A stretch of DNA of 64,000 bases, taken from Methylophilaceae bacterium (GTDB taxonomy: Bacteria; Pseudomonadota; Gammaproteobacteria; Burkholderiales; Methylophilaceae). This document shows positions 1 to 64,000 of the stretch, piece by piece. Position 1 is the first letter of the stretch. Each line of letters opens with the position of its first letter. The notes below the pieces were generated by a model, which was not told the DNA's origin, searched no databases, and saw only the letters and a list, made by a program, of their open reading frames with translations. The translations under genes and the position numbers were made by a program. The stretch lies in assembly GCA_028342535.1 (NCBI GenBank), contig JAOLWQ010000001.1, forward strand, positions 186,001-250,000, written 5' to 3'.

Positions 1-1
1 G

Positions 2-346
2 GATTATGCTGATCAATGGCCATTTCTTAAAATTAATTTCCCAAAATTAGATATTGGGGCATTCAATATTCAAAAATATAATCCTGGCGGGCATTTTTCT
101 AAAGTACATTCTGAAAGAGTTCATATAACGTCATTACATCGATTATTTGCATTTATGACATATTTAAATGATGATTTTGAAGGTGGTAAAACAAGTTTTG
201 TTCATCATAATATAGATATTAAACCAGTAACGGGTAAAACTTTAATATGGCCTGCAGAATGGACTCATGCTCATAAAGGAAATATTGTAAAATCAGGTAC
301 AAAATATATAGCAACTGGTTGGATACACTTACCTATATCTTCTTAA
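2..346 (+). CDS. 2OG-Fe(II) oxygenase (prolyl 4-hydroxylase-like), 5' truncated by window edge
   Basis: Open frame from position 2 (DYADQWPFLKINFPKLDIGAFNIQKYNPGGHFSKVHSE...), with HxE/D-like motif and distal WxHxHKG; stop at 344-346. Confidence 0.7.
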   Translation, partial: DYADQWPFLKINFPKLDIGAFNIQKYNPGGHFSKVHSERVHITSLHRLFAFMTYLNDDFEGGKTSFVHHNIDIKPVTGKTLIWPAEWTHAHKGNIVKSGTKYIATGWIHLPISS

Positions 347-425
347 ATTATTAAGTAAGATAAGTTAGATTTAATTTGCTGTTAAAATAAAATATAGTTA
401 TAAATATTTAGGAGTACCAAGGTAT

Positions 426-1154
426 ATGGCAGGGCATTCAAAATGGGCAAACATTCAGCATCGAAAAGGTAGGCAAGATGCTAAGCGAGGAAAAATTTTC
501 ACCAAATTAGTGAAAGAAATTACAGTTGCTGCTCGACTGGGTGGCGGGGATGTAAACTTTAACCCAAGATTAAGGACTGCAGTCACAACCGCTAAAGAAG
601 AAAGCATGCCAGCTGAAAATATAACAAGAGCTATAAAGCGAGGAACTGGCGAGCTTGAAGGTGTGAATTATGAGGAAATTCGATATGAAGGATATGGAGT
701 AAATGGTGCTGCAATTATTATTGATTGTTTAACCGACAACAAGCAACGTGCAGTAGCAGATGTTAGACTAGCTTTAAGTAAAAATGGTGGTAATTTAGGC
801 ACAGATGGCTGTGTTTCTTATTTATTCAAACATTGTGGAAATATTCTTTTTGCTCCAGGAGTTAATTATGATGAATTAGCAGAAATTGCAATTGATCTAG
901 GAGCTGAAGATATTATAAATAACGATGATGGTAGCGTTGAGATAATTACGCCTCCAAATGAATTTCTAAATATTAAAGAAGGTTTCGATAATGCAAATCT
1001 TAAATATGAATTTTCTGAGTTAACAATGAAAGCAGAAACTGAAAATCAACTAAAAGGAGCTGATGGAGAGAAAATGAGAAAAATTTTAGATTTTCTTGAG
1101 GATTTAGACGATGTTCAAGAAGTTTATACGAACGTTGTAATAGAGGACGATTAA
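426..1154 (+). CDS. yebC: YebC/PmpR family transcriptional regulator
   Basis: [32 protein letters not shown] is the YebC N-terminal signature. Confidence 0.97.
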
Positions 1155-1687
1155 TTAAAATTGCAAATAAAATTCTTGGGATTGATCCGGGATTAAGAGT
1201 CACAGGATACGGCATAATATATAATTCATCTGGTAGTATTCGCTATGAAACAAGTGGCGTGATTAAGACAACTAATCAAGACACAAATTTGGCTCCACGC
1301 ATTAAAATAATTCTTTTAGGGTTGGAGGAAATAATAAATCAATTTAAACCAGACTGCGTAGCAATCGAGAAAGTTTTCGTAAATAAAAATCCTCAATCTA
1401 CATTATTATTGGGCCAAGCAAGAGGAGCAGCGATTAGTGCAGCAGTTATGCAGAACCTCGATGTTTATGAATATACTGCATTGCAAGTTAAAAAATCAGT
1501 TGTAGGCATGGGGCATGCAAGTAAATCTCAAGTACAGATAATGGTGCAAAAATTACTTAAACTTCCATCAATACCGACTGAAGACTCAGCAGATGCTTTA
1601 GCTTGTGCTATTTGCCATGCTAATATTAGTGGAAGTCTAGCTAAATTTGGAACCGGGAATCGAATGAAATCTGGAAGAATAATATGA
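1154..1687 (+). CDS. ruvC: Holliday junction resolvase RuvC; apparent ATT start (1154 or 1160)
   Basis: In-frame KILGIDPGLRVTGYGII catalytic N-terminus lies upstream of the first GTG (1259); no ATG/GTG/TTG between the upstream in-frame stop (1097) and 1259. Confidence 0.9.
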   Translation: MKIANKILGIDPGLRVTGYGIIYNSSGSIRYETSGVIKTTNQDTNLAPRIKIILLGLEEIINQFKPDCVAIEKVFVNKNPQSTLLLGQARGAAISAAVMQNLDVYEYTALQVKKSVVGMGHASKSQVQIMVQKLLKLPSIPTEDSADALACAICHANISGSLAKFGTGNRMKSGRII

Positions 1688-2265
1688 TAGGTAGAATTCA
1701 TGGACGCTTGCTCGAAAAAACGCCCCCTATGATTTTGTTGGATTGTCATGGGGTTGGTTATGAGGTCGAAGTATCAATGCCAACATTTTATGATTTGCCG
1801 GAAATAGGATCAGAAGTTACATTACTGACCCATTTCATTGTTCGAGAAGATGCCCAATTATTATTTGGTTTTGCTTCTATTCAGGAACGTAAAATTTTTA
1901 GACTATTAATCAAAGTTAATGGTATTGGTGCAAAAGTAGGATTATCTATTCTTGGGGGTATGACTGTTGATGAGCTAATGTTAGCAATAACAAATCAAGA
2001 ATCTGATTTATTAATTAAAATACCAGGTATTGGGAAGAAGACGGCAGAGCGATTAGTTTTAGAATTAAAAGATAAGTTTAAAGATGATCAAATAAAAATA
2101 ATATCAAATAAAGAACCTACTATACTTGAAGATATACAAAATGCATTAATTGCATTAGGTTACAGCTCAAAAGATGTAGTTACCGTTACTAAAGAATTAG
2201 CTTCAGATATTTCATTAAATGATGGAATAAGACAAGCATTAAAGTTGTTATCTAAAAACTTATAG
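1684..2265 (+). CDS. ruvA: Holliday junction branch migration protein RuvA
   Basis: MIGRIHGRLLEKTPPMILLDCHGVGYEV; overlaps ruvC stop; followed by ruvB. Confidence 0.97.
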   Translation: MIGRIHGRLLEKTPPMILLDCHGVGYEVEVSMPTFYDLPEIGSEVTLLTHFIVREDAQLLFGFASIQERKIFRLLIKVNGIGAKVGLSILGGMTVDELMLAITNQESDLLIKIPGIGKKTAERLVLELKDKFKDDQIKIISNKEPTILEDIQNALIALGYSSKDVVTVTKELASDISLNDGIRQALKLLSKNL

Positions 2266-2277
2266 TGATTATATAAA

Positions 2278-3315
2278 ATGATTGAACCGGATAGATTTAT
2301 AAACCCCTCAACTCCAGATATTTTAGAAGAAAATTTTGAGCGCGCATTGCGGCCGAAGAAACTCGATGAGTATGTTGGCCAAGAAAAAATTAGAGAACAG
2401 TTAGGAATTTTTATTGATGCAGCTAAGAAAAGAAATGAGGCTTTAGACCATGTTTTATTGTTTGGCCCCCCTGGGCTTGGAAAAACGACTTTAGCTAATA
2501 TTATTGCAAAAGAGATGGGCGTAAATTTACGTCAAACTTCTGGTCCAGTTCTTGAGAAAACTGGAGATTTGGCCGCCTTATTATCAAATTTAGAAGAAAA
2601 CGATGTTTTGTTTATTGATGAAATTCATAGATTATCTCCCGTTATTGAGGAGATTCTTTATCCAGCAATGGAAGATTATCGTTTAGATATTATGATTGGT
2701 GAGGGGCCATCAGCACGTTCTGTTAAATTAGAATTACCACCTTTTACTCTAATTGGAGCAACAACTAGAGCTGGGATGCTCACCAACCCACTTAGGGATA
2801 GATTCGGTATCGTATCCCGATTAGAGTTTTATACGAGACAAGAGCTAACTAAAATTGTCACACGATCTGCGGGCCTTCTAGAAGTTGAAATTGACAAAAA
2901 AGGGGCAAATGAAATTGCAAATCGATCAAGAGGTACACCAAGAATTGCAAATCGTCTTTTGAGGCGTGTTCGAGACTTTGCTGAAGTTAAGTCTGAAGGA
3001 GAAATTAATAAAATAATAGCTGATGATGCATTAAAAATGCTTGATATTGATTTAATTGGATTAGATCTAATGGATAGAAGTTTTTTAATAGCAATTATTG
3101 AAAAATTCTCAGGTGGGCCAGTAGGACTTGATAATATAGCAGCTGCAATAGGAGAGGAAAAAGAGACTATTGAGGATGTAATTGAGCCCTATTTAATTCA
3201 GCAAGGTTATTTAATGCGATCACCAAGAGGAAGATTAGCTACCCCAAAAACATACGAGCATTTTGGTTTAAAGTATTCTAAAAATGATTTAAATGATGTT
3301 TTATGGAAAGAATAA
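2278..3315 (+). CDS. ruvB: Holliday junction helicase RuvB
   Basis: Walker [34 protein letters not shown]-terminus. Confidence 0.98.
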
Positions 3316-3710
3316 TATTTGAATGGAATGCAAGAGTGTATTTTGAGGATACCGATAGTGGTGGGGTTGTTTATCACGTAAATTATCTTAAATTTATGGA
3401 GAGAGCTCGAACTGAATGGCTAAGAAGCCTTGGGTTAAATCAAGTTGAATTAAAAAAAGAAGAAAAAGTGATGTTTGTTGTCCGAAAAATTGATATTCAA
3501 TATAGAATACCAGCAAGATTTAACGATGAATTATTGATACAAACTAATTGTTTTAAAACTACTGATTATTCTATTATGTTAAAACAAAATATTTTAAGGG
3601 ACGAACAAAAAATCACTGAAGGGAAAGTTGAAATTGTGTGTGTTAATTCAGATCTTTTCAAGCCCGTACGAATTCCAAAAAGGGCTAAACAACTTATGGA
3701 GACAGTATAA
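3303..3710 (+). CDS. ybgC: Tol-Pal associated acyl-CoA thioesterase (4HBT)
   Basis: [31 protein letters not shown]; upstream of tolQ. Confidence 0.95.
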
Positions 3711-4378
3711 TGGTAGGTAGCGATTTATCGTTCTTTTCACTAATTTTAGGCGCTAGTTTGCCTGTTCAGCTAGTGATGTTAATTTTAGTATTTGCCTCAG
3801 GCATGTCATGGAAATATATTTATCTAAAAATAAAGATACTTAAAAGCACAGAAGAAAATACAGATGAGTTTGAAAAATTTTTCTGGTCTGGCGGAGATTT
3901 ATCGCAACTATACAAATCTTTAGACACAATACATGAGGATATGAATGGCTTATCAACAATTTTTAAAGCGGGCTATAAGGAATACATAAGCCAAAAAGAT
4001 TCAAGGTCTTTTGATAAAAAGAGTATCGAGAGTGTAAGAAGGGCAATGAGTGCGAGTTATAACAGAGAAGTAGATTCGCTCGAAAGACATTTACCATTTC
4101 TTGCCTCTGTTGGATCTGTTAGCCCATATATAGGTTTGTTTGGAACTGTATGGGGGATAATGAATGCATTTATTGGGCTTTCAAATGTTGCACAGGCTTC
4201 CCTAGCTCAAGTGGCACCTGGGATAGCAGAAGCTCTAATTGCAACAGCTATTGGACTATTTGCTGCTATCCCTGCTGTTATTGCATACAATAGATTTGCT
4301 GCTAAAGTTGATCGATTATCCATAAGATACGAAAGCTTTATGGAGGAATTTATAAATACAATAGATCGTAAGGGATAA
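3710..4378 (+). CDS. tolQ: TolQ
   Basis: MotA/TolQ/ExbB motif [21 protein letters not shown]; synteny. Confidence 0.96.
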
Positions 4379-4383
4379 ATTCT

Positions 4384-4770
4384 ATGAAAAAAAGACGTTT
4401 AATGAATCAAATCAATGTAGTTCCATATATTGATGTAATGTTGGTATTACTTGTAATCTTTATGGTAACTGCTCCAATGACGAATCCAGGAGTTGTTGAT
4501 TTACCTAAAGTTGGCCAATCCTTAAAACAACAGGTTGCTCCAATAGTAATATCAATAAAAAAAGACGCTTCAACTGAAATAAAGGGTAAAAGATATAAAA
4601 AAGATGATTTGTTAGCTTATGTCAAAGAGTCACTTGACAAGAATCCTGAACAATCAGTAGTGATTGCTGCTGACAAAAAAGTACAATATCAAGAAGTAAT
4701 TATTGTGATGGACTTACTCAAGCAGAATGCAATAAACAAAGTTGGCTTATTGCTTAAACCAGAAAAGTAA
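4384..4770 (+). CDS. tolR: TolR
   Basis: INVVPYIDVMLVLLVIFMVTAPM, ExbD/TolR family; synteny. Confidence 0.96.
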   Translation: MKKRRLMNQINVVPYIDVMLVLLVIFMVTAPMTNPGVVDLPKVGQSLKQQVAPIVISIKKDASTEIKGKRYKKDDLLAYVKESLDKNPEQSVVIAADKKVQYQEVIIVMDLLKQNAINKVGLLLKPEK

Positions 4771-4773
4771 TTC

Positions 4774-5670
4774 ATGAATATCCCCCAATTTAATTTTGAT
4801 TTAATTCGTAATTCAAATTTATTGGCTATTCTTGAAAGCGATCATAATTTACAAGCAAATTTATTCTCATTTTTAATTCATTTTGTATTATTCATTTTTA
4901 TGATTTTTTCAATTCAATGGCAAACAAAAATTCCCAACTTTTCAGAAGTTGAGCTTTGGGATGCCGTTCCTACTCAAATAAAAAATAAACAAATAAAAAA
5001 TAAACAAATAAATACAAAAAAAATAAAAAAGGTTAAGGCGCTCCCTCCAAAAGTGGATAAACAACAATTAAAATTGAATGAAGAGGCAGAGATTAAGCTA
5101 AAGAAAAAAAAAGTTGCTGAAAAGAAAGCTTTAGCAAAAAAGAAAAAACTAAAAGAAATAAAAAAACTTCAAGCAAAATTATTAAAACAAGAAGAGATAG
5201 AGAAAGTCCAAGATAAATTACTTGAACAAGAAAAATTGGATAATATAAAAGATAAATTACTTGAACAAGAAAAAATAGAAAAATTCCAAGATTCCCTTAG
5301 AGATGAGGAGTTAAAAAAGAAACCAACTATAGCAATTGAGGCAAATAAGGAAGTATTAGCAGGAATTAATTCAGGCGAGTTAGATCGTTTTAAAGCTTTA
5401 ATACAACAAAAAATTCAACAAAATGTTAACAATCAGCTGTGTGGGCTTGATAGAGTTGAATTAGAATTTGAAATATCTTTAATGCCAACAGGAGACTTGC
5501 TTGGAGAGCCAAAAATGACTCAATCAAGTACAATCGCAAGTTGTGATGCTGCAGTTGAAAGAGCAATACTTCAATCTCAGCCACTCCCTATTCCTAGTGA
5601 TAAAAAATTATTTAAACGATTAAAAGATTTAAAATTAAAATTTCATCCAAATGGGCATTACGATTTATAA
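4774..5670 (+). CDS. tolA: TolA
   Basis: N-terminal TM segment, Lys/Glu/Gln-rich helical middle, C-terminal TolA/TonB-like domain; between tolR and tolB. Confidence 0.9.
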   Translation: MNIPQFNFDLIRNSNLLAILESDHNLQANLFSFLIHFVLFIFMIFSIQWQTKIPNFSEVELWDAVPTQIKNKQIKNKQINTKKIKKVKALPPKVDKQQLKLNEEAEIKLKKKKVAEKKALAKKKKLKEIKKLQAKLLKQEEIEKVQDKLLEQEKLDNIKDKLLEQEKIEKFQDSLRDEELKKKPTIAIEANKEVLAGINSGELDRFKALIQQKIQQNVNNQLCGLDRVELEFEISLMPTGDLLGEPKMTQSSTIASCDAAVERAILQSQPLPIPSDKKLFKRLKDLKLKFHPNGHYDL

Positions 5671-5739
5671 GATAATGTAATCAATTGAATTATTTAAGTG
5701 TTATCGTATTAAAACTTTATAGGAACTATTAAAAAAATT

Positions 5740-7032
5740 ATGATTTATCGAATGTATTCAATCTTTTTTGGGATCCTAGTATTAATTTCAACTCCAACTT
5801 ATTCATTAGAAGTGATTGAAATTCTTGGAGGTAAGGCAAGCGAAATACCAATAGCAATTGTTCCTTTTAAAGGGTTTGAAAATAAAGCTGGTCAAAAAGC
5901 TCATCAAATTATCTCATCTGATCTTAATCGAACAGGCTTATTTAGACCTCTGAATACTGGAGGTATATCTAATCCGCCGAGTAGTGATATCAATATAAAT
6001 TATACAAAATGGGCGGCGATGGACGCTCAATTTATAGTTGTTGGAAAAGTTGAGTCTGAAAATCCTATTTCAGGAAATATACAAGTTACCTGGAGTTTGA
6101 TAGACATATTCAAAGAAAAAACTGTTGTGTCAATGAGGTATAAGGGGAATAAATCTCAATACAGGGCTATTGCGCATAAAGTATCAGATAACGTATACGA
6201 ACACCTAACGGGCAGTAAAGGTGTTTTTCATACTAAAATTGCCTACGTTAAAAAAGTTAACAATAAAAAATATAGCTTAAATATTGCAGATTTTGATGGC
6301 TTTAACTCTAGACCTATTTTAAATACAACACAGCCAATTATTTCGCCAAGATGGTCACCAGACGGAGAAAAAATTGCTTATGTTTCATTTGAAAAAAAGA
6401 AGCCTGTAATATATATTCAGAACCTTAGAACAGGTAAAAGAACTTTATTAGCAAATTTTAAAGGAAATAATAGTGCGCCAGCATGGGCTCCAGATAGTAA
6501 AAAGTTAGCCATAGTATTAACCTATAATCAGAACTCACAAATTTATACCATTAATGCTGATGGAAGCGGAATTAAACAATTAATGCGTTCTAATGCTATC
6601 AATACAGAGCCATCATGGGCGCCAAATGGAGAAGATATTTATTTTTCTTCAAATCGAGGTGGTAGCCCACAAATATATAAAGTTAATATAAATAACGATG
6701 AAATTAGTAGGATAACTTATGAGGGTAAATATAATCTAAGCCCGAGCATATCTTATGATGGAAAATTATTGTTATTTCTTACTAATGATCAAGGAAAGTT
6801 TAAAGTAGCAATTCAAAACCTCATATCGAATCAAGTTCTTAAAATTTCAGAGGGCCCATCAGACGAGTCACCAATATTTGCACCGAATGGCCATTTGGTT
6901 TTATTTACCTATAAAGATTATGGAAAAACAACAAAAATTGGTACAGTATCAATAAATGGATTAAAAAGATTGCCTATAAACGTTGGAAACTCCATAATAC
7001 AGGAGCCAACATGGGGGCCGGTAACAAATTAA
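5740..7032 (+). CDS. tolB: TolB beta-propeller
   Basis: WSPDGEKIAYVSFE, WAPDSKKLA repeats; synteny. Confidence 0.95.
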   Translation: MIYRMYSIFFGILVLISTPTYSLEVIEILGGKASEIPIAIVPFKGFENKAGQKAHQIISSDLNRTGLFRPLNTGGISNPPSSDININYTKWAAMDAQFIVVGKVESENPISGNIQVTWSLIDIFKEKTVVSMRYKGNKSQYRAIAHKVSDNVYEHLTGSKGVFHTKIAYVKKVNNKKYSLNIADFDGFNSRPILNTTQPIISPRWSPDGEKIAYVSFEKKKPVIYIQNLRTGKRTLLANFKGNNSAPAWAPDSKKLAIVLTYNQNSQIYTINADGSGIKQLMRSNAINTEPSWAPNGEDIYFSSNRGGSPQIYKVNINNDEISRITYEGKYNLSPSISYDGKLLLFLTNDQGKFKVAIQNLISNQVLKISEGPSDESPIFAPNGHLVLFTYKDYGKTTKIGTVSINGLKRLPINVGNSIIQEPTWGPVTN

Positions 7033-7169
7033 AATTTACTTATTCTAAAAAGAAAGGTGTACGATAAGAATATTAGTAGAGTAAAAATTTGTGGTACAGT
7101 GTGTTAAAGTGTCAACAACATATAACAGTATCAACAACATACAGAGTTTATTTAAGGGAGGTTTAAACA

Positions 7170-7676
7170 ATGAAAAATTCATTGGCTTTATTATCACTAC
7201 TAGCAATATTTGGAGCGGGATGTAGCTCTACACCATTAGACGCACCTGCAGATCCTTCAGGTTCGAATTATTATGGTACTGATGGCACTGATGCCGCGAC
7301 TGCCGAGGCATTAGGACTAGAAGAGCTTAGAGGAAATACTTTGCTTTCTCAAAGAAGCGTATTTTTTGATTTTAATAAATATGATATCAAAGCTGAATAT
7401 TTAGATTTAATTGGTGCTCATGCTCAGTATCTAAATAATCATGCTCCTGCAAGAATGATAATTAAAGGAAATGCTGATTTTAGAGGATCGCATGAATATA
7501 ATTTATCTCTAGGTCAGAAACGTTCAGTAGCAGTTAAAGATGCTTTAAATGCATTAGGTGTTGATGACTCTCAAATTGAAACAATTAGCTATGGTGAAGA
7601 ATATGCAAACCAAGAATGCCAAGCTGATGCATGTGGACAGGATAGACGAGCTGATATTACATACGAAGTAGAATAG
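7170..7676 (+). CDS. pal: Peptidoglycan-associated lipoprotein Pal
   Basis: Lipobox FGAGCSS; OmpA-like NADFRGSHEYNLSLGQKRSVAVKDAL. Confidence 0.96.
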   Translation: MKNSLALLSLLAIFGAGCSSTPLDAPADPSGSNYYGTDGTDAATAEALGLEELRGNTLLSQRSVFFDFNKYDIKAEYLDLIGAHAQYLNNHAPARMIIKGNADFRGSHEYNLSLGQKRSVAVKDALNALGVDDSQIETISYGEEYANQECQADACGQDRRADITYEVE

Positions 7677-7697
7677 ATTTAATATATAGCGAGTTTT

Positions 7698-8540
7698 ATG
7701 AAAAAATATTTATTGGTTGGTCTTGTATTATTCTCGAATTATGTTTTTGCATTATTCGAGGATGAAGAAGCTAGAAAAAAGATAAATGATATACAAGATC
7801 AGCTAAACAATATTGAAAAATCGCTAGAATTCAAGATTAATCAGAAATTTTCAAAAAATTTATCAAAATATAGTTCAGAGTTAAATGCCCTTCACGATAG
7901 TATCTCGAAGTTAATTGGCGATGTAGAGGTATTACAATTTGAACTTAAAAATTCTAAAGATAGACATAAAGTACTTTATCAAGAATTAAATGAAAGAATA
8001 TTGAAGCTCGAATCTGTTATCGAGGAGAAAAATAAGAATACACCGCAAGAAAAACCTAATGAGATTCTTGATAAAAGTCTCCAAACTGAAATTGAAGTCA
8101 AGCCTGAAGAACTAGCAGAAAAGATTGAAGATTTAGTACCTTTGGTTGATAAAAATATTGAACTTGATGAATATGCAGAGGCAGATTTATTAATTAAGGC
8201 AACAAAATATAAGGAGGCTTTTGAAGCTTTTGATAAATTTATAGTAACTTATCCAAATTCTGATTTATTACCGAAAGCAAAATATAGTCTTGGTTATTCT
8301 CAGTGGGCATTAAAAAATTATAATGCAGCAATAAAGACATATTCAAACATAATACAACTGCATCCCGATAATGAAATAATTCCTGAGGTTATATATGGAA
8401 TTGCAAACTCTGAAATTCAATTGACTAGGATTACGAAAGCCAAAAAAACTCTAAGAATGTTAATAAGTAAATATCCACAATCAAACATTATTGAAAAAGC
8501 TAAAAAAAGACTTAAAGCTTTAGAGTCAATCAAACTGTAA
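7698..8540 (+). CDS. cpoB: Tol-Pal system protein CpoB/YbgF
   Basis: Signal peptide, coiled coil, C-terminal TPRs; downstream of pal. Confidence 0.88.
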   Translation: MKKYLLVGLVLFSNYVFALFEDEEARKKINDIQDQLNNIEKSLEFKINQKFSKNLSKYSSELNALHDSISKLIGDVEVLQFELKNSKDRHKVLYQELNERILKLESVIEEKNKNTPQEKPNEILDKSLQTEIEVKPEELAEKIEDLVPLVDKNIELDEYAEADLLIKATKYKEAFEAFDKFIVTYPNSDLLPKAKYSLGYSQWALKNYNAAIKTYSNIIQLHPDNEIIPEVIYGIANSEIQLTRITKAKKTLRMLISKYPQSNIIEKAKKRLKALESIKL

Positions 8541-8567
8541 TACACCTATTATTATATTGGGCTCCAA

Positions 8568-9209
8568 GTGCAGAAACTAAAAGTTAATGAAATTTTTTAT
8601 TCACTTCAAGGTGAATCATCATATATTGGTCTCCCTACAATTTTTATTAGACTAACAGGCTGCCCAATGCGCTGTAGTTATTGTGATACGGCATATGCCT
8701 TTAATGCCGGAGACAATTTTACTATCGATGAAACTCTAGACGCTATCTCTAAGTATAAAACTAAAAATGTGACAATAACTGGCGGAGAACCTCTAGCTCA
8801 AAAAGAATGCTGGAATCTTTTGAAATGTCTATGTGATAGTGGATACACAGTTTCATTGGAAACAGGCGGTGCAATTTCAATAAGTAAAATTGATAAACGT
8901 GTGAAAATAATTCTAGATATTAAGACACCAGGGTCAGGCGAAGAGAAAAATAACTTATGGGAGAATCTAGAATTAATAAAACCAAAGGATGAAATAAAAT
9001 TTGTTATAACGGATAAAAAAGATTACGTTTGGGCTAAGAATGCTTTAATTAAAGAAAAGTTAAATGAAAAGGCCTTAGTATTATTTTCTCCAGTTTATGG
9101 TGATATTAATCCAAAAGACCTTGCAGAGTGGATTTTAAAAGATCAATTGCCAGTTAGATTTCAAATTCAACTCCATAAAATTATATGGGGGGAAGTGGAA
9201 GGTGTCTAA
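8568..9209 (+). CDS. queE: 7-carboxy-7-deazaguanine synthase QueE (GTG start)
   Basis: FYSLQGESSYIGLPTIFIRLTGCPMRCSYCDT radical SAM motif. Confidence 0.95.
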   Translation: MQKLKVNEIFYSLQGESSYIGLPTIFIRLTGCPMRCSYCDTAYAFNAGDNFTIDETLDAISKYKTKNVTITGGEPLAQKECWNLLKCLCDSGYTVSLETGGAISISKIDKRVKIILDIKTPGSGEEKNNLWENLELIKPKDEIKFVITDKKDYVWAKNALIKEKLNEKALVLFSPVYGDINPKDLAEWILKDQLPVRFQIQLHKIIWGEVEGV

Positions 9210-9876
9210 AAAAGCAATAATATTATTATCAGGTGGATTAGATTCTTCAACGGTTCTAGCAATAGCTAGAGCAGAAGGTTATGAATGTTATGCTTTAACT
9301 ATAAACTATCGTCAAAGACATAATGCAGAACTAGTAGCAGCTAGAAATATAGCAAATTTTTTTGAAGTGAAAGATTTTAAAATTGTAGATATAGATTTAA
9401 GCTGGCTAAAAAGCTCAGCCTTAACAAATAAAAATATTAGTATTCCAGAAAATCCTTCTATTGGAATTCCGGTGACATATGTCCCAGCTCGAAATACGAT
9501 AATGATGACCTTGGCATTAGCTTGGGCAGAAACAATTAAGAGTCAAAATATCTTTATAGGAGTTAATTCAGTTGATTATTCAGGATATCCTGATTGTCGA
9601 CCTGAATATATAGAAAGCTTTCAAAATATGGCAAATTTAGCTACCAAATCTGCAGTTGAGGGGAATAAGATTAAAATACATACCCCTTTAATAGAAATGA
9701 CAAAAGCAGAGATTATTCTTAAGGGTATAAAAAATCAGGTCGATTATAAGATGACAGTTTCATGCTATCAAGCAACGGAAAACGGTTTAGCTTGCGGAAA
9801 ATGTGATTCATGTAGACTCAGAATAGAAGGGTTTGAATCTGCCAAAATAGAAGATCCAACTAATTATAAAACTTAG
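9202..9876 (+). CDS. queC: 7-cyano-7-deazaguanine synthase QueC (GTG start)
   Basis: KKAIILLSGGLDSSTVLAIA PP-loop; CGKCDSCRLR zinc site. Confidence 0.96.
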   Translation: MSKKAIILLSGGLDSSTVLAIARAEGYECYALTINYRQRHNAELVAARNIANFFEVKDFKIVDIDLSWLKSSALTNKNISIPENPSIGIPVTYVPARNTIMMTLALAWAETIKSQNIFIGVNSVDYSGYPDCRPEYIESFQNMANLATKSAVEGNKIKIHTPLIEMTKAEIILKGIKNQVDYKMTVSCYQATENGLACGKCDSCRLRIEGFESAKIEDPTNYKT

Positions 9877-9973
9877 TAAAAATCAAATATTTAATTAAAC
9901 TTGCCAAACTTATCTAAAATAGCGTAAAATTTTGCCCTTTCTGTAGAAAACAATTAAATAAAGAGAATAAATT

Positions 9974-10390
9974 ATGGTGGTTATTAGGCTTTCAAGAAGT
10001 GGCAATAAAAATAGACCTTATTTTAATGTCGTAGTAGCAGATTCAAAGAAGCCCCGTGATGGGCGTTTTATTGAAAGAATTGGCTTTTACAACCCAATGG
10101 CTAGAGCTGGCTCAGAAACATTAAGATTAGAAACTGGTCGAATTGAATACTGGCAAGGACACGGCGCATTATTGTCAGATACGATGACTAGGATTGTTAA
10201 ATTGCATGCTAAAGGGTCAGATGGTTTAGAAGAAATGAAGAAAAAAGATGCTGCAAAAGCTGCATCAAAAAAAGCAAAAAAAGAAGCTGAGAAATTAGCA
10301 AAAGCTGAGGCAGCTGTCGAGGCAGAAGCTCCAGAAGCTCCAGCGGCAGAAGCAGCTCCAGCGGCAGAAGAAAAGACGGAAGATAAATAG
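9974..10390 (+). CDS. rpsP: 30S ribosomal protein S16 with Ala/Glu/Pro-rich C-terminal extension
   Basis: [41 protein letters not shown]; followed by rimM-trmD-rplS. Confidence 0.97.
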
Positions 10391-10401
10391 AGAAGGTTGC
10401 A

Positions 10402-10917
10402 TTGTCTTCTAGACAATTAGAAGAAATGGTGGTGATGGGTAAGGTGTTAGTTCCATATGGGGTTAACGGATGGGTAAAAGTTTATTCTTTTACAGAAAAA
10501 TTAGAATCTTTTTTGGCATATAAAAAATTATATTCTTCTAAAGATCAGAAAAATTGGTTAGAAATAAATATTAAAGAAATTAAATTGCATGGTAAGACGA
10601 TTATTGCAAAGTTTTTAGAAATTGCTGACCGTAACCAAGCAGAGACTTATAAAGATTATTTAATTGGGGTGCCTAAAAAATATTTACCACAATTAAACGA
10701 AAATCAATATTATTGGAACGACCTAATAGGATTTGAAGTATTAAATCTTCAGAATGTTTCTTTGGGCTTAGTTGATACATATATTGAGACTGGTGCAAAT
10801 GACGTAATAGTAGTGAAAGGTGATAAGGAGAGATTGATTCCATATACACCAATGACGGTATTAAAAGTAGATACCATGAAAGATAAAATAATTGTGGATT
10901 GGGATGAGAGCTTCTAA
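10402..10917 (+). CDS. rimM: 16S rRNA processing protein RimM (TTG start)
   Basis: GKVLVPYGVNGWVKVYSFTE; PRC-barrel YYWNDLIGFEV; synteny. Confidence 0.94.
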   Translation: MSSRQLEEMVVMGKVLVPYGVNGWVKVYSFTEKLESFLAYKKLYSSKDQKNWLEINIKEIKLHGKTIIAKFLEIADRNQAETYKDYLIGVPKKYLPQLNENQYYWNDLIGFEVLNLQNVSLGLVDTYIETGANDVIVVKGDKERLIPYTPMTVLKVDTMKDKIIVDWDESF

Positions 10918-11683
10918 AGTTTTATTAACTTTTGATATTGTAACTTTAATGCCAGAAATGTTTTCGGCTATAAGTGACTATGGAGTTACTGGAAGAGCTT
11001 TTAAGGAAAATATTGTTAATTTAAATTTATGGAACCCAAGAGAATTTTCAATGGACCTTCATAAAACAGTTGATGATAGAACTTACGGCGGAGGTCCTGG
11101 GATGCTTATGATGGCTAATCCTTTGGTAGAGGCAATTGAAGCCGCCAAGGTAAGACAAAGTAATTTAGGAATAAAAAGTAGTAAAGTTATTCATATGACT
11201 CCTAGAGGAAAATTACTAAGTCATAATGAAGTTAAGAGACTGTTAAGCTGTAAAGGGATCGTGATAATTTCGAGTAGATACGAGGGTATTGACGAAAGAG
11301 TTAATGATTGGATTGATGAAGAAATCTCAATTGGAGATTATGTGTTGAGTGGTGGGGAATTAGCTGCTATGACAATGATGGATTGTCTAATTAGGCAATT
11401 ACCTGGCGTATTAAATGATGATGAGTCGGCAACACAAGATTCTTTTGTTGACGGCCTTTTAGATCATTCTCATTTCACACGGCCTGAAGTTTTTAAAGAC
11501 ATGAAGGTACCTGAGGTTTTATTATCAGGAAATCATGAAAAAATTAGGTTGTGGCGATTAAAGGAATCACTAAAGCTGACTTTAAAAAAACGCCCAGATT
11601 TATTGGCTCAGAAGTTGTTGACTAAAGAGGAGACTCGGCTGCTTAAAGAAATTCAGATTGAGCAGGAACAAGGCTCCATATAA
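10892..11683 (+). CDS. trmD: tRNA (guanine-N1)-methyltransferase TrmD; start may be a few codons downstream
   Basis: [52 protein letters not shown]. Confidence 0.96.
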
Positions 11684-12236
11684 TTTAAAAGGAACAGGAA
11701 TCATGGCAAATATTATTGAAACATTAGAGCAAGAAGAAATAGCACGTTTAGGAAAAAAAATTCCAAAATTCTCACCGGGAGATACAGTAGTAGTAGGTGT
11801 TAATGTTGTTGAGGGAACAAGAAAGCGGGTTCAAGCCTTTGAAGGCGTTGTTATTTCTAAAAGAAATAGAGGATTGAATTCATCATTTATTGTTCGTAAA
11901 ATTTCTTCAGGTGAGGGAATTGAAAGAACTTTTCAACTTCATTCCCCACAAATTGAAAGTATTGAAGTTAGAAGTCGGGGTGATGTACGCAGAGCAAAAT
12001 TATTCTACTTACGTGAACGATCAGGAAAATCTGCAAGAATTAAAGAGCGTTTAAAAGTGCGTGATAGTGACAGTCAGTTTGAAGAGATTCCAGATATGTT
12101 AATCGAAGAAGCTCCAGCGGCAGAAGCAGCTCCAGAAGCTCCAGCGGCAGAAGCTTCAGCGGCAGAAGCAGCTCCAGAAGCTCCAGCGGCAGAAGCAGCT
12201 CCAGAAGCTCCAGCGGCCAGTGACAAACCTGCTTAA
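11658..12236 (+). CDS. rplS: 50S ribosomal protein L19 with Ala/Glu/Pro repeat tail; start probably 11703 ([12 protein letters not shown])
   Basis: [32 protein letters not shown]...; tail [16 protein letters not shown]. Confidence 0.95.
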
Positions 12237-12254
12237 TTAGATATATAACTAAAT

Positions 12255-12287
12255 AAAAAAGCCCCATAATTTGGGGCTTTTTTATTT
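12255..12287 (+). terminator. Rho-independent terminator after rplS
   Basis: gcccca-taatt-tggggc hairpin followed by T-rich tract. Confidence 0.85.
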
Positions 12288-12339
12288 AACTAATAAAAAA
12301 ATAATGAAAAGATAGATAAATAGATTTAGAATTAAAGTA

Positions 12340-13266
12340 ATGGATAATGAATCTAAAGGAAAGCCTAGTAATAATCACACAAAAAATAAAATTATTGATG
12401 TATTTATTGACCATCTATGGTTGGAAGATGGCTTATCTAAAAATACATTAAATAGCTATCGATTTGATTTGGAATTATTTACGGAATGGCTAACTAAAAG
12501 CTTAAAAAAAGATATATTAGATGTTTCTAAGGCGGATATTCAGCAGTATCTATCATTTAAATTTCCTACATCTCAATCAAGAAGTATTGCAAGGTTGCTT
12601 GCAACGCTCAGACGATTATTTAGATATTTATTAAGAGAAAACAAAGTAAATAATGACCCTACTCTAGAGATAATTAGTCCAAAAATACCAAAATCTTTAC
12701 CAAAAAGTTTAAGTGAAGAAGAGGTGGAGGCACTTCTAAATGCTCCTAATATTAAAACTATTTCTGGATTAAGAGATAAGGCAATGCTTGAATTGTTATA
12801 TGCCTGTGGCCTTCGTGTTTCCGAATTAGTTAACATACTTTTAACCGAATTAAGTATGAGTGAGGGTGTTATAAGAATTACAGGTAAAGGCAGCAAAACC
12901 CGATTAGTCCCTATGGGGGAAGAAGCACTAGATTGGCTAAAGAATTATATTAATGAGAGTAGAAATAAAATTTTAAATAACAAAACATCTAGCTATCTCT
13001 TTATTACAAGTCGTGGAAGCGCAATGACGAGGCAAGCATTTTGGTATTTAATAAGAAGATATTCAATTATTGCTCAAATAAAAAAACCAATATCACCTCA
13101 TATATTAAGACATGCGTTTGCAACACATTTGATAAATCATGGAGCAGATATAAGGGTTGTTCAAATGCTTCTTGGTCATAGTGACATTTCAACGACACAA
13201 ATTTATACTCATGTAGCAAGAGAAAGGTTAAAAAAAATTCATCAATCCCATCACCCAAGAGGGTAA
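12340..13266 (+). CDS. xerD: Site-specific tyrosine recombinase XerD
   Basis: HILRHAFATHLINHGADIRVVQMLLGHSDISTTQIYTHVARERLKKIHQSHHPRG. Confidence 0.93.
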   Translation: MDNESKGKPSNNHTKNKIIDVFIDHLWLEDGLSKNTLNSYRFDLELFTEWLTKSLKKDILDVSKADIQQYLSFKFPTSQSRSIARLLATLRRLFRYLLRENKVNNDPTLEIISPKIPKSLPKSLSEEEVEALLNAPNIKTISGLRDKAMLELLYACGLRVSELVNILLTELSMSEGVIRITGKGSKTRLVPMGEEALDWLKNYINESRNKILNNKTSSYLFITSRGSAMTRQAFWYLIRRYSIIAQIKKPISPHILRHAFATHLINHGADIRVVQMLLGHSDISTTQIYTHVARERLKKIHQSHHPRG

Positions 13267-13268
13267 AT

Positions 13269-13637
13269 TTATCGTTCTAAAATAACACCAACAAAATCTG
13301 TATCAGGAAGAATTTTTTGTTTTGAAATTTTTAATACAATTTTTTCAAAGTGAAATTTTTCTTTTAAGCAACTTATAATATCCTCACCAAAATCTTCGAG
13401 GAGGTGGTGCTCGTGTTTCGAGGCAATCATTTTTATTTCAGATTCAATTAAGGCGTAGTCAATTGTTTTAGAAATATCATTTGAATCAAAAATTTCATTT
13501 CCTTTTAGCTGGATATCGACATCAATTATAAGTTGCTGGGAAATAGCTCTTTCCCAATCGGGTACACCAATTTTGGTAATTAATTTAAGGCCGTGCAGAA
13601 AAATATTATTTGTCATGAAGAATTTATTGTTTTTCAA
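13269..13637 (-). CDS. folB: Dihydroneopterin aldolase FolB
   Basis: FLHGLKLITKIGVPDWERAISQQLIIDVDI. Confidence 0.9.
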   Translation of the reverse strand: MKNNKFFMTNNIFLHGLKLITKIGVPDWERAISQQLIIDVDIQLKGNEIFDSNDISKTIDYALIESEIKMIASKHEHHLLEDFGEDIISCLKEKFHFEKIVLKISKQKILPDTDFVGVILER

Positions 13638-13651
13638 ATATAATACCTACT

Positions 13652-14239
13652 ATGATAAATCAAATTTTCCTTATTTCTAGTGCTTATTTAATTGGATCCC
13701 TATCTTTTGGGATAATCGTTAGTAAGTTTTTTAATCTATCAGATCCAAGAACTATCGGATCGAAAAATCCTGGAGCTACAAATGTTTTAAGAACGGGGAA
13801 TAAGCTCGCTGCAATTTTGACATTATTAGGAGATATCCTTAAAGCTACCGCTGTTGTGAAGATTGCAATACTTATTGGTTTAAATGACTTAGAAACGATG
13901 CAAGTTTGTTTAGCAGTTTTGATTGGGCATACTTACCCAATTTACTATAAATTTAAAGGAGGGAAAGGAGTTGCAACTGCTCTCGGTATTTTACTAGCTA
14001 CTAATTGGATATTAGCCTTAAGTACAATTTTTATTTGGGTAATTATTTTTTCTATATGGCGATATTCTTCGTTGGCGGCTATTATTGCCTCTTTATTTGT
14101 TCCAATTATTAGTTATTTCTTAAATGACACATCATATATATTGCTTACGAATATCTTAATTACTGCTTTAATTCTTTTCAATCATCACGAAAACATTAAA
14201 AACTTAATTAAAGGTGTTGAGCCAAGCTTTAAAAATTAG
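13652..14239 (+). CDS. plsY: Glycerol-3-phosphate acyltransferase PlsY
   Basis: [50 protein letters not shown]. Confidence 0.96.
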
Positions 14240-15245
14240 ACTCAATCTCTGATAATTTCCATCTTGGCTGTACAGAAAATTTATAATCATTTTTGGAAGA
14301 TAAGTGAGCTCTGAGGGCACCTGCTAGGGCAATCATCGCTCCATTATCTGTACAAAATTCTAGCTTTGGAAAATAAGCTCTAAAATTTTCACTCTTAGAT
14401 TGAGTTATCAATTTCTCTCTTAATTTCTTATTAGCCCCAACCCCTCCTGAGATCACTATATTATTATAGGAAGTTTGTTTTAGAGCTTGAATAGATTTTT
14501 TTACGAGCACGTCTGTAATAGATTCTTGAAAAGAAAAAGCAATATTTGCTTTAACTGCGAGTGTTAGATTTGGTTGTTTTTTTACTAAAGTTAAAACTGC
14601 AGTCTTAAGACCACTAAAACTGAAATCTAATCCATGAGTATGAAACAGGGGCCTAGGAAGATCGTATTTTGCATTACCTTTATCAGCTAATTCTGATAAT
14701 GCAGACCCGCCAGGATAGCCTAATCCAAGAAGCTTCGCAGTTTTATCAAAGGCTTCACCTGCTGCGTCATCTAAAGTGTCACCCAATATTTTATATTGGC
14801 CAATACCTTTTACATCTATAAGTTGAGTGTGCCCCCCTGATACTAAAAGTGCTACAAAAGGAAAAGAAGGTTTATCGTCTTCAAGCATTGGAGCTAGTAA
14901 ATGGCCTTCAAGATGATGTACTGGAATTGAAGGTATATTTAATGAATATGCTAGGGCTTCAGCTAACGAACTTCCAACTAAAAGAGCTCCAGATAATCCA
15001 GGCCCCGCAGTATATGCAATTGAGTCAATTAAATTAATCGAAATAGAGTTATCTTTGAGTAATTGATCAATAAGTGGAATTATATATTTGATATGATCGC
15101 GTGAAGCAAGCTCAGGGACAACTCCGCCATAAAAGGAATGAAGTTTAACTTGAGAGTGTAACGTATGGCCTAAGAGCCCTTTTTCTGTGTCATAGAGAGC
15201 AATTCCTGTTTCGTCACATGAGCTTTCAATTCCAAGAACAAGCAT
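14229..15245 (-). CDS. tsaD: tRNA N6-adenosine threonylcarbamoyltransferase TsaD
   Basis: [40 protein letters not shown]. Confidence 0.97.
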
Positions 15246-15367
15246 TTAGATAGTATTTTTATTTATATTAGTTGAAAAAAATGAATATTAGCATTAAAAT
15301 GTCAACCTTTCTAAGATTAGTAAAATTTTTTATTAATTCATAGAGTTAAACTTTAAAGAGATTATTA

Positions 15368-15580
15368 ATGTCAACAGTAAAAGTAAAAGAAAACGAACCA
15401 TTTGATGTCGCACTAAGGCGATTTAAAAGACTTGTTGAGAAAACAGGGTTGTTAAATGATTTGCGCGCTAGAGAATTTTATGAAAAGCCTACTTGGGAAC
15501 GCAAAAGAAAAGCTGCAGCAGCTGTCAAGAGACAATATCGACGCTTAAGAAATCAAATGCTACCCCCAAAACTTTTCTAA
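15368..15580 (+). CDS. rpsU: 30S ribosomal protein S21
   Basis: [43 protein letters not shown]. Confidence 0.97.
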
Positions 15581-15587
15581 GTTACAA

Positions 15588-16031
15588 GTGTCATTAAAGA
15601 TTCAAATTACTGATGACATGAAATCCTCAATGCGTAGTAAAGATTCTTCGCGTCTAGGAACTATTAGGCTTCTTCTAGCCGCAATTAAACAAAAAGAAAT
15701 TGATGAGCAAATAGAACTTGTTGATGCAGATATTGTTTCAATAATTGATAAGATGTTAAAGCAACGACGTGATTCTATTAGTGCATTTAACAAAGCAGAC
15801 CGTAAAGATTTAGTTGAAAAAGAAGAGTTTGAGCTTAAAGTGCTTCAAGATTATATGCCACTGCAATTTACAGAGCAAGAGGTTGAAAAAGCTATAGTTA
15901 ATGCAATTGAAAGTACCGGTGCTAATTCAATGAAGGATATGGGTGCCATAATGAATATTCTCAAACCAAAACTGGCTGGTAAAGCTAACATGGCTGATGT
16001 TTCAAACAAGATAAAAACAAAACTTACGTAA
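15588..16031 (+). CDS. yqeY: GatB/YqeY domain protein (GTG start)
   Basis: DDMKSSMRSKDSSRLGTIRLLLAAIKQKEID; between rpsU and dnaG. Confidence 0.92.
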   Translation: MSLKIQITDDMKSSMRSKDSSRLGTIRLLLAAIKQKEIDEQIELVDADIVSIIDKMLKQRRDSISAFNKADRKDLVEKEEFELKVLQDYMPLQFTEQEVEKAIVNAIESTGANSMKDMGAIMNILKPKLAGKANMADVSNKIKTKLT

Positions 16032-16094
16032 CTTTTTTATATTTTAAGTAAAAATTCTACTTTTTCTTTTAGTTATTAAGATAAAATCCTTAAT

Positions 16095-17819
16095 ATGGCT
16101 TTTCCAGACTCCTTTACGCAAGAATTACTAAATAGAATTGATATAGTAAACATCATAGATAAGAGAGTACAGTTAAAAAAAAGAGGTTCAAATTTTATAG
16201 CTTGTTGCCCTTTTCATGATGAAAAAACACCATCATTTACTGTAAGTCCTTCTAAACAGTTTTATCATTGTTTTGGTTGTAGTGCGAGTGGCGATGCTAT
16301 TCAATTTTTAATTGAATATGAAGGGTTAACATTTGTTGATTCTATTACCGAACTTGCTAATTCTATTGGCTTAGAGGTTCCAAATGACGCACCTCAAAAG
16401 ATTGAAAAAAACAATGAAAATGCAAATTTAGAGGAAGTAATAAAAATTGCAAGTATCTTTTATCAAAAACAATTAAGAGAGTCAGTAAAAGCAATAAGCT
16501 ATTTAAAATCAAGAGGGTTAACTGGAGAAATAGCCAAAGAATTTGAAATTGGCTTTGCACCTGAAGGATGGCAAAATTTAAAAATACCATTTAAGAAATA
16601 TGAGAACGAAATTCTTGTAAAAGCCGGTCTTGTCGTCAAAAGTGATAAAGGAAAATACTATGATCGTTTTAGAGATCGAATCATATTTCCTATTTATAGC
16701 GATAAGGGCAAGATAATTGGGTTCGGAGGCAGAGTAATCAATCCAGAAGATACCCCTAAATATTATAACTCCCCAGAGACACCTCTATTTCAAAAAAGTT
16801 ATGAGCTTTATGGGCTATTAGCATCAAGAAAATCTATTCGAGAAAAAGGTTATGTATTAGTAGTTGAGGGATACATGGATGTAGTAGGACTTGCTCAAAA
16901 AGGAATTAAAAATGCTGTAGCAACTTTAGGAACTGCTACAACAGCTTTTCATATTAAAAAATTATTACGATACACTGAAGAAATTATTTTTTGTTTTGAT
17001 GGAGATGATGCTGGGCGAAATGCGTCATGGCGTGCAATGAATAATGCTTTAATTTCAGTTACAGATGTAACACAACTAAAGTTTTTATTTTTACCAGATG
17101 GCTATGATCCTGATTCCTTTGTAAAAGAAAACTCTTCTGAAGATTTTGAGATTTTAGCAAAAAATGCGACTCCATTAACTGAATATATAATTCAATACTT
17201 AACCAAAAATAATGATCTTGTAAACTCAGAAAAAAAAGTAAAGTTTTTAAATGATTTAAAGCCTATTTTTGAACAAATAAAAGCCTCAAAATTATTATTA
17301 CTATTTAAAAAAAGAATAGCAGAAATGATTAATTTGGATATGGATGAGATTGATCAAATATTAGAAATAAATAAACCTTATATAAAAAAAAGTAGCAATA
17401 AAGTTCCAAACAGGCTTCCAATGAGCCCCATAAGAAAGTTTTGTCTTTTACTTATTTTAAGGCCAGATTTAATAAAACAAGAGGATTTAAAATATTTTAC
17501 TTCGGATAAAATAGATGACAAGTTGGTATTGGCTATAATGGAGATGACAAAAAAAGGTGGCCTAAATAATTCAGCAGCAATTATACATTTTTTATCAAGT
17601 CGATTTGATGCTGAACTAATTAGGCAAGTTCATACTCAACTTGCAACATTTGATGATGAGATGGAAATGGAGGATGAGGTTAAAGCATTGAGGATAAGCA
17701 TCATAAAACGACATTCTTTGGTGACAAATAAAAGTAAGCTGAATGAAGCTACAAAAAAAAGCTTAGCTTCACTTTCTGAAGAAGAAAGAGAGTTTATAAA
17801 AAATATAGGTAAATTATAA
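16095..17819 (+). CDS. dnaG: DNA primase DnaG
   Basis: Zinc finger CCPFHDEKTPSFTVSPSKQFYHCFGC; Toprim VVEGYMDVV. Confidence 0.97.
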   Translation: MAFPDSFTQELLNRIDIVNIIDKRVQLKKRGSNFIACCPFHDEKTPSFTVSPSKQFYHCFGCSASGDAIQFLIEYEGLTFVDSITELANSIGLEVPNDAPQKIEKNNENANLEEVIKIASIFYQKQLRESVKAISYLKSRGLTGEIAKEFEIGFAPEGWQNLKIPFKKYENEILVKAGLVVKSDKGKYYDRFRDRIIFPIYSDKGKIIGFGGRVINPEDTPKYYNSPETPLFQKSYELYGLLASRKSIREKGYVLVVEGYMDVVGLAQKGIKNAVATLGTATTAFHIKKLLRYTEEIIFCFDGDDAGRNASWRAMNNALISVTDVTQLKFLFLPDGYDPDSFVKENSSEDFEILAKNATPLTEYIIQYLTKNNDLVNSEKKVKFLNDLKPIFEQIKASKLLLLFKKRIAEMINLDMDEIDQILEINKPYIKKSSNKVPNRLPMSPIRKFCLLLILRPDLIKQEDLKYFTSDKIDDKLVLAIMEMTKKGGLNNSAAIIHFLSSRFDAELIRQVHTQLATFDDEMEMEDEVKALRISIIKRHSLVTNKSKLNEATKKSLASLSEEEREFIKNIGKL

Positions 17820-17962
17820 GCAATTGATTTTTAATGCTTTTTATAAGAGCAATTAAAAAATTTAATTGATTTAAAATTGATACTCTGCTAAAATTCTTTT
17901 TCCAAAAAATGTTATTTTGACCATTAAAAATATAGTCCCATATGAATTAATTAGAGGTAGCC

Positions 17963-19927
17963 ATGGCAAGACCTAAAAAAAATCCAGAAGATAAAAAAAC
18001 CAAACGTGTGACAAGAGTTAAGAAACTTAAAGATTTATATCTTAAAGATGCAGCAAATAATCCTGAAGAAGCTGAAAACCGAAGATTACAATTAAAGGCA
18101 TTAATAATCCTAGGAAAGGAAAGAGGATATTTAACATATGCAGAAGTTAATGACCATCTACCTGATGAAATTACTGAAAGTGACCAATTAGAAGGAATTA
18201 TTGGCATCATCAATGATATGGGGATTTTAGTTTATGAGCGAGCGCCTGATGCAGAAGAATTATTAATGTCGGATGCGCCAGCTCCAGTCACGGATGAAGA
18301 AGCTGCAGAAGAAGCAGAGCAAGCGTTAGCAACTGTTGATTCTGAGTTTGGGAGAACAACTGACCCTGTTCGAATGTACATGCGAGAAATGGGAACAGTT
18401 GATTTACTTACGCGAGAAGGTGAAATTGTCATTGCAAAACGTATTGAGGAAGGTCTAAGAAGTATGGTTCAAGCAATTTCAGCATGTCCAGGAATTATTG
18501 ATGATTTAATGACAATTGCTACAAAAGTTAAAAAAGCTGAAATAACAGTCGATGAATTTGTTGATGGCTTGATAGATATGGAAGCGGAGAAGGAATTAGC
18601 AAAAGTAGAAGCTGCATTAGAATTTGAAGCTTCTGGAGCCGAGCCTCCAGAGGAAGATGATGAGAATGAAACAGGAAAAGCAAGCGGAATGTCGCCTGAA
18701 GATTTAGCTAAATTGACAGAAGAGGTATTAAGACGATTCGGTGTAATTAAAAGAGCACATAATAAATTAGCTAATTTACGTGCTAAAGGTAAATGGATGG
18801 ACGACAGTGACTACCTTAAAAACCAAGAATATATTCTCAAAGAACTTATTAATTTTAGATTTTCTTCAAAATTTATTGAATTATTATGCGATAAAGTGAG
18901 AATATTTATTTCTCAGATTAGAGGCCATGAAAGACAGGTAATGGAATTCTGTGTTGAAAACTCTAAAATGCCCAGAACAAATTTTGTAAAAAGTTTTCCT
19001 GGAAATGAAACAAATTTAAAATGGCTTAAAGAGCAAATGAAACTAGATAAACCATATATTCCTGAATTAGAAAAGAGAAAACATGACATTATTGATCAGC
19101 AACAGAAATTAATTGCATTAGAAGCAGAATGTGGAATTCCTATTTTTCATTTTAAAGAGATTAATAGGCAGATGACGTCAGGAGAATTTAGAGCAAAAAA
19201 AGCAAAACGTGAAATGATAGAAGCAAATTTAAGACTAGTTATATCTATTGCAAAAAAATATACTAATCGTGGCTTGCAGTTTTTAGACTTAATTCAAGAA
19301 GGGAATATTGGTCTTATGAAAGCTGTAGATAAGTTTGAATATCGTCGAGGATATAAATTCTCAACATATGCAACATGGTGGATTCGTCAAGCAATCACTC
19401 GCTCAATTGCAGACCAAGCAAGAACAATTCGAATCCCAGTACATATGATTGAGACTATCAATAAAATGAATCGAATTTCAAGGCAAATTTTACAAGCGAC
19501 TGGACAAGAGCCAGAACCATCAGAGTTAGCAGAGAAAATGGAAATGCCAGAAGAAAAAATTAGAAAAATATTAAAAATATCTAAAGAGCCAATTTCAATG
19601 GAAACCCCGATTGGAGATGATGATGATTCTCATCTAGGCGACTTTATAGAAGATGTTGGAACGTTAACTCCAGATGATGCAGCCGTATATGAAAGCTTAA
19701 GGAATGTAACATCTGAAATTTTAGAAGGTTTAACCCCCCGCGAGGCAAAAGTTCTAAGAATGAGATTTGGCATAGAAATGAATACTGACCATACGCTTGA
19801 AGAAGTCGGGAAACAGTTTGACGTGACCCGTGAGAGAATACGACAAATTGAAGCGAAAGCACTTAGAAAATTAAGGCATCCTACACGATCTGAAAGATTG
19901 AAAAGCTTCTTAGAAACTAAAGAGTAA
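17963..19927 (+). CDS. rpoD: RNA polymerase sigma factor RpoD (sigma-70)
   Basis: Regions 2.3/2.4 [34 protein letters not shown]; region 4 [20 protein letters not shown]. Confidence 0.98.
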
Positions 19928-19931
19928 AAAA

Positions 19932-20008
<77 letters not shown>

Positions 20009-20035
20009 ACAACAAAGGTTTTAGGAGCAGATCTT

Positions 20036-21670
20036 TTATTTAAAATCTTTTAATCTCCAAATCGTTGCTGGAATCCAACCCATAGGATCTGCCCCGGGCT
20101 GAACCACTTTAGTTGTATAAAAGTCTTCGTAGGTAAATTGTTGTGGGACATGCCCAACTCTTTCATAAAGATTTGTTGCTATGATAATTTCAGGAATAGC
20201 TTCTGCGCCCTTCCATGTCACTGTGTTTTTGCCTGAGGTTAAAATGATGGTGGGGCGGTATTCTTTTATCAACTGTACTATTTTATTTTTATCATAACCA
20301 GATGCACGATATTCCGTTCTAAGCGCAATTAACCTGTAATTAGTTAACCCTGTTACTGAAGATCTTGGAACAGATAAATTTGCAAGGGACAATATTGCTT
20401 CCCAATGACCATCTGCCGCTAATGTAGAGTTCTCTCTAGAGAGACCATAAACTTTAGATGCCACTTTTAAATACTGACTTCTTTCAACCATGTTTTTACT
20501 TCGGAAAGAGTCACTAGTATTTATCCAACGGATTGCCTCTGATATTGTAAATATGCGGTCTTTCTTTACTATATAGTTGTTTACCATAGGTAAAATTATA
20601 AACATGCTTGTGAGGCTAAGAATTATAAGCGATGATCTCTTTACTCTTATTGATGCATTATTACTTAGATATTTCCATCCTAATGCGCTTAAACCTGCCA
20701 GACCTATAAGACAATTAGCCAGATGATATTCTAGGCCTAATTTAGACCAATATTCAATTAATGGGATAATTACTAATATCCCCCAAAAGTAAAAACGATT
20801 TAAGTTGATTAACTTTTTGTCTAAATATAATTTAATAAGATAAAGAATTGAAGCACTGGCAGTGCAAATAAGAAACCAATTGGCATTTATTATTGTATGC
20901 ACAGGGAATTTCCATCCAGCATTTTGTATTGAGGCACCTATGAAAAAATATGAATTAAATAAATCAATCAAGTCCCAATTTCTGAACATTAAGACAAAAC
21001 CAAGAATACTAAAGCCTGATACTGCTGAACCAATAAGGTATTTAACCAGCACACGCCAACCATAACCAATTAGAATAGCAATGCCTGCAAATATAAAAAA
21101 AGGCAAGAATGGCTCTCTTAATAAAATACCAAAAGACACCAGGCCACCAATCAAATAAAATGAGTAAGTATCTTCTTTGCTAGAATTTTGCCAAATAAGC
21201 AAGGATGAAAACAATGGAAGGAATGCTGCCCAAATGCTATTTCTAAAACCATACAATATAATCTCAACATCATTCATTATGATTAATAGGGTAGTCATTA
21301 AAATGAAAGTAAACACAGTGCTACCACTTTCTTTTAAAATAACTTTAAATAAGATAATAGAAGCAGCAATGGCAATGAGCCCATCAATTAATCTTAATAG
21401 TACGTATTGATTTACTTCAAGACTATAGACCCAAGAGCTCATAAATTGGTATAAATGAAGCGTTATACTCAAAATGGGATCACCATTTGTTAAAGAAAGA
21501 TAAATATGTCGGGCTGCACTTGTATAAAACCCACCATCAATTTCAGGCAACCCTGATAAAAGTTGCAGCCTTAAAAATCCAGTAGTGAGGATAGCTACAG
21601 TAATGGCAATAAACAAAGAAAACAATTTAAAGGCCATTATTTTATTAAGGATATTAAGCATATTAAGCAT
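20036..21670 (-). CDS. Polytopic membrane protein, possible GT-C-type glycosyltransferase/ligase
   Basis: About 10 or more hydrophobic segments, LLREPFLPFF motif and soluble C-terminal domain; adjacent to glycan locus. Confidence 0.6.
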   Translation of the reverse strand: MLNMLNILNKIMAFKLFSLFIAITVAILTTGFLRLQLLSGLPEIDGGFYTSAARHIYLSLTNGDPILSITLHLYQFMSSWVYSLEVNQYVLLRLIDGLIAIAASIILFKVILKESGSTVFTFILMTTLLIIMNDVEIILYGFRNSIWAAFLPLFSSLLIWQNSSKEDTYSFYLIGGLVSFGILLREPFLPFFIFAGIAILIGYGWRVLVKYLIGSAVSGFSILGFVLMFRNWDLIDLFNSYFFIGASIQNAGWKFPVHTIINANWFLICTASASILYLIKLYLDKKLINLNRFYFWGILVIIPLIEYWSKLGLEYHLANCLIGLAGLSALGWKYLSNNASIRVKRSSLIILSLTSMFIILPMVNNYIVKKDRIFTISEAIRWINTSDSFRSKNMVERSQYLKVASKVYGLSRENSTLAADGHWEAILSLANLSVPRSSVTGLTNYRLIALRTEYRASGYDKNKIVQLIKEYRPTIILTSGKNTVTWKGAEAIPEIIIATNLYERVGHVPQQFTYEDFYTTKVVQPGADPMGWIPATIWRLKDFK

Positions 21671-21833
21671 TATTATATAGATATTTGGTTGATTGGCATT
21701 TAAAAAAAGTTAGATTTAACTACTTTGAATCAAACAAAAATTTTACAAGTTAAACAAAGGGCAAGAATGTAATAAGCTCATAAATGATTGAAAATAGAGC
21801 ATCACAAAGGTTTATAATGCATAAAAAATCTAA

Positions 21834-21947
21834 AAGCTTTTTTCATATTATAGATGTAAAAACTGCAAAATACTTTATGCTCCTGAGCATTTTTATAAAC
21901 AGTTCCTTGAATTGTTTACTAATAAATCTTTTGAAGCCTTAAGATAA
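21834..21947 (+). pseudogene. Possible remnant of a zinc-ribbon protein (e.g. methyltransferase N-terminus)
   Basis: Frame reads KLFSYYRCKNCKILYAPEHFYKQFLELFTNKSFEALR*, no start codon, flanked by stops. Confidence 0.3.
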
Positions 21948-22009
21948 ATTTATACTTACAGAATAATGTTAATATTATAATTAAAAATTAATTTATTTAA
22001 TATTAAATT

Positions 22010-22831
22010 TTGGGAAAACTTAAAATGAAAGTAGTTCTACTTGCTGGAGGTTTGGGGACAAGAATTTCTGAAGAAACTATACACAAGCCAAAGCCAATGG
22101 TAGAAATTGGTGGGCTTCCGATTCTTTGGCATGTTATGAAGATCTATTCACATTATGGCATTAATGATTTTATTATTTGTTGTGGATACAAGGGTTACTT
22201 AATTAAAGAATATTTTTCAAATTATTACCTTCAAACTTCGGATGTAACTTTTGATTTATCATCAAATCAAACCACTTATCATAAAAGTAAAACTGAACCA
22301 TGGAGAATTACTTTAGTAGATACAGGGGATACAACAGAGACGGGCGGAAGAATTGCAAAAATAAGAAAATACTTAGATAAAGATGAAACTTTCTGTATGA
22401 CTTATGGTGATGGATTATCAGATGTTAATATTAGTAATTTAGTTGAGTACCATAAAAAAAATAAACGTTTAGCAACTTTAACAGCTGCAATTCCTCCCGG
22501 AAGATTTGGTGCGCTATCTATAGATAATGATAGTGTAGTTAATAAATTTCTGGAAAAACCTAAAGGCGATAACGCATATATTAATGGTGGGTTTTTCGTA
22601 CTTTCAGAAAAAGTAATTGATCTCATAAAAGGTGACAAAACATTTTGGGAAAGAGGGCCGATAGAAACTCTGGCAAAAAACAATCAATTAATAGCATTTA
22701 AACACGATGGTTTCTGGCAGCCTATGGATACTTTAAGAGAAAGAAATTACTTACAAGAATTATGGGAGTCTGGTAAAGCTCCGTGGAAAGTTTGGAAAGA
22801 TAATGAAAAAATAGTTAACACAAGAATTTAA
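22010..22831 (+). CDS. rfbF: Glucose-1-phosphate cytidylyltransferase; start probably 22025 (MKVVLLAGG)
   Basis: MKVVLLAGGLGTRISEETIHKPKPMVEIGGLPILWHVMK. Confidence 0.95.
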   Translation: MGKLKMKVVLLAGGLGTRISEETIHKPKPMVEIGGLPILWHVMKIYSHYGINDFIICCGYKGYLIKEYFSNYYLQTSDVTFDLSSNQTTYHKSKTEPWRITLVDTGDTTETGGRIAKIRKYLDKDETFCMTYGDGLSDVNISNLVEYHKKNKRLATLTAAIPPGRFGALSIDNDSVVNKFLEKPKGDNAYINGGFFVLSEKVIDLIKGDKTFWERGPIETLAKNNQLIAFKHDGFWQPMDTLRERNYLQELWESGKAPWKVWKDNEKIVNTRI

Positions 22832-22834
22832 AGT

Positions 22835-23890
22835 ATGGATAAAATTTTTTGGAAGGGAAAAAAAGTTTTTATAACTGGACACACTGGATTTAAGGGTAGC
22901 TGGCTCTCAATTTGGTTAGCTTCGTCAGGGGCAAAGGTAACAGGGTACTCATTAGAACCAGAAACTAACCCAAGCTTATTTGAATCTTGTGTAATTGAAA
23001 AAAAAATTAATTCAGTTATAGGTGACATAAGAGATGAGCTAAAATTAAAAAAAACAATCCATGAAGCTCAACCTGATATAGTTTTTCATTTAGCATCCCA
23101 GGCACTCGTTTTAAAGTCATATGAAAAACCACTTGAAACATACGAAACAAATTTAATGGGTACTGTAAATATTCTAAATGTAATAAGAGACGTACCTTCA
23201 GTAAAAGCTTTTATTAATGTTACAAGCGATAAGTGCTATGCAAATGATGAAAACTTTAAAGCTTTTAAAGAAGATGATCCTATGGGTGGCTATGATCCAT
23301 ATAGTTCTAGCAAGGCCTGTTCTGAATTAATTACAGCTGCATACAGAGCATCTTTTTTTAAAGATAGTGTTGCTATTGCAACAGCTAGAGCCGGAAATGT
23401 AATCGGTGGTGGTGACTGGGCTGAGGACAGAATTATTCCTGATTTTATAAAAAAAATACAACAGAAGCAAAAATTGGTAATCAGGAATCCTGAATCGATT
23501 AGGCCCTGGCAATTCGTTCTAGAACCCCTAAATGGATACTTGATGCTGGCAGAAAAGCTATTTCAGAATGGTATAGATTATGCAGAATCTTGGAATTTTG
23601 GTCCAAATAAGCAAGATGACAAAACAGTTGAATGGCTTATTACTGAAGTTAATAAAGAATATGGAGATAAAAATAATTTTAAAATAGTATCGAATAAAGA
23701 GCCATTTCATGAATCAAAATACTTAAAATTAGATTGCTCAAAGTCAATAGGTAAGCTAAATTGGTCGCCTAAGCTTAGTATAGAAAAAGCGATTTTAATG
23801 ACATGTGCCTGGTATAAGAATTTTTATACAGACAAACAGGATATTTATTCATTTAGTGTAGAACAAATAAAACAGTACGAATCAATTTAG
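22835..23890 (+). CDS. rfbG: CDP-glucose 4,6-dehydratase
   Basis: FWKGKKVFITGHTGFKGSWLSIWLASSGAKVTGYSLEP; adjacent to rfbF. Confidence 0.95.
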   Translation: MDKIFWKGKKVFITGHTGFKGSWLSIWLASSGAKVTGYSLEPETNPSLFESCVIEKKINSVIGDIRDELKLKKTIHEAQPDIVFHLASQALVLKSYEKPLETYETNLMGTVNILNVIRDVPSVKAFINVTSDKCYANDENFKAFKEDDPMGGYDPYSSSKACSELITAAYRASFFKDSVAIATARAGNVIGGGDWAEDRIIPDFIKKIQQKQKLVIRNPESIRPWQFVLEPLNGYLMLAEKLFQNGIDYAESWNFGPNKQDDKTVEWLITEVNKEYGDKNNFKIVSNKEPFHESKYLKLDCSKSIGKLNWSPKLSIEKAILMTCAWYKNFYTDKQDIYSFSVEQIKQYESI

Positions 23891-23901
23891 AAAGATAAAC
23901 T

Positions 23902-25101
23902 ATGGAAAATATTTCTTATGCAAAAACCGTCTATGGCCAAGAGGAGATAGATGCAGTTGTTAAATGTCTTAATGAGTCAACTCAAATGGGAAATTATGCA
24001 AGAAAATTTGAGTCTGAGATTGCTAAGTTATTTGAAAAAAAAGAGTGTTTATACGTCAATTCTGGATCATCAGCCCTATTTATTGGCATAGAAGCATATG
24101 ACTTCCCAAAAGGAGGAGAGGTTATTACTCCTGCGCTTACTTTTGGAACAACGGTAGGATGCCTAATAAAAAATAATTTAGTTCCAGTTTTTGTTGACGT
24201 GGAGCCATTAACATATTGTATTGATACGAAAGAAATTGAGAATGTTATAACTAGTAAGACAGTGGCAATTTTAGCTCCAAATTTAATGGGCAATCTGTGT
24301 GATTGGCCAAAAATTAGAGAGATAGCTGATAAACATAAACTTATTGTTATAGAGGATTCAGCAGATACTTTAGGAGCTAAAGTTAATAATAAAAGTTCTG
24401 GCTCATATTCAGATATGTCAATTACTAGTTTTTATGGCTCTCATATAATAAATTGTGCAGGTAATGGTGGCGCACTTTTGTTAAATAATAAAAAAATAAT
24501 TGAAAAAGCTAAATTATTAAGGTCATGGGGAAGAAGCTCCTCATTATTTGATGAAAAGAGTGAGGCTATTGAAAATAGGTTTGATGTTAATTTAGATGGA
24601 ATTGAGTATGATGCAAAATTTGTTTTTGAAGCAGTTGGCTACAATGTTGAAGGAAGTGAAATTGGGGCAGCGTTTGGAATTGAGCAATTAAAAAAATTAC
24701 AAAAGAATATTGCAATTAGAAAAGAAAACTTTAATAGACAATGTGAATTTTTTGAAAGATATAAAAAATATTTTAGCAATCCACTACAAAAAGATAATAT
24801 AAATACAGCTTGGCTAGCATTCCCAATCCTTATTAATAAAAGTGCACCTTTTAGCAGAAAAGAATTTCAAATATATTTAGAGAAAAGAAATATTCAAACA
24901 AGGGTAGTTTTTACAGGGAATATTACAAGACAGCCAATGATGAAAGGTATTGCATATAAGGTTGTAGAAAATGGTTATCCAAATGCTGATGCTGTAATGG
25001 AGAGAGGTGTTTTATTACCACTTCATCATGGTTTAACAAATAGTATGTTTGAGAGACTTCATGAGACTATTTCTGAATTCCTGGATGGCTTTAAAGAATA
25101 A
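23902..25101 (+). CDS. DegT/DnrJ/EryC1-family PLP protein, RfbH-like (CDP-4-keto-6-deoxyglucose 3-dehydrase-like) lacking expected Fe-S cysteines
   Basis: SFYGSHIINCAGNGG has His at the usual PLP-Lys position; downstream of rfbFG. Confidence 0.85.
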   Translation: MENISYAKTVYGQEEIDAVVKCLNESTQMGNYARKFESEIAKLFEKKECLYVNSGSSALFIGIEAYDFPKGGEVITPALTFGTTVGCLIKNNLVPVFVDVEPLTYCIDTKEIENVITSKTVAILAPNLMGNLCDWPKIREIADKHKLIVIEDSADTLGAKVNNKSSGSYSDMSITSFYGSHIINCAGNGGALLLNNKKIIEKAKLLRSWGRSSSLFDEKSEAIENRFDVNLDGIEYDAKFVFEAVGYNVEGSEIGAAFGIEQLKKLQKNIAIRKENFNRQCEFFERYKKYFSNPLQKDNINTAWLAFPILINKSAPFSRKEFQIYLEKRNIQTRVVFTGNITRQPMMKGIAYKVVENGYPNADAVMERGVLLPLHHGLTNSMFERLHETISEFLDGFKE

Positions 25102-25117
25102 ATTTGATAACGTTACT

Positions 25118-25927
25118 CTAAAATTCAGAAAAAATAGTTAAGCCACCTGCCCATTGTTCAGAAACTTGAGTTGTATTTTTTGATAGCATTTGCGTCATAC
25201 ACCAAAATTCCATATGTGGTCCGTAAGCTTTGAGGAGCAAGACTAACCTCTCATCACTATGAACAAATGAGGACATACAAAGAATTGGCGAGTAATGGTC
25301 TTTATTTATAAGCAGCTCAGGCGATCCAACAACTGCTGCCCCTATGTCCATCCCGCCGCTTAAGCACATTTTTACATTATTTATTTCTGGAAGTTTTGAC
25401 ATTTGATTTCTTTGTGAGTCTATATCAAATTCCTGAAAGGCTTGAGGGAAATACCAACCAATAACTCCATTAAAGCTATCATCTAAAAATTTATCGTAGC
25501 GTGACCCCGGATGAACTTTAATATTATTCTGTAATTCAGAATTGCTTTGGAGAACAGCTTTAAAATGTGCATCTGGAAATCTTTCAGTAAATGATTCCTT
25601 TAGAGCTGGAAGAATTGTTTCTTCTAGATTTTTTCCTAAATCAACTCCCTTGGAAGTATTACGGTAAATAAAAGGCACATGAACTCCATTAGTTAATAAT
25701 GAAAAATCTTCATTGTCTTTTAATTTTTTAAGTAATGAGTTGGCTTTCGATTCAAAATCAGCAGCAGACAAATTATCTACACCGATTAAATTTTTTTTTG
25801 CTCTTTCTAGTATTGAATTGAAATCAAAATTTGGTTGATTTATTTTGTAGTAAAAACTTGGCTCTTTACGAAAGACCCTATCGTTTACCGTTGGTATACG
25901 ACGACCATAGTCATCAAACAGCTTCAA
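25118..25927 (-). CDS. Unrecognised 269-aa protein, partner of upstream radical SAM gene
   Basis: Long ORF with protein-like composition; 13-nt gap after the radical SAM gene on the same strand. Confidence 0.75.
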   Translation of the reverse strand: MKLFDDYGRRIPTVNDRVFRKEPSFYYKINQPNFDFNSILERAKKNLIGVDNLSAADFESKANSLLKKLKDNEDFSLLTNGVHVPFIYRNTSKGVDLGKNLEETILPALKESFTERFPDAHFKAVLQSNSELQNNIKVHPGSRYDKFLDDSFNGVIGWYFPQAFQEFDIDSQRNQMSKLPEINNVKMCLSGGMDIGAAVVGSPELLINKDHYSPILCMSSFVHSDERLVLLLKAYGPHMEFWCMTQMLSKNTTQVSEQWAGGLTIFSEF

Positions 25928-25940
25928 GAAAATCTCCTAA

Positions 25941-27152
25941 TTAAATTGATTTTATAGCAAAGATAGCTCTTCTATCTTCTGCTAAAATTTCTGGTGGACT
26001 GGGTGGATTATCATTGTTATCAATCTCTGGAGTTTTACCAAAGCCATGTTCATAAGTTACTGGCAGTAAATGACTTACATTTTTTTGGTAGTCAGCAACT
26101 GATTGATTATGGAAACGAATAAAGTCCATATGTTCACCAATTATACACTCGTCCCTATAGGGACCAAGCCAACTATTCATCATCCCTCTGCTAAGGACAT
26201 CCTTAAGAGGCTCTTTAACAACATTCCCGATAGATAAATCCATATAAGGACACGGAACAATTTCTCCATCATGGTTAACTGTATTGATTCCTTTTACCGT
26301 AATACATCTTCCAGGTTGACCATATGAAGGGCTCATATGAGTAAAAATATCATATTTATCTTCCAAATATTTTAACTGGTCTACGTCTTCTTTAGTACAA
26401 ACCCAAGTATCTTGCTCTCTGGCTGTTCCAACTGGTTTTGCTAGTGTTACGTAAAGAGGTATGTCCTCATCCTTACAATAACTGCAGAGCATCTCAAATT
26501 CTTCAGAAAAAACACGATCCTTAATAATACATGTTGATATAAGTAGTTCTAGGTTTGCAGATTTTGAAGCCTTTAAGGCTCTTAAAACTCTTGCATAAGA
26601 GCCTGGCTTACCCCTAAATTCATCGTGCTCTTCCTCAATCATACTATCTAATGATATTTGAACTTTATACCCACCTAGGCCAGCAAACCATTTTGCTTTT
26701 TCTTCATCAAAAGTCCAGCCGTTAGTGTCTAAAATAATTAAATGTTTTTTTGGGTCTATAGCTGCAATAAGCTGGTCAATACTTGAGTCTAAAAGAGCTT
26801 CTCCTCCAGTTAGAACAAATCTAAAAATTCCAGCCTCATCCGCTTGCCTAGAAAGCTCCCTATAATCATCAAGGTCCATCTGGTGTCTAGGATCTAACTT
26901 AACACCGGTTTCTTTTTTAATATCGCGAGTCATGTAGGGTTCTTCGCAACAGTGCATACAATGAAAATTACATAATGAACGATTTATTTTTATTCTCAAA
27001 ATTGGACTAATTTCACCATCAAGCATATTTTTAAAATATTGTTGAATTTTTTCATGAACTCTTGGGCGGTGGATGCTTTGATCTTTACGTTTATTTTTTT
27101 CAACTAAAGATAAAGCTTCTTGATCAGCAAGGATTTGTAAGTTATCGGCCAT
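25941..27152 (-). CDS. Radical SAM protein with SPASM-like C-terminal region
   Basis: CNFHCMHC (CX3CX2C); FVLTGGEALLD; C-terminal GRCITVKG...DGEIVPCPYMDLSIGNV. Confidence 0.88.
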   Translation of the reverse strand: MADNLQILADQEALSLVEKNKRKDQSIHRPRVHEKIQQYFKNMLDGEISPILRIKINRSLCNFHCMHCCEEPYMTRDIKKETGVKLDPRHQMDLDDYRELSRQADEAGIFRFVLTGGEALLDSSIDQLIAAIDPKKHLIILDTNGWTFDEEKAKWFAGLGGYKVQISLDSMIEEEHDEFRGKPGSYARVLRALKASKSANLELLISTCIIKDRVFSEEFEMLCSYCKDEDIPLYVTLAKPVGTAREQDTWVCTKEDVDQLKYLEDKYDIFTHMSPSYGQPGRCITVKGINTVNHDGEIVPCPYMDLSIGNVVKEPLKDVLSRGMMNSWLGPYRDECIIGEHMDFIRFHNQSVADYQKNVSHLLPVTYEHGFGKTPEIDNNDNPPSPPEILAEDRRAIFAIKSI

Positions 27153-27263
27153 TTTTTATTTAATTTAATTAAATTATTTGAATGATATTCATTTTATAAT
27201 AGTTAAGTTATATTACAAAGTGATATATTAAATATAAATAACATATAAATTTATTAAATTACT

Positions 27264-28412
27264 ATGAACATAAAATCTTACAGCCAATTAAATGAAGCAA
27301 TTATTTTTTATAAAAACTATTTTCTCAAAAGCTTAAATAAAAATTTAAAACTAAAAAAAATATTGCTTAATGATTTATCAATAATAACAACGGGATTAAT
27401 ATGGATAGATTCTAAACCTAATAATTTAAGTGATTTTCAATCAAATAGGTATTTTTTAAATGCAATTCAAATAAAAAAGCTTCCCTTTGATGATCAGCTA
27501 AAAAAGTTTTTGAAAACCGATGTTAAATCTGATAAAAACTTTACGAAATATAAAGCTAAAAATTACAAAGATTTAATATTATTTTTCTCAAAATTAATTT
27601 TAAAAGAATTTGAGAAGAAAAATTTTAACAAAAAAACAAAATTATGGAATTTAAAAGCTAAAAATTCTTTTTTAAAAAATGGTTATGTAGTTATACCAAA
27701 TGTATTTAATGATAACGAATGTAATAAGCTCAGAAATATATGCTTAAAGCTTTCAAAAAAAGAAAATAAAAATGGATATTTTTATGGATTTAATAATGAT
27801 TTTCAAAGAGTTTATAACGTAATAAATAAATCAAAAGAACTTGGAGAATTAATTGATATACCTTTAATTAATTATATTATGAATGATTTATTTAATAGAG
27901 ATACGTTTCATGATAAATATACTCTTAGTAGTCATCATATTAATATTATTCCCCCTGGTGGCTCAGAACATAAATTACACTCGGATCTAGCGGTCCCTGA
28001 ACCAATACCAGATTGGCTAATAAGAATGAATGTAAATTTCATTTTTGAAGATTATAATGAATCAAATGGAGCAACTATCTGCTTGCCTGGTTCTCATAAA
28101 TTTTTAAAAAAACCAAAACCTTCTGATGACTTAAAATTTCACAAAAGATTAGTTTCAATGATTGCGCCAAAAGGTTCAATTGCAATTTGGACAGGTCATT
28201 TATGGCATAAAAGTGGAAACAATAGCTCATCAAAGCATAGAGTAGGTTTACTTACATGTTTTGTAGCTAGCTATATGGCAGAAATAGCCCTTGAAGAAAA
28301 TCATCCAAAAATTATTAAGAAAAAACAAATGCTTAAATATTCTAAAAATATTCAAAAATTATTACTAAATTTTCATGGTTTTAAAGATGGGCATGAAGTA
28401 CGTCATGATTAA
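27264..28412 (+). CDS. Phytanoyl-CoA dioxygenase (PhyH)-like 2OG-Fe(II) oxygenase
   Basis: FLKNGYVVIPNVFNDNECNKLR; HKLHSDLAVPEP (HxD) and HLWHKSGNNSSSKHRVGL distal His/Arg. Confidence 0.8.
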   Translation: MNIKSYSQLNEAIIFYKNYFLKSLNKNLKLKKILLNDLSIITTGLIWIDSKPNNLSDFQSNRYFLNAIQIKKLPFDDQLKKFLKTDVKSDKNFTKYKAKNYKDLILFFSKLILKEFEKKNFNKKTKLWNLKAKNSFLKNGYVVIPNVFNDNECNKLRNICLKLSKKENKNGYFYGFNNDFQRVYNVINKSKELGELIDIPLINYIMNDLFNRDTFHDKYTLSSHHINIIPPGGSEHKLHSDLAVPEPIPDWLIRMNVNFIFEDYNESNGATICLPGSHKFLKKPKPSDDLKFHKRLVSMIAPKGSIAIWTGHLWHKSGNNSSSKHRVGLLTCFVASYMAEIALEENHPKIIKKKQMLKYSKNIQKLLLNFHGFKDGHEVRHD

Positions 28413-28481
28413 TTATATTAAATTAATTGATATTAAATTTTAATACCATATAATAGACAAGAAATATTTGGGCCACATATT

Positions 28482-29477
28482 TTGGCAAAATTAAAATCAC
28501 AATTTAATTACGAAGGTCGATTAAAGCTCGAGGAAAATCTGCCTCTAAATTCACCACTTGTAGTATATGTAGAACCCTCATCATTTTGTAATCTTGAATG
28601 TAAATTTTGCCCACAACATAATGGTAGAGGTGAGTTTCCAACATTCAATATGAGTTTAAAAACTTTTCAAAAAACATTGGATGACATTTCTACTTTTAAT
28701 ACGAAACCTTCCTTAATGAGGTTTTGTGGAATCGGTGATCCCTTATTCAATAAACAAATATCTAAAATTGTTAAAATGGCAGGATTATCCAACGTTATCA
28801 AAAAAACCGAAATAATCACAAATGGGACTATGTTAAATGATGAAAGAATTAATACTTTTTCAGAATACCTTGACAGAATAGTAATATCGGTTGAAGGTTT
28901 GTCTGAATTGGATTATAGTACTTTCGCTTTAAGAAAAATTAATTTTGATAAATTTGTGGCGAATATTAAAAAATTCTATGAGATAAAAGATAGAAAATGT
29001 GTAATACACATCAAAATTCACAACGCAGCTGTTCGAACTTCCAAAAAGAAAAAAAGATTTTTTGAGATTTTTGAATCGATTTGTGATGAAATTTATATTG
29101 AAAATCTTGTGGATCTTTGGCCAGAAAAAAAATCTAATCTAGGATTAGATGCTGGACATCGATTTGAAAGTACACCACCACCTTCATCAAAAGTTTGCCC
29201 ACAAATATTCAAAAGTATGCAAGTAAATGCTAATGGAGAAGTTTTGCCTTGCTGTGTAGATTGGAAGTCAATCAATGTTGTTGGTGATATTAAAAAAAAT
29301 ACGCTAAAAGAAATTTGGCATGGAGAGACAATAAAAGATTTACAAAAAAAACATTTACTCGGACAAAGAAATACTTTTAGCCCATGTAATGAATGTAATC
29401 ACAATGAATACAGTGAAAAAGATAACCTAGACAAAGATGCACATATAATTTATAAAAAAATGTTTCCAAAAGAATAG
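28482..29477 (+). CDS. Radical SAM/SPASM protein (TTG start)
   Basis: CNLECKFC; C-terminal CPQIFKSMQVNANGEVLPCCVDW...CNEC. Confidence 0.88.
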   Translation: MAKLKSQFNYEGRLKLEENLPLNSPLVVYVEPSSFCNLECKFCPQHNGRGEFPTFNMSLKTFQKTLDDISTFNTKPSLMRFCGIGDPLFNKQISKIVKMAGLSNVIKKTEIITNGTMLNDERINTFSEYLDRIVISVEGLSELDYSTFALRKINFDKFVANIKKFYEIKDRKCVIHIKIHNAAVRTSKKKKRFFEIFESICDEIYIENLVDLWPEKKSNLGLDAGHRFESTPPPSSKVCPQIFKSMQVNANGEVLPCCVDWKSINVVGDIKKNTLKEIWHGETIKDLQKKHLLGQRNTFSPCNECNHNEYSEKDNLDKDAHIIYKKMFPKE

Positions 29478-29585
29478 TTCCATTGCCAAAAACATATTTT
29501 CGAAGATTTACAAAAAAGAGTTATTTTTATTTAATCAATGCATTAAGCAATGCTCAAGAATTAAAATTGAAGTATTTTAAAATTT

Positions 29586-31727
29586 ATGGATGATATGTTA
29601 AAACAAAAAACTTCTTATAAGCTTACGATAATAATACCCTTCTATAAAGCCTTAGCTTATAGGCATATTATTATTGAAAATATTAAACGAAATAATTATG
29701 ACTTTGTATGTTTTATTTTAATTGATGATGGCTCTGAAGATGGCCATCTTGATCTTCTTAAAAAAGAAATAAAAAGTAATAATGTGACGTACATTAAAAA
29801 TCAACATAATTACGGTGTCTCAAAATCAAGAAATATTGGAATTCAAGAGTGTAAAACTGAGTTCCTTCTTTTTTGTGATAGCGATGACGATCTTGATTTA
29901 GCAAGGATTAAAGATATTAATTATGTATTCGATGAAAAGCCAGATTTACAAATATATGCTTTTAAGCATATTAACAAAAAGGGGTTTATAAACTATTCAG
30001 TCGATTATGGTTATGAAGGTCTTTTAAAAGGTAAAGATTTATTACAATTAATTAATACCTATTTAAAAAATCCAACTGGGCGCTCAATATTTATTTCTTG
30101 CTGGGGCCGTATCTATAAAACCAAATTCCTAAAACAAAATAATATTTCTTTTAATGAAGCTTTATGTATTTATGAAGATTCATTATTTGTTGCTGAAGTG
30201 ATAACTAAAGCAAGAAAAATTAATATTTGCCGAAGTGATATTTACAAACATTGGCTTCATGGAGAAGGAATGACAGTTTATGGTAACTCTACTGGTAAGT
30301 TTTGTGATCATATAGAAGTTCTTTGTAATTTTTTAAAAAATAATAAAATAAAAAATGTAACCCAATATCAATACTCATCAGTAAGTTATTTTGTATCAAG
30401 AACGCTAATGTTAATTAAAGGTAAAAGTTTACTTTTTATTTACAAAAATCTAAAACAATTATTAACTGAAGAATTGGTTGTTAATTCTTTAAGATCCCAT
30501 GAAATTCAATGTATAAAAATGCCGCTTATTAAGAGTTGGATGTTTAAAAATATATCTTTTCTTACTTTATTTATTTTTTTATATAACAAAATAAAACCTA
30601 CTATTTATGACAATAATATAATTAAAAATGATAAATTTCTTCAACGCCATATTAAAAAAAGGAAGCGTGATAAAAAAATTACTATTAGTATAATTATTCC
30701 AGTTTTTAATGACGAAAACAGATTATCTCGCTGTATTGATAGTGTTTTAAATCAGACGAATATTAATCTTGAATTAATTATAGTTGATGATGGATCAAAC
30801 GATACATCTCCACAAATTGCAGAATTATTTGCATTGTATGACGAAAGAGTTAAAGTAATTAGATCAAGGAATGGTGGGCCTAGTACCGCACGTAATATTG
30901 GAATTAGCCACTCAATTGGGGAATTTATCTTTTTCTTAGATTCCGATGACTGTATAAATAAAAATACCTTACAGCATTTGCTTATTGATATTAAGAAATC
31001 TAATATTGATTTAGCTGTTGGAGATTTTTTTATCTCTGATGATGGATCAAATGACGAAAGAATTAAATCAGGAAATGAATTAATATTTCCTAGAACAACA
31101 ATACTTAATAAATCTAAAATTAATGATTATATTAGTCACTATTTACAAAGCCCAAATAGGTACCCATTATTTACAATGTCATGGGGCCGTTTATTTAAGG
31201 CATCTATAATCAAGGAACATAATTTATTTTTTAACGAAAAGTTATGGCACTGTGAGGATGTTGAATTTAATTTTAGATATTTAATTTGGGCTGATAAGAT
31301 TTCTTTTGTTAGAAAGAATATTGTAAATCACACAGTTGGCGTCACTAGTTTAAGAATGCGTTTACCAAAAAATTTATTTAATTTTTTTGGATTCCATGAA
31401 GCTCTCAAGAGTATAAATGTTTATTTAAAAAAGATGGACATTAATAAGAATATTAGTAATAGCATTTCACATGCATATGTTACCTATTCGATTATATCGA
31501 TGATACGCCTCAGTTTTCAGTATGATAAAAACAATAAAAAGCAAACATTAAGATTACTGCGTGAGTGCATTAGCAATACAACCCTCCAAAATAATCTTAA
31601 ACATTACAAACCAAAAAGTGGTGAAAGCAAAATAATTCCATTTCTTATAAAAAAAAATCAACCCTTACTTCTTCTTTATATTTCTAGAATTAAGGGAATG
31701 TTAAGATATGATATTAGAAAAAGCTAA
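29586..31727 (+). CDS. Glycosyltransferase with two tandem GT2 (GT-A) domains
   Basis: Two copies of IIIP(F/V)...DDGS...SRNIGI/ARNIGI...DSDD and SWGR(I/L)(Y/F)K. Confidence 0.9.
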   Translation: MDDMLKQKTSYKLTIIIPFYKALAYRHIIIENIKRNNYDFVCFILIDDGSEDGHLDLLKKEIKSNNVTYIKNQHNYGVSKSRNIGIQECKTEFLLFCDSDDDLDLARIKDINYVFDEKPDLQIYAFKHINKKGFINYSVDYGYEGLLKGKDLLQLINTYLKNPTGRSIFISCWGRIYKTKFLKQNNISFNEALCIYEDSLFVAEVITKARKINICRSDIYKHWLHGEGMTVYGNSTGKFCDHIEVLCNFLKNNKIKNVTQYQYSSVSYFVSRTLMLIKGKSLLFIYKNLKQLLTEELVVNSLRSHEIQCIKMPLIKSWMFKNISFLTLFIFLYNKIKPTIYDNNIIKNDKFLQRHIKKRKRDKKITISIIIPVFNDENRLSRCIDSVLNQTNINLELIIVDDGSNDTSPQIAELFALYDERVKVIRSRNGGPSTARNIGISHSIGEFIFFLDSDDCINKNTLQHLLIDIKKSNIDLAVGDFFISDDGSNDERIKSGNELIFPRTTILNKSKINDYISHYLQSPNRYPLFTMSWGRLFKASIIKEHNLFFNEKLWHCEDVEFNFRYLIWADKISFVRKNIVNHTVGVTSLRMRLPKNLFNFFGFHEALKSINVYLKKMDINKNISNSISHAYVTYSIISMIRLSFQYDKNNKKQTLRLLRECISNTTLQNNLKHYKPKSGESKIIPFLIKKNQPLLLLYISRIKGMLRYDIRKS

Positions 31728-31757
31728 AAAAGACCCTAAAGTTGTTATAATTCAATA

Positions 31758-33065
31758 ATGAGCTCATTGCTGATAGAAAAAAAGGAAGAATTAACTAAAA
31801 AGTTATGTTCTGTAAAAGAGCCAATAATAATTTATGGCGCAGGAGTTGCTGGCCAAGTATTACTAATTGCATGTAAGGAAGCTGGAATTCAAATTGAAGC
31901 CTTTTGCGATAATAACATTAAGAAAAAAGGCAGTATTTTAAATAGTCTAGAGATTATCCATACTGATGATATTAAAAATAGGCATCCAGAAGCAATTTTT
32001 ATAATATCTTCAGCAGACATAACAGACATAAAAGATCATTTAGTTGCTTATGGATATTTAGAAGCTAGCTTATACCCAGGAGGCTTAATTCTTAAGGGAT
32101 TTGATTTTAGTGAGTTTAAAAATCACTACGAACCTTACAATAATGAAGATAAAGATAAAGGATTTGTTGAGTTTGCAATTTCGAGCACGATTGAATGCCA
32201 TGAAGGATACTTAGACCCTAAAAAAATATTTATGAGAAGTGTTGATATTGTTGTAACTGAGAAATGCACAATGAAGTGTGTGGACTGTTCAAATTTAATG
32301 CAGTTTTTCGAAAAACCAGAAAGTTATGAAATTGATGAAATGAATAAAGCAATAGAGTTGCTTTGCTTGTTCTCTGACCAAATATTTGAGTTTAGAGTTA
32401 TTGGTGGAGAGCCATTTGTAAACAAGAAAGTACATAATGTTATTGAGAAGCTTATATCAGAATCAAAAGTGAAAAGAATTGTTATTTATACCAACGGAAA
32501 TGTAATTCCAAGAGAAAATCAAATTGAATGCCTAAAGCATGAAAAAGTACTTATGAATATTACTGATTATTCTAGATCTGGTGAAAAAATCGAAGACGAG
32601 TATACAAAAAAATTATCTAGATTTGTAAGAACTACAGATAAGCTTGAGCAACTTTGTATCGATAACGAAATTGATTATCGCCGACATCCACCAGAAAATT
32701 GGACCGATTGTGGGCGTATAGAAAATTTTAATAGGACAATAGAAGAAAATCAAAGGATATTTGATGAGTGCTGCTGCAAAAATCTTACTACATTGTCAAA
32801 AAATGAATTACATCGATGCCCTTTTTCTGCACAGATAACTAGGTTGGGTGTATGTGATGAAAAAGAAGATTATATTGATTTAACAAAGCACACAGACCTA
32901 ATTGCCAATCGTAAAAAACTTAAAAAACTTTTGGATGATAAGAGTAGCCTAAAAGCCTGTGATTTTTGTCCAGGGCGAGCACTTCATGACCCACAAATAA
33001 TTCCTGCAAAACAAATTAAAATGCCTTTACCATATAAGCGTAATGTTGAATTGAGTGATTCTTAA
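31758..33065 (+). CDS. Radical SAM protein with N-terminal Rossmann-like (PglD/CoA-binding type) domain
   Basis: N-term IIIYGAGVAGQVLLIACKEAGIQIEAFCDNN; central CTMKCVDC and FRVIGGEPFVN; Cys-rich C-terminus. Confidence 0.82.
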   Translation: MSSLLIEKKEELTKKLCSVKEPIIIYGAGVAGQVLLIACKEAGIQIEAFCDNNIKKKGSILNSLEIIHTDDIKNRHPEAIFIISSADITDIKDHLVAYGYLEASLYPGGLILKGFDFSEFKNHYEPYNNEDKDKGFVEFAISSTIECHEGYLDPKKIFMRSVDIVVTEKCTMKCVDCSNLMQFFEKPESYEIDEMNKAIELLCLFSDQIFEFRVIGGEPFVNKKVHNVIEKLISESKVKRIVIYTNGNVIPRENQIECLKHEKVLMNITDYSRSGEKIEDEYTKKLSRFVRTTDKLEQLCIDNEIDYRRHPPENWTDCGRIENFNRTIEENQRIFDECCCKNLTTLSKNELHRCPFSAQITRLGVCDEKEDYIDLTKHTDLIANRKKLKKLLDDKSSLKACDFCPGRALHDPQIIPAKQIKMPLPYKRNVELSDS

Positions 33066-33103
33066 TTCTAAGTAATCATTATCCCCAATAAAGTAAGATA
33101 TAT

Positions 33104-34150
33104 TTATAAGGTAAATTTAGCAGTTTTTAAAATTGCATCCTCAAGAGATGTCCATTCCCTTACTTCAAGTGCTTCTCTAATTTTTTCTGTATTTGGAAGA
33201 TAAATATCTCTTCTAAAATTTCCTTCATGCAAATTTTTATCTTGGATGATTACTTTTTTAGAAGGGGCAATAATATCTCTTACCATATTAGCTAATTCAA
33301 TAACCTGTATTCGTCTTTCGGATCCCACATTAAAAATACCTTCTACATCCCTAACAAGAAGTTTTATTAGCCAAATTAAAGTATCTGATATATACAAGTA
33401 GGACCTATAAGGAGATCCATTACCATTAATTAGAATATTCTCATTAAAAATAGCATCATTAATAAAATTTCCAATTGCATAATGTATATCTAATGGTAAA
33501 TATGGACCAACAAATGAAAAGCATCTAGCAATTTTAAAATTAATATTATTTTCTATACTCATTTTAGAAATAATATCTTCAGCAAGTATTTTTCCTTTAG
33601 CTAATCCATTTCTTTTTTCAAGTTCTAGGGAGTGACATACATCACTTTCATCTTTCATGTCTTTAGAAGATGATCCATAAACAACACCGGACGAAGTAAA
33701 CAAAATTTTTGAAATATTATTTTCTATTGCAATTTCCATAATATTTTTTGTACCATTAAATAAAGTTTTAGTTTTGTTATTATCTGTCTCACCATTAAAT
33801 GTTTCTTCAGCTGATGTTGCAGCCATATGCAATAAGAAATCAAATTTATTAGTAATTTTTTTAAGATCTAAAATATCTATTTGAATTATTTTTAGAAATT
33901 TATTATTTTTATAATGAGGATTTTCTAAGAAAAATTTATTTTGATCTCTTGTTATTAAAGTAGTTAAAATATTTGTATTATAATTTTTGTTAGTATAGAA
34001 AATTAAACTGAGAAACCATTTTCCAAAAAAACCAGTTCCTCCTGTAATTAAAAGAGACTTATTTGATAGTAAATTGAATTCTTTTTTACAATTATTAAAA
34101 ATAAAATTTAAATCAGATTCAATATCATATTTAATCATCATTATTTCCAT
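33104..34150 (-). CDS. NAD-dependent epimerase/dehydratase (SDR)
   Basis: LLITGGTGFFGKWFLSLIFY; SSGVVYGSSSKD; RSYLYISD. Confidence 0.88.
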   Translation of the reverse strand: MEIMMIKYDIESDLNFIFNNCKKEFNLLSNKSLLITGGTGFFGKWFLSLIFYTNKNYNTNILTTLITRDQNKFFLENPHYKNNKFLKIIQIDILDLKKITNKFDFLLHMAATSAEETFNGETDNNKTKTLFNGTKNIMEIAIENNISKILFTSSGVVYGSSSKDMKDESDVCHSLELEKRNGLAKGKILAEDIISKMSIENNINFKIARCFSFVGPYLPLDIHYAIGNFINDAIFNENILINGNGSPYRSYLYISDTLIWLIKLLVRDVEGIFNVGSERRIQVIELANMVRDIIAPSKKVIIQDKNLHEGNFRRDIYLPNTEKIREALEVREWTSLEDAILKTAKFTL

Positions 34151-34652
34151 TAATTAATGATTCATAGGGGGCATGTTGTTTAATAATATTTATTGGGGCT
34201 TTATCATGCCAAGACCATTGACCATTTTGAGGCTCGCCTTCATTATATTTTCTTTTTATATCAGGCTCACTTTCTGGCCTGCATTCATAAAGAAATGTTA
34301 TGAAGTGACCTCTGATATCTCTATTTTCAGCAAATAATTCCTTTATGGTTATTGGATCTTTGTTATGCGTAATAGACATTCCTAACTCAGATTCTGCAAC
34401 TTTATGAATTCTAGAAGAAAAGGTTTCTTTAAAGCGTATAATTCCACCTGGAATATGCCAGCCAGGACCATAGTATTTGTCATCTCTCCATATGAGGAGT
34501 GTTTGTTTTTTTTTATTTTTAATTAATAGGTCCACATTTGCCATGGCAGTTATGGAGCTAGCAAAGTAAAATAATTCATCAGGCAAGCCATCCCGTGGGT
34601 CAGGGATAATCTCCTTAATTTTCTTTAAGTATGACTCTAAAATATTACTCAC
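34131..34652 (-). CDS. Nudix hydrolase, GDP-mannose mannosyl hydrolase-like
   Basis: GPGWHIPGGIIRFKETFSSRIHKVAESELGM Nudix-like box, degenerate relative to GX5EX7REUXEEXGU. Confidence 0.8.
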   Translation of the reverse strand: MSNILESYLKKIKEIIPDPRDGLPDELFYFASSITAMANVDLLIKNKKKQTLLIWRDDKYYGPGWHIPGGIIRFKETFSSRIHKVAESELGMSITHNKDPITIKELFAENRDIRGHFITFLYECRPESEPDIKRKYNEGEPQNGQWSWHDKAPINIIKQHAPYESLINGNNDD

Positions 34653-35797
34653 TCAATAATCTCAAGGTGATCTTCGCGTACAATTGCAATATTCTTAATA
34701 AAGGGATATTTATTAGATATGATTCTCTTTACTTCATCAGAATAACCAGCTGCAATAATAATTAGTGCATCAGGGTAACTATTTTCTAATTGCTCTGGCG
34801 ATTCAATTTTGATATTAGTACCGGAAGTATATTTATTTTGTTTAAAGTGTGCTGAATCTACTATATAGTTTATATGTTTGGCAATTCCTGATAAAGAGAT
34901 AATAGCTAATGACTGATGACCAGCTCCCCATATAACAATATTTTTATTATTAAATTTTTTAATATAGTTAGCAAGTTCATTATTTAATGAATTAAATTTA
35001 TCCATAAAATTATGAACTAGAAGAGGGGTTCTTTTCTTAACCTCAACAGATAAAATATAATCATGCCAAATTGTTTTGATTGAGATAATTTCAAATCCAT
35101 TACTTTGTAGTATTTGTGAAAGTGAATTCTTATCAAAATAAAAAATATGGTCAGTAATGAATTCTGTATAAAGTCCTTTTTTCTGAATCATTTCAAAATT
35201 AGGCACCTCAATAATTCCATATGCTTCTTCTGCTAATAAGTCCCATAAGATACTCAATGCTTCCGAGGGATTAGGCCAATGCTCCATAAAGCTAAAGATG
35301 CCAAATGCATCATAGCCTTTTTGGGGTTGATCTTGAATTACCAATTCACCATCTAAATAACCTTTACTTACTTCTAAACCTTTTGTTTTACACAAAGCTA
35401 AATTCTTATCAGAGTATTCCAAACCAAATGCTTTTTTAATACCAATTTTTCTTATAATATCTAGATAATCACCAGCACCACAACCAATTTCAATATATTT
35501 TTTATTAGATAGTTTATTTAACTCTATCCATTCTTTAAATTGTTGTATTCTAAAATTTTCCATTTCTTTCGAAACAGATACTGCTCTAATTACTTCTTTA
35601 TAATATGGAACAGGATCCAATATATGTTGCACTAGATTACATTTTGAACATTGGTAAATATCAAGGTTTACATTATTGTCTTTCTGATCAGGGTCATTAT
35701 GAAAATCCTGAGCTGATATAGGCGAGTCTTTATAAGATAAAAGTGGCGGTTCAAATAATTGACTTTTACATGATCTACATTTTAAATTAGCACTCAT
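34649..35797 (-). CDS. SAM-dependent C-methyltransferase-like protein with N-terminal zinc ribbon
   Basis: CRSCKSQLFE...YQCSKCNLVQ; IEIGCGAGDYLDII; C-terminal IVIWGAGHQSLAII. Confidence 0.85.
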   Translation of the reverse strand: MSANLKCRSCKSQLFEPPLLSYKDSPISAQDFHNDPDQKDNNVNLDIYQCSKCNLVQHILDPVPYYKEVIRAVSVSKEMENFRIQQFKEWIELNKLSNKKYIEIGCGAGDYLDIIRKIGIKKAFGLEYSDKNLALCKTKGLEVSKGYLDGELVIQDQPQKGYDAFGIFSFMEHWPNPSEALSILWDLLAEEAYGIIEVPNFEMIQKKGLYTEFITDHIFYFDKNSLSQILQSNGFEIISIKTIWHDYILSVEVKKRTPLLVHNFMDKFNSLNNELANYIKKFNNKNIVIWGAGHQSLAIISLSGIAKHINYIVDSAHFKQNKYTSGTNIKIESPEQLENSYPDALIIIAAGYSDEVKRIISNKYPFIKNIAIVREDHLEIIE

Positions 35798-37612
35798 TTA
35801 ATTTTTTATTTTTTTAGAAGCTGAGTTTAGCGGGTATATCATTTCTTCTTTTAGTTGCTCCCTTGATAGAAGGGGCGTCATATCCTCTAGTGGCATGGAT
35901 AACATTGATCCATTTTTTTGAGGTATTGCTGCAGATTTTGGCCACAAAGTGTCATCTGATTTTAAAGAGATATCACAAACGATAGATGTTTTACTTTTTA
36001 GAACTGCATTTATTCCTTTACTCAAGCTATTTAAATCCTTTACTTTAAAAGAATTAATACCTATTGAGCTAAATATTTTACATATATCAGGTAAGTACAA
36101 GTTTGATTCTGGACCAGTAGCAATATATCTTTTATTGAAATAATTTTTCTGGGTATTTCTAATTGATGCATAACCGTTATTGTTGAGAATGAATAATTTG
36201 AAAGGTTTTTTTGATAGCTTTAATGTCAAAATTTCTTGTAAATTCATTAATAGACTACCGTCACTTTCAATACATATTATTTCTTTATATTTATTTGAAT
36301 TTAAAGCTCCAATTAAGGCAGGCAACCCATAACCCATAGCACCCAATCCTGATGTCAGAAAAATTCTTTGCCCGGGCTTATTCCTAAAGGCCATATAAAA
36401 AGACTCAATAGCTAAGCCTGAGCTTCCTGTTACGATTAATGAGTTTTTTGGCAATTGATCCGATAAGAAATCAACTAACTGAAGATGACTAATTTTTTTA
36501 TTATTAGTAAATTTATTTCCATCATTAATTGGATATTTTTTTTTCCATTCATTACATTTTTTTATCCAGTTAGAAAATCTTTTGACATTATTTTTAGTTG
36601 ATTTGCTGTTTAAATTTTCTATAAATAACTTAGCATCCATATTTATCTTAAAATCAATTTTCATTTTAAATTTATGTAATTCATTTAAGTCAATGTCGAC
36701 AATTATTTTCTTTGCATTTTTAGCAAAGTTTTTTGGGTTGTATGCGGTAATAATATTATCTAGTCTTGCTCCTATAGAAATTAATAAGTCCGAATTTTGA
36801 ATTGCAAAATTAGGCGCTCTAAGTGCTACAGTTCCAGGCTTTCCAATATTTAACTCACTTGAGTCTGGTATTAAATCCATTGCATTCCATGTTGTCACCA
36901 CAGGTATTTTTAATATTTTGCACATTTTTGTAAAATCTTTTGATGCTTTAGACAATCTAATGCCATGACCAGCTAATATAATTGGTCGATTTGAAGAATT
37001 AATTAAATTAAGAATTTCATTGTATTTATTGAAGGATTTTTTTTTATTTGAAAGAGCTTTAAATTCGATGAGAGTTTCTGCCGCGATTGGGGCGGCTTGA
37101 ATATCAAGTGGTATATCTATCCAAACAGGACCTTTTCGACCTGTTGTTGCTAAGTGGTAAGCCTTTTCTAGCTCAGATCTAATTTTTTTTGGGTCTTTAA
37201 CAGTTGTAGCATACTTTGTAATGGGCTTTACTATAGAGACTATATCTACTTCTTGAGGCCCCATTTGCCTAACTCCAGAATTACCTTTTAAATCTGATGT
37301 CTTCACTTGACCAGAAATAATCATTAACGGAACAGACTCGATCCAAGCACCAGCTACTCCGGTTATTGCATTAGTTGATCCTGGACCGGTGGTGACTACT
37401 GCAACCCCAATATTTTCAGTTACTCTTGAATATGCTTCTGCAGAAATGGATGAAGCTTGTTCATTGTGGTTGGCAACATAATCTAAACCTTTTTTGCATT
37501 GAATGGCATCATTTAAAAACATAGCCCCACCACCAGGGACCATAAAAACACAATCTACTCCAATTTTTTTTATAAAGGATGCTACATAATCTGCAACTCT
37601 AGTTTTTTGCAT
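35798..37612 (-). CDS. Thiamine pyrophosphate-dependent enzyme, acetolactate synthase-like
   Basis: HNEQASSISAEAYSR; ESDGSLLMNLQEILTLKLSKKPFKLFILNNNGYASIR. Confidence 0.9.
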   Translation of the reverse strand: MQKTRVADYVASFIKKIGVDCVFMVPGGGAMFLNDAIQCKKGLDYVANHNEQASSISAEAYSRVTENIGVAVVTTGPGSTNAITGVAGAWIESVPLMIISGQVKTSDLKGNSGVRQMGPQEVDIVSIVKPITKYATTVKDPKKIRSELEKAYHLATTGRKGPVWIDIPLDIQAAPIAAETLIEFKALSNKKKSFNKYNEILNLINSSNRPIILAGHGIRLSKASKDFTKMCKILKIPVVTTWNAMDLIPDSSELNIGKPGTVALRAPNFAIQNSDLLISIGARLDNIITAYNPKNFAKNAKKIIVDIDLNELHKFKMKIDFKINMDAKLFIENLNSKSTKNNVKRFSNWIKKCNEWKKKYPINDGNKFTNNKKISHLQLVDFLSDQLPKNSLIVTGSSGLAIESFYMAFRNKPGQRIFLTSGLGAMGYGLPALIGALNSNKYKEIICIESDGSLLMNLQEILTLKLSKKPFKLFILNNNGYASIRNTQKNYFNKRYIATGPESNLYLPDICKIFSSIGINSFKVKDLNSLSKGINAVLKSKTSIVCDISLKSDDTLWPKSAAIPQKNGSMLSMPLEDMTPLLSREQLKEEMIYPLNSASKKIKN

Positions 37613-37629
37613 ATAGCTTTTATAAACTT

Positions 37630-39147
37630 TTATAAATTTTTATAAAAATTTATAAAAGTTTTCCTGTGTTTATTTAAGGTTATTTTATCATCAATATAGA
37701 ATGAGTCATCTGTGCTATGTGTGTCCGATATTTCTTCAACAATAGCCCCTTTTTTACTTGAAAATTTGTGTACCATTCCTTTTTCAATTGTTATGACTTC
37801 ACCGAGCTTCATTTTAATATTTTTATTATCCAATGTAAGAGTAAGGTCCCCATACATTAAAAGAAATGACTCTTCTTTCTTTTTATGAAATTGAGCTGGA
37901 TGAACTTGACCAGGCAGAGAGATTAATAATTTTTTACAATATGCTCGATTAATTAATGTGAAAATCACCATTCCGTATTCATTAAATTTTTCTAGGCCGT
38001 AATGATGTGATATTTCCATTTGAATTGAAGATGGAAGCTTTATTTCTGCAGCTGATATTATCTTATTAACTTTTTTTGTAATTTCCTCTAGTATTGATCT
38101 TTGATAAGAAATAGACGAATTATTTTTTGATACAGCTTCATCTTTCTTTATTTCAGTTTTTGCTTTGAATGAGGAATATTTGGAATAGTCATTAGCAGTA
38201 TATTGATTTTGTTTAGGGGGGAATGCAAAGTAAATATCTTTGCTTAGAATGACATCTCCTTTGTTAATTTTTTTCTTAACAAAAATCCCTCTTCTTAGAG
38301 AATGTAAACTTTCCTGCTCCACATTATTTATAAGACTTCTTTTATTGCCTTCTCCACAAATCTTCATTGCATTAGATAATGAGTTTAACCATTGTTCAAA
38401 TTGATGAGGACTAACTGAATATCTATTAATTGGGTATTCGGCTGTTGGAAGCGCCACATGCTTTTCAAATATTTTTGCTCCTTTTGCAACCGCTATCGAA
38501 ACCAAGTTAAAATTATTTGGATCTTCATGTGTTGAATAACCAATAGTTGTATCTGGATAACGATTTCTCAAATAATCAATTTGGGATAAATTTAATCTTT
38601 CATCTTTAGTTGGGTATTCTGCTACACAATGCATGATTGCAAATTCTTTCTTTCTATTTTTAAAGAATGAGATAACGTTATCAATATCAGTTTCTGATGC
38701 TCCTGCGGTAGAAGCAATAATTGGCTTATTAATTTTAACCATATCCTCGAGAAGGGGCCAGTCTGTAAAAGAACAACTAGCAACTTTCAAAATATCTATA
38801 TCCTGTTTTAATATTAATTTTAAAGAATTATTATCAAATGGTGTCACCATAGCTTGGTAACTATTAGATTTGATCTTTTGGACTAATTTATTAAAATTAC
38901 TTTCGGTGAGTCTGGTTTCAGAAAATCTTTTGACATAGTGATTATTGAGATCGTTTTTTACAGATTTGTGTATAAAAGTTTCAAGATCTCTATATTGCAT
39001 TTTAAATGCAAAATTAAGATGTTTAAATTTTTTACAAATTTTTGAAAAAGTATTAATCAGATCGATGCCATGTTCTACATCGCCCATATGATTATTTGCT
39101 ATTTCAAGAACAATTAAATCTTTTAATTTATTATGCATCTTCAACAA
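37630..39147 (-). CDS. NeuB-family sialic acid synthase-like protein with SAF and C-terminal cupin domains
   Basis: EIANNHMGDVEHGIDLI; STAGASETDID; GYSTHE; RRGIFVKKKINKGDVI (SAF); HPAQFHKKKEESFLLMYGDLTL (cupin). Confidence 0.9.
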   Translation of the reverse strand: MLKMHNKLKDLIVLEIANNHMGDVEHGIDLINTFSKICKKFKHLNFAFKMQYRDLETFIHKSVKNDLNNHYVKRFSETRLTESNFNKLVQKIKSNSYQAMVTPFDNNSLKLILKQDIDILKVASCSFTDWPLLEDMVKINKPIIASTAGASETDIDNVISFFKNRKKEFAIMHCVAEYPTKDERLNLSQIDYLRNRYPDTTIGYSTHEDPNNFNLVSIAVAKGAKIFEKHVALPTAEYPINRYSVSPHQFEQWLNSLSNAMKICGEGNKRSLINNVEQESLHSLRRGIFVKKKINKGDVILSKDIYFAFPPKQNQYTANDYSKYSSFKAKTEIKKDEAVSKNNSSISYQRSILEEITKKVNKIISAAEIKLPSSIQMEISHHYGLEKFNEYGMVIFTLINRAYCKKLLISLPGQVHPAQFHKKKEESFLLMYGDLTLTLDNKNIKMKLGEVITIEKGMVHKFSSKKGAIVEEISDTHSTDDSFYIDDKITLNKHRKTFINFYKNL

Positions 39148-39181
39148 TTAATCCTATGTAAATATTCGTATTCAATTACTT

Positions 39182-40117
39182 TTAAAAGTTTACACGTTCT
39201 GATTCAACAACTAGAGGCATATTTCGAATTCTGCTGTGGATTGTGCCAATGTATTCACCAATTAAACCTAAAAAAAACATTTGTATTGATCCAAAAAAGA
39301 ACAAACCAATAAGTAATGGTGCTACACCTACATTAAAAGAAGTCCAAAAAAATAATTTCATGAATAAATAACTCATAGCAAGAATAAAACTTAAAACAGA
39401 CAAAATAAATCCAAATATAGCTAAGAGCCTTATTGGAAATTTTGAATGATTAGTAATGCCTAACATAGCTGTTGCGTATAGGTTATAAAAAGTACTATCT
39501 TTTGAAACCCCTTTTTTTCTTTTCGGCTGTATAAAATTCACAATACCAATTGGAAAGCCAATTTCTACTAATGCCCCTCGAAAAAAGGGAATGGGGTCTG
39601 GTGTATTTCTAAGATAATTAATTACATCATGATCAACTAGCCCACTCCCAGTAGAGTTTTCGATTGGAGGGACCTCTGAGATTTTTGTTAAAATTCGATA
39701 ATATACCTTTCTCAAATTGGATATAAATTTTGATTCTTCGGTTTCTTTTTTTACAAGAACAGCTATTTTAAATCCTTCTTCCCATTTTTTTATTAAATCT
39801 GGGATAACCTCTGGGGGATCTTGAAGATCTGATGCAATCTGAATACATGCATCTGATGAGACCTGATTTAGTCCATACATGTGTGAACATTCAGAGCCAA
39901 AATTTCTTGCATTTACTATCAACTTAACTTTTTTATTCTTTTTTGCTATCTGCTTAATTTTTTTAACAGTTCCATCACTAGATGCATTATCAACAAATAA
40001 ATATTCAAAGCTATATTTAGGAATTTTTGCTACTATTTTAGATAAACGATCATACAGTTCGTCAATATTATCTTCTTCATTAAATGTACAAAGAAGTATG
40101 GTTATAGTTTTTTTCAT
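39182..40117 (-). CDS. GT2 polyprenyl-phosphate glycosyltransferase (GtrB/DPM1-like)
   Basis: TILLCTFNEEDNIDELYDRL; ASDLQDPPEVI; C-terminal TM pair. Confidence 0.92.
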   Translation of the reverse strand: MKKTITILLCTFNEEDNIDELYDRLSKIVAKIPKYSFEYLFVDNASSDGTVKKIKQIAKKNKKVKLIVNARNFGSECSHMYGLNQVSSDACIQIASDLQDPPEVIPDLIKKWEEGFKIAVLVKKETEESKFISNLRKVYYRILTKISEVPPIENSTGSGLVDHDVINYLRNTPDPIPFFRGALVEIGFPIGIVNFIQPKRKKGVSKDSTFYNLYATAMLGITNHSKFPIRLLAIFGFILSVLSFILAMSYLFMKLFFWTSFNVGVAPLLIGLFFFGSIQMFFLGLIGEYIGTIHSRIRNMPLVVESERVNF

Positions 40118-40494
40118 TTTTTAAATACCACATTTTTATTTAAAATATAACTAAGTATCGCACGAGGAATTATAATTATTGCTCCAGCAATTTCATAACT
40201 TATATCAAAATTATGGATAAAAGAAATTCCAGCAATTGATATAAGGTACAGAAAAATAGTAACAAATACAAATTTATAGAAAAGAGTATTATTTTTCGAA
40301 TTAAAAACTAATCTTCCCGTTGTAAAAAAATTAAATATTGTTCCTATCAATGTAGAAACAAAGGCTGCAATTGTAAAATTAAAACCTAATTGCAGAATTA
40401 CCCAATAAATACCATAACCAACAATTGTGTTTAAAACACCAACTATAATAAATTTTGTGAATTGTATTCTTTTTAATATTAGATTAAATATCAT
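40114..40494 (-). CDS. GtrA-like membrane protein
   Basis: FTKFIIVGVLNTIVGYGIYWVILQLG; four TM segments; overlaps GtrB-like gene. Confidence 0.9.
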   Translation of the reverse strand: MIFNLILKRIQFTKFIIVGVLNTIVGYGIYWVILQLGFNFTIAAFVSTLIGTIFNFFTTGRLVFNSKNNTLFYKFVFVTIFLYLISIAGISFIHNFDISYEIAGAIIIIPRAILSYILNKNVVFKK

Positions 40495-40681
40495 TTCTTT
40501 ATTATAGGCTAATATTTTTTTTATTAGTCTGGGAATGATAGATATTTCGGTTAATAAATATCATTAATTTTATCTAAATATTATTTTTTTATCCTTCTAA
40601 ATGCTTATTAGATATAAAATTAGTATTATACTAATTTGAAATGTATTAATTAGTATTTTCAATTTTTTATTATTAGGAGTA

Positions 40682-41110
40682 ATGAAAATGGCTTTAAAAG
40701 GAAGTAAGACAGAACAAAATTTAAAAGATGCGTTTGCAGGTGAATCTCAAGCAAATCGCCGTTATCTTTATTTTGCAGCAAAAGCTGATGTAGAGGGTTA
40801 TAACGATGTTGCAGCTCTATTTCGCTCTACTGCAGAGGGAGAAACTGGTCATGCACACGGTCATTTAGAATATCTTGAGGAATGTGGCGATCCTGCAACA
40901 GGCCTTCCTATCGGTACTACAGAAAATAATCTCAAGGCCGCAGTAGCTGGAGAGACTCACGAATATACCGATATGTATCCTGGTATGGCAAAAACTGCTA
41001 GAGACGAAGGCTTTGATGAAGTTGCAGACTGGTTTGAGACACTTGCTAAAGCTGAGCGTTCTCATGCTAACCGCTATGAAAAAGCATTAGGTGAGCTAGT
41101 AGCTATGTAA
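40682..41110 (+). CDS. Rubrerythrin-like ferritin-fold protein
   Basis: [35 protein letters not shown]. Confidence 0.93.
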
Positions 41111-41141
41111 AAAAATCCGGGGATATTCCCCGGTTTTTTTG
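41111..41141 (+). terminator. Rho-independent terminator after rubrerythrin
   Basis: ccgggga-tat-tccccgg followed by T7. Confidence 0.85.
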
Positions 41142-41154
41142 TTTAACTATATCT

Positions 41155-42486
41155 ATGAATACTCCAAAAGAAGGCAATCTAGAAGCACCAACTCGTCATC
41201 CAATTGATTGGAAAAATCCTGACTATTTCAGTGAGGAGTTACTTAATCAAGAATTAGAACGAGTATTTGATATCTGCCATGGTTGCAGAAGATGTGTAAG
41301 TCTATGCCAATCATTTCCCGTATTATTTGATTTAGTTGATGAATCAACCACTATGGAAGTTGATGGTGTTGATAAAGCGGACTACACAAAAGTAGTAGAT
41401 CAATGCTATATGTGTGATTTATGCTATATGACAAAATGCCCATATGTTCCGCCTCATGAATGGAATGTAGACTTTCCTCATTTAATGTTAAGAGCTAAAG
41501 CGATTAAATATAAAAAAGGTGATGTTAAGCTTAGAGATAAAGTGCTGACTAGTACCGATAATGTTGGCAACTTTGCAGGAATTCCTATTATCGCGCCAAC
41601 TATTAATATTATCAATAAAGTTAGTGTTGCTAGAAAAGGACTAGAGCTAGTTGCCGGGATTCATTCAAAAGCTTGGCTACCAAAATTTGAAAGTAATACT
41701 TTAAGAAAAAGACTTAAAAATTATAAAAATGAATTAGTTGCAGAGCCAGCGGGGAAGACAACTGGAAAAATTGCTTTATTTGCAACTTGTTTTACGAACC
41801 GAAATGAGCCTGGTCCTGGAGAGGATCTAGTCAAAGTATTTGAGCATAATAAAATTTTAGTTACGCTTACTGAAAAAGAAAGTTGCTGTGCTATCCCAAA
41901 ACTCGAGCTTGGAAATCTTGAAGCAGTTGAAGAAGCCAAGGAAGTAAATATTCCAATTTTAGCTAAACTTGTGGATGAAGGCTGGGACTTAACAGCTTTA
42001 ATTCCATCTTGTGTTTTAATGTTCAAACAAGAACTCCCTTTAATGTTTCCTGAAGATTCTGAGGTTATTAAAGTAAAAAATGCATTTTATGATCCATTTG
42101 AATATTTAATGTTAAGAAACAAAGAAAGTAAACTTTTAACTGATTTTAAAAAAAGTTTAGGCAAGGTTTCATATCATGCAGCTTGTCACCAAAGGGTCCA
42201 AAATATTGGGCCTAAGACGAAAGATACCTTATCTTTAATACCTGATACTCAGGTTGAGATTATTGAAAGGTGTTCTGGTCATGACGGTACATATGCCGTT
42301 AAGAAAGAAAGCCATGATTTTGCTGTAAAGATCGTGAAACCTGTAGTAAGAAAAATTAAGGAAGCAGAGCCTGATCATTATGGAAGTGATTGTGCGATGG
42401 CTGGACATCATATTGGTCATGTTATGAGTAACGGTAAAGAGCCAGAACACCCTATGTCATTGCTTAGAAAAGCATACGATATTTAA
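41155..42486 (+). CDS. Iron-sulfur protein (heterodisulfide reductase/GlpC-like, CCG domains)
   Basis: CHGCRRCVSLC, CYMCDLCYMTKC; CCAIPK and AACHQR motifs. Confidence 0.88.
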   Translation: MNTPKEGNLEAPTRHPIDWKNPDYFSEELLNQELERVFDICHGCRRCVSLCQSFPVLFDLVDESTTMEVDGVDKADYTKVVDQCYMCDLCYMTKCPYVPPHEWNVDFPHLMLRAKAIKYKKGDVKLRDKVLTSTDNVGNFAGIPIIAPTINIINKVSVARKGLELVAGIHSKAWLPKFESNTLRKRLKNYKNELVAEPAGKTTGKIALFATCFTNRNEPGPGEDLVKVFEHNKILVTLTEKESCCAIPKLELGNLEAVEEAKEVNIPILAKLVDEGWDLTALIPSCVLMFKQELPLMFPEDSEVIKVKNAFYDPFEYLMLRNKESKLLTDFKKSLGKVSYHAACHQRVQNIGPKTKDTLSLIPDTQVEIIERCSGHDGTYAVKKESHDFAVKIVKPVVRKIKEAEPDHYGSDCAMAGHHIGHVMSNGKEPEHPMSLLRKAYDI

Positions 42487-42505
42487 TAATTAACGGAAAA
42501 GAAAA

Positions 42506-43087
42506 ATGAAACTGTTAAGCAAAAAAGATTTATTTAGTTTAGAAAGATATTCAGAAATCAGAAATGAATTTAGAGCAAAAGTTATGAAGCATAAAGAAAA
42601 TAGACGTTTAGCATTTAATGATCATGCTGTACTTTATTTTGAAGATGCTCTCACCATGCAATATCAAGTACAAGAGATGCTTAGAATCGAAAGAATCTTT
42701 GAATCAGAAGGAATTCAGCAAGAGTTAGATGTTTACAACACACTTATACCTGAGGGCGCCAATTGGAAAGCAACTTTTATGATTGAATATACAGATGTTC
42801 AGGAGAGAAAAGCTGCTTTAGCAAAGCTCATCGGTGTAGAGAAGTCTATCTGGATTAAGGTTGAAGAAAGCGAGAAGGTATACTCAATTGCTAATGAGGA
42901 TATGGATCGTGAAACAGAAGATAAAACCTCAGCTGTGCATTTTATGCGCTTTGAGCTAACAAAAGACATGATTACTAATATAAAAGTCGGACTACCGATT
43001 ATATTTGGAATTGATCATGAGTATTATAAAACAGAAATAATAGTTCCCCCAAAGGTTCAAAGAGCATTAATTGTTGATTTGAGTTAA
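42506..43087 (+). CDS. DUF3501 family protein
   Basis: Recognised by context (rubrerythrin / Fe-S / DUF3501 trio) and MLRIERIFESEGIQQELDVYNTLIPEGANWKATFMIEY. Confidence 0.8.
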   Translation: MKLLSKKDLFSLERYSEIRNEFRAKVMKHKENRRLAFNDHAVLYFEDALTMQYQVQEMLRIERIFESEGIQQELDVYNTLIPEGANWKATFMIEYTDVQERKAALAKLIGVEKSIWIKVEESEKVYSIANEDMDRETEDKTSAVHFMRFELTKDMITNIKVGLPIIFGIDHEYYKTEIIVPPKVQRALIVDLS

Positions 43088-43097
43088 TTTAAGAGGT

Positions 43098-43733
43098 TTA
43101 TTCAGCTCGCCATAAATACCAAGAAGCGACTGATCGATAGGGGCTCCAAGCTTCAGAAATTTTTATAATTTCTTTAGATGTAACCGGACTAGTTAATTTT
43201 TTAAGTTTTTGGTAATTTTTCCTAATAGCCAAATCATTATGCGGAAAAATATCTAACCGACCAAGATTAAATATTAAAAGCATTTGAACTGTCCACTCAC
43301 CAATCCCTTTAATTGCTGTAAATAATTTAATTATTTCATCATCTTGTATATTTTTTATTTCAAGTGATGTTGGTAATTTTTTGTTAGCACTTTGAGATGC
43401 AATCTCAAGAATGGTTAATAATTTATTTTGAGATAATCCACATGATTTTATTTTAATTGAAGATTCTTCCAAAATTGATTTATCATCCGGGAATTCATTG
43501 TTGAATATCAGTAAGAAACGTTCAAAAATAGCATTCGCTGCTTTTGGATGTAATTGTTGAAAAATAACTGATTTTATTAAGGACTGGTAGGGTTCTAAAT
43601 CATGGCTTATCTTCGGACTAAAAATCCCTATTTTTTTTACTAAGATTTCCCAGTCAGCATCTATTTTAGAAAGAAAATCTGATGCTTCTTTATATTGGCT
43701 ATTTTGATCACCAATTAATGGATTTACCTGCAT
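43098..43733 (-). CDS. alkA: DNA-3-methyladenine glycosylase II (AlkA-like)
   Basis: HhH-GPD: IKGIGEWTVQMLLIFNLGRLDIFPHNDLAIRK. Confidence 0.88.
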   Translation of the reverse strand: MQVNPLIGDQNSQYKEASDFLSKIDADWEILVKKIGIFSPKISHDLEPYQSLIKSVIFQQLHPKAANAIFERFLLIFNNEFPDDKSILEESSIKIKSCGLSQNKLLTILEIASQSANKKLPTSLEIKNIQDDEIIKLFTAIKGIGEWTVQMLLIFNLGRLDIFPHNDLAIRKNYQKLKKLTSPVTSKEIIKISEAWSPYRSVASWYLWRAE

Positions 43734-44394
43734 AGTCTAAGTAAGTTCCTGAATTATCAAGTGTTAGTTTATCAATTTGTTTAATCATGCCTTGGACACT
43801 CTCAAATGAATCAATCCATCCCCCAGGTCCACCCATATCTGTTCTTACCCATCCTGGATGGAGAGTTAAGGTGGCAATCCCTTGATTTTTAAGATCGTGA
43901 GTTAAAGATCTCATCATACTATTCAGAGCAGTTTTACTACTTCGATAAATATATGATCCGCCAGAAGTATTATCATCAATACTACCCATCTTGCTTGTAA
44001 TAGATACAACCTTCTTTAAGTCACTATTTATTATTTGATTTAAAAAATTTTCAACTATTTGATATGGAGCAATGCTGTTAACTTTAAAACTTTCTATCCA
44101 TTCATCATAGTTTATATTTCCAACAGTGCTTGATCGATAAATACCTGCATTGTTTATAAGTACATCAATTTTTTCATTTTGTAATTGTTGTGAAAGGCTC
44201 TTAATTGCTTTGACATTTCCAACATCTAATTCATAGACTTCAATCTTATTAGAAGTTTCTGCTAACTCTTTAAGCTCCTTAGCATTATTTATATTCCGAC
44301 AACAAGCTAAAACCTCAAATCCATTTTCGCTATATTGCTTAACAAATTCGTATCCTAGACCTCTATTTGCGCCGGTAATTAATACGGTACTCAT
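43708..44394 (-). CDS. Short-chain dehydrogenase/reductase
   Basis: VLITGANRGLGYEFVKQY; NNAG; YRSSKTALN. Confidence 0.9.
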   Translation of the reverse strand: MSTVLITGANRGLGYEFVKQYSENGFEVLACCRNINNAKELKELAETSNKIEVYELDVGNVKAIKSLSQQLQNEKIDVLINNAGIYRSSTVGNINYDEWIESFKVNSIAPYQIVENFLNQIINSDLKKVVSITSKMGSIDDNTSGGSYIYRSSKTALNSMMRSLTHDLKNQGIATLTLHPGWVRTDMGGPGGWIDSFESVQGMIKQIDKLTLDNSGTYLDYAGKSINW

Positions 44395-44483
44395 TTTAAG
44401 TTGTCTCCTATAATTTAAATATAAACTTTATTTTTTTTTAAAGTCTATAATAAAGTAATCAATATATTAGTATAGGCAGACTT

Positions 44484-45425
44484 ATGAAAAATAAATATTT
44501 TTTAATCTTATTATTAATTTTAGCACTCCCACTTAAAGCTGCTGAGCTAGAACAATATTGCACTACGAGCTTAGCAGATGGTAATTTTCATAAAACAGAT
44601 TGCTCTGTTAACTCTAGTTTTGAAGGCAAAAAGTATTGTTTTGGAAATAAAGCCTCAAAATCTGTTTTTATAGAAGATCCTAAAGCTGTTTTAGCTAAAG
44701 CAAATATTTTTTTTAGTAAAAATAACAGTGACACCCGAACTAAAATTTCACAAAAAATGGCTGACGAATTATTAGAGGATCCAGATTGTGACTTATCTAG
44801 CAAAGATGTCGGATATTTAGATTTTAAGGGTAAGGACTTAACCCATTGTGTAATGGTTAATACTAGCTTCTTTGGAGCAGATTTAAGAGGTGCAAACCTA
44901 TCTGGTGGAAATCTACAGAGAGCTTATTTAAATTTGGCCCGCCTTGAAAAAACTAACTTTAGTGGCGCTAATTTAGCTGAAGCGACCATTTTCCAACCAA
45001 TTTTTGGTAAAACAATTTTTACGGGAGCGAATTTAGCTAATGCACGGATCATTGGCACACTTGGGGATGTGGATATGTCAGGAGCTATCCTAACAAAAGG
45101 TAGGTTAGGTCTAGACGTTGGGAATCAACCTATGGGGCAAATGAAATTTGATACTTCTGGTGGAAATTTTGCAAAAGCTAATTTTGAGGGAGCAGACCTG
45201 AATATCGCAAGTTTTATCTTTGGCGATATGCGAGGAGCTAACTTAAGAAATACTAATTTAAATCGAGCAGAACTAGTTAAGACTGATCTAAGAGGAGCTG
45301 ATTTAACTGATGCTGATTTAACTGATGCTGATGTTGATGGCGCTAACTTTGAAGGTGTGATTGGCCTATCTACAATCAAAGGGTTTTCTACTGTCAAAGG
45401 GAAATGTGATAATTGCGGTATGTAG
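44484..45425 (+). CDS. Exported pentapeptide-repeat protein
   Basis: Signal peptide; repeats ADLRGANLSGGNLQRAYLNLARL... and TDLRGADLTDADLTDADVDGANF. Confidence 0.9.
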   Translation: MKNKYFLILLLILALPLKAAELEQYCTTSLADGNFHKTDCSVNSSFEGKKYCFGNKASKSVFIEDPKAVLAKANIFFSKNNSDTRTKISQKMADELLEDPDCDLSSKDVGYLDFKGKDLTHCVMVNTSFFGADLRGANLSGGNLQRAYLNLARLEKTNFSGANLAEATIFQPIFGKTIFTGANLANARIIGTLGDVDMSGAILTKGRLGLDVGNQPMGQMKFDTSGGNFAKANFEGADLNIASFIFGDMRGANLRNTNLNRAELVKTDLRGADLTDADLTDADVDGANFEGVIGLSTIKGFSTVKGKCDNCGM

Positions 45426-45438
45426 CAAAAATTAGGAC

Positions 45439-45467
45439 AAAAAAAACACCCTTTAGGGTGTTTTTTT
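45439..45467. terminator. Bidirectional rho-independent terminator
   Basis: aaaaaacaccctttagggtgttttttt between convergent genes. Confidence 0.85.
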
Positions 45468-45482
45468 ATAATCAATACTTTT

Positions 45483-45755
45483 TTAATTTACTGCTGCTTT
45501 AAGTGCTGCGCCTGCTTTAAATGATGGCACAGTACGTGCTGGAATTTGAAGAGCTGCACCAGTTTGTGGGTTACGACCAGTTCTAGCTGCTCTCTTAGCG
45601 GTTTTGAATGTGCCAAAACCAATTAATGTTACAGTGTCACCTTTTTTTAATGCACCCGTAATTGACTCTACTGTTGCGTCAATTGCACGACCTGCATCTG
45701 CTTTTGTTGCTCCTGTTGCGTTTGCAACTGCTTCAATTAATTCACCTTTATTCAT
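45483..45755 (-). CDS. hupB: DNA-binding protein HU
   Basis: MNKGELIEAVANATGATKADAGRAIDATVESITGALKKGDTVTLIGFGTF. Confidence 0.95.
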   Translation of the reverse strand: MNKGELIEAVANATGATKADAGRAIDATVESITGALKKGDTVTLIGFGTFKTAKRAARTGRNPQTGAALQIPARTVPSFKAGAALKAAVN

Positions 45756-45970
45756 GCCATTCCCCTGTATAGATTAATGTGTGTACAAACTAAATGCCTG
45801 TTAACCCTTGCTAGCACTAACATAAATTCACTTTGCCTTTTTTTAATTTTGTTGTCAACACTTTATTTTCCTTATATTTTACTTATTTTAATGTCTATCT
45901 CTTACATTTTTGTAAGGTTTGTGGTACCAATTTTAATCAAAATATATTTGATTTATGTTACAATATTCAA

Positions 45971-46552
45971 ATGAGTAATAATAATAAAAAGCATGGTGGT
46001 CTAAGGGTAGGGGCTGGACGAAAATTAAATAGTGGTATTTATGGCGAAGCTACTAAAGTGATGAGAGTCCCTGAAAGTAAAGTTTTTGATATTAAGAAAT
46101 ATATTATTCAATCTCAGTTAGCGAATGTCGTTGATATTAGCAAGATTAACTCTTCATTAAGCTACCAACCTTTGAATCTATTTGAGCATAAGGTACCTGC
46201 TGGATTTCCATCACCAGCTGACGACCACATAGAAAAAAAATTAGATTTGAATGAGTATCTAATTAAACAAAAGGAAGCAACATTTTTTGTAAGGATTAAG
46301 GGCGACTCAATGATTGATGCAGGGATTCATGATAACGACATTGTGATTGTAGATAAATCGCAGAAAGCTTCTAATGGAGATATTGTTCTAGCCTCTATCG
46401 ACGGTGACTTTACTGTAAAATCATTGTCAAGTTATAAATCTAAATATCGACTATTAGCAGCGAATGAAAAATATAAACCAATTGATATTAATGAATCAAT
46501 GCAATTCGAGGTTTGGGGGGTTGTAACTGGAGCAGTCAGGAAGTTTAAATAA
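45971..46552 (+). CDS. umuD: UmuD-like S24 peptidase with long N-terminal arm
   Basis: Start MSNNNKKHGG; AGFPSPADD cleavage site; RIKGDSMIDAGI Ser and DGDFTVKSL Lys; adjacent umuC. Confidence 0.92.
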   Translation: MSNNNKKHGGLRVGAGRKLNSGIYGEATKVMRVPESKVFDIKKYIIQSQLANVVDISKINSSLSYQPLNLFEHKVPAGFPSPADDHIEKKLDLNEYLIKQKEATFFVRIKGDSMIDAGIHDNDIVIVDKSQKASNGDIVLASIDGDFTVKSLSSYKSKYRLLAANEKYKPIDINESMQFEVWGVVTGAVRKFK

Positions 46553-46556
46553 GGCT

Positions 46557-47813
46557 ATGATTGCGCTAGTAGATGTAAATAATTTTTACGTAAGCTGTGA
46601 AAGATTATTTAATCCAAAGTTATTGAATAAACCAGTTGTAGTACTTAGTAACAATGACGGATGTATTATTTCAAGAAGTAATGAAGCTAAATTATTAGAT
46701 ATCAAAATGGGCACGCCACTATTTAAGATAAAAAATTTAATTAAAGTATCTAGTATTAAAGTTTTATCATCAAACTACCCACTCTATGCAGACATAAGCA
46801 ATCGCACAATGACTGTGTTGGGATCTTTTTCACCCCGACAAGAAATTTATTCAATTGATGAATGCTTTTTAGACTTATCAGGTAATCGAGATCTTTATGC
46901 GATAGGACAAACAATAAAAAAAAAATTATGGCAATATTTAGATATGCCAGTATGTGTTGGTATAGCCCCAACAAAAACATTAGCAAAATTAGCAAATTAT
47001 TGCGCGAAAAAACAGCCTTCATGGTCTGGGGTATGCGATTTATCTAAATTATCTACTATAAGAATTGATAATATTATGTCTAAAATAAACGTCTCTGAGG
47101 TATGGGGGATTGGAAATAAAACATCAGATAAATTAAACTCGATAGGTGTATATTCAGTATTAGATTTAAAGAAATCTGATGCAATTTGTATGAAAAAGAA
47201 ATTTAGTATAAATCTAGAGAAAATTATTTATGAGCTCAACAAGACTATTTGCTTTCCTATTGAGCCAAAAATACCACTAAAAAAACAAATAGTCACTTCA
47301 AGAAGTTTCGGCCGCCCAATTCAAAGATATAATTTATTAGTTGAAGCAATTACAACATTTACCTCTAGAGCAGCTTATAAGTCAAGGCAGCAGAATACAC
47401 TTGCAGAATACGTTAGTGTATTTATCAGTAGCAGTCCTTTTCAAAAGAAACCATACTTTTATCAAAATATCATCACATTAAAGCTTCCTTATCTAACAAG
47501 TGATACGAATTTTATTTTATCTATAGCGTTGGAAGGGTTAAAGTCGATTTATAAAGCTAATATTAAATATACTAAATGTGGGATTATTTTATCAGGGTTG
47601 GCGGACAAGCATAGGAGCCAAGATTATTTATGGCCTATAGAAAATATTGAACGTTCTCAACTAACTAAAGTTATCGATAATATTAATTTTAAATTTGATA
47701 AACAAAGTGTTCGCTTTGCAACACAACCGCTTAGTCCAATATGGGAGATGAAGCAATCGAGGAAAAGTCAGTCATTTACTACGTCATGGAAGGAACTGTT
47801 GGTAGTTAATTAA
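46557..47813 (+). CDS. umuC: DNA polymerase V subunit UmuC
   Basis: MIALVDVNNFYVSCERLFNPKLLNKPVVVLSNNDGCIISRSNEAK. Confidence 0.97.
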   Translation: MIALVDVNNFYVSCERLFNPKLLNKPVVVLSNNDGCIISRSNEAKLLDIKMGTPLFKIKNLIKVSSIKVLSSNYPLYADISNRTMTVLGSFSPRQEIYSIDECFLDLSGNRDLYAIGQTIKKKLWQYLDMPVCVGIAPTKTLAKLANYCAKKQPSWSGVCDLSKLSTIRIDNIMSKINVSEVWGIGNKTSDKLNSIGVYSVLDLKKSDAICMKKKFSINLEKIIYELNKTICFPIEPKIPLKKQIVTSRSFGRPIQRYNLLVEAITTFTSRAAYKSRQQNTLAEYVSVFISSSPFQKKPYFYQNIITLKLPYLTSDTNFILSIALEGLKSIYKANIKYTKCGIILSGLADKHRSQDYLWPIENIERSQLTKVIDNINFKFDKQSVRFATQPLSPIWEMKQSRKSQSFTTSWKELLVVN

Positions 47814-48714
47814 GCTCAGCAGCCATATCAACTGGAGTGAGCTGAATAAAATTATCATTATCTTTTAAAATAACTTTCCAACCTTGAAAATATAATTCAC
47901 TGATTGATGAATCTAGCTGAATCTTAAAGGGAGCCTGGCCTCGGTGAGTAATTTTTCCACCTTCAACAAGGTCGTATTGCTTAAGGATACCTTGATTATC
48001 AATGGTACAAATAGACTGTTTCTTAAGAGAGACGATGTGAAAATAAGTTGCAGGCTTTTCTGGGTTTGCATGGGACCATATTTTGTCCATAGAGGCAGAT
48101 TCAATCGTGCATAGAAATTCAGTTGAAGAAATGTCAGATTTTTTATCGATTTCCTGAATTTCTTTTTTAGAGACCACCTCTAAGTTTTTATCTTTAATAT
48201 AATTTTTACTTATAGGGATTGCGATACTATCATCGATGGGCGCCACTTTAGAATTATCAACATTAGTAATAGCTATTTTAGAGTTAGGAGCTGTATCTTT
48301 ATTAGGCTGAATAAAGAAGATGATAAATACTAAGCCTAATATTATCAGCGCTAAAAGTACAGATCTTCTCGATACTTTTAAGGTTAGTTTGTGTAGAGAA
48401 TTTAAAAAATGATCATCTTCTGTCTCAGCAATACTCATTTTTTCTTTTGAAACAACGTCTAAAGAAAATTCTGGTGGGATTAGCGGGATAATTTTATCAA
48501 AATCAACCCCTAAAAATTTAGCATAACGTTTTAGAGCTATCTTTTTAAAGTGGGGAGTAATAAATCCAGGCTCAAGATTGTTTTCTAATGAATTGATTTG
48601 GGTAACGCTTAGAGTAAGTTCAGCGGCAGCATTTTCTTGAGAAATTTTTTGCTTTTTTCTTTCTTGTGAAAGAATTTTATAGTTGTATTCTAAAGTATTA
48701 TTTATATCTACCAT
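47806..48714 (-). CDS. RodZ-like protein (HTH, TM, C-terminal DUF4115-type domain)
   Basis: N-terminal HTH LSQERKKQKISQENAAAELTLSVTQINSLEN; single TM; GKITHRGQAPFKIQLD. Confidence 0.75.
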   Translation of the reverse strand: MVDINNTLEYNYKILSQERKKQKISQENAAAELTLSVTQINSLENNLEPGFITPHFKKIALKRYAKFLGVDFDKIIPLIPPEFSLDVVSKEKMSIAETEDDHFLNSLHKLTLKVSRRSVLLALIILGLVFIIFFIQPNKDTAPNSKIAITNVDNSKVAPIDDSIAIPISKNYIKDKNLEVVSKKEIQEIDKKSDISSTEFLCTIESASMDKIWSHANPEKPATYFHIVSLKKQSICTIDNQGILKQYDLVEGGKITHRGQAPFKIQLDSSISELYFQGWKVILKDNDNFIQLTPVDMAAELN

Positions 48715-48721
48715 TTTTTAA

Positions 48722-49981
48722 CTAAACCAACCTAAACATTATTATTGCTACTAATGTAGGCGGAAGTGCGCCTAATAATAGTCCCAATGGGTTTATACTT
48801 TTTTCAGAGAAGTGATGACGAAGTATCGCAATCCCTGCTGGATTAGGTGCATTAGCGATTACAGTTAAACCACCCCCAGTAACTGCACCTGCTACAAGTG
48901 CTATTTTAAATTCTTCGGTTAAACCCTCAACTAGCGAGCCTAGATAAGTTAGTGCTGCATTATCAGTAAAGGCTGTAAGGATGGTAGCCCCAAAATAAAC
49001 AGTTGTTGAGTCCATTGACATAAGAGTTGGCTCTAACCACCATTGCTGAGCTCCACCTAGCACAACTAAGCCAGCAAGAAAGAAGGCTACCAATAAAGCT
49101 TCATTGAGTATTAAATCATTTTGGTGATTTTTGTAGGCCGAAGTGTATCCTAGAAAGAATAGAAAAAGAGCCATAAAGATAGCTGGGTGATGAGCAAAAA
49201 GTACAACATTTATAAGAAAAAACAAATGCACTAAAATAATAACAAAAGGTACTGATGCCTCATCTGAATTTTCTTTAAATACTATCTCTTTAAAACTTTC
49301 TTTAAATATAAAGACTATTCCGATTGTATTAATTAAAACAGCTATCGCAGAACGCCAACCGAAATTTGAAAGCATAAACCATATATCCCAATTCCATGTG
49401 CTACTTACCATTAATACCGGGGGAGCAGCATAAGGAGTAAGTGTGCCCCCAATAGAAATATTAACAAATAACACTCCTAAAGTTGCATACTTGAATTTAG
49501 TAGAGGTTTCCTTTCCAAAATAATTTTTACTCAATAACATTGCTGCTAAAGTCATTGCTGCTGGCTCCGTAATAAAAGAGCCAAGAATAGGTACAAAACT
49601 TAGCAAAAGAAAGTAGATAACAATTTCTTTCTTTAGTGGGATTAATTTAGCCAAACTCATGACGATTTTTTCTACAAATTGAAGAATAGGCCTGGTGGCA
49701 GCTATAACCATAATCACAAAAACAAACATAGGCTCTGTAAAATTCCTTGACTCAACATAATTAACGGCAGATTCCTTACCTTCAATACCGAACATAAAAA
49801 GAACCAGAATCATTGCCCAGAAACCAAAAACAATCTCTATTTCACCTAGTAGATGTAAAATTCCTGAATATCTTGGATTGGTGTAAGCAAGATGTTCAAA
49901 ATACTTAGTAGAAAAGGTATGAATAATTGCTACAAAAAATAGAGTTGCACCTATAAGGTTTATAAAAGTTGGATTAAGCAT
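48722..49981 (-). CDS. NhaD-like/ion-transporter-superfamily putative Na+/H+ antiporter
   Basis: EPAAMTLAAMLLSKNYFG; GGTLTPYAAPPVLMVSSTWNWD; ANAPNPAGIAIL. Confidence 0.85.
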   Translation of the reverse strand: MLNPTFINLIGATLFFVAIIHTFSTKYFEHLAYTNPRYSGILHLLGEIEIVFGFWAMILVLFMFGIEGKESAVNYVESRNFTEPMFVFVIMVIAATRPILQFVEKIVMSLAKLIPLKKEIVIYFLLLSFVPILGSFITEPAAMTLAAMLLSKNYFGKETSTKFKYATLGVLFVNISIGGTLTPYAAPPVLMVSSTWNWDIWFMLSNFGWRSAIAVLINTIGIVFIFKESFKEIVFKENSDEASVPFVIILVHLFFLINVVLFAHHPAIFMALFLFFLGYTSAYKNHQNDLILNEALLVAFFLAGLVVLGGAQQWWLEPTLMSMDSTTVYFGATILTAFTDNAALTYLGSLVEGLTEEFKIALVAGAVTGGGLTVIANAPNPAGIAILRHHFSEKSINPLGLLLGALPPTLVAIIMFRLV

Positions 49982-50103
49982 ATAAAGGATTCAATTGAAA
50001 ATTTAATTAATAATCACGTATTTTAACATTTAGATAAAATCCTTGTTCTTTTATTTTGAGGAATATGTTCTAATTCTTAGATAATTATTATAAAAAAGTC
50101 GGT

Positions 50104-51690
50104 ATGAAGCAACTATCTTCTCAAAAGAAACAAGAACTAATGATGATGCATCAACAAGGAAATGTTGAAGCTACTGCTGAGATGTCAAAAAAACTAATCA
50201 AGGAGTATCCAAAAGAATTTTTACTTCACAACATATTAGGAGTATGCCAAGAAGCTAAAGGAGATTTGCAGGGCGCAGCGAACTCCTATCAAAAAGCAAT
50301 AAATATAGATCCTGATATTCCAGAGCTACAATTTAATTTGGGAGCTATGTTATATGCATTGAATGATAATAAAGGTGCAATAAGTCATTACCAAAAAGCA
50401 ATTGAACTGAATCCTAGTTTTACAGAAGCTTTTTTTAATTTAGGAATTACTTATCAAAGTCAATCTGAGTATGATTTGGCGATTAATTCATATGAACAAG
50501 CAGTTAGTTCTCAACCTGGATTTTATGAAGCTATTGGTAATATTGGAACTATTAAACAATTGCAAGGAAAACTAGAAGAGGCAATTACTCTTTTTAAGAA
50601 ATCTCTAACAATTTTTGAAGATGGCAGAGGTAATTATAATTTAGCAGGGGCTTACAGAAATTTAGGAAATCTATCATTATCCATTAAGCATTACAGGAGA
50701 GCTGTTGAGATAGGTTCAGGAGAGGCTGAATTTTATTCAGACCTTGGGGATGCGTTATGGCACGATGGAAATATTGAGGAAGCTAATCTATTTTTAAGAA
50801 AGGCCGTTGAAGTAAACTCGTCAAATTCAAAATCAAATTATCAGCTAGGTGTTTTCTTGTATGATAATAAAGCTTTCAAGGAGGCTATTCAATATTTTGA
50901 ATCTTCTGAGATTGATGATTGGGAGGAGAGGATACTATATTGTTTTTATAAGCTTGAGAAATACGATCAATTTAAACAAAAATTAGATAGCTTAGTTGTA
51001 AAAAAAAATTCTTCACCTTTTTTAGCAACATTATCAGCACATTATGCACAAAATTTTAAAATAAAGGATCCTTATAATTTCTGTCCATCACCATTAAATT
51101 TTATTTGTCATGAACAAATACCAGAATTAATGGAAAATGATCAAAAACTTATTAAAGAACTTATAAGTGATATTAATACTGCAGATATTGGACAAAGGAA
51201 ACAAAGTCGCCTGACTTCCGGTATTCAGTCCTCAGGAAACTTATTTAAACGAAAAGAATCTTCATTCAAAAAATTAAATATTGCATTAAAACAATTAATT
51301 AATGGATATTTTTTGTCTCATCAGAATGAAGATAATGAATTTATTCACTCTTTTCCAAAAGAAATAGACTTTAGCAGTGCATGGTATGTAAAAATGCAAA
51401 CAGGGGGCCATTTAAGCTCACACATTCATGAGGACGGATGGATTAGCGGAGCAGTTTATCTAGCAATTCCAAAAGACTCAGGGCCAGATGGACAAGAAGG
51501 TGCTATCGAGTTAAGTAGTGATGGCGATGAATACCCAAGGCTTCATGATGCATTTGAGAAAAAAGTAATTTTACCCAATATAGGCGATGTTATATTTTTT
51601 CCCTCTTCTGTCTTTCATCGAACCATTTCTTTTAATTCAAAAGAAGAACGTATTTGTATTGCATTCGATGTAAGACCAGAACTCAATTAA
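50104..51690 (+). CDS. TPR protein with C-terminal putative 2OG-Fe(II) oxygenase domain
   Basis: Repeated TPRs (ANSYQKAINIDPDIPELQFNLGAM...); C-terminal HIHEDGWISGAVYLAIP...FFPSSVFHRTISF. Confidence 0.88.
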   Translation: MKQLSSQKKQELMMMHQQGNVEATAEMSKKLIKEYPKEFLLHNILGVCQEAKGDLQGAANSYQKAINIDPDIPELQFNLGAMLYALNDNKGAISHYQKAIELNPSFTEAFFNLGITYQSQSEYDLAINSYEQAVSSQPGFYEAIGNIGTIKQLQGKLEEAITLFKKSLTIFEDGRGNYNLAGAYRNLGNLSLSIKHYRRAVEIGSGEAEFYSDLGDALWHDGNIEEANLFLRKAVEVNSSNSKSNYQLGVFLYDNKAFKEAIQYFESSEIDDWEERILYCFYKLEKYDQFKQKLDSLVVKKNSSPFLATLSAHYAQNFKIKDPYNFCPSPLNFICHEQIPELMENDQKLIKELISDINTADIGQRKQSRLTSGIQSSGNLFKRKESSFKKLNIALKQLINGYFLSHQNEDNEFIHSFPKEIDFSSAWYVKMQTGGHLSSHIHEDGWISGAVYLAIPKDSGPDGQEGAIELSSDGDEYPRLHDAFEKKVILPNIGDVIFFPSSVFHRTISFNSKEERICIAFDVRPELN

Positions 51691-52906
51691 GTTGAAGCTT
51701 CCTAGCCATATTTGATAAGAAATACATAGCAACTTTGTGATCCTCAGCTAAAATTTTTCTCATTTGGGTATCAGATACTATTATAATTCTAGCCCAGTCA
51801 GAAACTACTTCTGCCGAAGCAACTCTTGGTATTTTATTTAGCAAAGACAGTTCACCAAAGTAGCTTCCCGCACCAATAATCTCTGTTTGCAACCCTTTTT
51901 TTGTAATACTTATCTCGCCTTCAATAATAAAAAATAGTCTTTGGTCATTATCACCTTCACTAAAGATAGCTTTATTCTTTTTATATTTTTGACCAAATGA
52001 TTGCATAAGATTATTTATGATTGGGTGTCGATGAATGTGTTTAATAATAAACAGTTGTTTTAATAATAACGTCTCTTTTTTATGTAATGCTGCAATAAGC
52101 TCAGCCCCTATTAATAGTGATGCAGTATTAAGGTATAGCCATATTAATGAAATAAATAAGCCTCTCATTCCTCCAAAAAAAGTCCCATAGAAAGAGCTAG
52201 CATTAATAAAAAAATCAAAAAAGTAATTTAAAGAATACCAAGAAAGACTAGTGAGCAATGCGCCTACTATTAAATACTTTTTTTTAATTTTAACTGGGAA
52301 GTAAAAATTAAAAAAAACCATTACAACTAAAATTAATAAAATTAAAGATGTTACTGAGGAAAAATATATTTTTTTTACAATAGGTATATATTCAGCAAAT
52401 ATAGATGATGCTTGAAGTAAAAATATATCTACAAATATATATGTAAAGAATAAAAGCATAATAGTAATGACGGCAAATATATCTTTTATTTTATTTTTGA
52501 AAAAAGTATTTTTATTAGGTAAGCTTAAAATATTGGCAAAGCCATTTCTGAGAGATGCTGTTAGGGGAGTAGCTGCCAAAAATAAAATCATAATCCAGAC
52601 CGCTCCCCAACTAGCTTTTGAAGAAGAAACTTTATAAACTTCATTCATAACTCTCTCATTTATTTCAGGAAGTAAATGAGAGGTTAAATTATCTAAATGA
52701 GATAGAGCAAATGACGAACTAGTAAGCCACTGACTCAAAAAAAAGAATATAAGTAAAATTAAAGGAATGAGCGCAAATAGGGTAAAGAAAGAAATAGAGG
52801 CATTAAAGGCTAAAAAATTATGCCTATTACAGCCAGAAAGAACTTCTTTTACAATAAAGTAGCTTGCACTTTTGTAGCTGAAGACTTTTTTAACATCACT
52901 TATCAT
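51683..52906 (-). CDS. YihY/BrkB-family membrane protein fused to a cyclic nucleotide-binding domain
   Basis: N-term YihY-type TM helices (FLAFNASISFFTLFALIPL); C-term FIIEGEISITKKGLQTEIIGAGSYFGELSLLNKIPRVASAEV. Confidence 0.88.
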   Translation of the reverse strand: MISDVKKVFSYKSASYFIVKEVLSGCNRHNFLAFNASISFFTLFALIPLILLIFFFLSQWLTSSSFALSHLDNLTSHLLPEINERVMNEVYKVSSSKASWGAVWIMILFLAATPLTASLRNGFANILSLPNKNTFFKNKIKDIFAVITIMLLFFTYIFVDIFLLQASSIFAEYIPIVKKIYFSSVTSLILLILVVMVFFNFYFPVKIKKKYLIVGALLTSLSWYSLNYFFDFFINASSFYGTFFGGMRGLFISLIWLYLNTASLLIGAELIAALHKKETLLLKQLFIIKHIHRHPIINNLMQSFGQKYKKNKAIFSEGDNDQRLFFIIEGEISITKKGLQTEIIGAGSYFGELSLLNKIPRVASAEVVSDWARIIIVSDTQMRKILAEDHKVAMYFLSNMARKLQLN

Positions 52907-52920
52907 TTATTAAATACAGC

Positions 52921-53886
52921 TTAAGAAAGTAGTTTAAATTTTTCTGTAGCAAATATTAACGCGGATAGTGTTCCATCTTCAGAGGCAGAATGGCCTGCAT
53001 CAGAAATAATAATTAATTCACTATGAGGTAATTGCTGTTTAAGTTCATAAGCTGTTTTGGGTGGGCAAACCATATCATATCTCCCTTGCACGATCTCAAT
53101 GGGAATATTTTCTAATACTTTAATTTTTTTGAGAATGTCATTTCCATCAATAAAACAAAAATTATTAATATAATGCAACTGAACTTTAGCTCTTGCTAAC
53201 TCAAATTCATAATTAATATCTTCATCGGAATTATTAAGTTCTGATGAGGGAAGTAATTTTAAAATACTCCCTTCAAATTTATTCCATGCAACAGCCGCTT
53301 TTTTAGCAATATCAAAATTACTTCCGAATACTAAATCAGTATATTCCTGTACAAGATTGTCCTTATTAATGCTGTCTTTATGACTAAGAAGTAATTCATG
53401 ATTTTCAGGAAAAAATTGATCTACATCTTTTAAAAACCAATCAAGCTCTTTCTCTCTGCTAAGGAATACGCCACGCAAAATTAATCCTATTAAATATTTT
53501 GGATATTTAATTCCATAAGCTAGTGCTAATGAGCTGCCCCATGAGCCACCAAATAAAATCCATTTTTCGATATTTAAATGCTTACGAATAATCTCAATAT
53601 CAGTGACTAAGTCTTCTGTAGTATTTTCTTTAGTTTCACCAAGAGGAGTACTTTTTCCACAACCCCTTTGGTCAAAAAGAATTATTCTGTAATATTTGGG
53701 GTCAAAAAAACGACGTTGCTTAGTTCCACAACCACCTCCAGGACCACCATGTAAAAAAATTATAGGTTGACCGCTAGGGTTGCCTGATTCTTCTACATAA
53801 ATATTATGTAAGTTACCGCATGGAATTCGGTATTCTTTATTAGGCTCAATTTCGGGAAATAAACCATAGGTTTTTTCTTCTAACAT
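52921..53886 (-). CDS. pip: Proline iminopeptidase
   Basis: PIIFLHGGPGGGCGTKQRRFFDPKYYRIILFDQRGCGKSTP; GGSWGSSLALAY. Confidence 0.95.
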   Translation of the reverse strand: MLEEKTYGLFPEIEPNKEYRIPCGNLHNIYVEESGNPSGQPIIFLHGGPGGGCGTKQRRFFDPKYYRIILFDQRGCGKSTPLGETKENTTEDLVTDIEIIRKHLNIEKWILFGGSWGSSLALAYGIKYPKYLIGLILRGVFLSREKELDWFLKDVDQFFPENHELLLSHKDSINKDNLVQEYTDLVFGSNFDIAKKAAVAWNKFEGSILKLLPSSELNNSDEDINYEFELARAKVQLHYINNFCFIDGNDILKKIKVLENIPIEIVQGRYDMVCPPKTAYELKQQLPHSELIIISDAGHSASEDGTLSALIFATEKFKLLS

Positions 53887-54180
53887 TTTAAATCTTTCCT
53901 TAGCTTTAAGTTTTATACGTTATTCTATAAAGACTTATTCTATCAAAATTATTAACTCTAAATTCAACTGGTTTTTTAATAAGTAAAATTAATCATTAAA
54001 TGTAAGTAAATTGTAACAAAACTGTTGCAAAAGAAATTTGAGAGGTATAAAGTGTTTTTCAAGCACTGGTTATTTCGGTGCTAAAAGTAAATAAATCACT
54101 TATGTTTAAGTTCTTTCTAAATGTAGGAGGAGTATTTGCTTCTTTTTAAACCCTTAGTTAAAACTATGGAGATTTATATA

Positions 54181-56058
54181 ATGAAATTGAATAAAATCAA
54201 ACTAGCTCTTGGTTTTGTAACTGCTGCTACATTGGCTATGCCAATGGTTGCTTCAGCTGCAGCTGATCAAGAAAAAGCTATGAAAGATGCTAATAATTGG
54301 GCTCATCCTCGTGGTCAGCACAATAACCAAGCATATTCAAAGTTAACACAAGTTAATAAAGGTAATGTAAAAAACCTTAAAGCAGCATGGACTCTTTCAA
54401 CCGGTGTAAATCGTGGTCATGAAGGTTCTCCAGTTGTTGTTGGTAACATGCTATATGTACATACAGCATTTCCTAACAACGTTTATGCTTTAGATCTAAA
54501 CAACAATCAAAAAGTTGTATGGTCTTACTTCCCTAAACAAGATCCTAGCGTTCAAGCAGTATTATGTTGCGATAACGTTAATCGTGGTCTTGGTTACGGT
54601 GACGGTAAAATCTTCCTACAACAAAATGATGGCATGTTAGTAGCGCTTGACGCTAAAACTGGTGCTAAAGTTTGGGATGTAAGAAATACAGATCCTAAAG
54701 TTGGTGCTACAAATACTAACGCTCCTCATGTAATTAAAGACAAAATTCTAACAGGTTGTTCTGGTGCTGAATTTGGTGTTCGTTGCTTTATTGCTGCGTA
54801 CAACATAGCTGACGGAAGCCTTGCTTGGAAAGCTATGTCTACAGGTTCAGATGCTGATGCTTTAATTGGCGCTGACTTTAACAAAGATACACCTCTTTAT
54901 TCAGCACTATCAGTTTACGAAGATGTAAACGGTGGTAATAAACAAGGTGGTTCTTTCAAAAAAATCCCAACTGCACAACTTAAAGGTGGAACTACAGATC
55001 TAGGTCTGAAAACATGGTTGAAACCTCAAGCTGTTAAAGATGGTTGGCAACATGGCGGCGGCTCTACTTGGGGCTGGTGGCCATATGATGCAAAAACAAA
55101 CTTAGTGTACTACGGTACAGGTAACCCATCAGTTTGGAACCCAGACGTACGTCCAGGTGACAACAAATGGTCTATGACTGTTTTTGCTCGTGATTTAGAT
55201 ACAGGTATGGCTCGTTGGGGCATGCAAATGACTCCACATGACGAATGGGATTATGACGGTATTAACGAAGTTATCCTTTTTGACAAAGGTGGAAAAACAT
55301 ACGCATGGCATCATGACAGAAACGGTTTTGCATACACATGGGTTGCAAGTAACGGTATTTTAGTTGCTGCTGAGAAAGTACATCCATTTGTTAACTGGGC
55401 TTCTGATATTGATATGAAATCTGGTGTGCCTAACAAACTTGCTGAGCACTCTACTCACCAAGATTACAACACTAAAGGTACATGTCCAGCTGCTCTTGGT
55501 ACTAAAGACCAACAGCCTGCTGCATACTCACCTAAAACTGGTTTAGTATACTCACCAATGAATCACGTGTGTATGACTTATGAGCCAGTTGAATCTAAGT
55601 ATGTTGCTGGTCAACCTTGGGTTGGTGCTACTTTAACTATGTTTGCTGGTCCTGATGGCGTAATGGGCGGTTTTGCTGCTTATGATCCAATGACTAACAA
55701 AAAAGTTTGGTACAACAAAGAGAAATTCTCTGCTTGGGGTGGTGCTTTAACAACTGCTTCAGACTTAGTTTTCTACGGTACTTTAGATCGTTGGTTCAAA
55801 GCTCTTGACGCTAAAAGCGGTAAAGAACTTTGGAAATTCCAAGTTGGTTCAGGTGTGATTGGTAATGCATTCACATATGGTCACAAAGGCAAACAACACG
55901 TTGGTGTGCTTTCAGGCATCGGTGGTTGGGCTGGCGTTGCAATGAACCTTGGTCTTACAAATGACACAGATGCACTTGGTGCAGCTGGTGGTTATAAAGA
56001 ACTAACAAAATACAACGCTGCTCCTGGTGGCGGTGCATTAACAGTATTTAGCCTATAA
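54181..56058 (+). CDS. xoxF: Lanthanide-type PQQ methanol dehydrogenase XoxF
   Basis: Signal peptide MKLNKIKLALGFVTAATLAMPMVASA; vicinal VLCCDNVNRG; PHDEWDYDGIN (extra Asp of XoxF, DYDG); W-motif repeats. Confidence 0.97.
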   Translation: MKLNKIKLALGFVTAATLAMPMVASAAADQEKAMKDANNWAHPRGQHNNQAYSKLTQVNKGNVKNLKAAWTLSTGVNRGHEGSPVVVGNMLYVHTAFPNNVYALDLNNNQKVVWSYFPKQDPSVQAVLCCDNVNRGLGYGDGKIFLQQNDGMLVALDAKTGAKVWDVRNTDPKVGATNTNAPHVIKDKILTGCSGAEFGVRCFIAAYNIADGSLAWKAMSTGSDADALIGADFNKDTPLYSALSVYEDVNGGNKQGGSFKKIPTAQLKGGTTDLGLKTWLKPQAVKDGWQHGGGSTWGWWPYDAKTNLVYYGTGNPSVWNPDVRPGDNKWSMTVFARDLDTGMARWGMQMTPHDEWDYDGINEVILFDKGGKTYAWHHDRNGFAYTWVASNGILVAAEKVHPFVNWASDIDMKSGVPNKLAEHSTHQDYNTKGTCPAALGTKDQQPAAYSPKTGLVYSPMNHVCMTYEPVESKYVAGQPWVGATLTMFAGPDGVMGGFAAYDPMTNKKVWYNKEKFSAWGGALTTASDLVFYGTLDRWFKALDAKSGKELWKFQVGSGVIGNAFTYGHKGKQHVGVLSGIGGWAGVAMNLGLTNDTDALGAAGGYKELTKYNAAPGGGALTVFSL

Positions 56059-56103
56059 TTCCTTACGGATTTTGTAGAACTAATTACAGTTTAGTTAGTC
56101 TTA

Positions 56104-56136
56104 AAAACACCCTACTTCGGTAGGGTGTTTTTTTTT
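56104..56136 (+). terminator. Rho-independent terminator after xoxF
   Basis: aaaacaccctacttcggtagggtgttttttttt. Confidence 0.9.
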
Positions 56137-56249
56137 GTACTTTAATTAAACTTTCTGATTTAGAAGCCATGCAGATTAGGGATTATCATTAGGTAAATAA
56201 GAAAGATTTAAATGTATAATTATGCCAATTAATAATTGAAGGAAAAGTT

Positions 56250-57134
56250 ATGTTAAAAAATTTACTAAGTATATTAATTCTTATCAGTTTGAGCATCTCG
56301 ATTCAAGCTGCAGATGATATTCCAGTTCAAGACGATATTGGGAAGCCAGGACAAGCAGCTCGAGTTCCAAAAAATAACGAGTTTAAAGTGTGTGCTGATC
56401 AAGATAATATGCCTTATTCAAATGCAGCAGGCGAAGGCTTTGAAAATAAGATTGCTGAAGTAATTGCTGCTGACTTAGGTAAAGATCTTAGCTATCAGTT
56501 CTGGCATGATAGATTTGGTTTTATAAGGAACACTTTAAAGGCAATGAGGTGTGATGTCATTATGGGTACAAATACTACATATGATGCTGTAAACACAACT
56601 AAGCCATATTACCGTGCAGGGCATGTATGGATCTACAGAAAAGATAGTGGGTACAACATAAGTGATTGGAAATCACCAGACTTAAGAAAAGGAGTTATTG
56701 GCATAGTAGACAAGAGTCCCGTATCAGTCGCATTAGATGCAAATGACCTAATTGGTAATGCAAAGCCATATCGATTAATGAGAGATTTAACTAAATCACC
56801 AGGACAGTTAGTGGACGATGTAGTAAGTGGAGAAATTGATATTGCAGTTATGTGGGGCCCAATAGGGGGCTATTATGCAAAACAGTCAAAAGAAGACTTA
56901 GTTGTTGTACTTATTCCTGAATATTCAGATGGTAATGAAGGCTTAACTGGGAAAACTTACTGGAATATTTCTGCTGGTGTAAGAAAAAAAGATGACGCAC
57001 GTCGAGATATGATTGAAGCAGCCTTAGTAAGAAATAAAGACAAAATTAGGAAAATCATGGACGACTTTGGTATTCCTTATGCCGAACCTGTATTTGCTGA
57101 TCGGTTAGATGGATATAAAAGACATAAGAATTAA
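56250..57134 (+). CDS. xoxJ: XoxJ periplasmic binding-protein-like
   Basis: Signal peptide; FKVCADQDNMPYSNAAGEGFENKIAEVIAADLGK; located between xoxF and cytochrome. Confidence 0.92.
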   Translation: MLKNLLSILILISLSISIQAADDIPVQDDIGKPGQAARVPKNNEFKVCADQDNMPYSNAAGEGFENKIAEVIAADLGKDLSYQFWHDRFGFIRNTLKAMRCDVIMGTNTTYDAVNTTKPYYRAGHVWIYRKDSGYNISDWKSPDLRKGVIGIVDKSPVSVALDANDLIGNAKPYRLMRDLTKSPGQLVDDVVSGEIDIAVMWGPIGGYYAKQSKEDLVVVLIPEYSDGNEGLTGKTYWNISAGVRKKDDARRDMIEAALVRNKDKIRKIMDDFGIPYAEPVFADRLDGYKRHKN

Positions 57135-57314
57135 AATAAATCAGGGCAAAAGGGATGACATAAGTTTAAAAAATAAGTAAAATGTTTGTAGATTTAAGTA
57201 CATATCAAAACATTTTTTAATCCCTTTTTAAGGAACTAATTAAGTATTTATTGTCGAATTAATTGGAAATCCAATTAGTTAAATTATAAATAAATAAATA
57301 AACAAGGAGAAATC

Positions 57315-57836
57315 ATGGTAACTAAAAAAATTCTAGCAACAGCTTTATTAGCTGGATTAATTGGCTTTGGTAGCGCAGCGAATGCAGACATTAAATTACA
57401 AAAAACTACGGATGGTACAGAATTTAAAATAAGCAATCCAAAAGCTTATGGCGATACCAAGAAAAAAGACAATGTAAAGACAAAAGCTGAAATAGAGTTT
57501 TTAAAGACAGGTAAGAATATTTATGTTGGTGATGCTGAAGCTGAAAAACGAGGTAAGAAAAGATTTGGTTATTGGTCATGTACACAATGTCATGGACCAA
57601 CAGCAAAAGGCCAAGTTGGACCAGGGTTAGTTGGACCAACATTTAAATATCCAAAAAATGCAACTAATAAAGGCATGATAGAAACTTTATGGTATGGCAC
57701 AAATGGTGGTATGGGTGGAAAAGGCTATGGTGTAATGGCCGCTGATGACGGGATGACTTTGGATGAGTTATTAAAAACGATTGCTTGGGTAAGAACCAAT
57801 GGTAAAGGCCTAACTGGAAACGAAAACGTTAAATAG
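57315..57836 (+). CDS. xoxG: Cytochrome c (XoxG-like)
   Basis: Signal peptide; CTQCHG heme site; downstream of xoxJ. Confidence 0.9.
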   Translation: MVTKKILATALLAGLIGFGSAANADIKLQKTTDGTEFKISNPKAYGDTKKKDNVKTKAEIEFLKTGKNIYVGDAEAEKRGKKRFGYWSCTQCHGPTAKGQVGPGLVGPTFKYPKNATNKGMIETLWYGTNGGMGGKGYGVMAADDGMTLDELLKTIAWVRTNGKGLTGNENVK

Positions 57837-57860
57837 TTACATTTCTGAAATCTTTATCAA

Positions 57861-57895
57861 AAAAGACTGAGGTATAATGCCTCAGTCTTTTTTTT
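57861..57895 (+). terminator. Rho-independent terminator after xoxG
   Basis: aaaagactgaggtataatgcctcagtctttttttt. Confidence 0.9.
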
Positions 57896-57939
57896 AGTCT
57901 TCAATCCCACACATAACCAATGAGAGCATAATAAATAAA

Positions 57940-59295
57940 ATGAGTTTTACAAAAAATAAAAAGTTACATGAGATACTAATAGTTGGTGGAGGTGCTGGAG
58001 GTCTTGAATTAGCAACTAAATTAGGAAATAGCCTTGGTAGAAAACGTAAAGCAAATATTACTTTAGTTGATTCTAAAAAGACTCATGTGTGGAAACCGTT
58101 ACTTCATGAGATTGCAGCAGGTAGTTTAAATCCAGAAAAAGACGAACTTGATTATTTAGCACAAGCTCATTGGCATAATTTTAAATTTAGACTTGGAAGA
58201 ATGATCGGGATTGATCGAAATACGAAAGAAATTATTTTAGAATCTTTTAAGGATGACGAAGGTACTGAGATTATTCCAAATCGAAAATTTTATTACGATA
58301 CTCTCATTATTTCTGTTGGAAGTACGATTAATGATTTTGGAATTAAAGGTGCTGCGCAAAATGCCATAGCTCTTGATACTCAGAATCAAGCTGAACGCTT
58401 TCATCAGAGACTTCACAATGCAATTTTAAAAGCTCAAACTCAATCATCTGATGATTTTGGCTTCCCATTGAAAGAACCTGAGCAATTAGAAGTCGTTATT
58501 GTAGGCGCTGGTGCAACAGGAGTGGAGTTAGCAGCTGAGCTTCATAAAGCGACTAGAGAGATGACAGCTTATGGGTTAGACAATATTAATCCTGATAGAG
58601 ATATTAAGATTTCCTTGATTGAAGCAAGCAATCGATTGCTTCCTGCCCTTCCTAAAAGAATGAGTAACTCAGTAGAAAGTGAACTTAAAAAATTAAATGT
58701 TAATTTATATCTTGGTGAGAAAGTCACAGAAGTTACAAATAAGGGCATAAAAACAGATACTGGGCGCTATATAACTTCTAAGTTAGTAGTATGGGCTGCT
58801 GGTATTAAAGCCCCTTCTTTTTTAGCTAATATTTCTGGCTTGAAGACTAATAAACTTAATCAGTTAGAGGTGCTTTCAACACTTCAAACCACTGAAGATT
58901 CAAATATTTTTGCGTTTGGGGATTGTGCAGCCTGCCCAATTAGGCCTGGTTCTTTGGAATTAGTGCCTCCAAGAGCGCAGTCTGCCCATCAACAAGCATC
59001 TTTATTATATAAGAGTATGAAAAAAGTAATAGCAAGTAAAGATAATTCATTACCTCAGTATAGTTATAAAGATTATGGATCATTAGTTAATTTAGGTCGT
59101 TATACAACTGTTGGGAACTTAATGGGCTCTTTAATGGGAGGAACTATGTTCATCGAAGGTTTAGTTGCTCGCGTTATGTATTTAATGTTGTATCAAATGC
59201 ACTTAATGGCACTTCATGGAATCATGAGTGTTATTTTTAGATTGTTAGCTAAAGGGATAACAAGAAGATTTGAAACACATGTTAAACTTCATTAA
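57940..59295 (+). CDS. ndh: Type II NADH dehydrogenase
   Basis: EILIVGGGAGGLELATKLGN; VVIVGAGATGVELAAELH; FAFGDCAACP. Confidence 0.9.
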   Translation: MSFTKNKKLHEILIVGGGAGGLELATKLGNSLGRKRKANITLVDSKKTHVWKPLLHEIAAGSLNPEKDELDYLAQAHWHNFKFRLGRMIGIDRNTKEIILESFKDDEGTEIIPNRKFYYDTLIISVGSTINDFGIKGAAQNAIALDTQNQAERFHQRLHNAILKAQTQSSDDFGFPLKEPEQLEVVIVGAGATGVELAAELHKATREMTAYGLDNINPDRDIKISLIEASNRLLPALPKRMSNSVESELKKLNVNLYLGEKVTEVTNKGIKTDTGRYITSKLVVWAAGIKAPSFLANISGLKTNKLNQLEVLSTLQTTEDSNIFAFGDCAACPIRPGSLELVPPRAQSAHQQASLLYKSMKKVIASKDNSLPQYSYKDYGSLVNLGRYTTVGNLMGSLMGGTMFIEGLVARVMYLMLYQMHLMALHGIMSVIFRLLAKGITRRFETHVKLH

Positions 59296-60482
59296 TCATT
59301 TGCTTTAGCATAGAAAAGACTGGCTACAGTCATTGAAAGTAAAACAAAAAAGCCAAAGATAAACATGATTCCATTTATTGGAATATTGCTTTTTACCATC
59401 AAGGTATATGCGCCACTTAATATAAGAATACCTAGGTTTTCATTAAAATTTTGGACTGCTATTGAATGTCCTGCTCCAATCAATAAATGTCCTCGATGCT
59501 GAAGAAGGGCATTTAGTGGAACAATGAGCAAGCCACTAAATATACCAACAAGAGTTAAAATAATAGCTGCTGATTCCCAAGTTGTGACAAAAAACATTGA
59601 ACATACCAGGCCACCCATAATTATTCCAACAGGTAATATTTTTGTAGAATCTTTCATTCTAATGAAAAATGCTGCAATTATTGCCCCTATTGCAACTCCA
59701 AGTGCCACAGTTGCTGATAAAGTTGTTGATTTATCTAAACCATAACCCAGTGCATAAGCAGACCATCCAATAATTACAAGCCTTAGCGTTGCGCCAGCTC
59801 CCCAGAATAAAGTTGTAATTGTTAAAGAAAGTTGCCCTAATGGATCACGCCATAATTTTTTATATGAGCTTAAGAAATCTTTTATTAAAGACCATGGGTC
59901 ATTCCTTTTTAGCTTATGATTGATAGGCACATTAGGCATATATTTATTAAAGATAGCTGCTATTACATAAAGAATACTGATAGCAATTATTGCTAGATCT
60001 ACATCATATACTGCAATAACACCTCCAAATATTGCGCCTAAAATAATTGCAGCGACAGTTGAACCTTCGACCCAACCATTACCTGCTACCAAAGACTTAT
60101 CAGGAAGTATTTCCGTTAGAATCCCATATTTAGCTGGGGAATAAGCTGCAGCTCCTATACCAACAATACCATAGGCATATAGTGGCGGGATTCCAAATAA
60201 CATTGCCAGACAGCCAATCAATTTAATACTATTAGAAATAAACATAACCTGTCTTTTTGGCCATGCATCTGCAAAAGCTCCTACAAAAGGGGCGAGTACA
60301 ATATAAGACAATACAAAAAATTGAAGTAGAAGTGGTTGATGCCAGTTTGGCGCTTCAAGCTTTGTAAGTAATGCAATGGCTGCGAACAGAAGAGCGTTGT
60401 CTGCCAGAGCTGAAAGAAATTGGGCTGATAGAAAAAAATAAAAGCCTTTGGTATGAATTTGGTTAGAGGATTTCAGTTGCAT
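59292..60482 (-). CDS. lplT: MFS transporter, LplT-like lysophospholipid transporter
   Basis: FYFFLSAQFLSALADNALLFAAIALL; VPLNALLQHRGHLLIGAGHSIAVQNFNEN. Confidence 0.85.
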   Translation of the reverse strand: MQLKSSNQIHTKGFYFFLSAQFLSALADNALLFAAIALLTKLEAPNWHQPLLLQFFVLSYIVLAPFVGAFADAWPKRQVMFISNSIKLIGCLAMLFGIPPLYAYGIVGIGAAAYSPAKYGILTEILPDKSLVAGNGWVEGSTVAAIILGAIFGGVIAVYDVDLAIIAISILYVIAAIFNKYMPNVPINHKLKRNDPWSLIKDFLSSYKKLWRDPLGQLSLTITTLFWGAGATLRLVIIGWSAYALGYGLDKSTTLSATVALGVAIGAIIAAFFIRMKDSTKILPVGIIMGGLVCSMFFVTTWESAAIILTLVGIFSGLLIVPLNALLQHRGHLLIGAGHSIAVQNFNENLGILILSGAYTLMVKSNIPINGIMFIFGFFVLLSMTVASLFYAKAND

Positions 60483-61857
60483 AATCTGCTAACCTCGATC
60501 TTTCTCCACGAAGGAGAGTAATATGTCCGTTATGATTCCACCCCTTAAATCGATCAACAACATACGTTAATCCTGAACTTCCTTCAGTTAGATAGGGAGT
60601 ATCAATTTGCCCAATATTACCTAAACATACCACCTTAGTTCCTGGGCCTGCTCGAGTAATTAATGTTTTCATTTGTTTTGGTGTTAAATTCTGCGCTTCG
60701 TCAATGATAAGATATTTTTTAAGAAAAGTACGGCCACGCATAAAGTTTAAAGACTTTACTTTTAGTCTTGATCTAATTAGGTCTTGAGTTGCTGACCTCC
60801 CCCAATCTCCTACGTTATTATCTGATTTATTAAGTACATCTAAGTTATCTTCTAATGCTCCCATCCATGGAGTCATTTTTTCTTCTTCAGTACCTGGAAG
60901 AAACCCAATGTCTTCTCCTACAGAGACAGTAACGCGAGTAACGATAATTTCAGAATAAATTTTCTTATCTAATGTTTGGTCTAATCCAGCAGCAAGAGCC
61001 AATAAAGTTTTACCTGTCCCTGCTTGACCAAGAAGTGAAACAAAATCTACATCAGGGTTCATTAATAAATTTAAGGCAAAGTTTTGCTCTTTATTCCTAG
61101 CATTAATTCCCCAAATATTGGATTTGGAATGAGAAAAGTCATGAATAACTTCCAGTGTTGCAGTCTTTCCTTCTATAAGCTTAACAATTGCATGAAAAGG
61201 CTTTTCAAAATCGAAATGTATAAATTGGTTAATTAAGAAGCTTTTGCAAAGTGGTCCAGTTAGACGGTAGAACATTTTTCCTTCTTTTTGCCAAGACTCC
61301 ATCCCTTTACTATGTTTTTCCCAGAAATCTTCTGGGAGATCTATTGATCCTTTGTATAGAAGTTCACTATCCTCCATTACTTTGTCATTAAAATAGTCTT
61401 CAGTATTTATATCTAATGCTCTTGCTTTAATTCTAATATTAAAGTCTTTAGATACTAAAATTACTTGTCTATTTTTATGTTTTCTCTTAAGGTCTGCCAC
61501 GATACTCAAAATTTGATTATCTGCTTTACTTCCAGAAAGCATTGGTAAGTCAAAATTTATTGGATGTGTTTGAAGGAATAAATTACCTGAGATATGAAGG
61601 TTAGCTTTAGACTTTAAAGGACATCCCGAGGATAGTTTACCAATATAAGGGCCTATAATCTCTTCTAAATATCTATGAGTTTGCCTTGCATTTCTTGCTA
61701 CTTCGCTACTACCTTTTTTACTATTATCTAATTCTTCAATCGTAACCATAGGAAGATAAATATCATGCTCTTCAAATCTAAAAAGACAAGATGGGTCATG
61801 TAAGAGAACATTGGTGTCAAGAACAAAAAGTTTTGTTAAAATTGGTTTTTTTTTCAT
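60463..61857 (-). CDS. PhoH-family protein with N-terminal PIN domain
   Basis: PIN FVLDTNVLLHDPSCLFRFEEHDIYLP; SLLGQAGTGKTLLALAAGLDQ; LIIDEAQNLTPKQMKTLITRAG. Confidence 0.93.
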   Translation of the reverse strand: MKKKPILTKLFVLDTNVLLHDPSCLFRFEEHDIYLPMVTIEELDNSKKGSSEVARNARQTHRYLEEIIGPYIGKLSSGCPLKSKANLHISGNLFLQTHPINFDLPMLSGSKADNQILSIVADLKRKHKNRQVILVSKDFNIRIKARALDINTEDYFNDKVMEDSELLYKGSIDLPEDFWEKHSKGMESWQKEGKMFYRLTGPLCKSFLINQFIHFDFEKPFHAIVKLIEGKTATLEVIHDFSHSKSNIWGINARNKEQNFALNLLMNPDVDFVSLLGQAGTGKTLLALAAGLDQTLDKKIYSEIIVTRVTVSVGEDIGFLPGTEEEKMTPWMGALEDNLDVLNKSDNNVGDWGRSATQDLIRSRLKVKSLNFMRGRTFLKKYLIIDEAQNLTPKQMKTLITRAGPGTKVVCLGNIGQIDTPYLTEGSSGLTYVVDRFKGWNHNGHITLLRGERSRLADYATEIL

Positions 61858-61864
61858 TAAGTAT

Positions 61865-62326
61865 CTATATTAGAACTTCAAGAATCTCTTCAATATGGCC
61901 GTTAACTTTAACCCCCCGCCATTCATTGATTAACTTCCCATCTGGATTAATTAAAAAAGTACTTCTTTCTATACCTCTTACCTGTTTACCATACATATTT
62001 TTCATTTTTATGACATTAAATAAATTACAAGCAATTTCTTTTTGGTCACTTAAAAGCTCAAATGGGAAATTATATTTAGCTTTAAAGTTTTCATGAGATT
62101 TTAAAGTATCTCTAGATATTCCAAAAATCTCCACATTCATTTTTTTAAACTTACTAATATTTTCTGTGAAGTCAATACCTTCATTCGTACAGCCCGGCGT
62201 TGAATCTTTTGGATAAAAATAAATAACAACGTATTTGCCAATAAAATTTGATAAGTTAAAGGATAAATTTCCAGTCCCTTCTAGTTCAAAATTCGGTACT
62301 TTTTCATTCAGAGTAATATTTTTCAT
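61865..62326 (-). CDS. bcp: Peroxiredoxin Bcp
   Basis: VVIYFYPKDSTPGCTNEGIDF. Confidence 0.93.
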   Translation of the reverse strand: MKNITLNEKVPNFELEGTGNLSFNLSNFIGKYVVIYFYPKDSTPGCTNEGIDFTENISKFKKMNVEIFGISRDTLKSHENFKAKYNFPFELLSDQKEIACNLFNVIKMKNMYGKQVRGIERSTFLINPDGKLINEWRGVKVNGHIEEILEVLI

Positions 62327-62348
62327 TTTGATAAATTGACCTTTTTTT

Positions 62349-62987
62349 CTATTTAAGTTTAAAAGAAATCGGAACAGTTACGTTAAAAATTTTAGATTCA
62401 AGCTCTTTCGGTGGTTTAGGAAAAGGAGAGGCCCTCTTCACCATATTTATTCCTTCATTATCTAAAACTTTAAAACCACTCTTTTCCTTAATTGTAGACT
62501 TAATTAGATTACCTTGCCCATCAATTTTTAAATTAAGAATAATCTCTCCTTGCCATCCTCTCATTTTTGCTATTCGAGGATATTTTTTTTGTCTCGCTAT
62601 AGCTTTAGTTAATTGAGCACTATAACTTTCAATTGTTTTTTTGATCGTAGAAGAGGTAGGGGCAACATTTTTTTTGACTATAGCTTTTGGTTCTGGAGTT
62701 ATAGCTGGAACTTTTGGTTCTGGAGTTATAGCTGGAACTTTTGGTTCTGGAGTTATATTTTTTTTAATTGGTATAGGCTCTATTTTTTTTATAGCCTTTG
62801 GTTCTGGTTCTGGTTCTAACTCTGGTTCATTCATTAAAATATCTATATTTAATTCTACTGGCAATGTTGTATCTTTGTAATTTAGTGATGGAATATAAAA
62901 TAAAAATGCAGTATGAAGCAATACAGATAAAAGAATTGTTTCAGTTAAAGAAAAGCCTTGTTTATTTTGAAGAGACAAGTTCGGCAA
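62349..62987 (-). CDS. tonB: TonB-family energy transducer
   Basis: N-terminal TM; Pro/Glu/Lys linker; C-terminal ARQKKYPRIAKMRGWQGEIILNLKIDGQGNL. Confidence 0.88.
   Translation of the reverse strand: MPNLSLQNKQGFSLTETILLSVLLHTAFLFYIPSLNYKDTTLPVELNIDILMNEPELEPEPEPKAIKKIEPIPIKKNITPEPKVPAITPEPKVPAITPEPKAIVKKNVAPTSSTIKKTIESYSAQLTKAIARQKKYPRIAKMRGWQGEIILNLKIDGQGNLIKSTIKEKSGFKVLDNEGINMVKRASPFPKPPKELESKIFNVTVPISFKLK
62684..62757. repeat. 27-bp tandem repeat in tonB linker, about 2.7 copies
   Basis: cttttggttctggagttatagctggaa x2 then cttttggttctggagttata; encodes ITPEPKVPA. Confidence 0.95.
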
Positions 62988-63058
62988 AGTATATGTTGAG
63001 AGCTAATTAAAAATTATAATTATAGCTTATTTGAAGAAAATAATTAATGAAATCAAGC

Positions 63059-64000
63059 CTATATAAAACTATCCATTAATTGAATATCTACTATTTCACC
63101 TGCTTTAATTGCACCCCTATCCATATTTAGGACTATGAAGCAATTTGCCTTACTCATGGAGCTGAGGATTCCAGATCCCTGTTGCCCTGTAGTTTTCACT
63201 TTCCACACTCCATTTGATTGAAATAATATACCTCTTTGAAATTCTGTTCTACCTGGCCTTTTAAAAATTGATTCTACACATTCTACTTTTAACAAAGGTA
63301 TCGTATCATCAATTTTTAATCCCATACGATTCTTGAGTGCATTCTGAACAATTTGATAAAAAGTAACCATTGCTGAAACAGGATTCCCCGGCAAACCAAA
63401 AAAGTCAGTTGTATTTATTTTTCCATAAGCCATTGGTCTACCTGGTTTAATCGATAATTTCCAAAATAAAACTTGACCAATTTCTTTTAAAACTTCTTTC
63501 ATATAGTCAGCTTCCCCAACAGATACTCCACCAGTAGTGACAATCACATCGGCTACTTTTGATGCTTTAAGGAGAGTATTTTTTATAATTATTTTACTGT
63601 CAGGGATGAGGCCTAGATCTATACATTCAACATTTAATCTATTGAGCATAGAGTGAATAGTAAAATGATTGCTATTATAAACTTGTCCTGATTTTATTTT
63701 TTCCCCTGCTTTAACAACCTCATCTCCTGTCGAAAAAAATCCTACTTTCAGTTTTTTAAATACTTTTACCTTAGCAAGACCTAAAGAAGCTATTAATCCT
63801 AGTTCTGAAGGGTAAAGTAGCGTTCCTTTACTCAAGACAATATCTCTTTGTTTAATGTCCTCACCACATTTTCTAATATTTGCACCAAATTTTGGCTTTT
63901 CAATAAAAGTTATTTCATTATTTGCATGTTTTACTAATTCAATTGGTATAACGGTATCTACTCCTTTTGGAATTTTACCACCCGTCATGATTTGAATTGC
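63059..64000 (-). CDS. moeA: Molybdopterin molybdotransferase MoeA, 5' end beyond window
   Basis: MTGGKIPKGVDTVIPIE; TTGGVSVGEADYMKEVL; GLPGNPVSAMVTF. Confidence 0.95.
   Translation of the reverse strand, partial: AIQIMTGGKIPKGVDTVIPIELVKHANNEITFIEKPKFGANIRKCGEDIKQRDIVLSKGTLLYPSELGLIASLGLAKVKVFKKLKVGFFSTGDEVVKAGEKIKSGQVYNSNHFTIHSMLNRLNVECIDLGLIPDSKIIIKNTLLKASKVADVIVTTGGVSVGEADYMKEVLKEIGQVLFWKLSIKPGRPMAYGKINTTDFFGLPGNPVSAMVTFYQIVQNALKNRMGLKIDDTIPLLKVECVESIFKRPGRTEFQRGILFQSNGVWKVKTTGQQGSGILSSMSKANCFIVLNMDRGAIKAGEIVDIQLMDSFI

Follow-up and report, generated by a model that had tools for sequence, protein, structure and literature searches.

A NeuB-cupin synthase paired with a YerE-like carboligase in a marine Methylophilaceae bacterium: a probable route to a C4-branched higher-carbon sugar

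We analysed a stretch of 64,000 nucleotides (hereafter the window; contig JAOLWQ010000001.1, positions 186,001 to 250,000) from a marine bacterium (Methylophilaceae bacterium). Seven open reading frames, all on the minus strand, occupy positions 33104-40494:

40114..40494, minus strand: GtrA-type membrane protein, likely a polyprenyl-phosphate sugar flippase (PF04138, 58.5 bits, cut-off 26.1)
39182..40117, minus strand: GT2 glycosyltransferase, polyprenyl-phosphate type, PgfS/ArnC-like (PF00535)
37630..39147, minus strand: NeuB-family synthase with a C-terminal D-lyxose-isomerase-like cupin (PF03102, PF07385, PF07883; best PDB match 3g8r)
35798..37612, minus strand: YerE-like thiamine diphosphate (TPP) carboligase with an SDG cofactor motif (best PDB match 8rph, then 5ahk)
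34649..35797, minus strand: zinc-ribbon SAM methyltransferase with sugar C-methyltransferase architecture (full-length TcaB9 profile match, E 4e-33)
34131..34652, minus strand: Nudix protein with a degenerate Nudix box, nearest to GDP-mannose mannosyl hydrolase (profile match 2gt4/1rya, E 4e-9)
33104..34150, minus strand: extended SDR, NDP-sugar reductase/epimerase type (PF01370)

The genes meet at overlaps or small gaps (40114/40117, 39147/39182, 37612/37630, 35797/35798, 34649/34652 and 34131/34150), and the operon is real and conserved. Our ORF check reproduced all coordinates, strands, overlaps and gaps of the initial annotation, and Pfam supported its family labels (GtrA, GT2, NeuB, Cupin_2, TPP, methyltransferase, NUDIX and Epimerase), with the SAF domain of the NeuB-like protein only weakly recognised (21.0 bits, cut-off 21). 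A promoter scan returned 43 sites compared with 48.7 in shuffled sequence, and thus no excess. Phage or plasmid carriage was rejected because NeuB had no match in the plasmids, phages and viral contigs searched as carriers.

The biosynthetic set reaches beyond the operon, to CDP-sugar genes at 22010-25101 and further genes at 25118-33065:

31758..33065, plus strand: radical SAM protein with an N-terminal PF08484-like domain (cluster c17, in 9 loci)
28482..29477, plus strand: radical SAM/SPASM protein (PF04055, PF13186; cluster c16, in 10 loci)
25941..27152, minus strand: radical SAM/SPASM protein associated with the methyltransferase-Nudix module (PF04055)
25118..25927, minus strand: conserved protein, companion of the neighbouring radical SAM gene (cluster c15, in 11 loci)
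23902..25101, plus strand: RfbH/ColD-like 3-dehydrase (best PDB matches 3bcx/3bb8)
22835..23890, plus strand: rfbG, CDP-glucose 4,6-dehydratase (TIGR02622, 502.5 bits, cut-off 278)
22010..22831, plus strand: rfbF, glucose-1-phosphate cytidylyltransferase (TIGR02623, 442.8 bits, cut-off 300)

RfbF and RfbG both exceed their equivalog cut-offs. The best model and best PDB match of the dehydrase are both RfbH/E1, yet its RfbH score (309.8 bits) is under the cut-off of 423; His replaces the PLP Lys (the catalytic His is kept) and the Fe-S cysteines are absent. Its homologue in locus L075 (86%) lies upstream of NeuB in the same cluster, and those in clusters L173 and L175 match at 57%. In the window these three genes sit 8-18 kb from the operon and apart from it, whereas in many relatives CDP-sugar genes are directly upstream of NeuB. 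A homologue of the radical SAM gene at 25941..27152 occurs in 22/30 Nudix-bearing loci (Fisher p 2e-7); the product of its companion gene had no match in Pfam or NCBIfam.

The NeuB part (PF03102, 142 bits, cut-off 22.1) belongs to the superfamily of PEP-dependent 3-deoxy-ulosonate synthases, with the PEP and metal residues E15, K49, K121, S205, H207, E228 and H230, together with Y178, kept in 80-82 of 82 homologues (E15 in 80; K49, K121, S205, H207, E228 and H230 in all 82). The cupin part, at about residues 372-497 (roughly 37657-38034), exceeds the PF07385 cut-off, matches the profiles of the D-lyxose isomerases 2y0o and 7nzo and retains the metal ligands of that fold, identified by alignment to 2y0o (H421, E426 and H460 in 81/82, H416 in 74/82); by homology, it is predicted to be an aldose-ketose isomerase. 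The nearest solved structure to the NeuB part, 3g8r (E 4e-106), is called probable spore coat polysaccharide biosynthesis protein E by similarity only, and the context of the window gene suggests branched-sugar donor synthesis instead.

The TPP enzyme carries the TPP_enzyme N, M and C domains of the three-domain ThDP decarboxylase fold. Its PDB matches rank 8rph (E 8e-101), which we take to be JanthE, ahead of 5ahk (E 4e-68), presumably PpYerE, and of plant AHAS (E 7e-67 and weaker), so that by this ranking it is nearer to YerE-like structures than to acetolactate synthases. Glu51, the catalytic residue, is kept in 80/80 homologues, and the cofactor motif reads SDG in 51 and GDG in 29 of them. 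JanthE (from Janthinobacterium sp. HH01), the nearest solved structure, and the window enzyme both depart from the usual Gly at the start of the GDG motif, with Cys and Ser, respectively. The physiological substrates of JanthE were described as unidentified in a 2025 paper (PMC12188165). JanthE takes simple 2-oxo acids in vitro, which we counted against a long donor; a pyruvate donor is possible. The best explanation of the window enzyme, linked as it is to genes for a CDP-4-keto-deoxyhexose acceptor, is that it would couple a 2-oxo acid with a keto sugar.

For comparison we assembled 85 loci, which span more than ten phyla and were chosen by the NeuB-like gene only; at least 554 NeuB relatives were confirmed in the scan. 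The TPP gene lies within 1 kb of the NeuB-like gene in 76 of the 85 loci (76 of the 77 holding both), codirectional in all pairs counted and often overlapping, and no such gene was found within 1.5 kb of 25 other NeuB loci (0/25). We also observed rfbH in 59/85, rfbG in 56/85 and rfbF in 50/85 loci, and within 5 kb of NeuB in 55, 52 and 45 loci, respectively. Because gene order is kept across unrelated genomes, chance linkage can be ruled out. The linkage called for by the initial annotation thus holds for NeuB and the TPP gene, and less so for the methyltransferase and Nudix genes, present in about a third of loci (Nudix in 30/86). Two genomes (L055 and L056) have NeuB-cupin genes with no nearby TPP gene; in L055 the neighbours are HAD and CTP_transf_3 genes, so NeuB-cupin proteins are not tied to branching. 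Two HAD phosphatase gene clusters (c9 and c12) never occur together (0/41 loci, p 0.004), which would fit a pathway with a single dephosphorylation of a phosphorylated intermediate; the window operon has no HAD phosphatase, with distant homologues elsewhere.

Two clusters with no NeuB in the stretch are informative about the donor. L173 reads rfbF-rfbG-dehydrase-GtrA-GT2-SDR-acetaldehyde dehydrogenase-4-hydroxy-2-oxovalerate aldolase-TPP, its aldolase scoring 388.5 bits on TIGR03217 (cut-off 286), and in L175 an HpcH/HpaI protein (34.6 bits, cut-off 25) lies three genes from the TPP gene. A swap of donor synthases best explains the L173 aldolase, which appears to stand in NeuB's place in an otherwise similar cluster.

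The remaining operon products resemble tailoring and transfer enzymes. The methyltransferase (Methyltransf_23 and Methyltransf_14; zinc-binding N-terminus model below cut-off) has the domain arrangement of TcaB9/TylC3, running from Zn-Cys4 through SAM to a C-terminal nucleotide-sugar domain, with four Cys and Asp216-His217 invariant. His217 aligns with TcaB9 His225, the Glu224 position is Asp and the Tyr222 position is not conserved in the window; we take all three TcaB9 residues to have catalytic roles. C-methylation by this enzyme is plausible. The Nudix protein has a confident predicted structure (pLDDT 92; best Foldseek match 2i8t, with other Nudix folds scoring close) and a box that is degenerate as in C-O cleaving members, almost all 30 homologues fitting G-x5-E-x7-(K/A)-V-A-x2-E-(L/I)-G; it scores 22.9 bits against a cut-off of 146 on the GDP-mannose mannosyl hydrolase family model. 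The active-site Tyr of the SDR is Leu183 in the window; it is kept in 32/50 homologues and lost mostly in Nudix-bearing clusters. We read the TcaB9-like methyltransferase, the GDP-mannose mannosyl hydrolase-like Nudix protein and the SDR as putative tailoring enzymes. Homologues of the GT2, which scores 159.9 bits on NF047588 and 108.2 bits on PRK10714 (both under cut-off), occur in 22 related loci. GT2 and GtrA together suggest polyprenyl-linked transfer, in keeping with the membrane-side transfer proposed in the initial annotation.

Taken together, we consider it fairly likely that the region builds and exports a higher-carbon C4-branched 3,6-dideoxy sugar by means of a NeuB-made donor and the TPP carboligase. 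RfbF, RfbG and the dehydrase would supply CDP-4-keto-3,6-dideoxyglucose. The cupin would turn a ketose into an aldose, its homologues pointing to the pairs D-xylulose/D-lyxose or D-fructose/D-mannose, and the NeuB barrel would condense this aldose with PEP; the resulting 3-deoxy-2-ulosonic (4-hydroxy-2-oxo) acid would be the branch donor. The YerE-like enzyme would then decarboxylate this acid and attach the remaining acyl group at the keto carbon C4 of the CDP-sugar; the product would be a tertiary alcohol whose side chain is long, like that of caryophyllose. The side-chain ketone may be reduced by a reductase, for which the SDR is a candidate, and the methyltransferase and Nudix protein may act on a nucleotide sugar, either modifying it or freeing its sugar; GT2 would load the sugar onto polyprenyl phosphate and GtrA flip it for transfer outside. 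We infer all reactions and substrates here, the order from NeuB to the TPP enzyme and the late roles from the observed gene content, homology, active-site conservation and synteny. We counted against the proposal the separate CDP-sugar genes, the dehydrase score, the lost SDR Tyr, the missing operon HAD phosphatase and the L055 and L056 loci.

The branched or higher-carbon sugar suggested initially is still the best reading; the NeuB and TPP reactions, first taken as separate C-C bond formations, look more like consecutive stages of one route, in which the donor is made and then used for carboligation. It is possible, though we think unlikely, that two sugars are made, the TPP enzyme adding a yersiniose-like acetyl branch from pyruvate, the donor of YerE itself (PMC12247030), and the NeuB-cupin ulosonic acid being CMP-activated elsewhere as a residue of its own. 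The L055 neighbours would fit this, as would the cytidylyltransferases of the NeuA/KdsB superfamily elsewhere in the genome, which confine the initial claim of no CMP-sugar synthetase to the operon; the tight NeuB-TPP spacing, the aldolase that replaces NeuB and the absence of a recognised NeuA-type cytidylyltransferase among common neighbour clusters argue against it. Still less probable is a PseG-like order in which NeuB acts last, the Nudix protein freeing an aldose from a nucleotide sugar that the TPP enzyme had decorated, with the ulosonic acid as final sugar. NeuB does require a free aldose, and the Nudix protein resembles a sugar-freeing enzyme, but Nudix genes are far less common than the near-universal NeuB-TPP pair, a CMP-synthetase is not linked and the aldolase swap is left unexplained.

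Ordinary sialic, pseudaminic or legionaminic acid synthesis is very improbable. The window protein shares its fold and PEP and metal residues with N-acetylneuraminate synthase NeuB, but differs in its cupin fusion and partners (NeuA and NeuC are absent from the operon), in scores far below the NeuB (147 bits, cut-off 399.65) and PseI (124 bits, cut-off 340.25) equivalog cut-offs, and at the position matching the SAF-domain Arg of meningococcal NeuB (Arg314, which we take to contact the N-acetyl group), which is Phe or Ile in 80/82. We rejected a sialic acid pathway on these scores, partners and residue; the initial annotation, noting the missing partners, had called it unsupported. The least credible reading makes the TPP gene an acetolactate synthase of branched-chain amino acid synthesis that is placed here by accident: it matches TIGR00118 (371.4 bits) below the 538 cut-off, and we rejected this identity on its YerE-like nearest structure and its sugar-gene adjacency across phyla.

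Beyond the favoured C4-branched sugar, we tentatively suggest, with rather less confidence, a widespread modular route. Cupin-NeuB proteins would be bifunctional isomerase-synthases that make a 3-deoxy-2-ulosonic acid from a ketose and PEP (e.g., C8 from a pentose), and this acid, rather than being CMP-activated, would lose its carboxyl group and be joined to a CDP-keto sugar at C4 to give 12-14-carbon branched sugars, the donor slot being swappable between NeuB and pyruvate aldolases. If true, this would show what a large NeuB-cupin subfamily does, whose present names refer to sialic acid or spore coat synthesis. It would also explain where YerE-like enzymes obtain long 2-oxo acids as donors and how rare branched cell-surface sugars come by their long side chains, and it would allow the branch to be predicted from the gene for the donor synthase.

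The pathway type itself is already known. YerE-type C4 branching starts from CDP-4-keto-3,6-dideoxyglucose, on which YerE and ErwE act; ErwE and MMAR_2332 favour hydroxylated 2-oxo acids, and a 2025 review lists more than 200 predicted YerE-like clusters, most without a known sugar (PMC12247030). Such branching covers much of the gene set (PMC12247030), a point that the initial annotation lacked. NeuB as maker of a branch donor was not found in the searched literature. The yersiniose A (YerE) and erwiniose (ErwE) pathways share with the window the acceptor genes, a homologous TPP carboligase and a tertiary alcohol at C4 (PMC12247030), but use pyruvate or a 4-hydroxy-2-oxo acid as donor, whereas the window adds NeuB-cupin beside the carboligase, as well as the methyltransferase, Nudix protein and SDR. 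Another related sugar is caryophyllose of the Mycobacterium marinum lipooligosaccharide (MMAR_2332), also made with a TPP enzyme, whose long C4 branch is 1,3,4,5-tetrahydroxyhexyl (PMC5706390) and is deoxy at C2', which fits the residue left by a 3-deoxy-2-ulosonic donor. Related mycobacteria have NeuB adjoining the TPP gene in the same locus type, although some of these NeuBs have no cupin; in mycobacterium G566 the pair lies between mutAB-like and pks5-like genes, by synteny a putative lipooligosaccharide locus. MMAR_2331 was not used as the M. marinum NeuB gene, considering that the G566 gene order allows a GT2 equally; M. marinum itself was not recognised among the genomes searched. Gastriose, with its C7 branch, offers a further lead.

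The genome containing the window is 1.19 Mb in 17 contigs, and its seven minus-strand operon genes have the positions, overlaps and gaps described in the initial annotation. Domain calls made there agreed with Pfam and NCBIfam apart from two corrections to the NeuB-like protein: its SAF domain reached only the Pfam threshold, and its cupin part matched D-lyxose isomerase (PF07385). Across ~24–40 kb of the window, G+C fell to 28–31% compared with ~33% around it, and a close NeuB homologue occurred in few genomes of the genus, as would be expected for a variable surface-polysaccharide island. The relevant features are:

22010–25101: rfbF, rfbG and a DegT-family protein (the last at 23902–25101)
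25118–25927: conserved protein, no Pfam or NCBIfam match, paired with the radical SAM gene in related clusters
25941–27152: radical SAM gene
27264–28412: PhyH-type dioxygenase, in the island between both gene groups
31758–33065: radical SAM protein also carrying a domain that resembles the C-terminal domain of sugar C-methyltransferases
33104–40494, minus strand: operon encoding GtrA, GT2, NeuB-cupin (37630–39147), thiamine-diphosphate carboligase (TPP; 35798–37612), methyltransferase, Nudix and extended SDR (33104–34150)

Using the profile of NeuB alone, we collected 80 named loci with flanks, and whole-genome searches added five. The 85 loci cover Proteobacteria, Actinobacteria, Spirochaetes, Bacteroidetes, Nitrospirae, Chloroflexi, Thermotogae, several candidate phyla and archaea; among the named loci, the nearest relatives were two from Methylophilaceae (L059 and L075). 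A TPP gene was present in 77 loci, in 76 within 1 kb of NeuB, and the two genes were codirectional in all pairs counted. By comparison, none of 25 other NeuB-family loci had a TPP gene of this kind within 1.5 kb. The loci also held rfbH (at least 59), rfbG (at least 56), rfbF and SDR (at least 50 each), which are lower bounds because contig ends cut many loci. A mycobacterial genome (G566) carried NeuB-TPP-GT2-rfbF and rfbH-rfbG between mutAB-like and pks5-like genes, presumably the lipooligosaccharide locus. No published NeuB–YerE link was found in the open-access library searched, though one may exist outside it.

If NeuB supplied a separate sugar of its own, one would expect a CMP-synthetase next to it and no more than a chance link to TPP, yet NeuB and TPP are linked almost universally. 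The NeuB-cupin synthase can apparently also serve a CMP-sugar, given that one locus (L055, 8851–11714) has NeuB-cupin, HAD phosphatase and cytidylyltransferase genes in a row and no TPP. Clusters without NeuB also bear on the donor. In L173, which otherwise repeats rfbF, rfbG, dehydrase, GtrA, GT2, SDR and TPP (YerE-like, CDG motif), genes for 4-hydroxy-2-oxovalerate aldolase and an acylating acetaldehyde dehydrogenase, both over cut-offs, directly adjoin TPP (7531–11351). L175 offers weaker support, with an HpcH/HpaI gene lying three genes away from TPP; 3-dehydroquinate-synthase-like and Rieske-domain genes also lie near its YerE-like TPP gene (5768–11249). From the near-universal link and these enzymes for the synthesis of 4-hydroxy-2-oxo acids, we infer that the acyl donor for the TPP enzyme comes from NeuB. 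The substitution is not a universal rule, since L176, another cluster whose stretch lacks NeuB, had no such enzyme. Two HAD phosphatases (c9 and c12) never occurred together in related loci, suggesting a phosphorylated donor intermediate where either is present; the window operon has neither.

The acceptor would plausibly be CDP-4-keto-3,6-dideoxyglucose, judging from sequence matches: rfbF (TIGR02623) and rfbG (TIGR02622) scored over cut-off, and the DegT-family protein had RfbH as best model, below the curated cut-off, and CDP-4-keto-6-deoxyglucose-3-dehydrase as best structures. This RfbH/ColD-like dehydrase keeps the His replacing the PLP lysine and has no Fe-S cysteines. Its subfamily recurs (57% identical) in the branched-sugar clusters L173 and L175, and an 86% homologue lies upstream of NeuB in the L075 cluster.

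In NeuB the PEP and metal residues are intact but the SAF Arg of the sialic acid enzyme is absent; the fused cupin retains the sugar-isomerase metal ligands. The methyltransferase matched TcaB9 across its full length. A degenerate box marks the Nudix family, whose nearest match by profile is GDP-mannose mannosyl hydrolase, as also in a fold search, but there other Nudix proteins scored nearly equally. Among related loci, methyltransferase and Nudix co-occurred (p 5e-8) and the radical SAM gene at 25941–27152 tracked this module (p 2e-7), both values being post hoc and treating loci from related genomes as independent. A second module, with two other methyltransferase-like genes, shared just one locus with methyltransferase or Nudix. 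In the window SDR the catalytic Tyr is Leu; Tyr was lost in 13/16 Nudix-bearing clusters (to Leu, Trp or Ile, with Lys invariant) versus 1/19 of the second module.

The best structure match of the TPP protein was 8rph, which we take to be JanthE. Its motif is SDG, with the Ser common to 51/80 homologues, whereas most YerE-like enzymes have GDG. In related loci (e.g., L084), a ~200 aa gene between NeuB and TPP encodes a second HAD-like family without Pfam match, and TPP enzymes there had GDG in 15/15 counted, never SDG. JanthE and YerE are carboligases coupling 2-oxo acids to ketones (PMC12247030; PMC12188165); YerE and ErwE use CDP-4-keto-3,6-dideoxyglucose as acceptor, and ErwE and the caryophyllose enzyme prefer hydroxylated 2-oxo acids (PMC12247030). 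In caryophyllose the branch is a C2'-deoxy one (PMC5706390), as would result from decarboxylation of a 3-deoxy-2-ulosonic acid.
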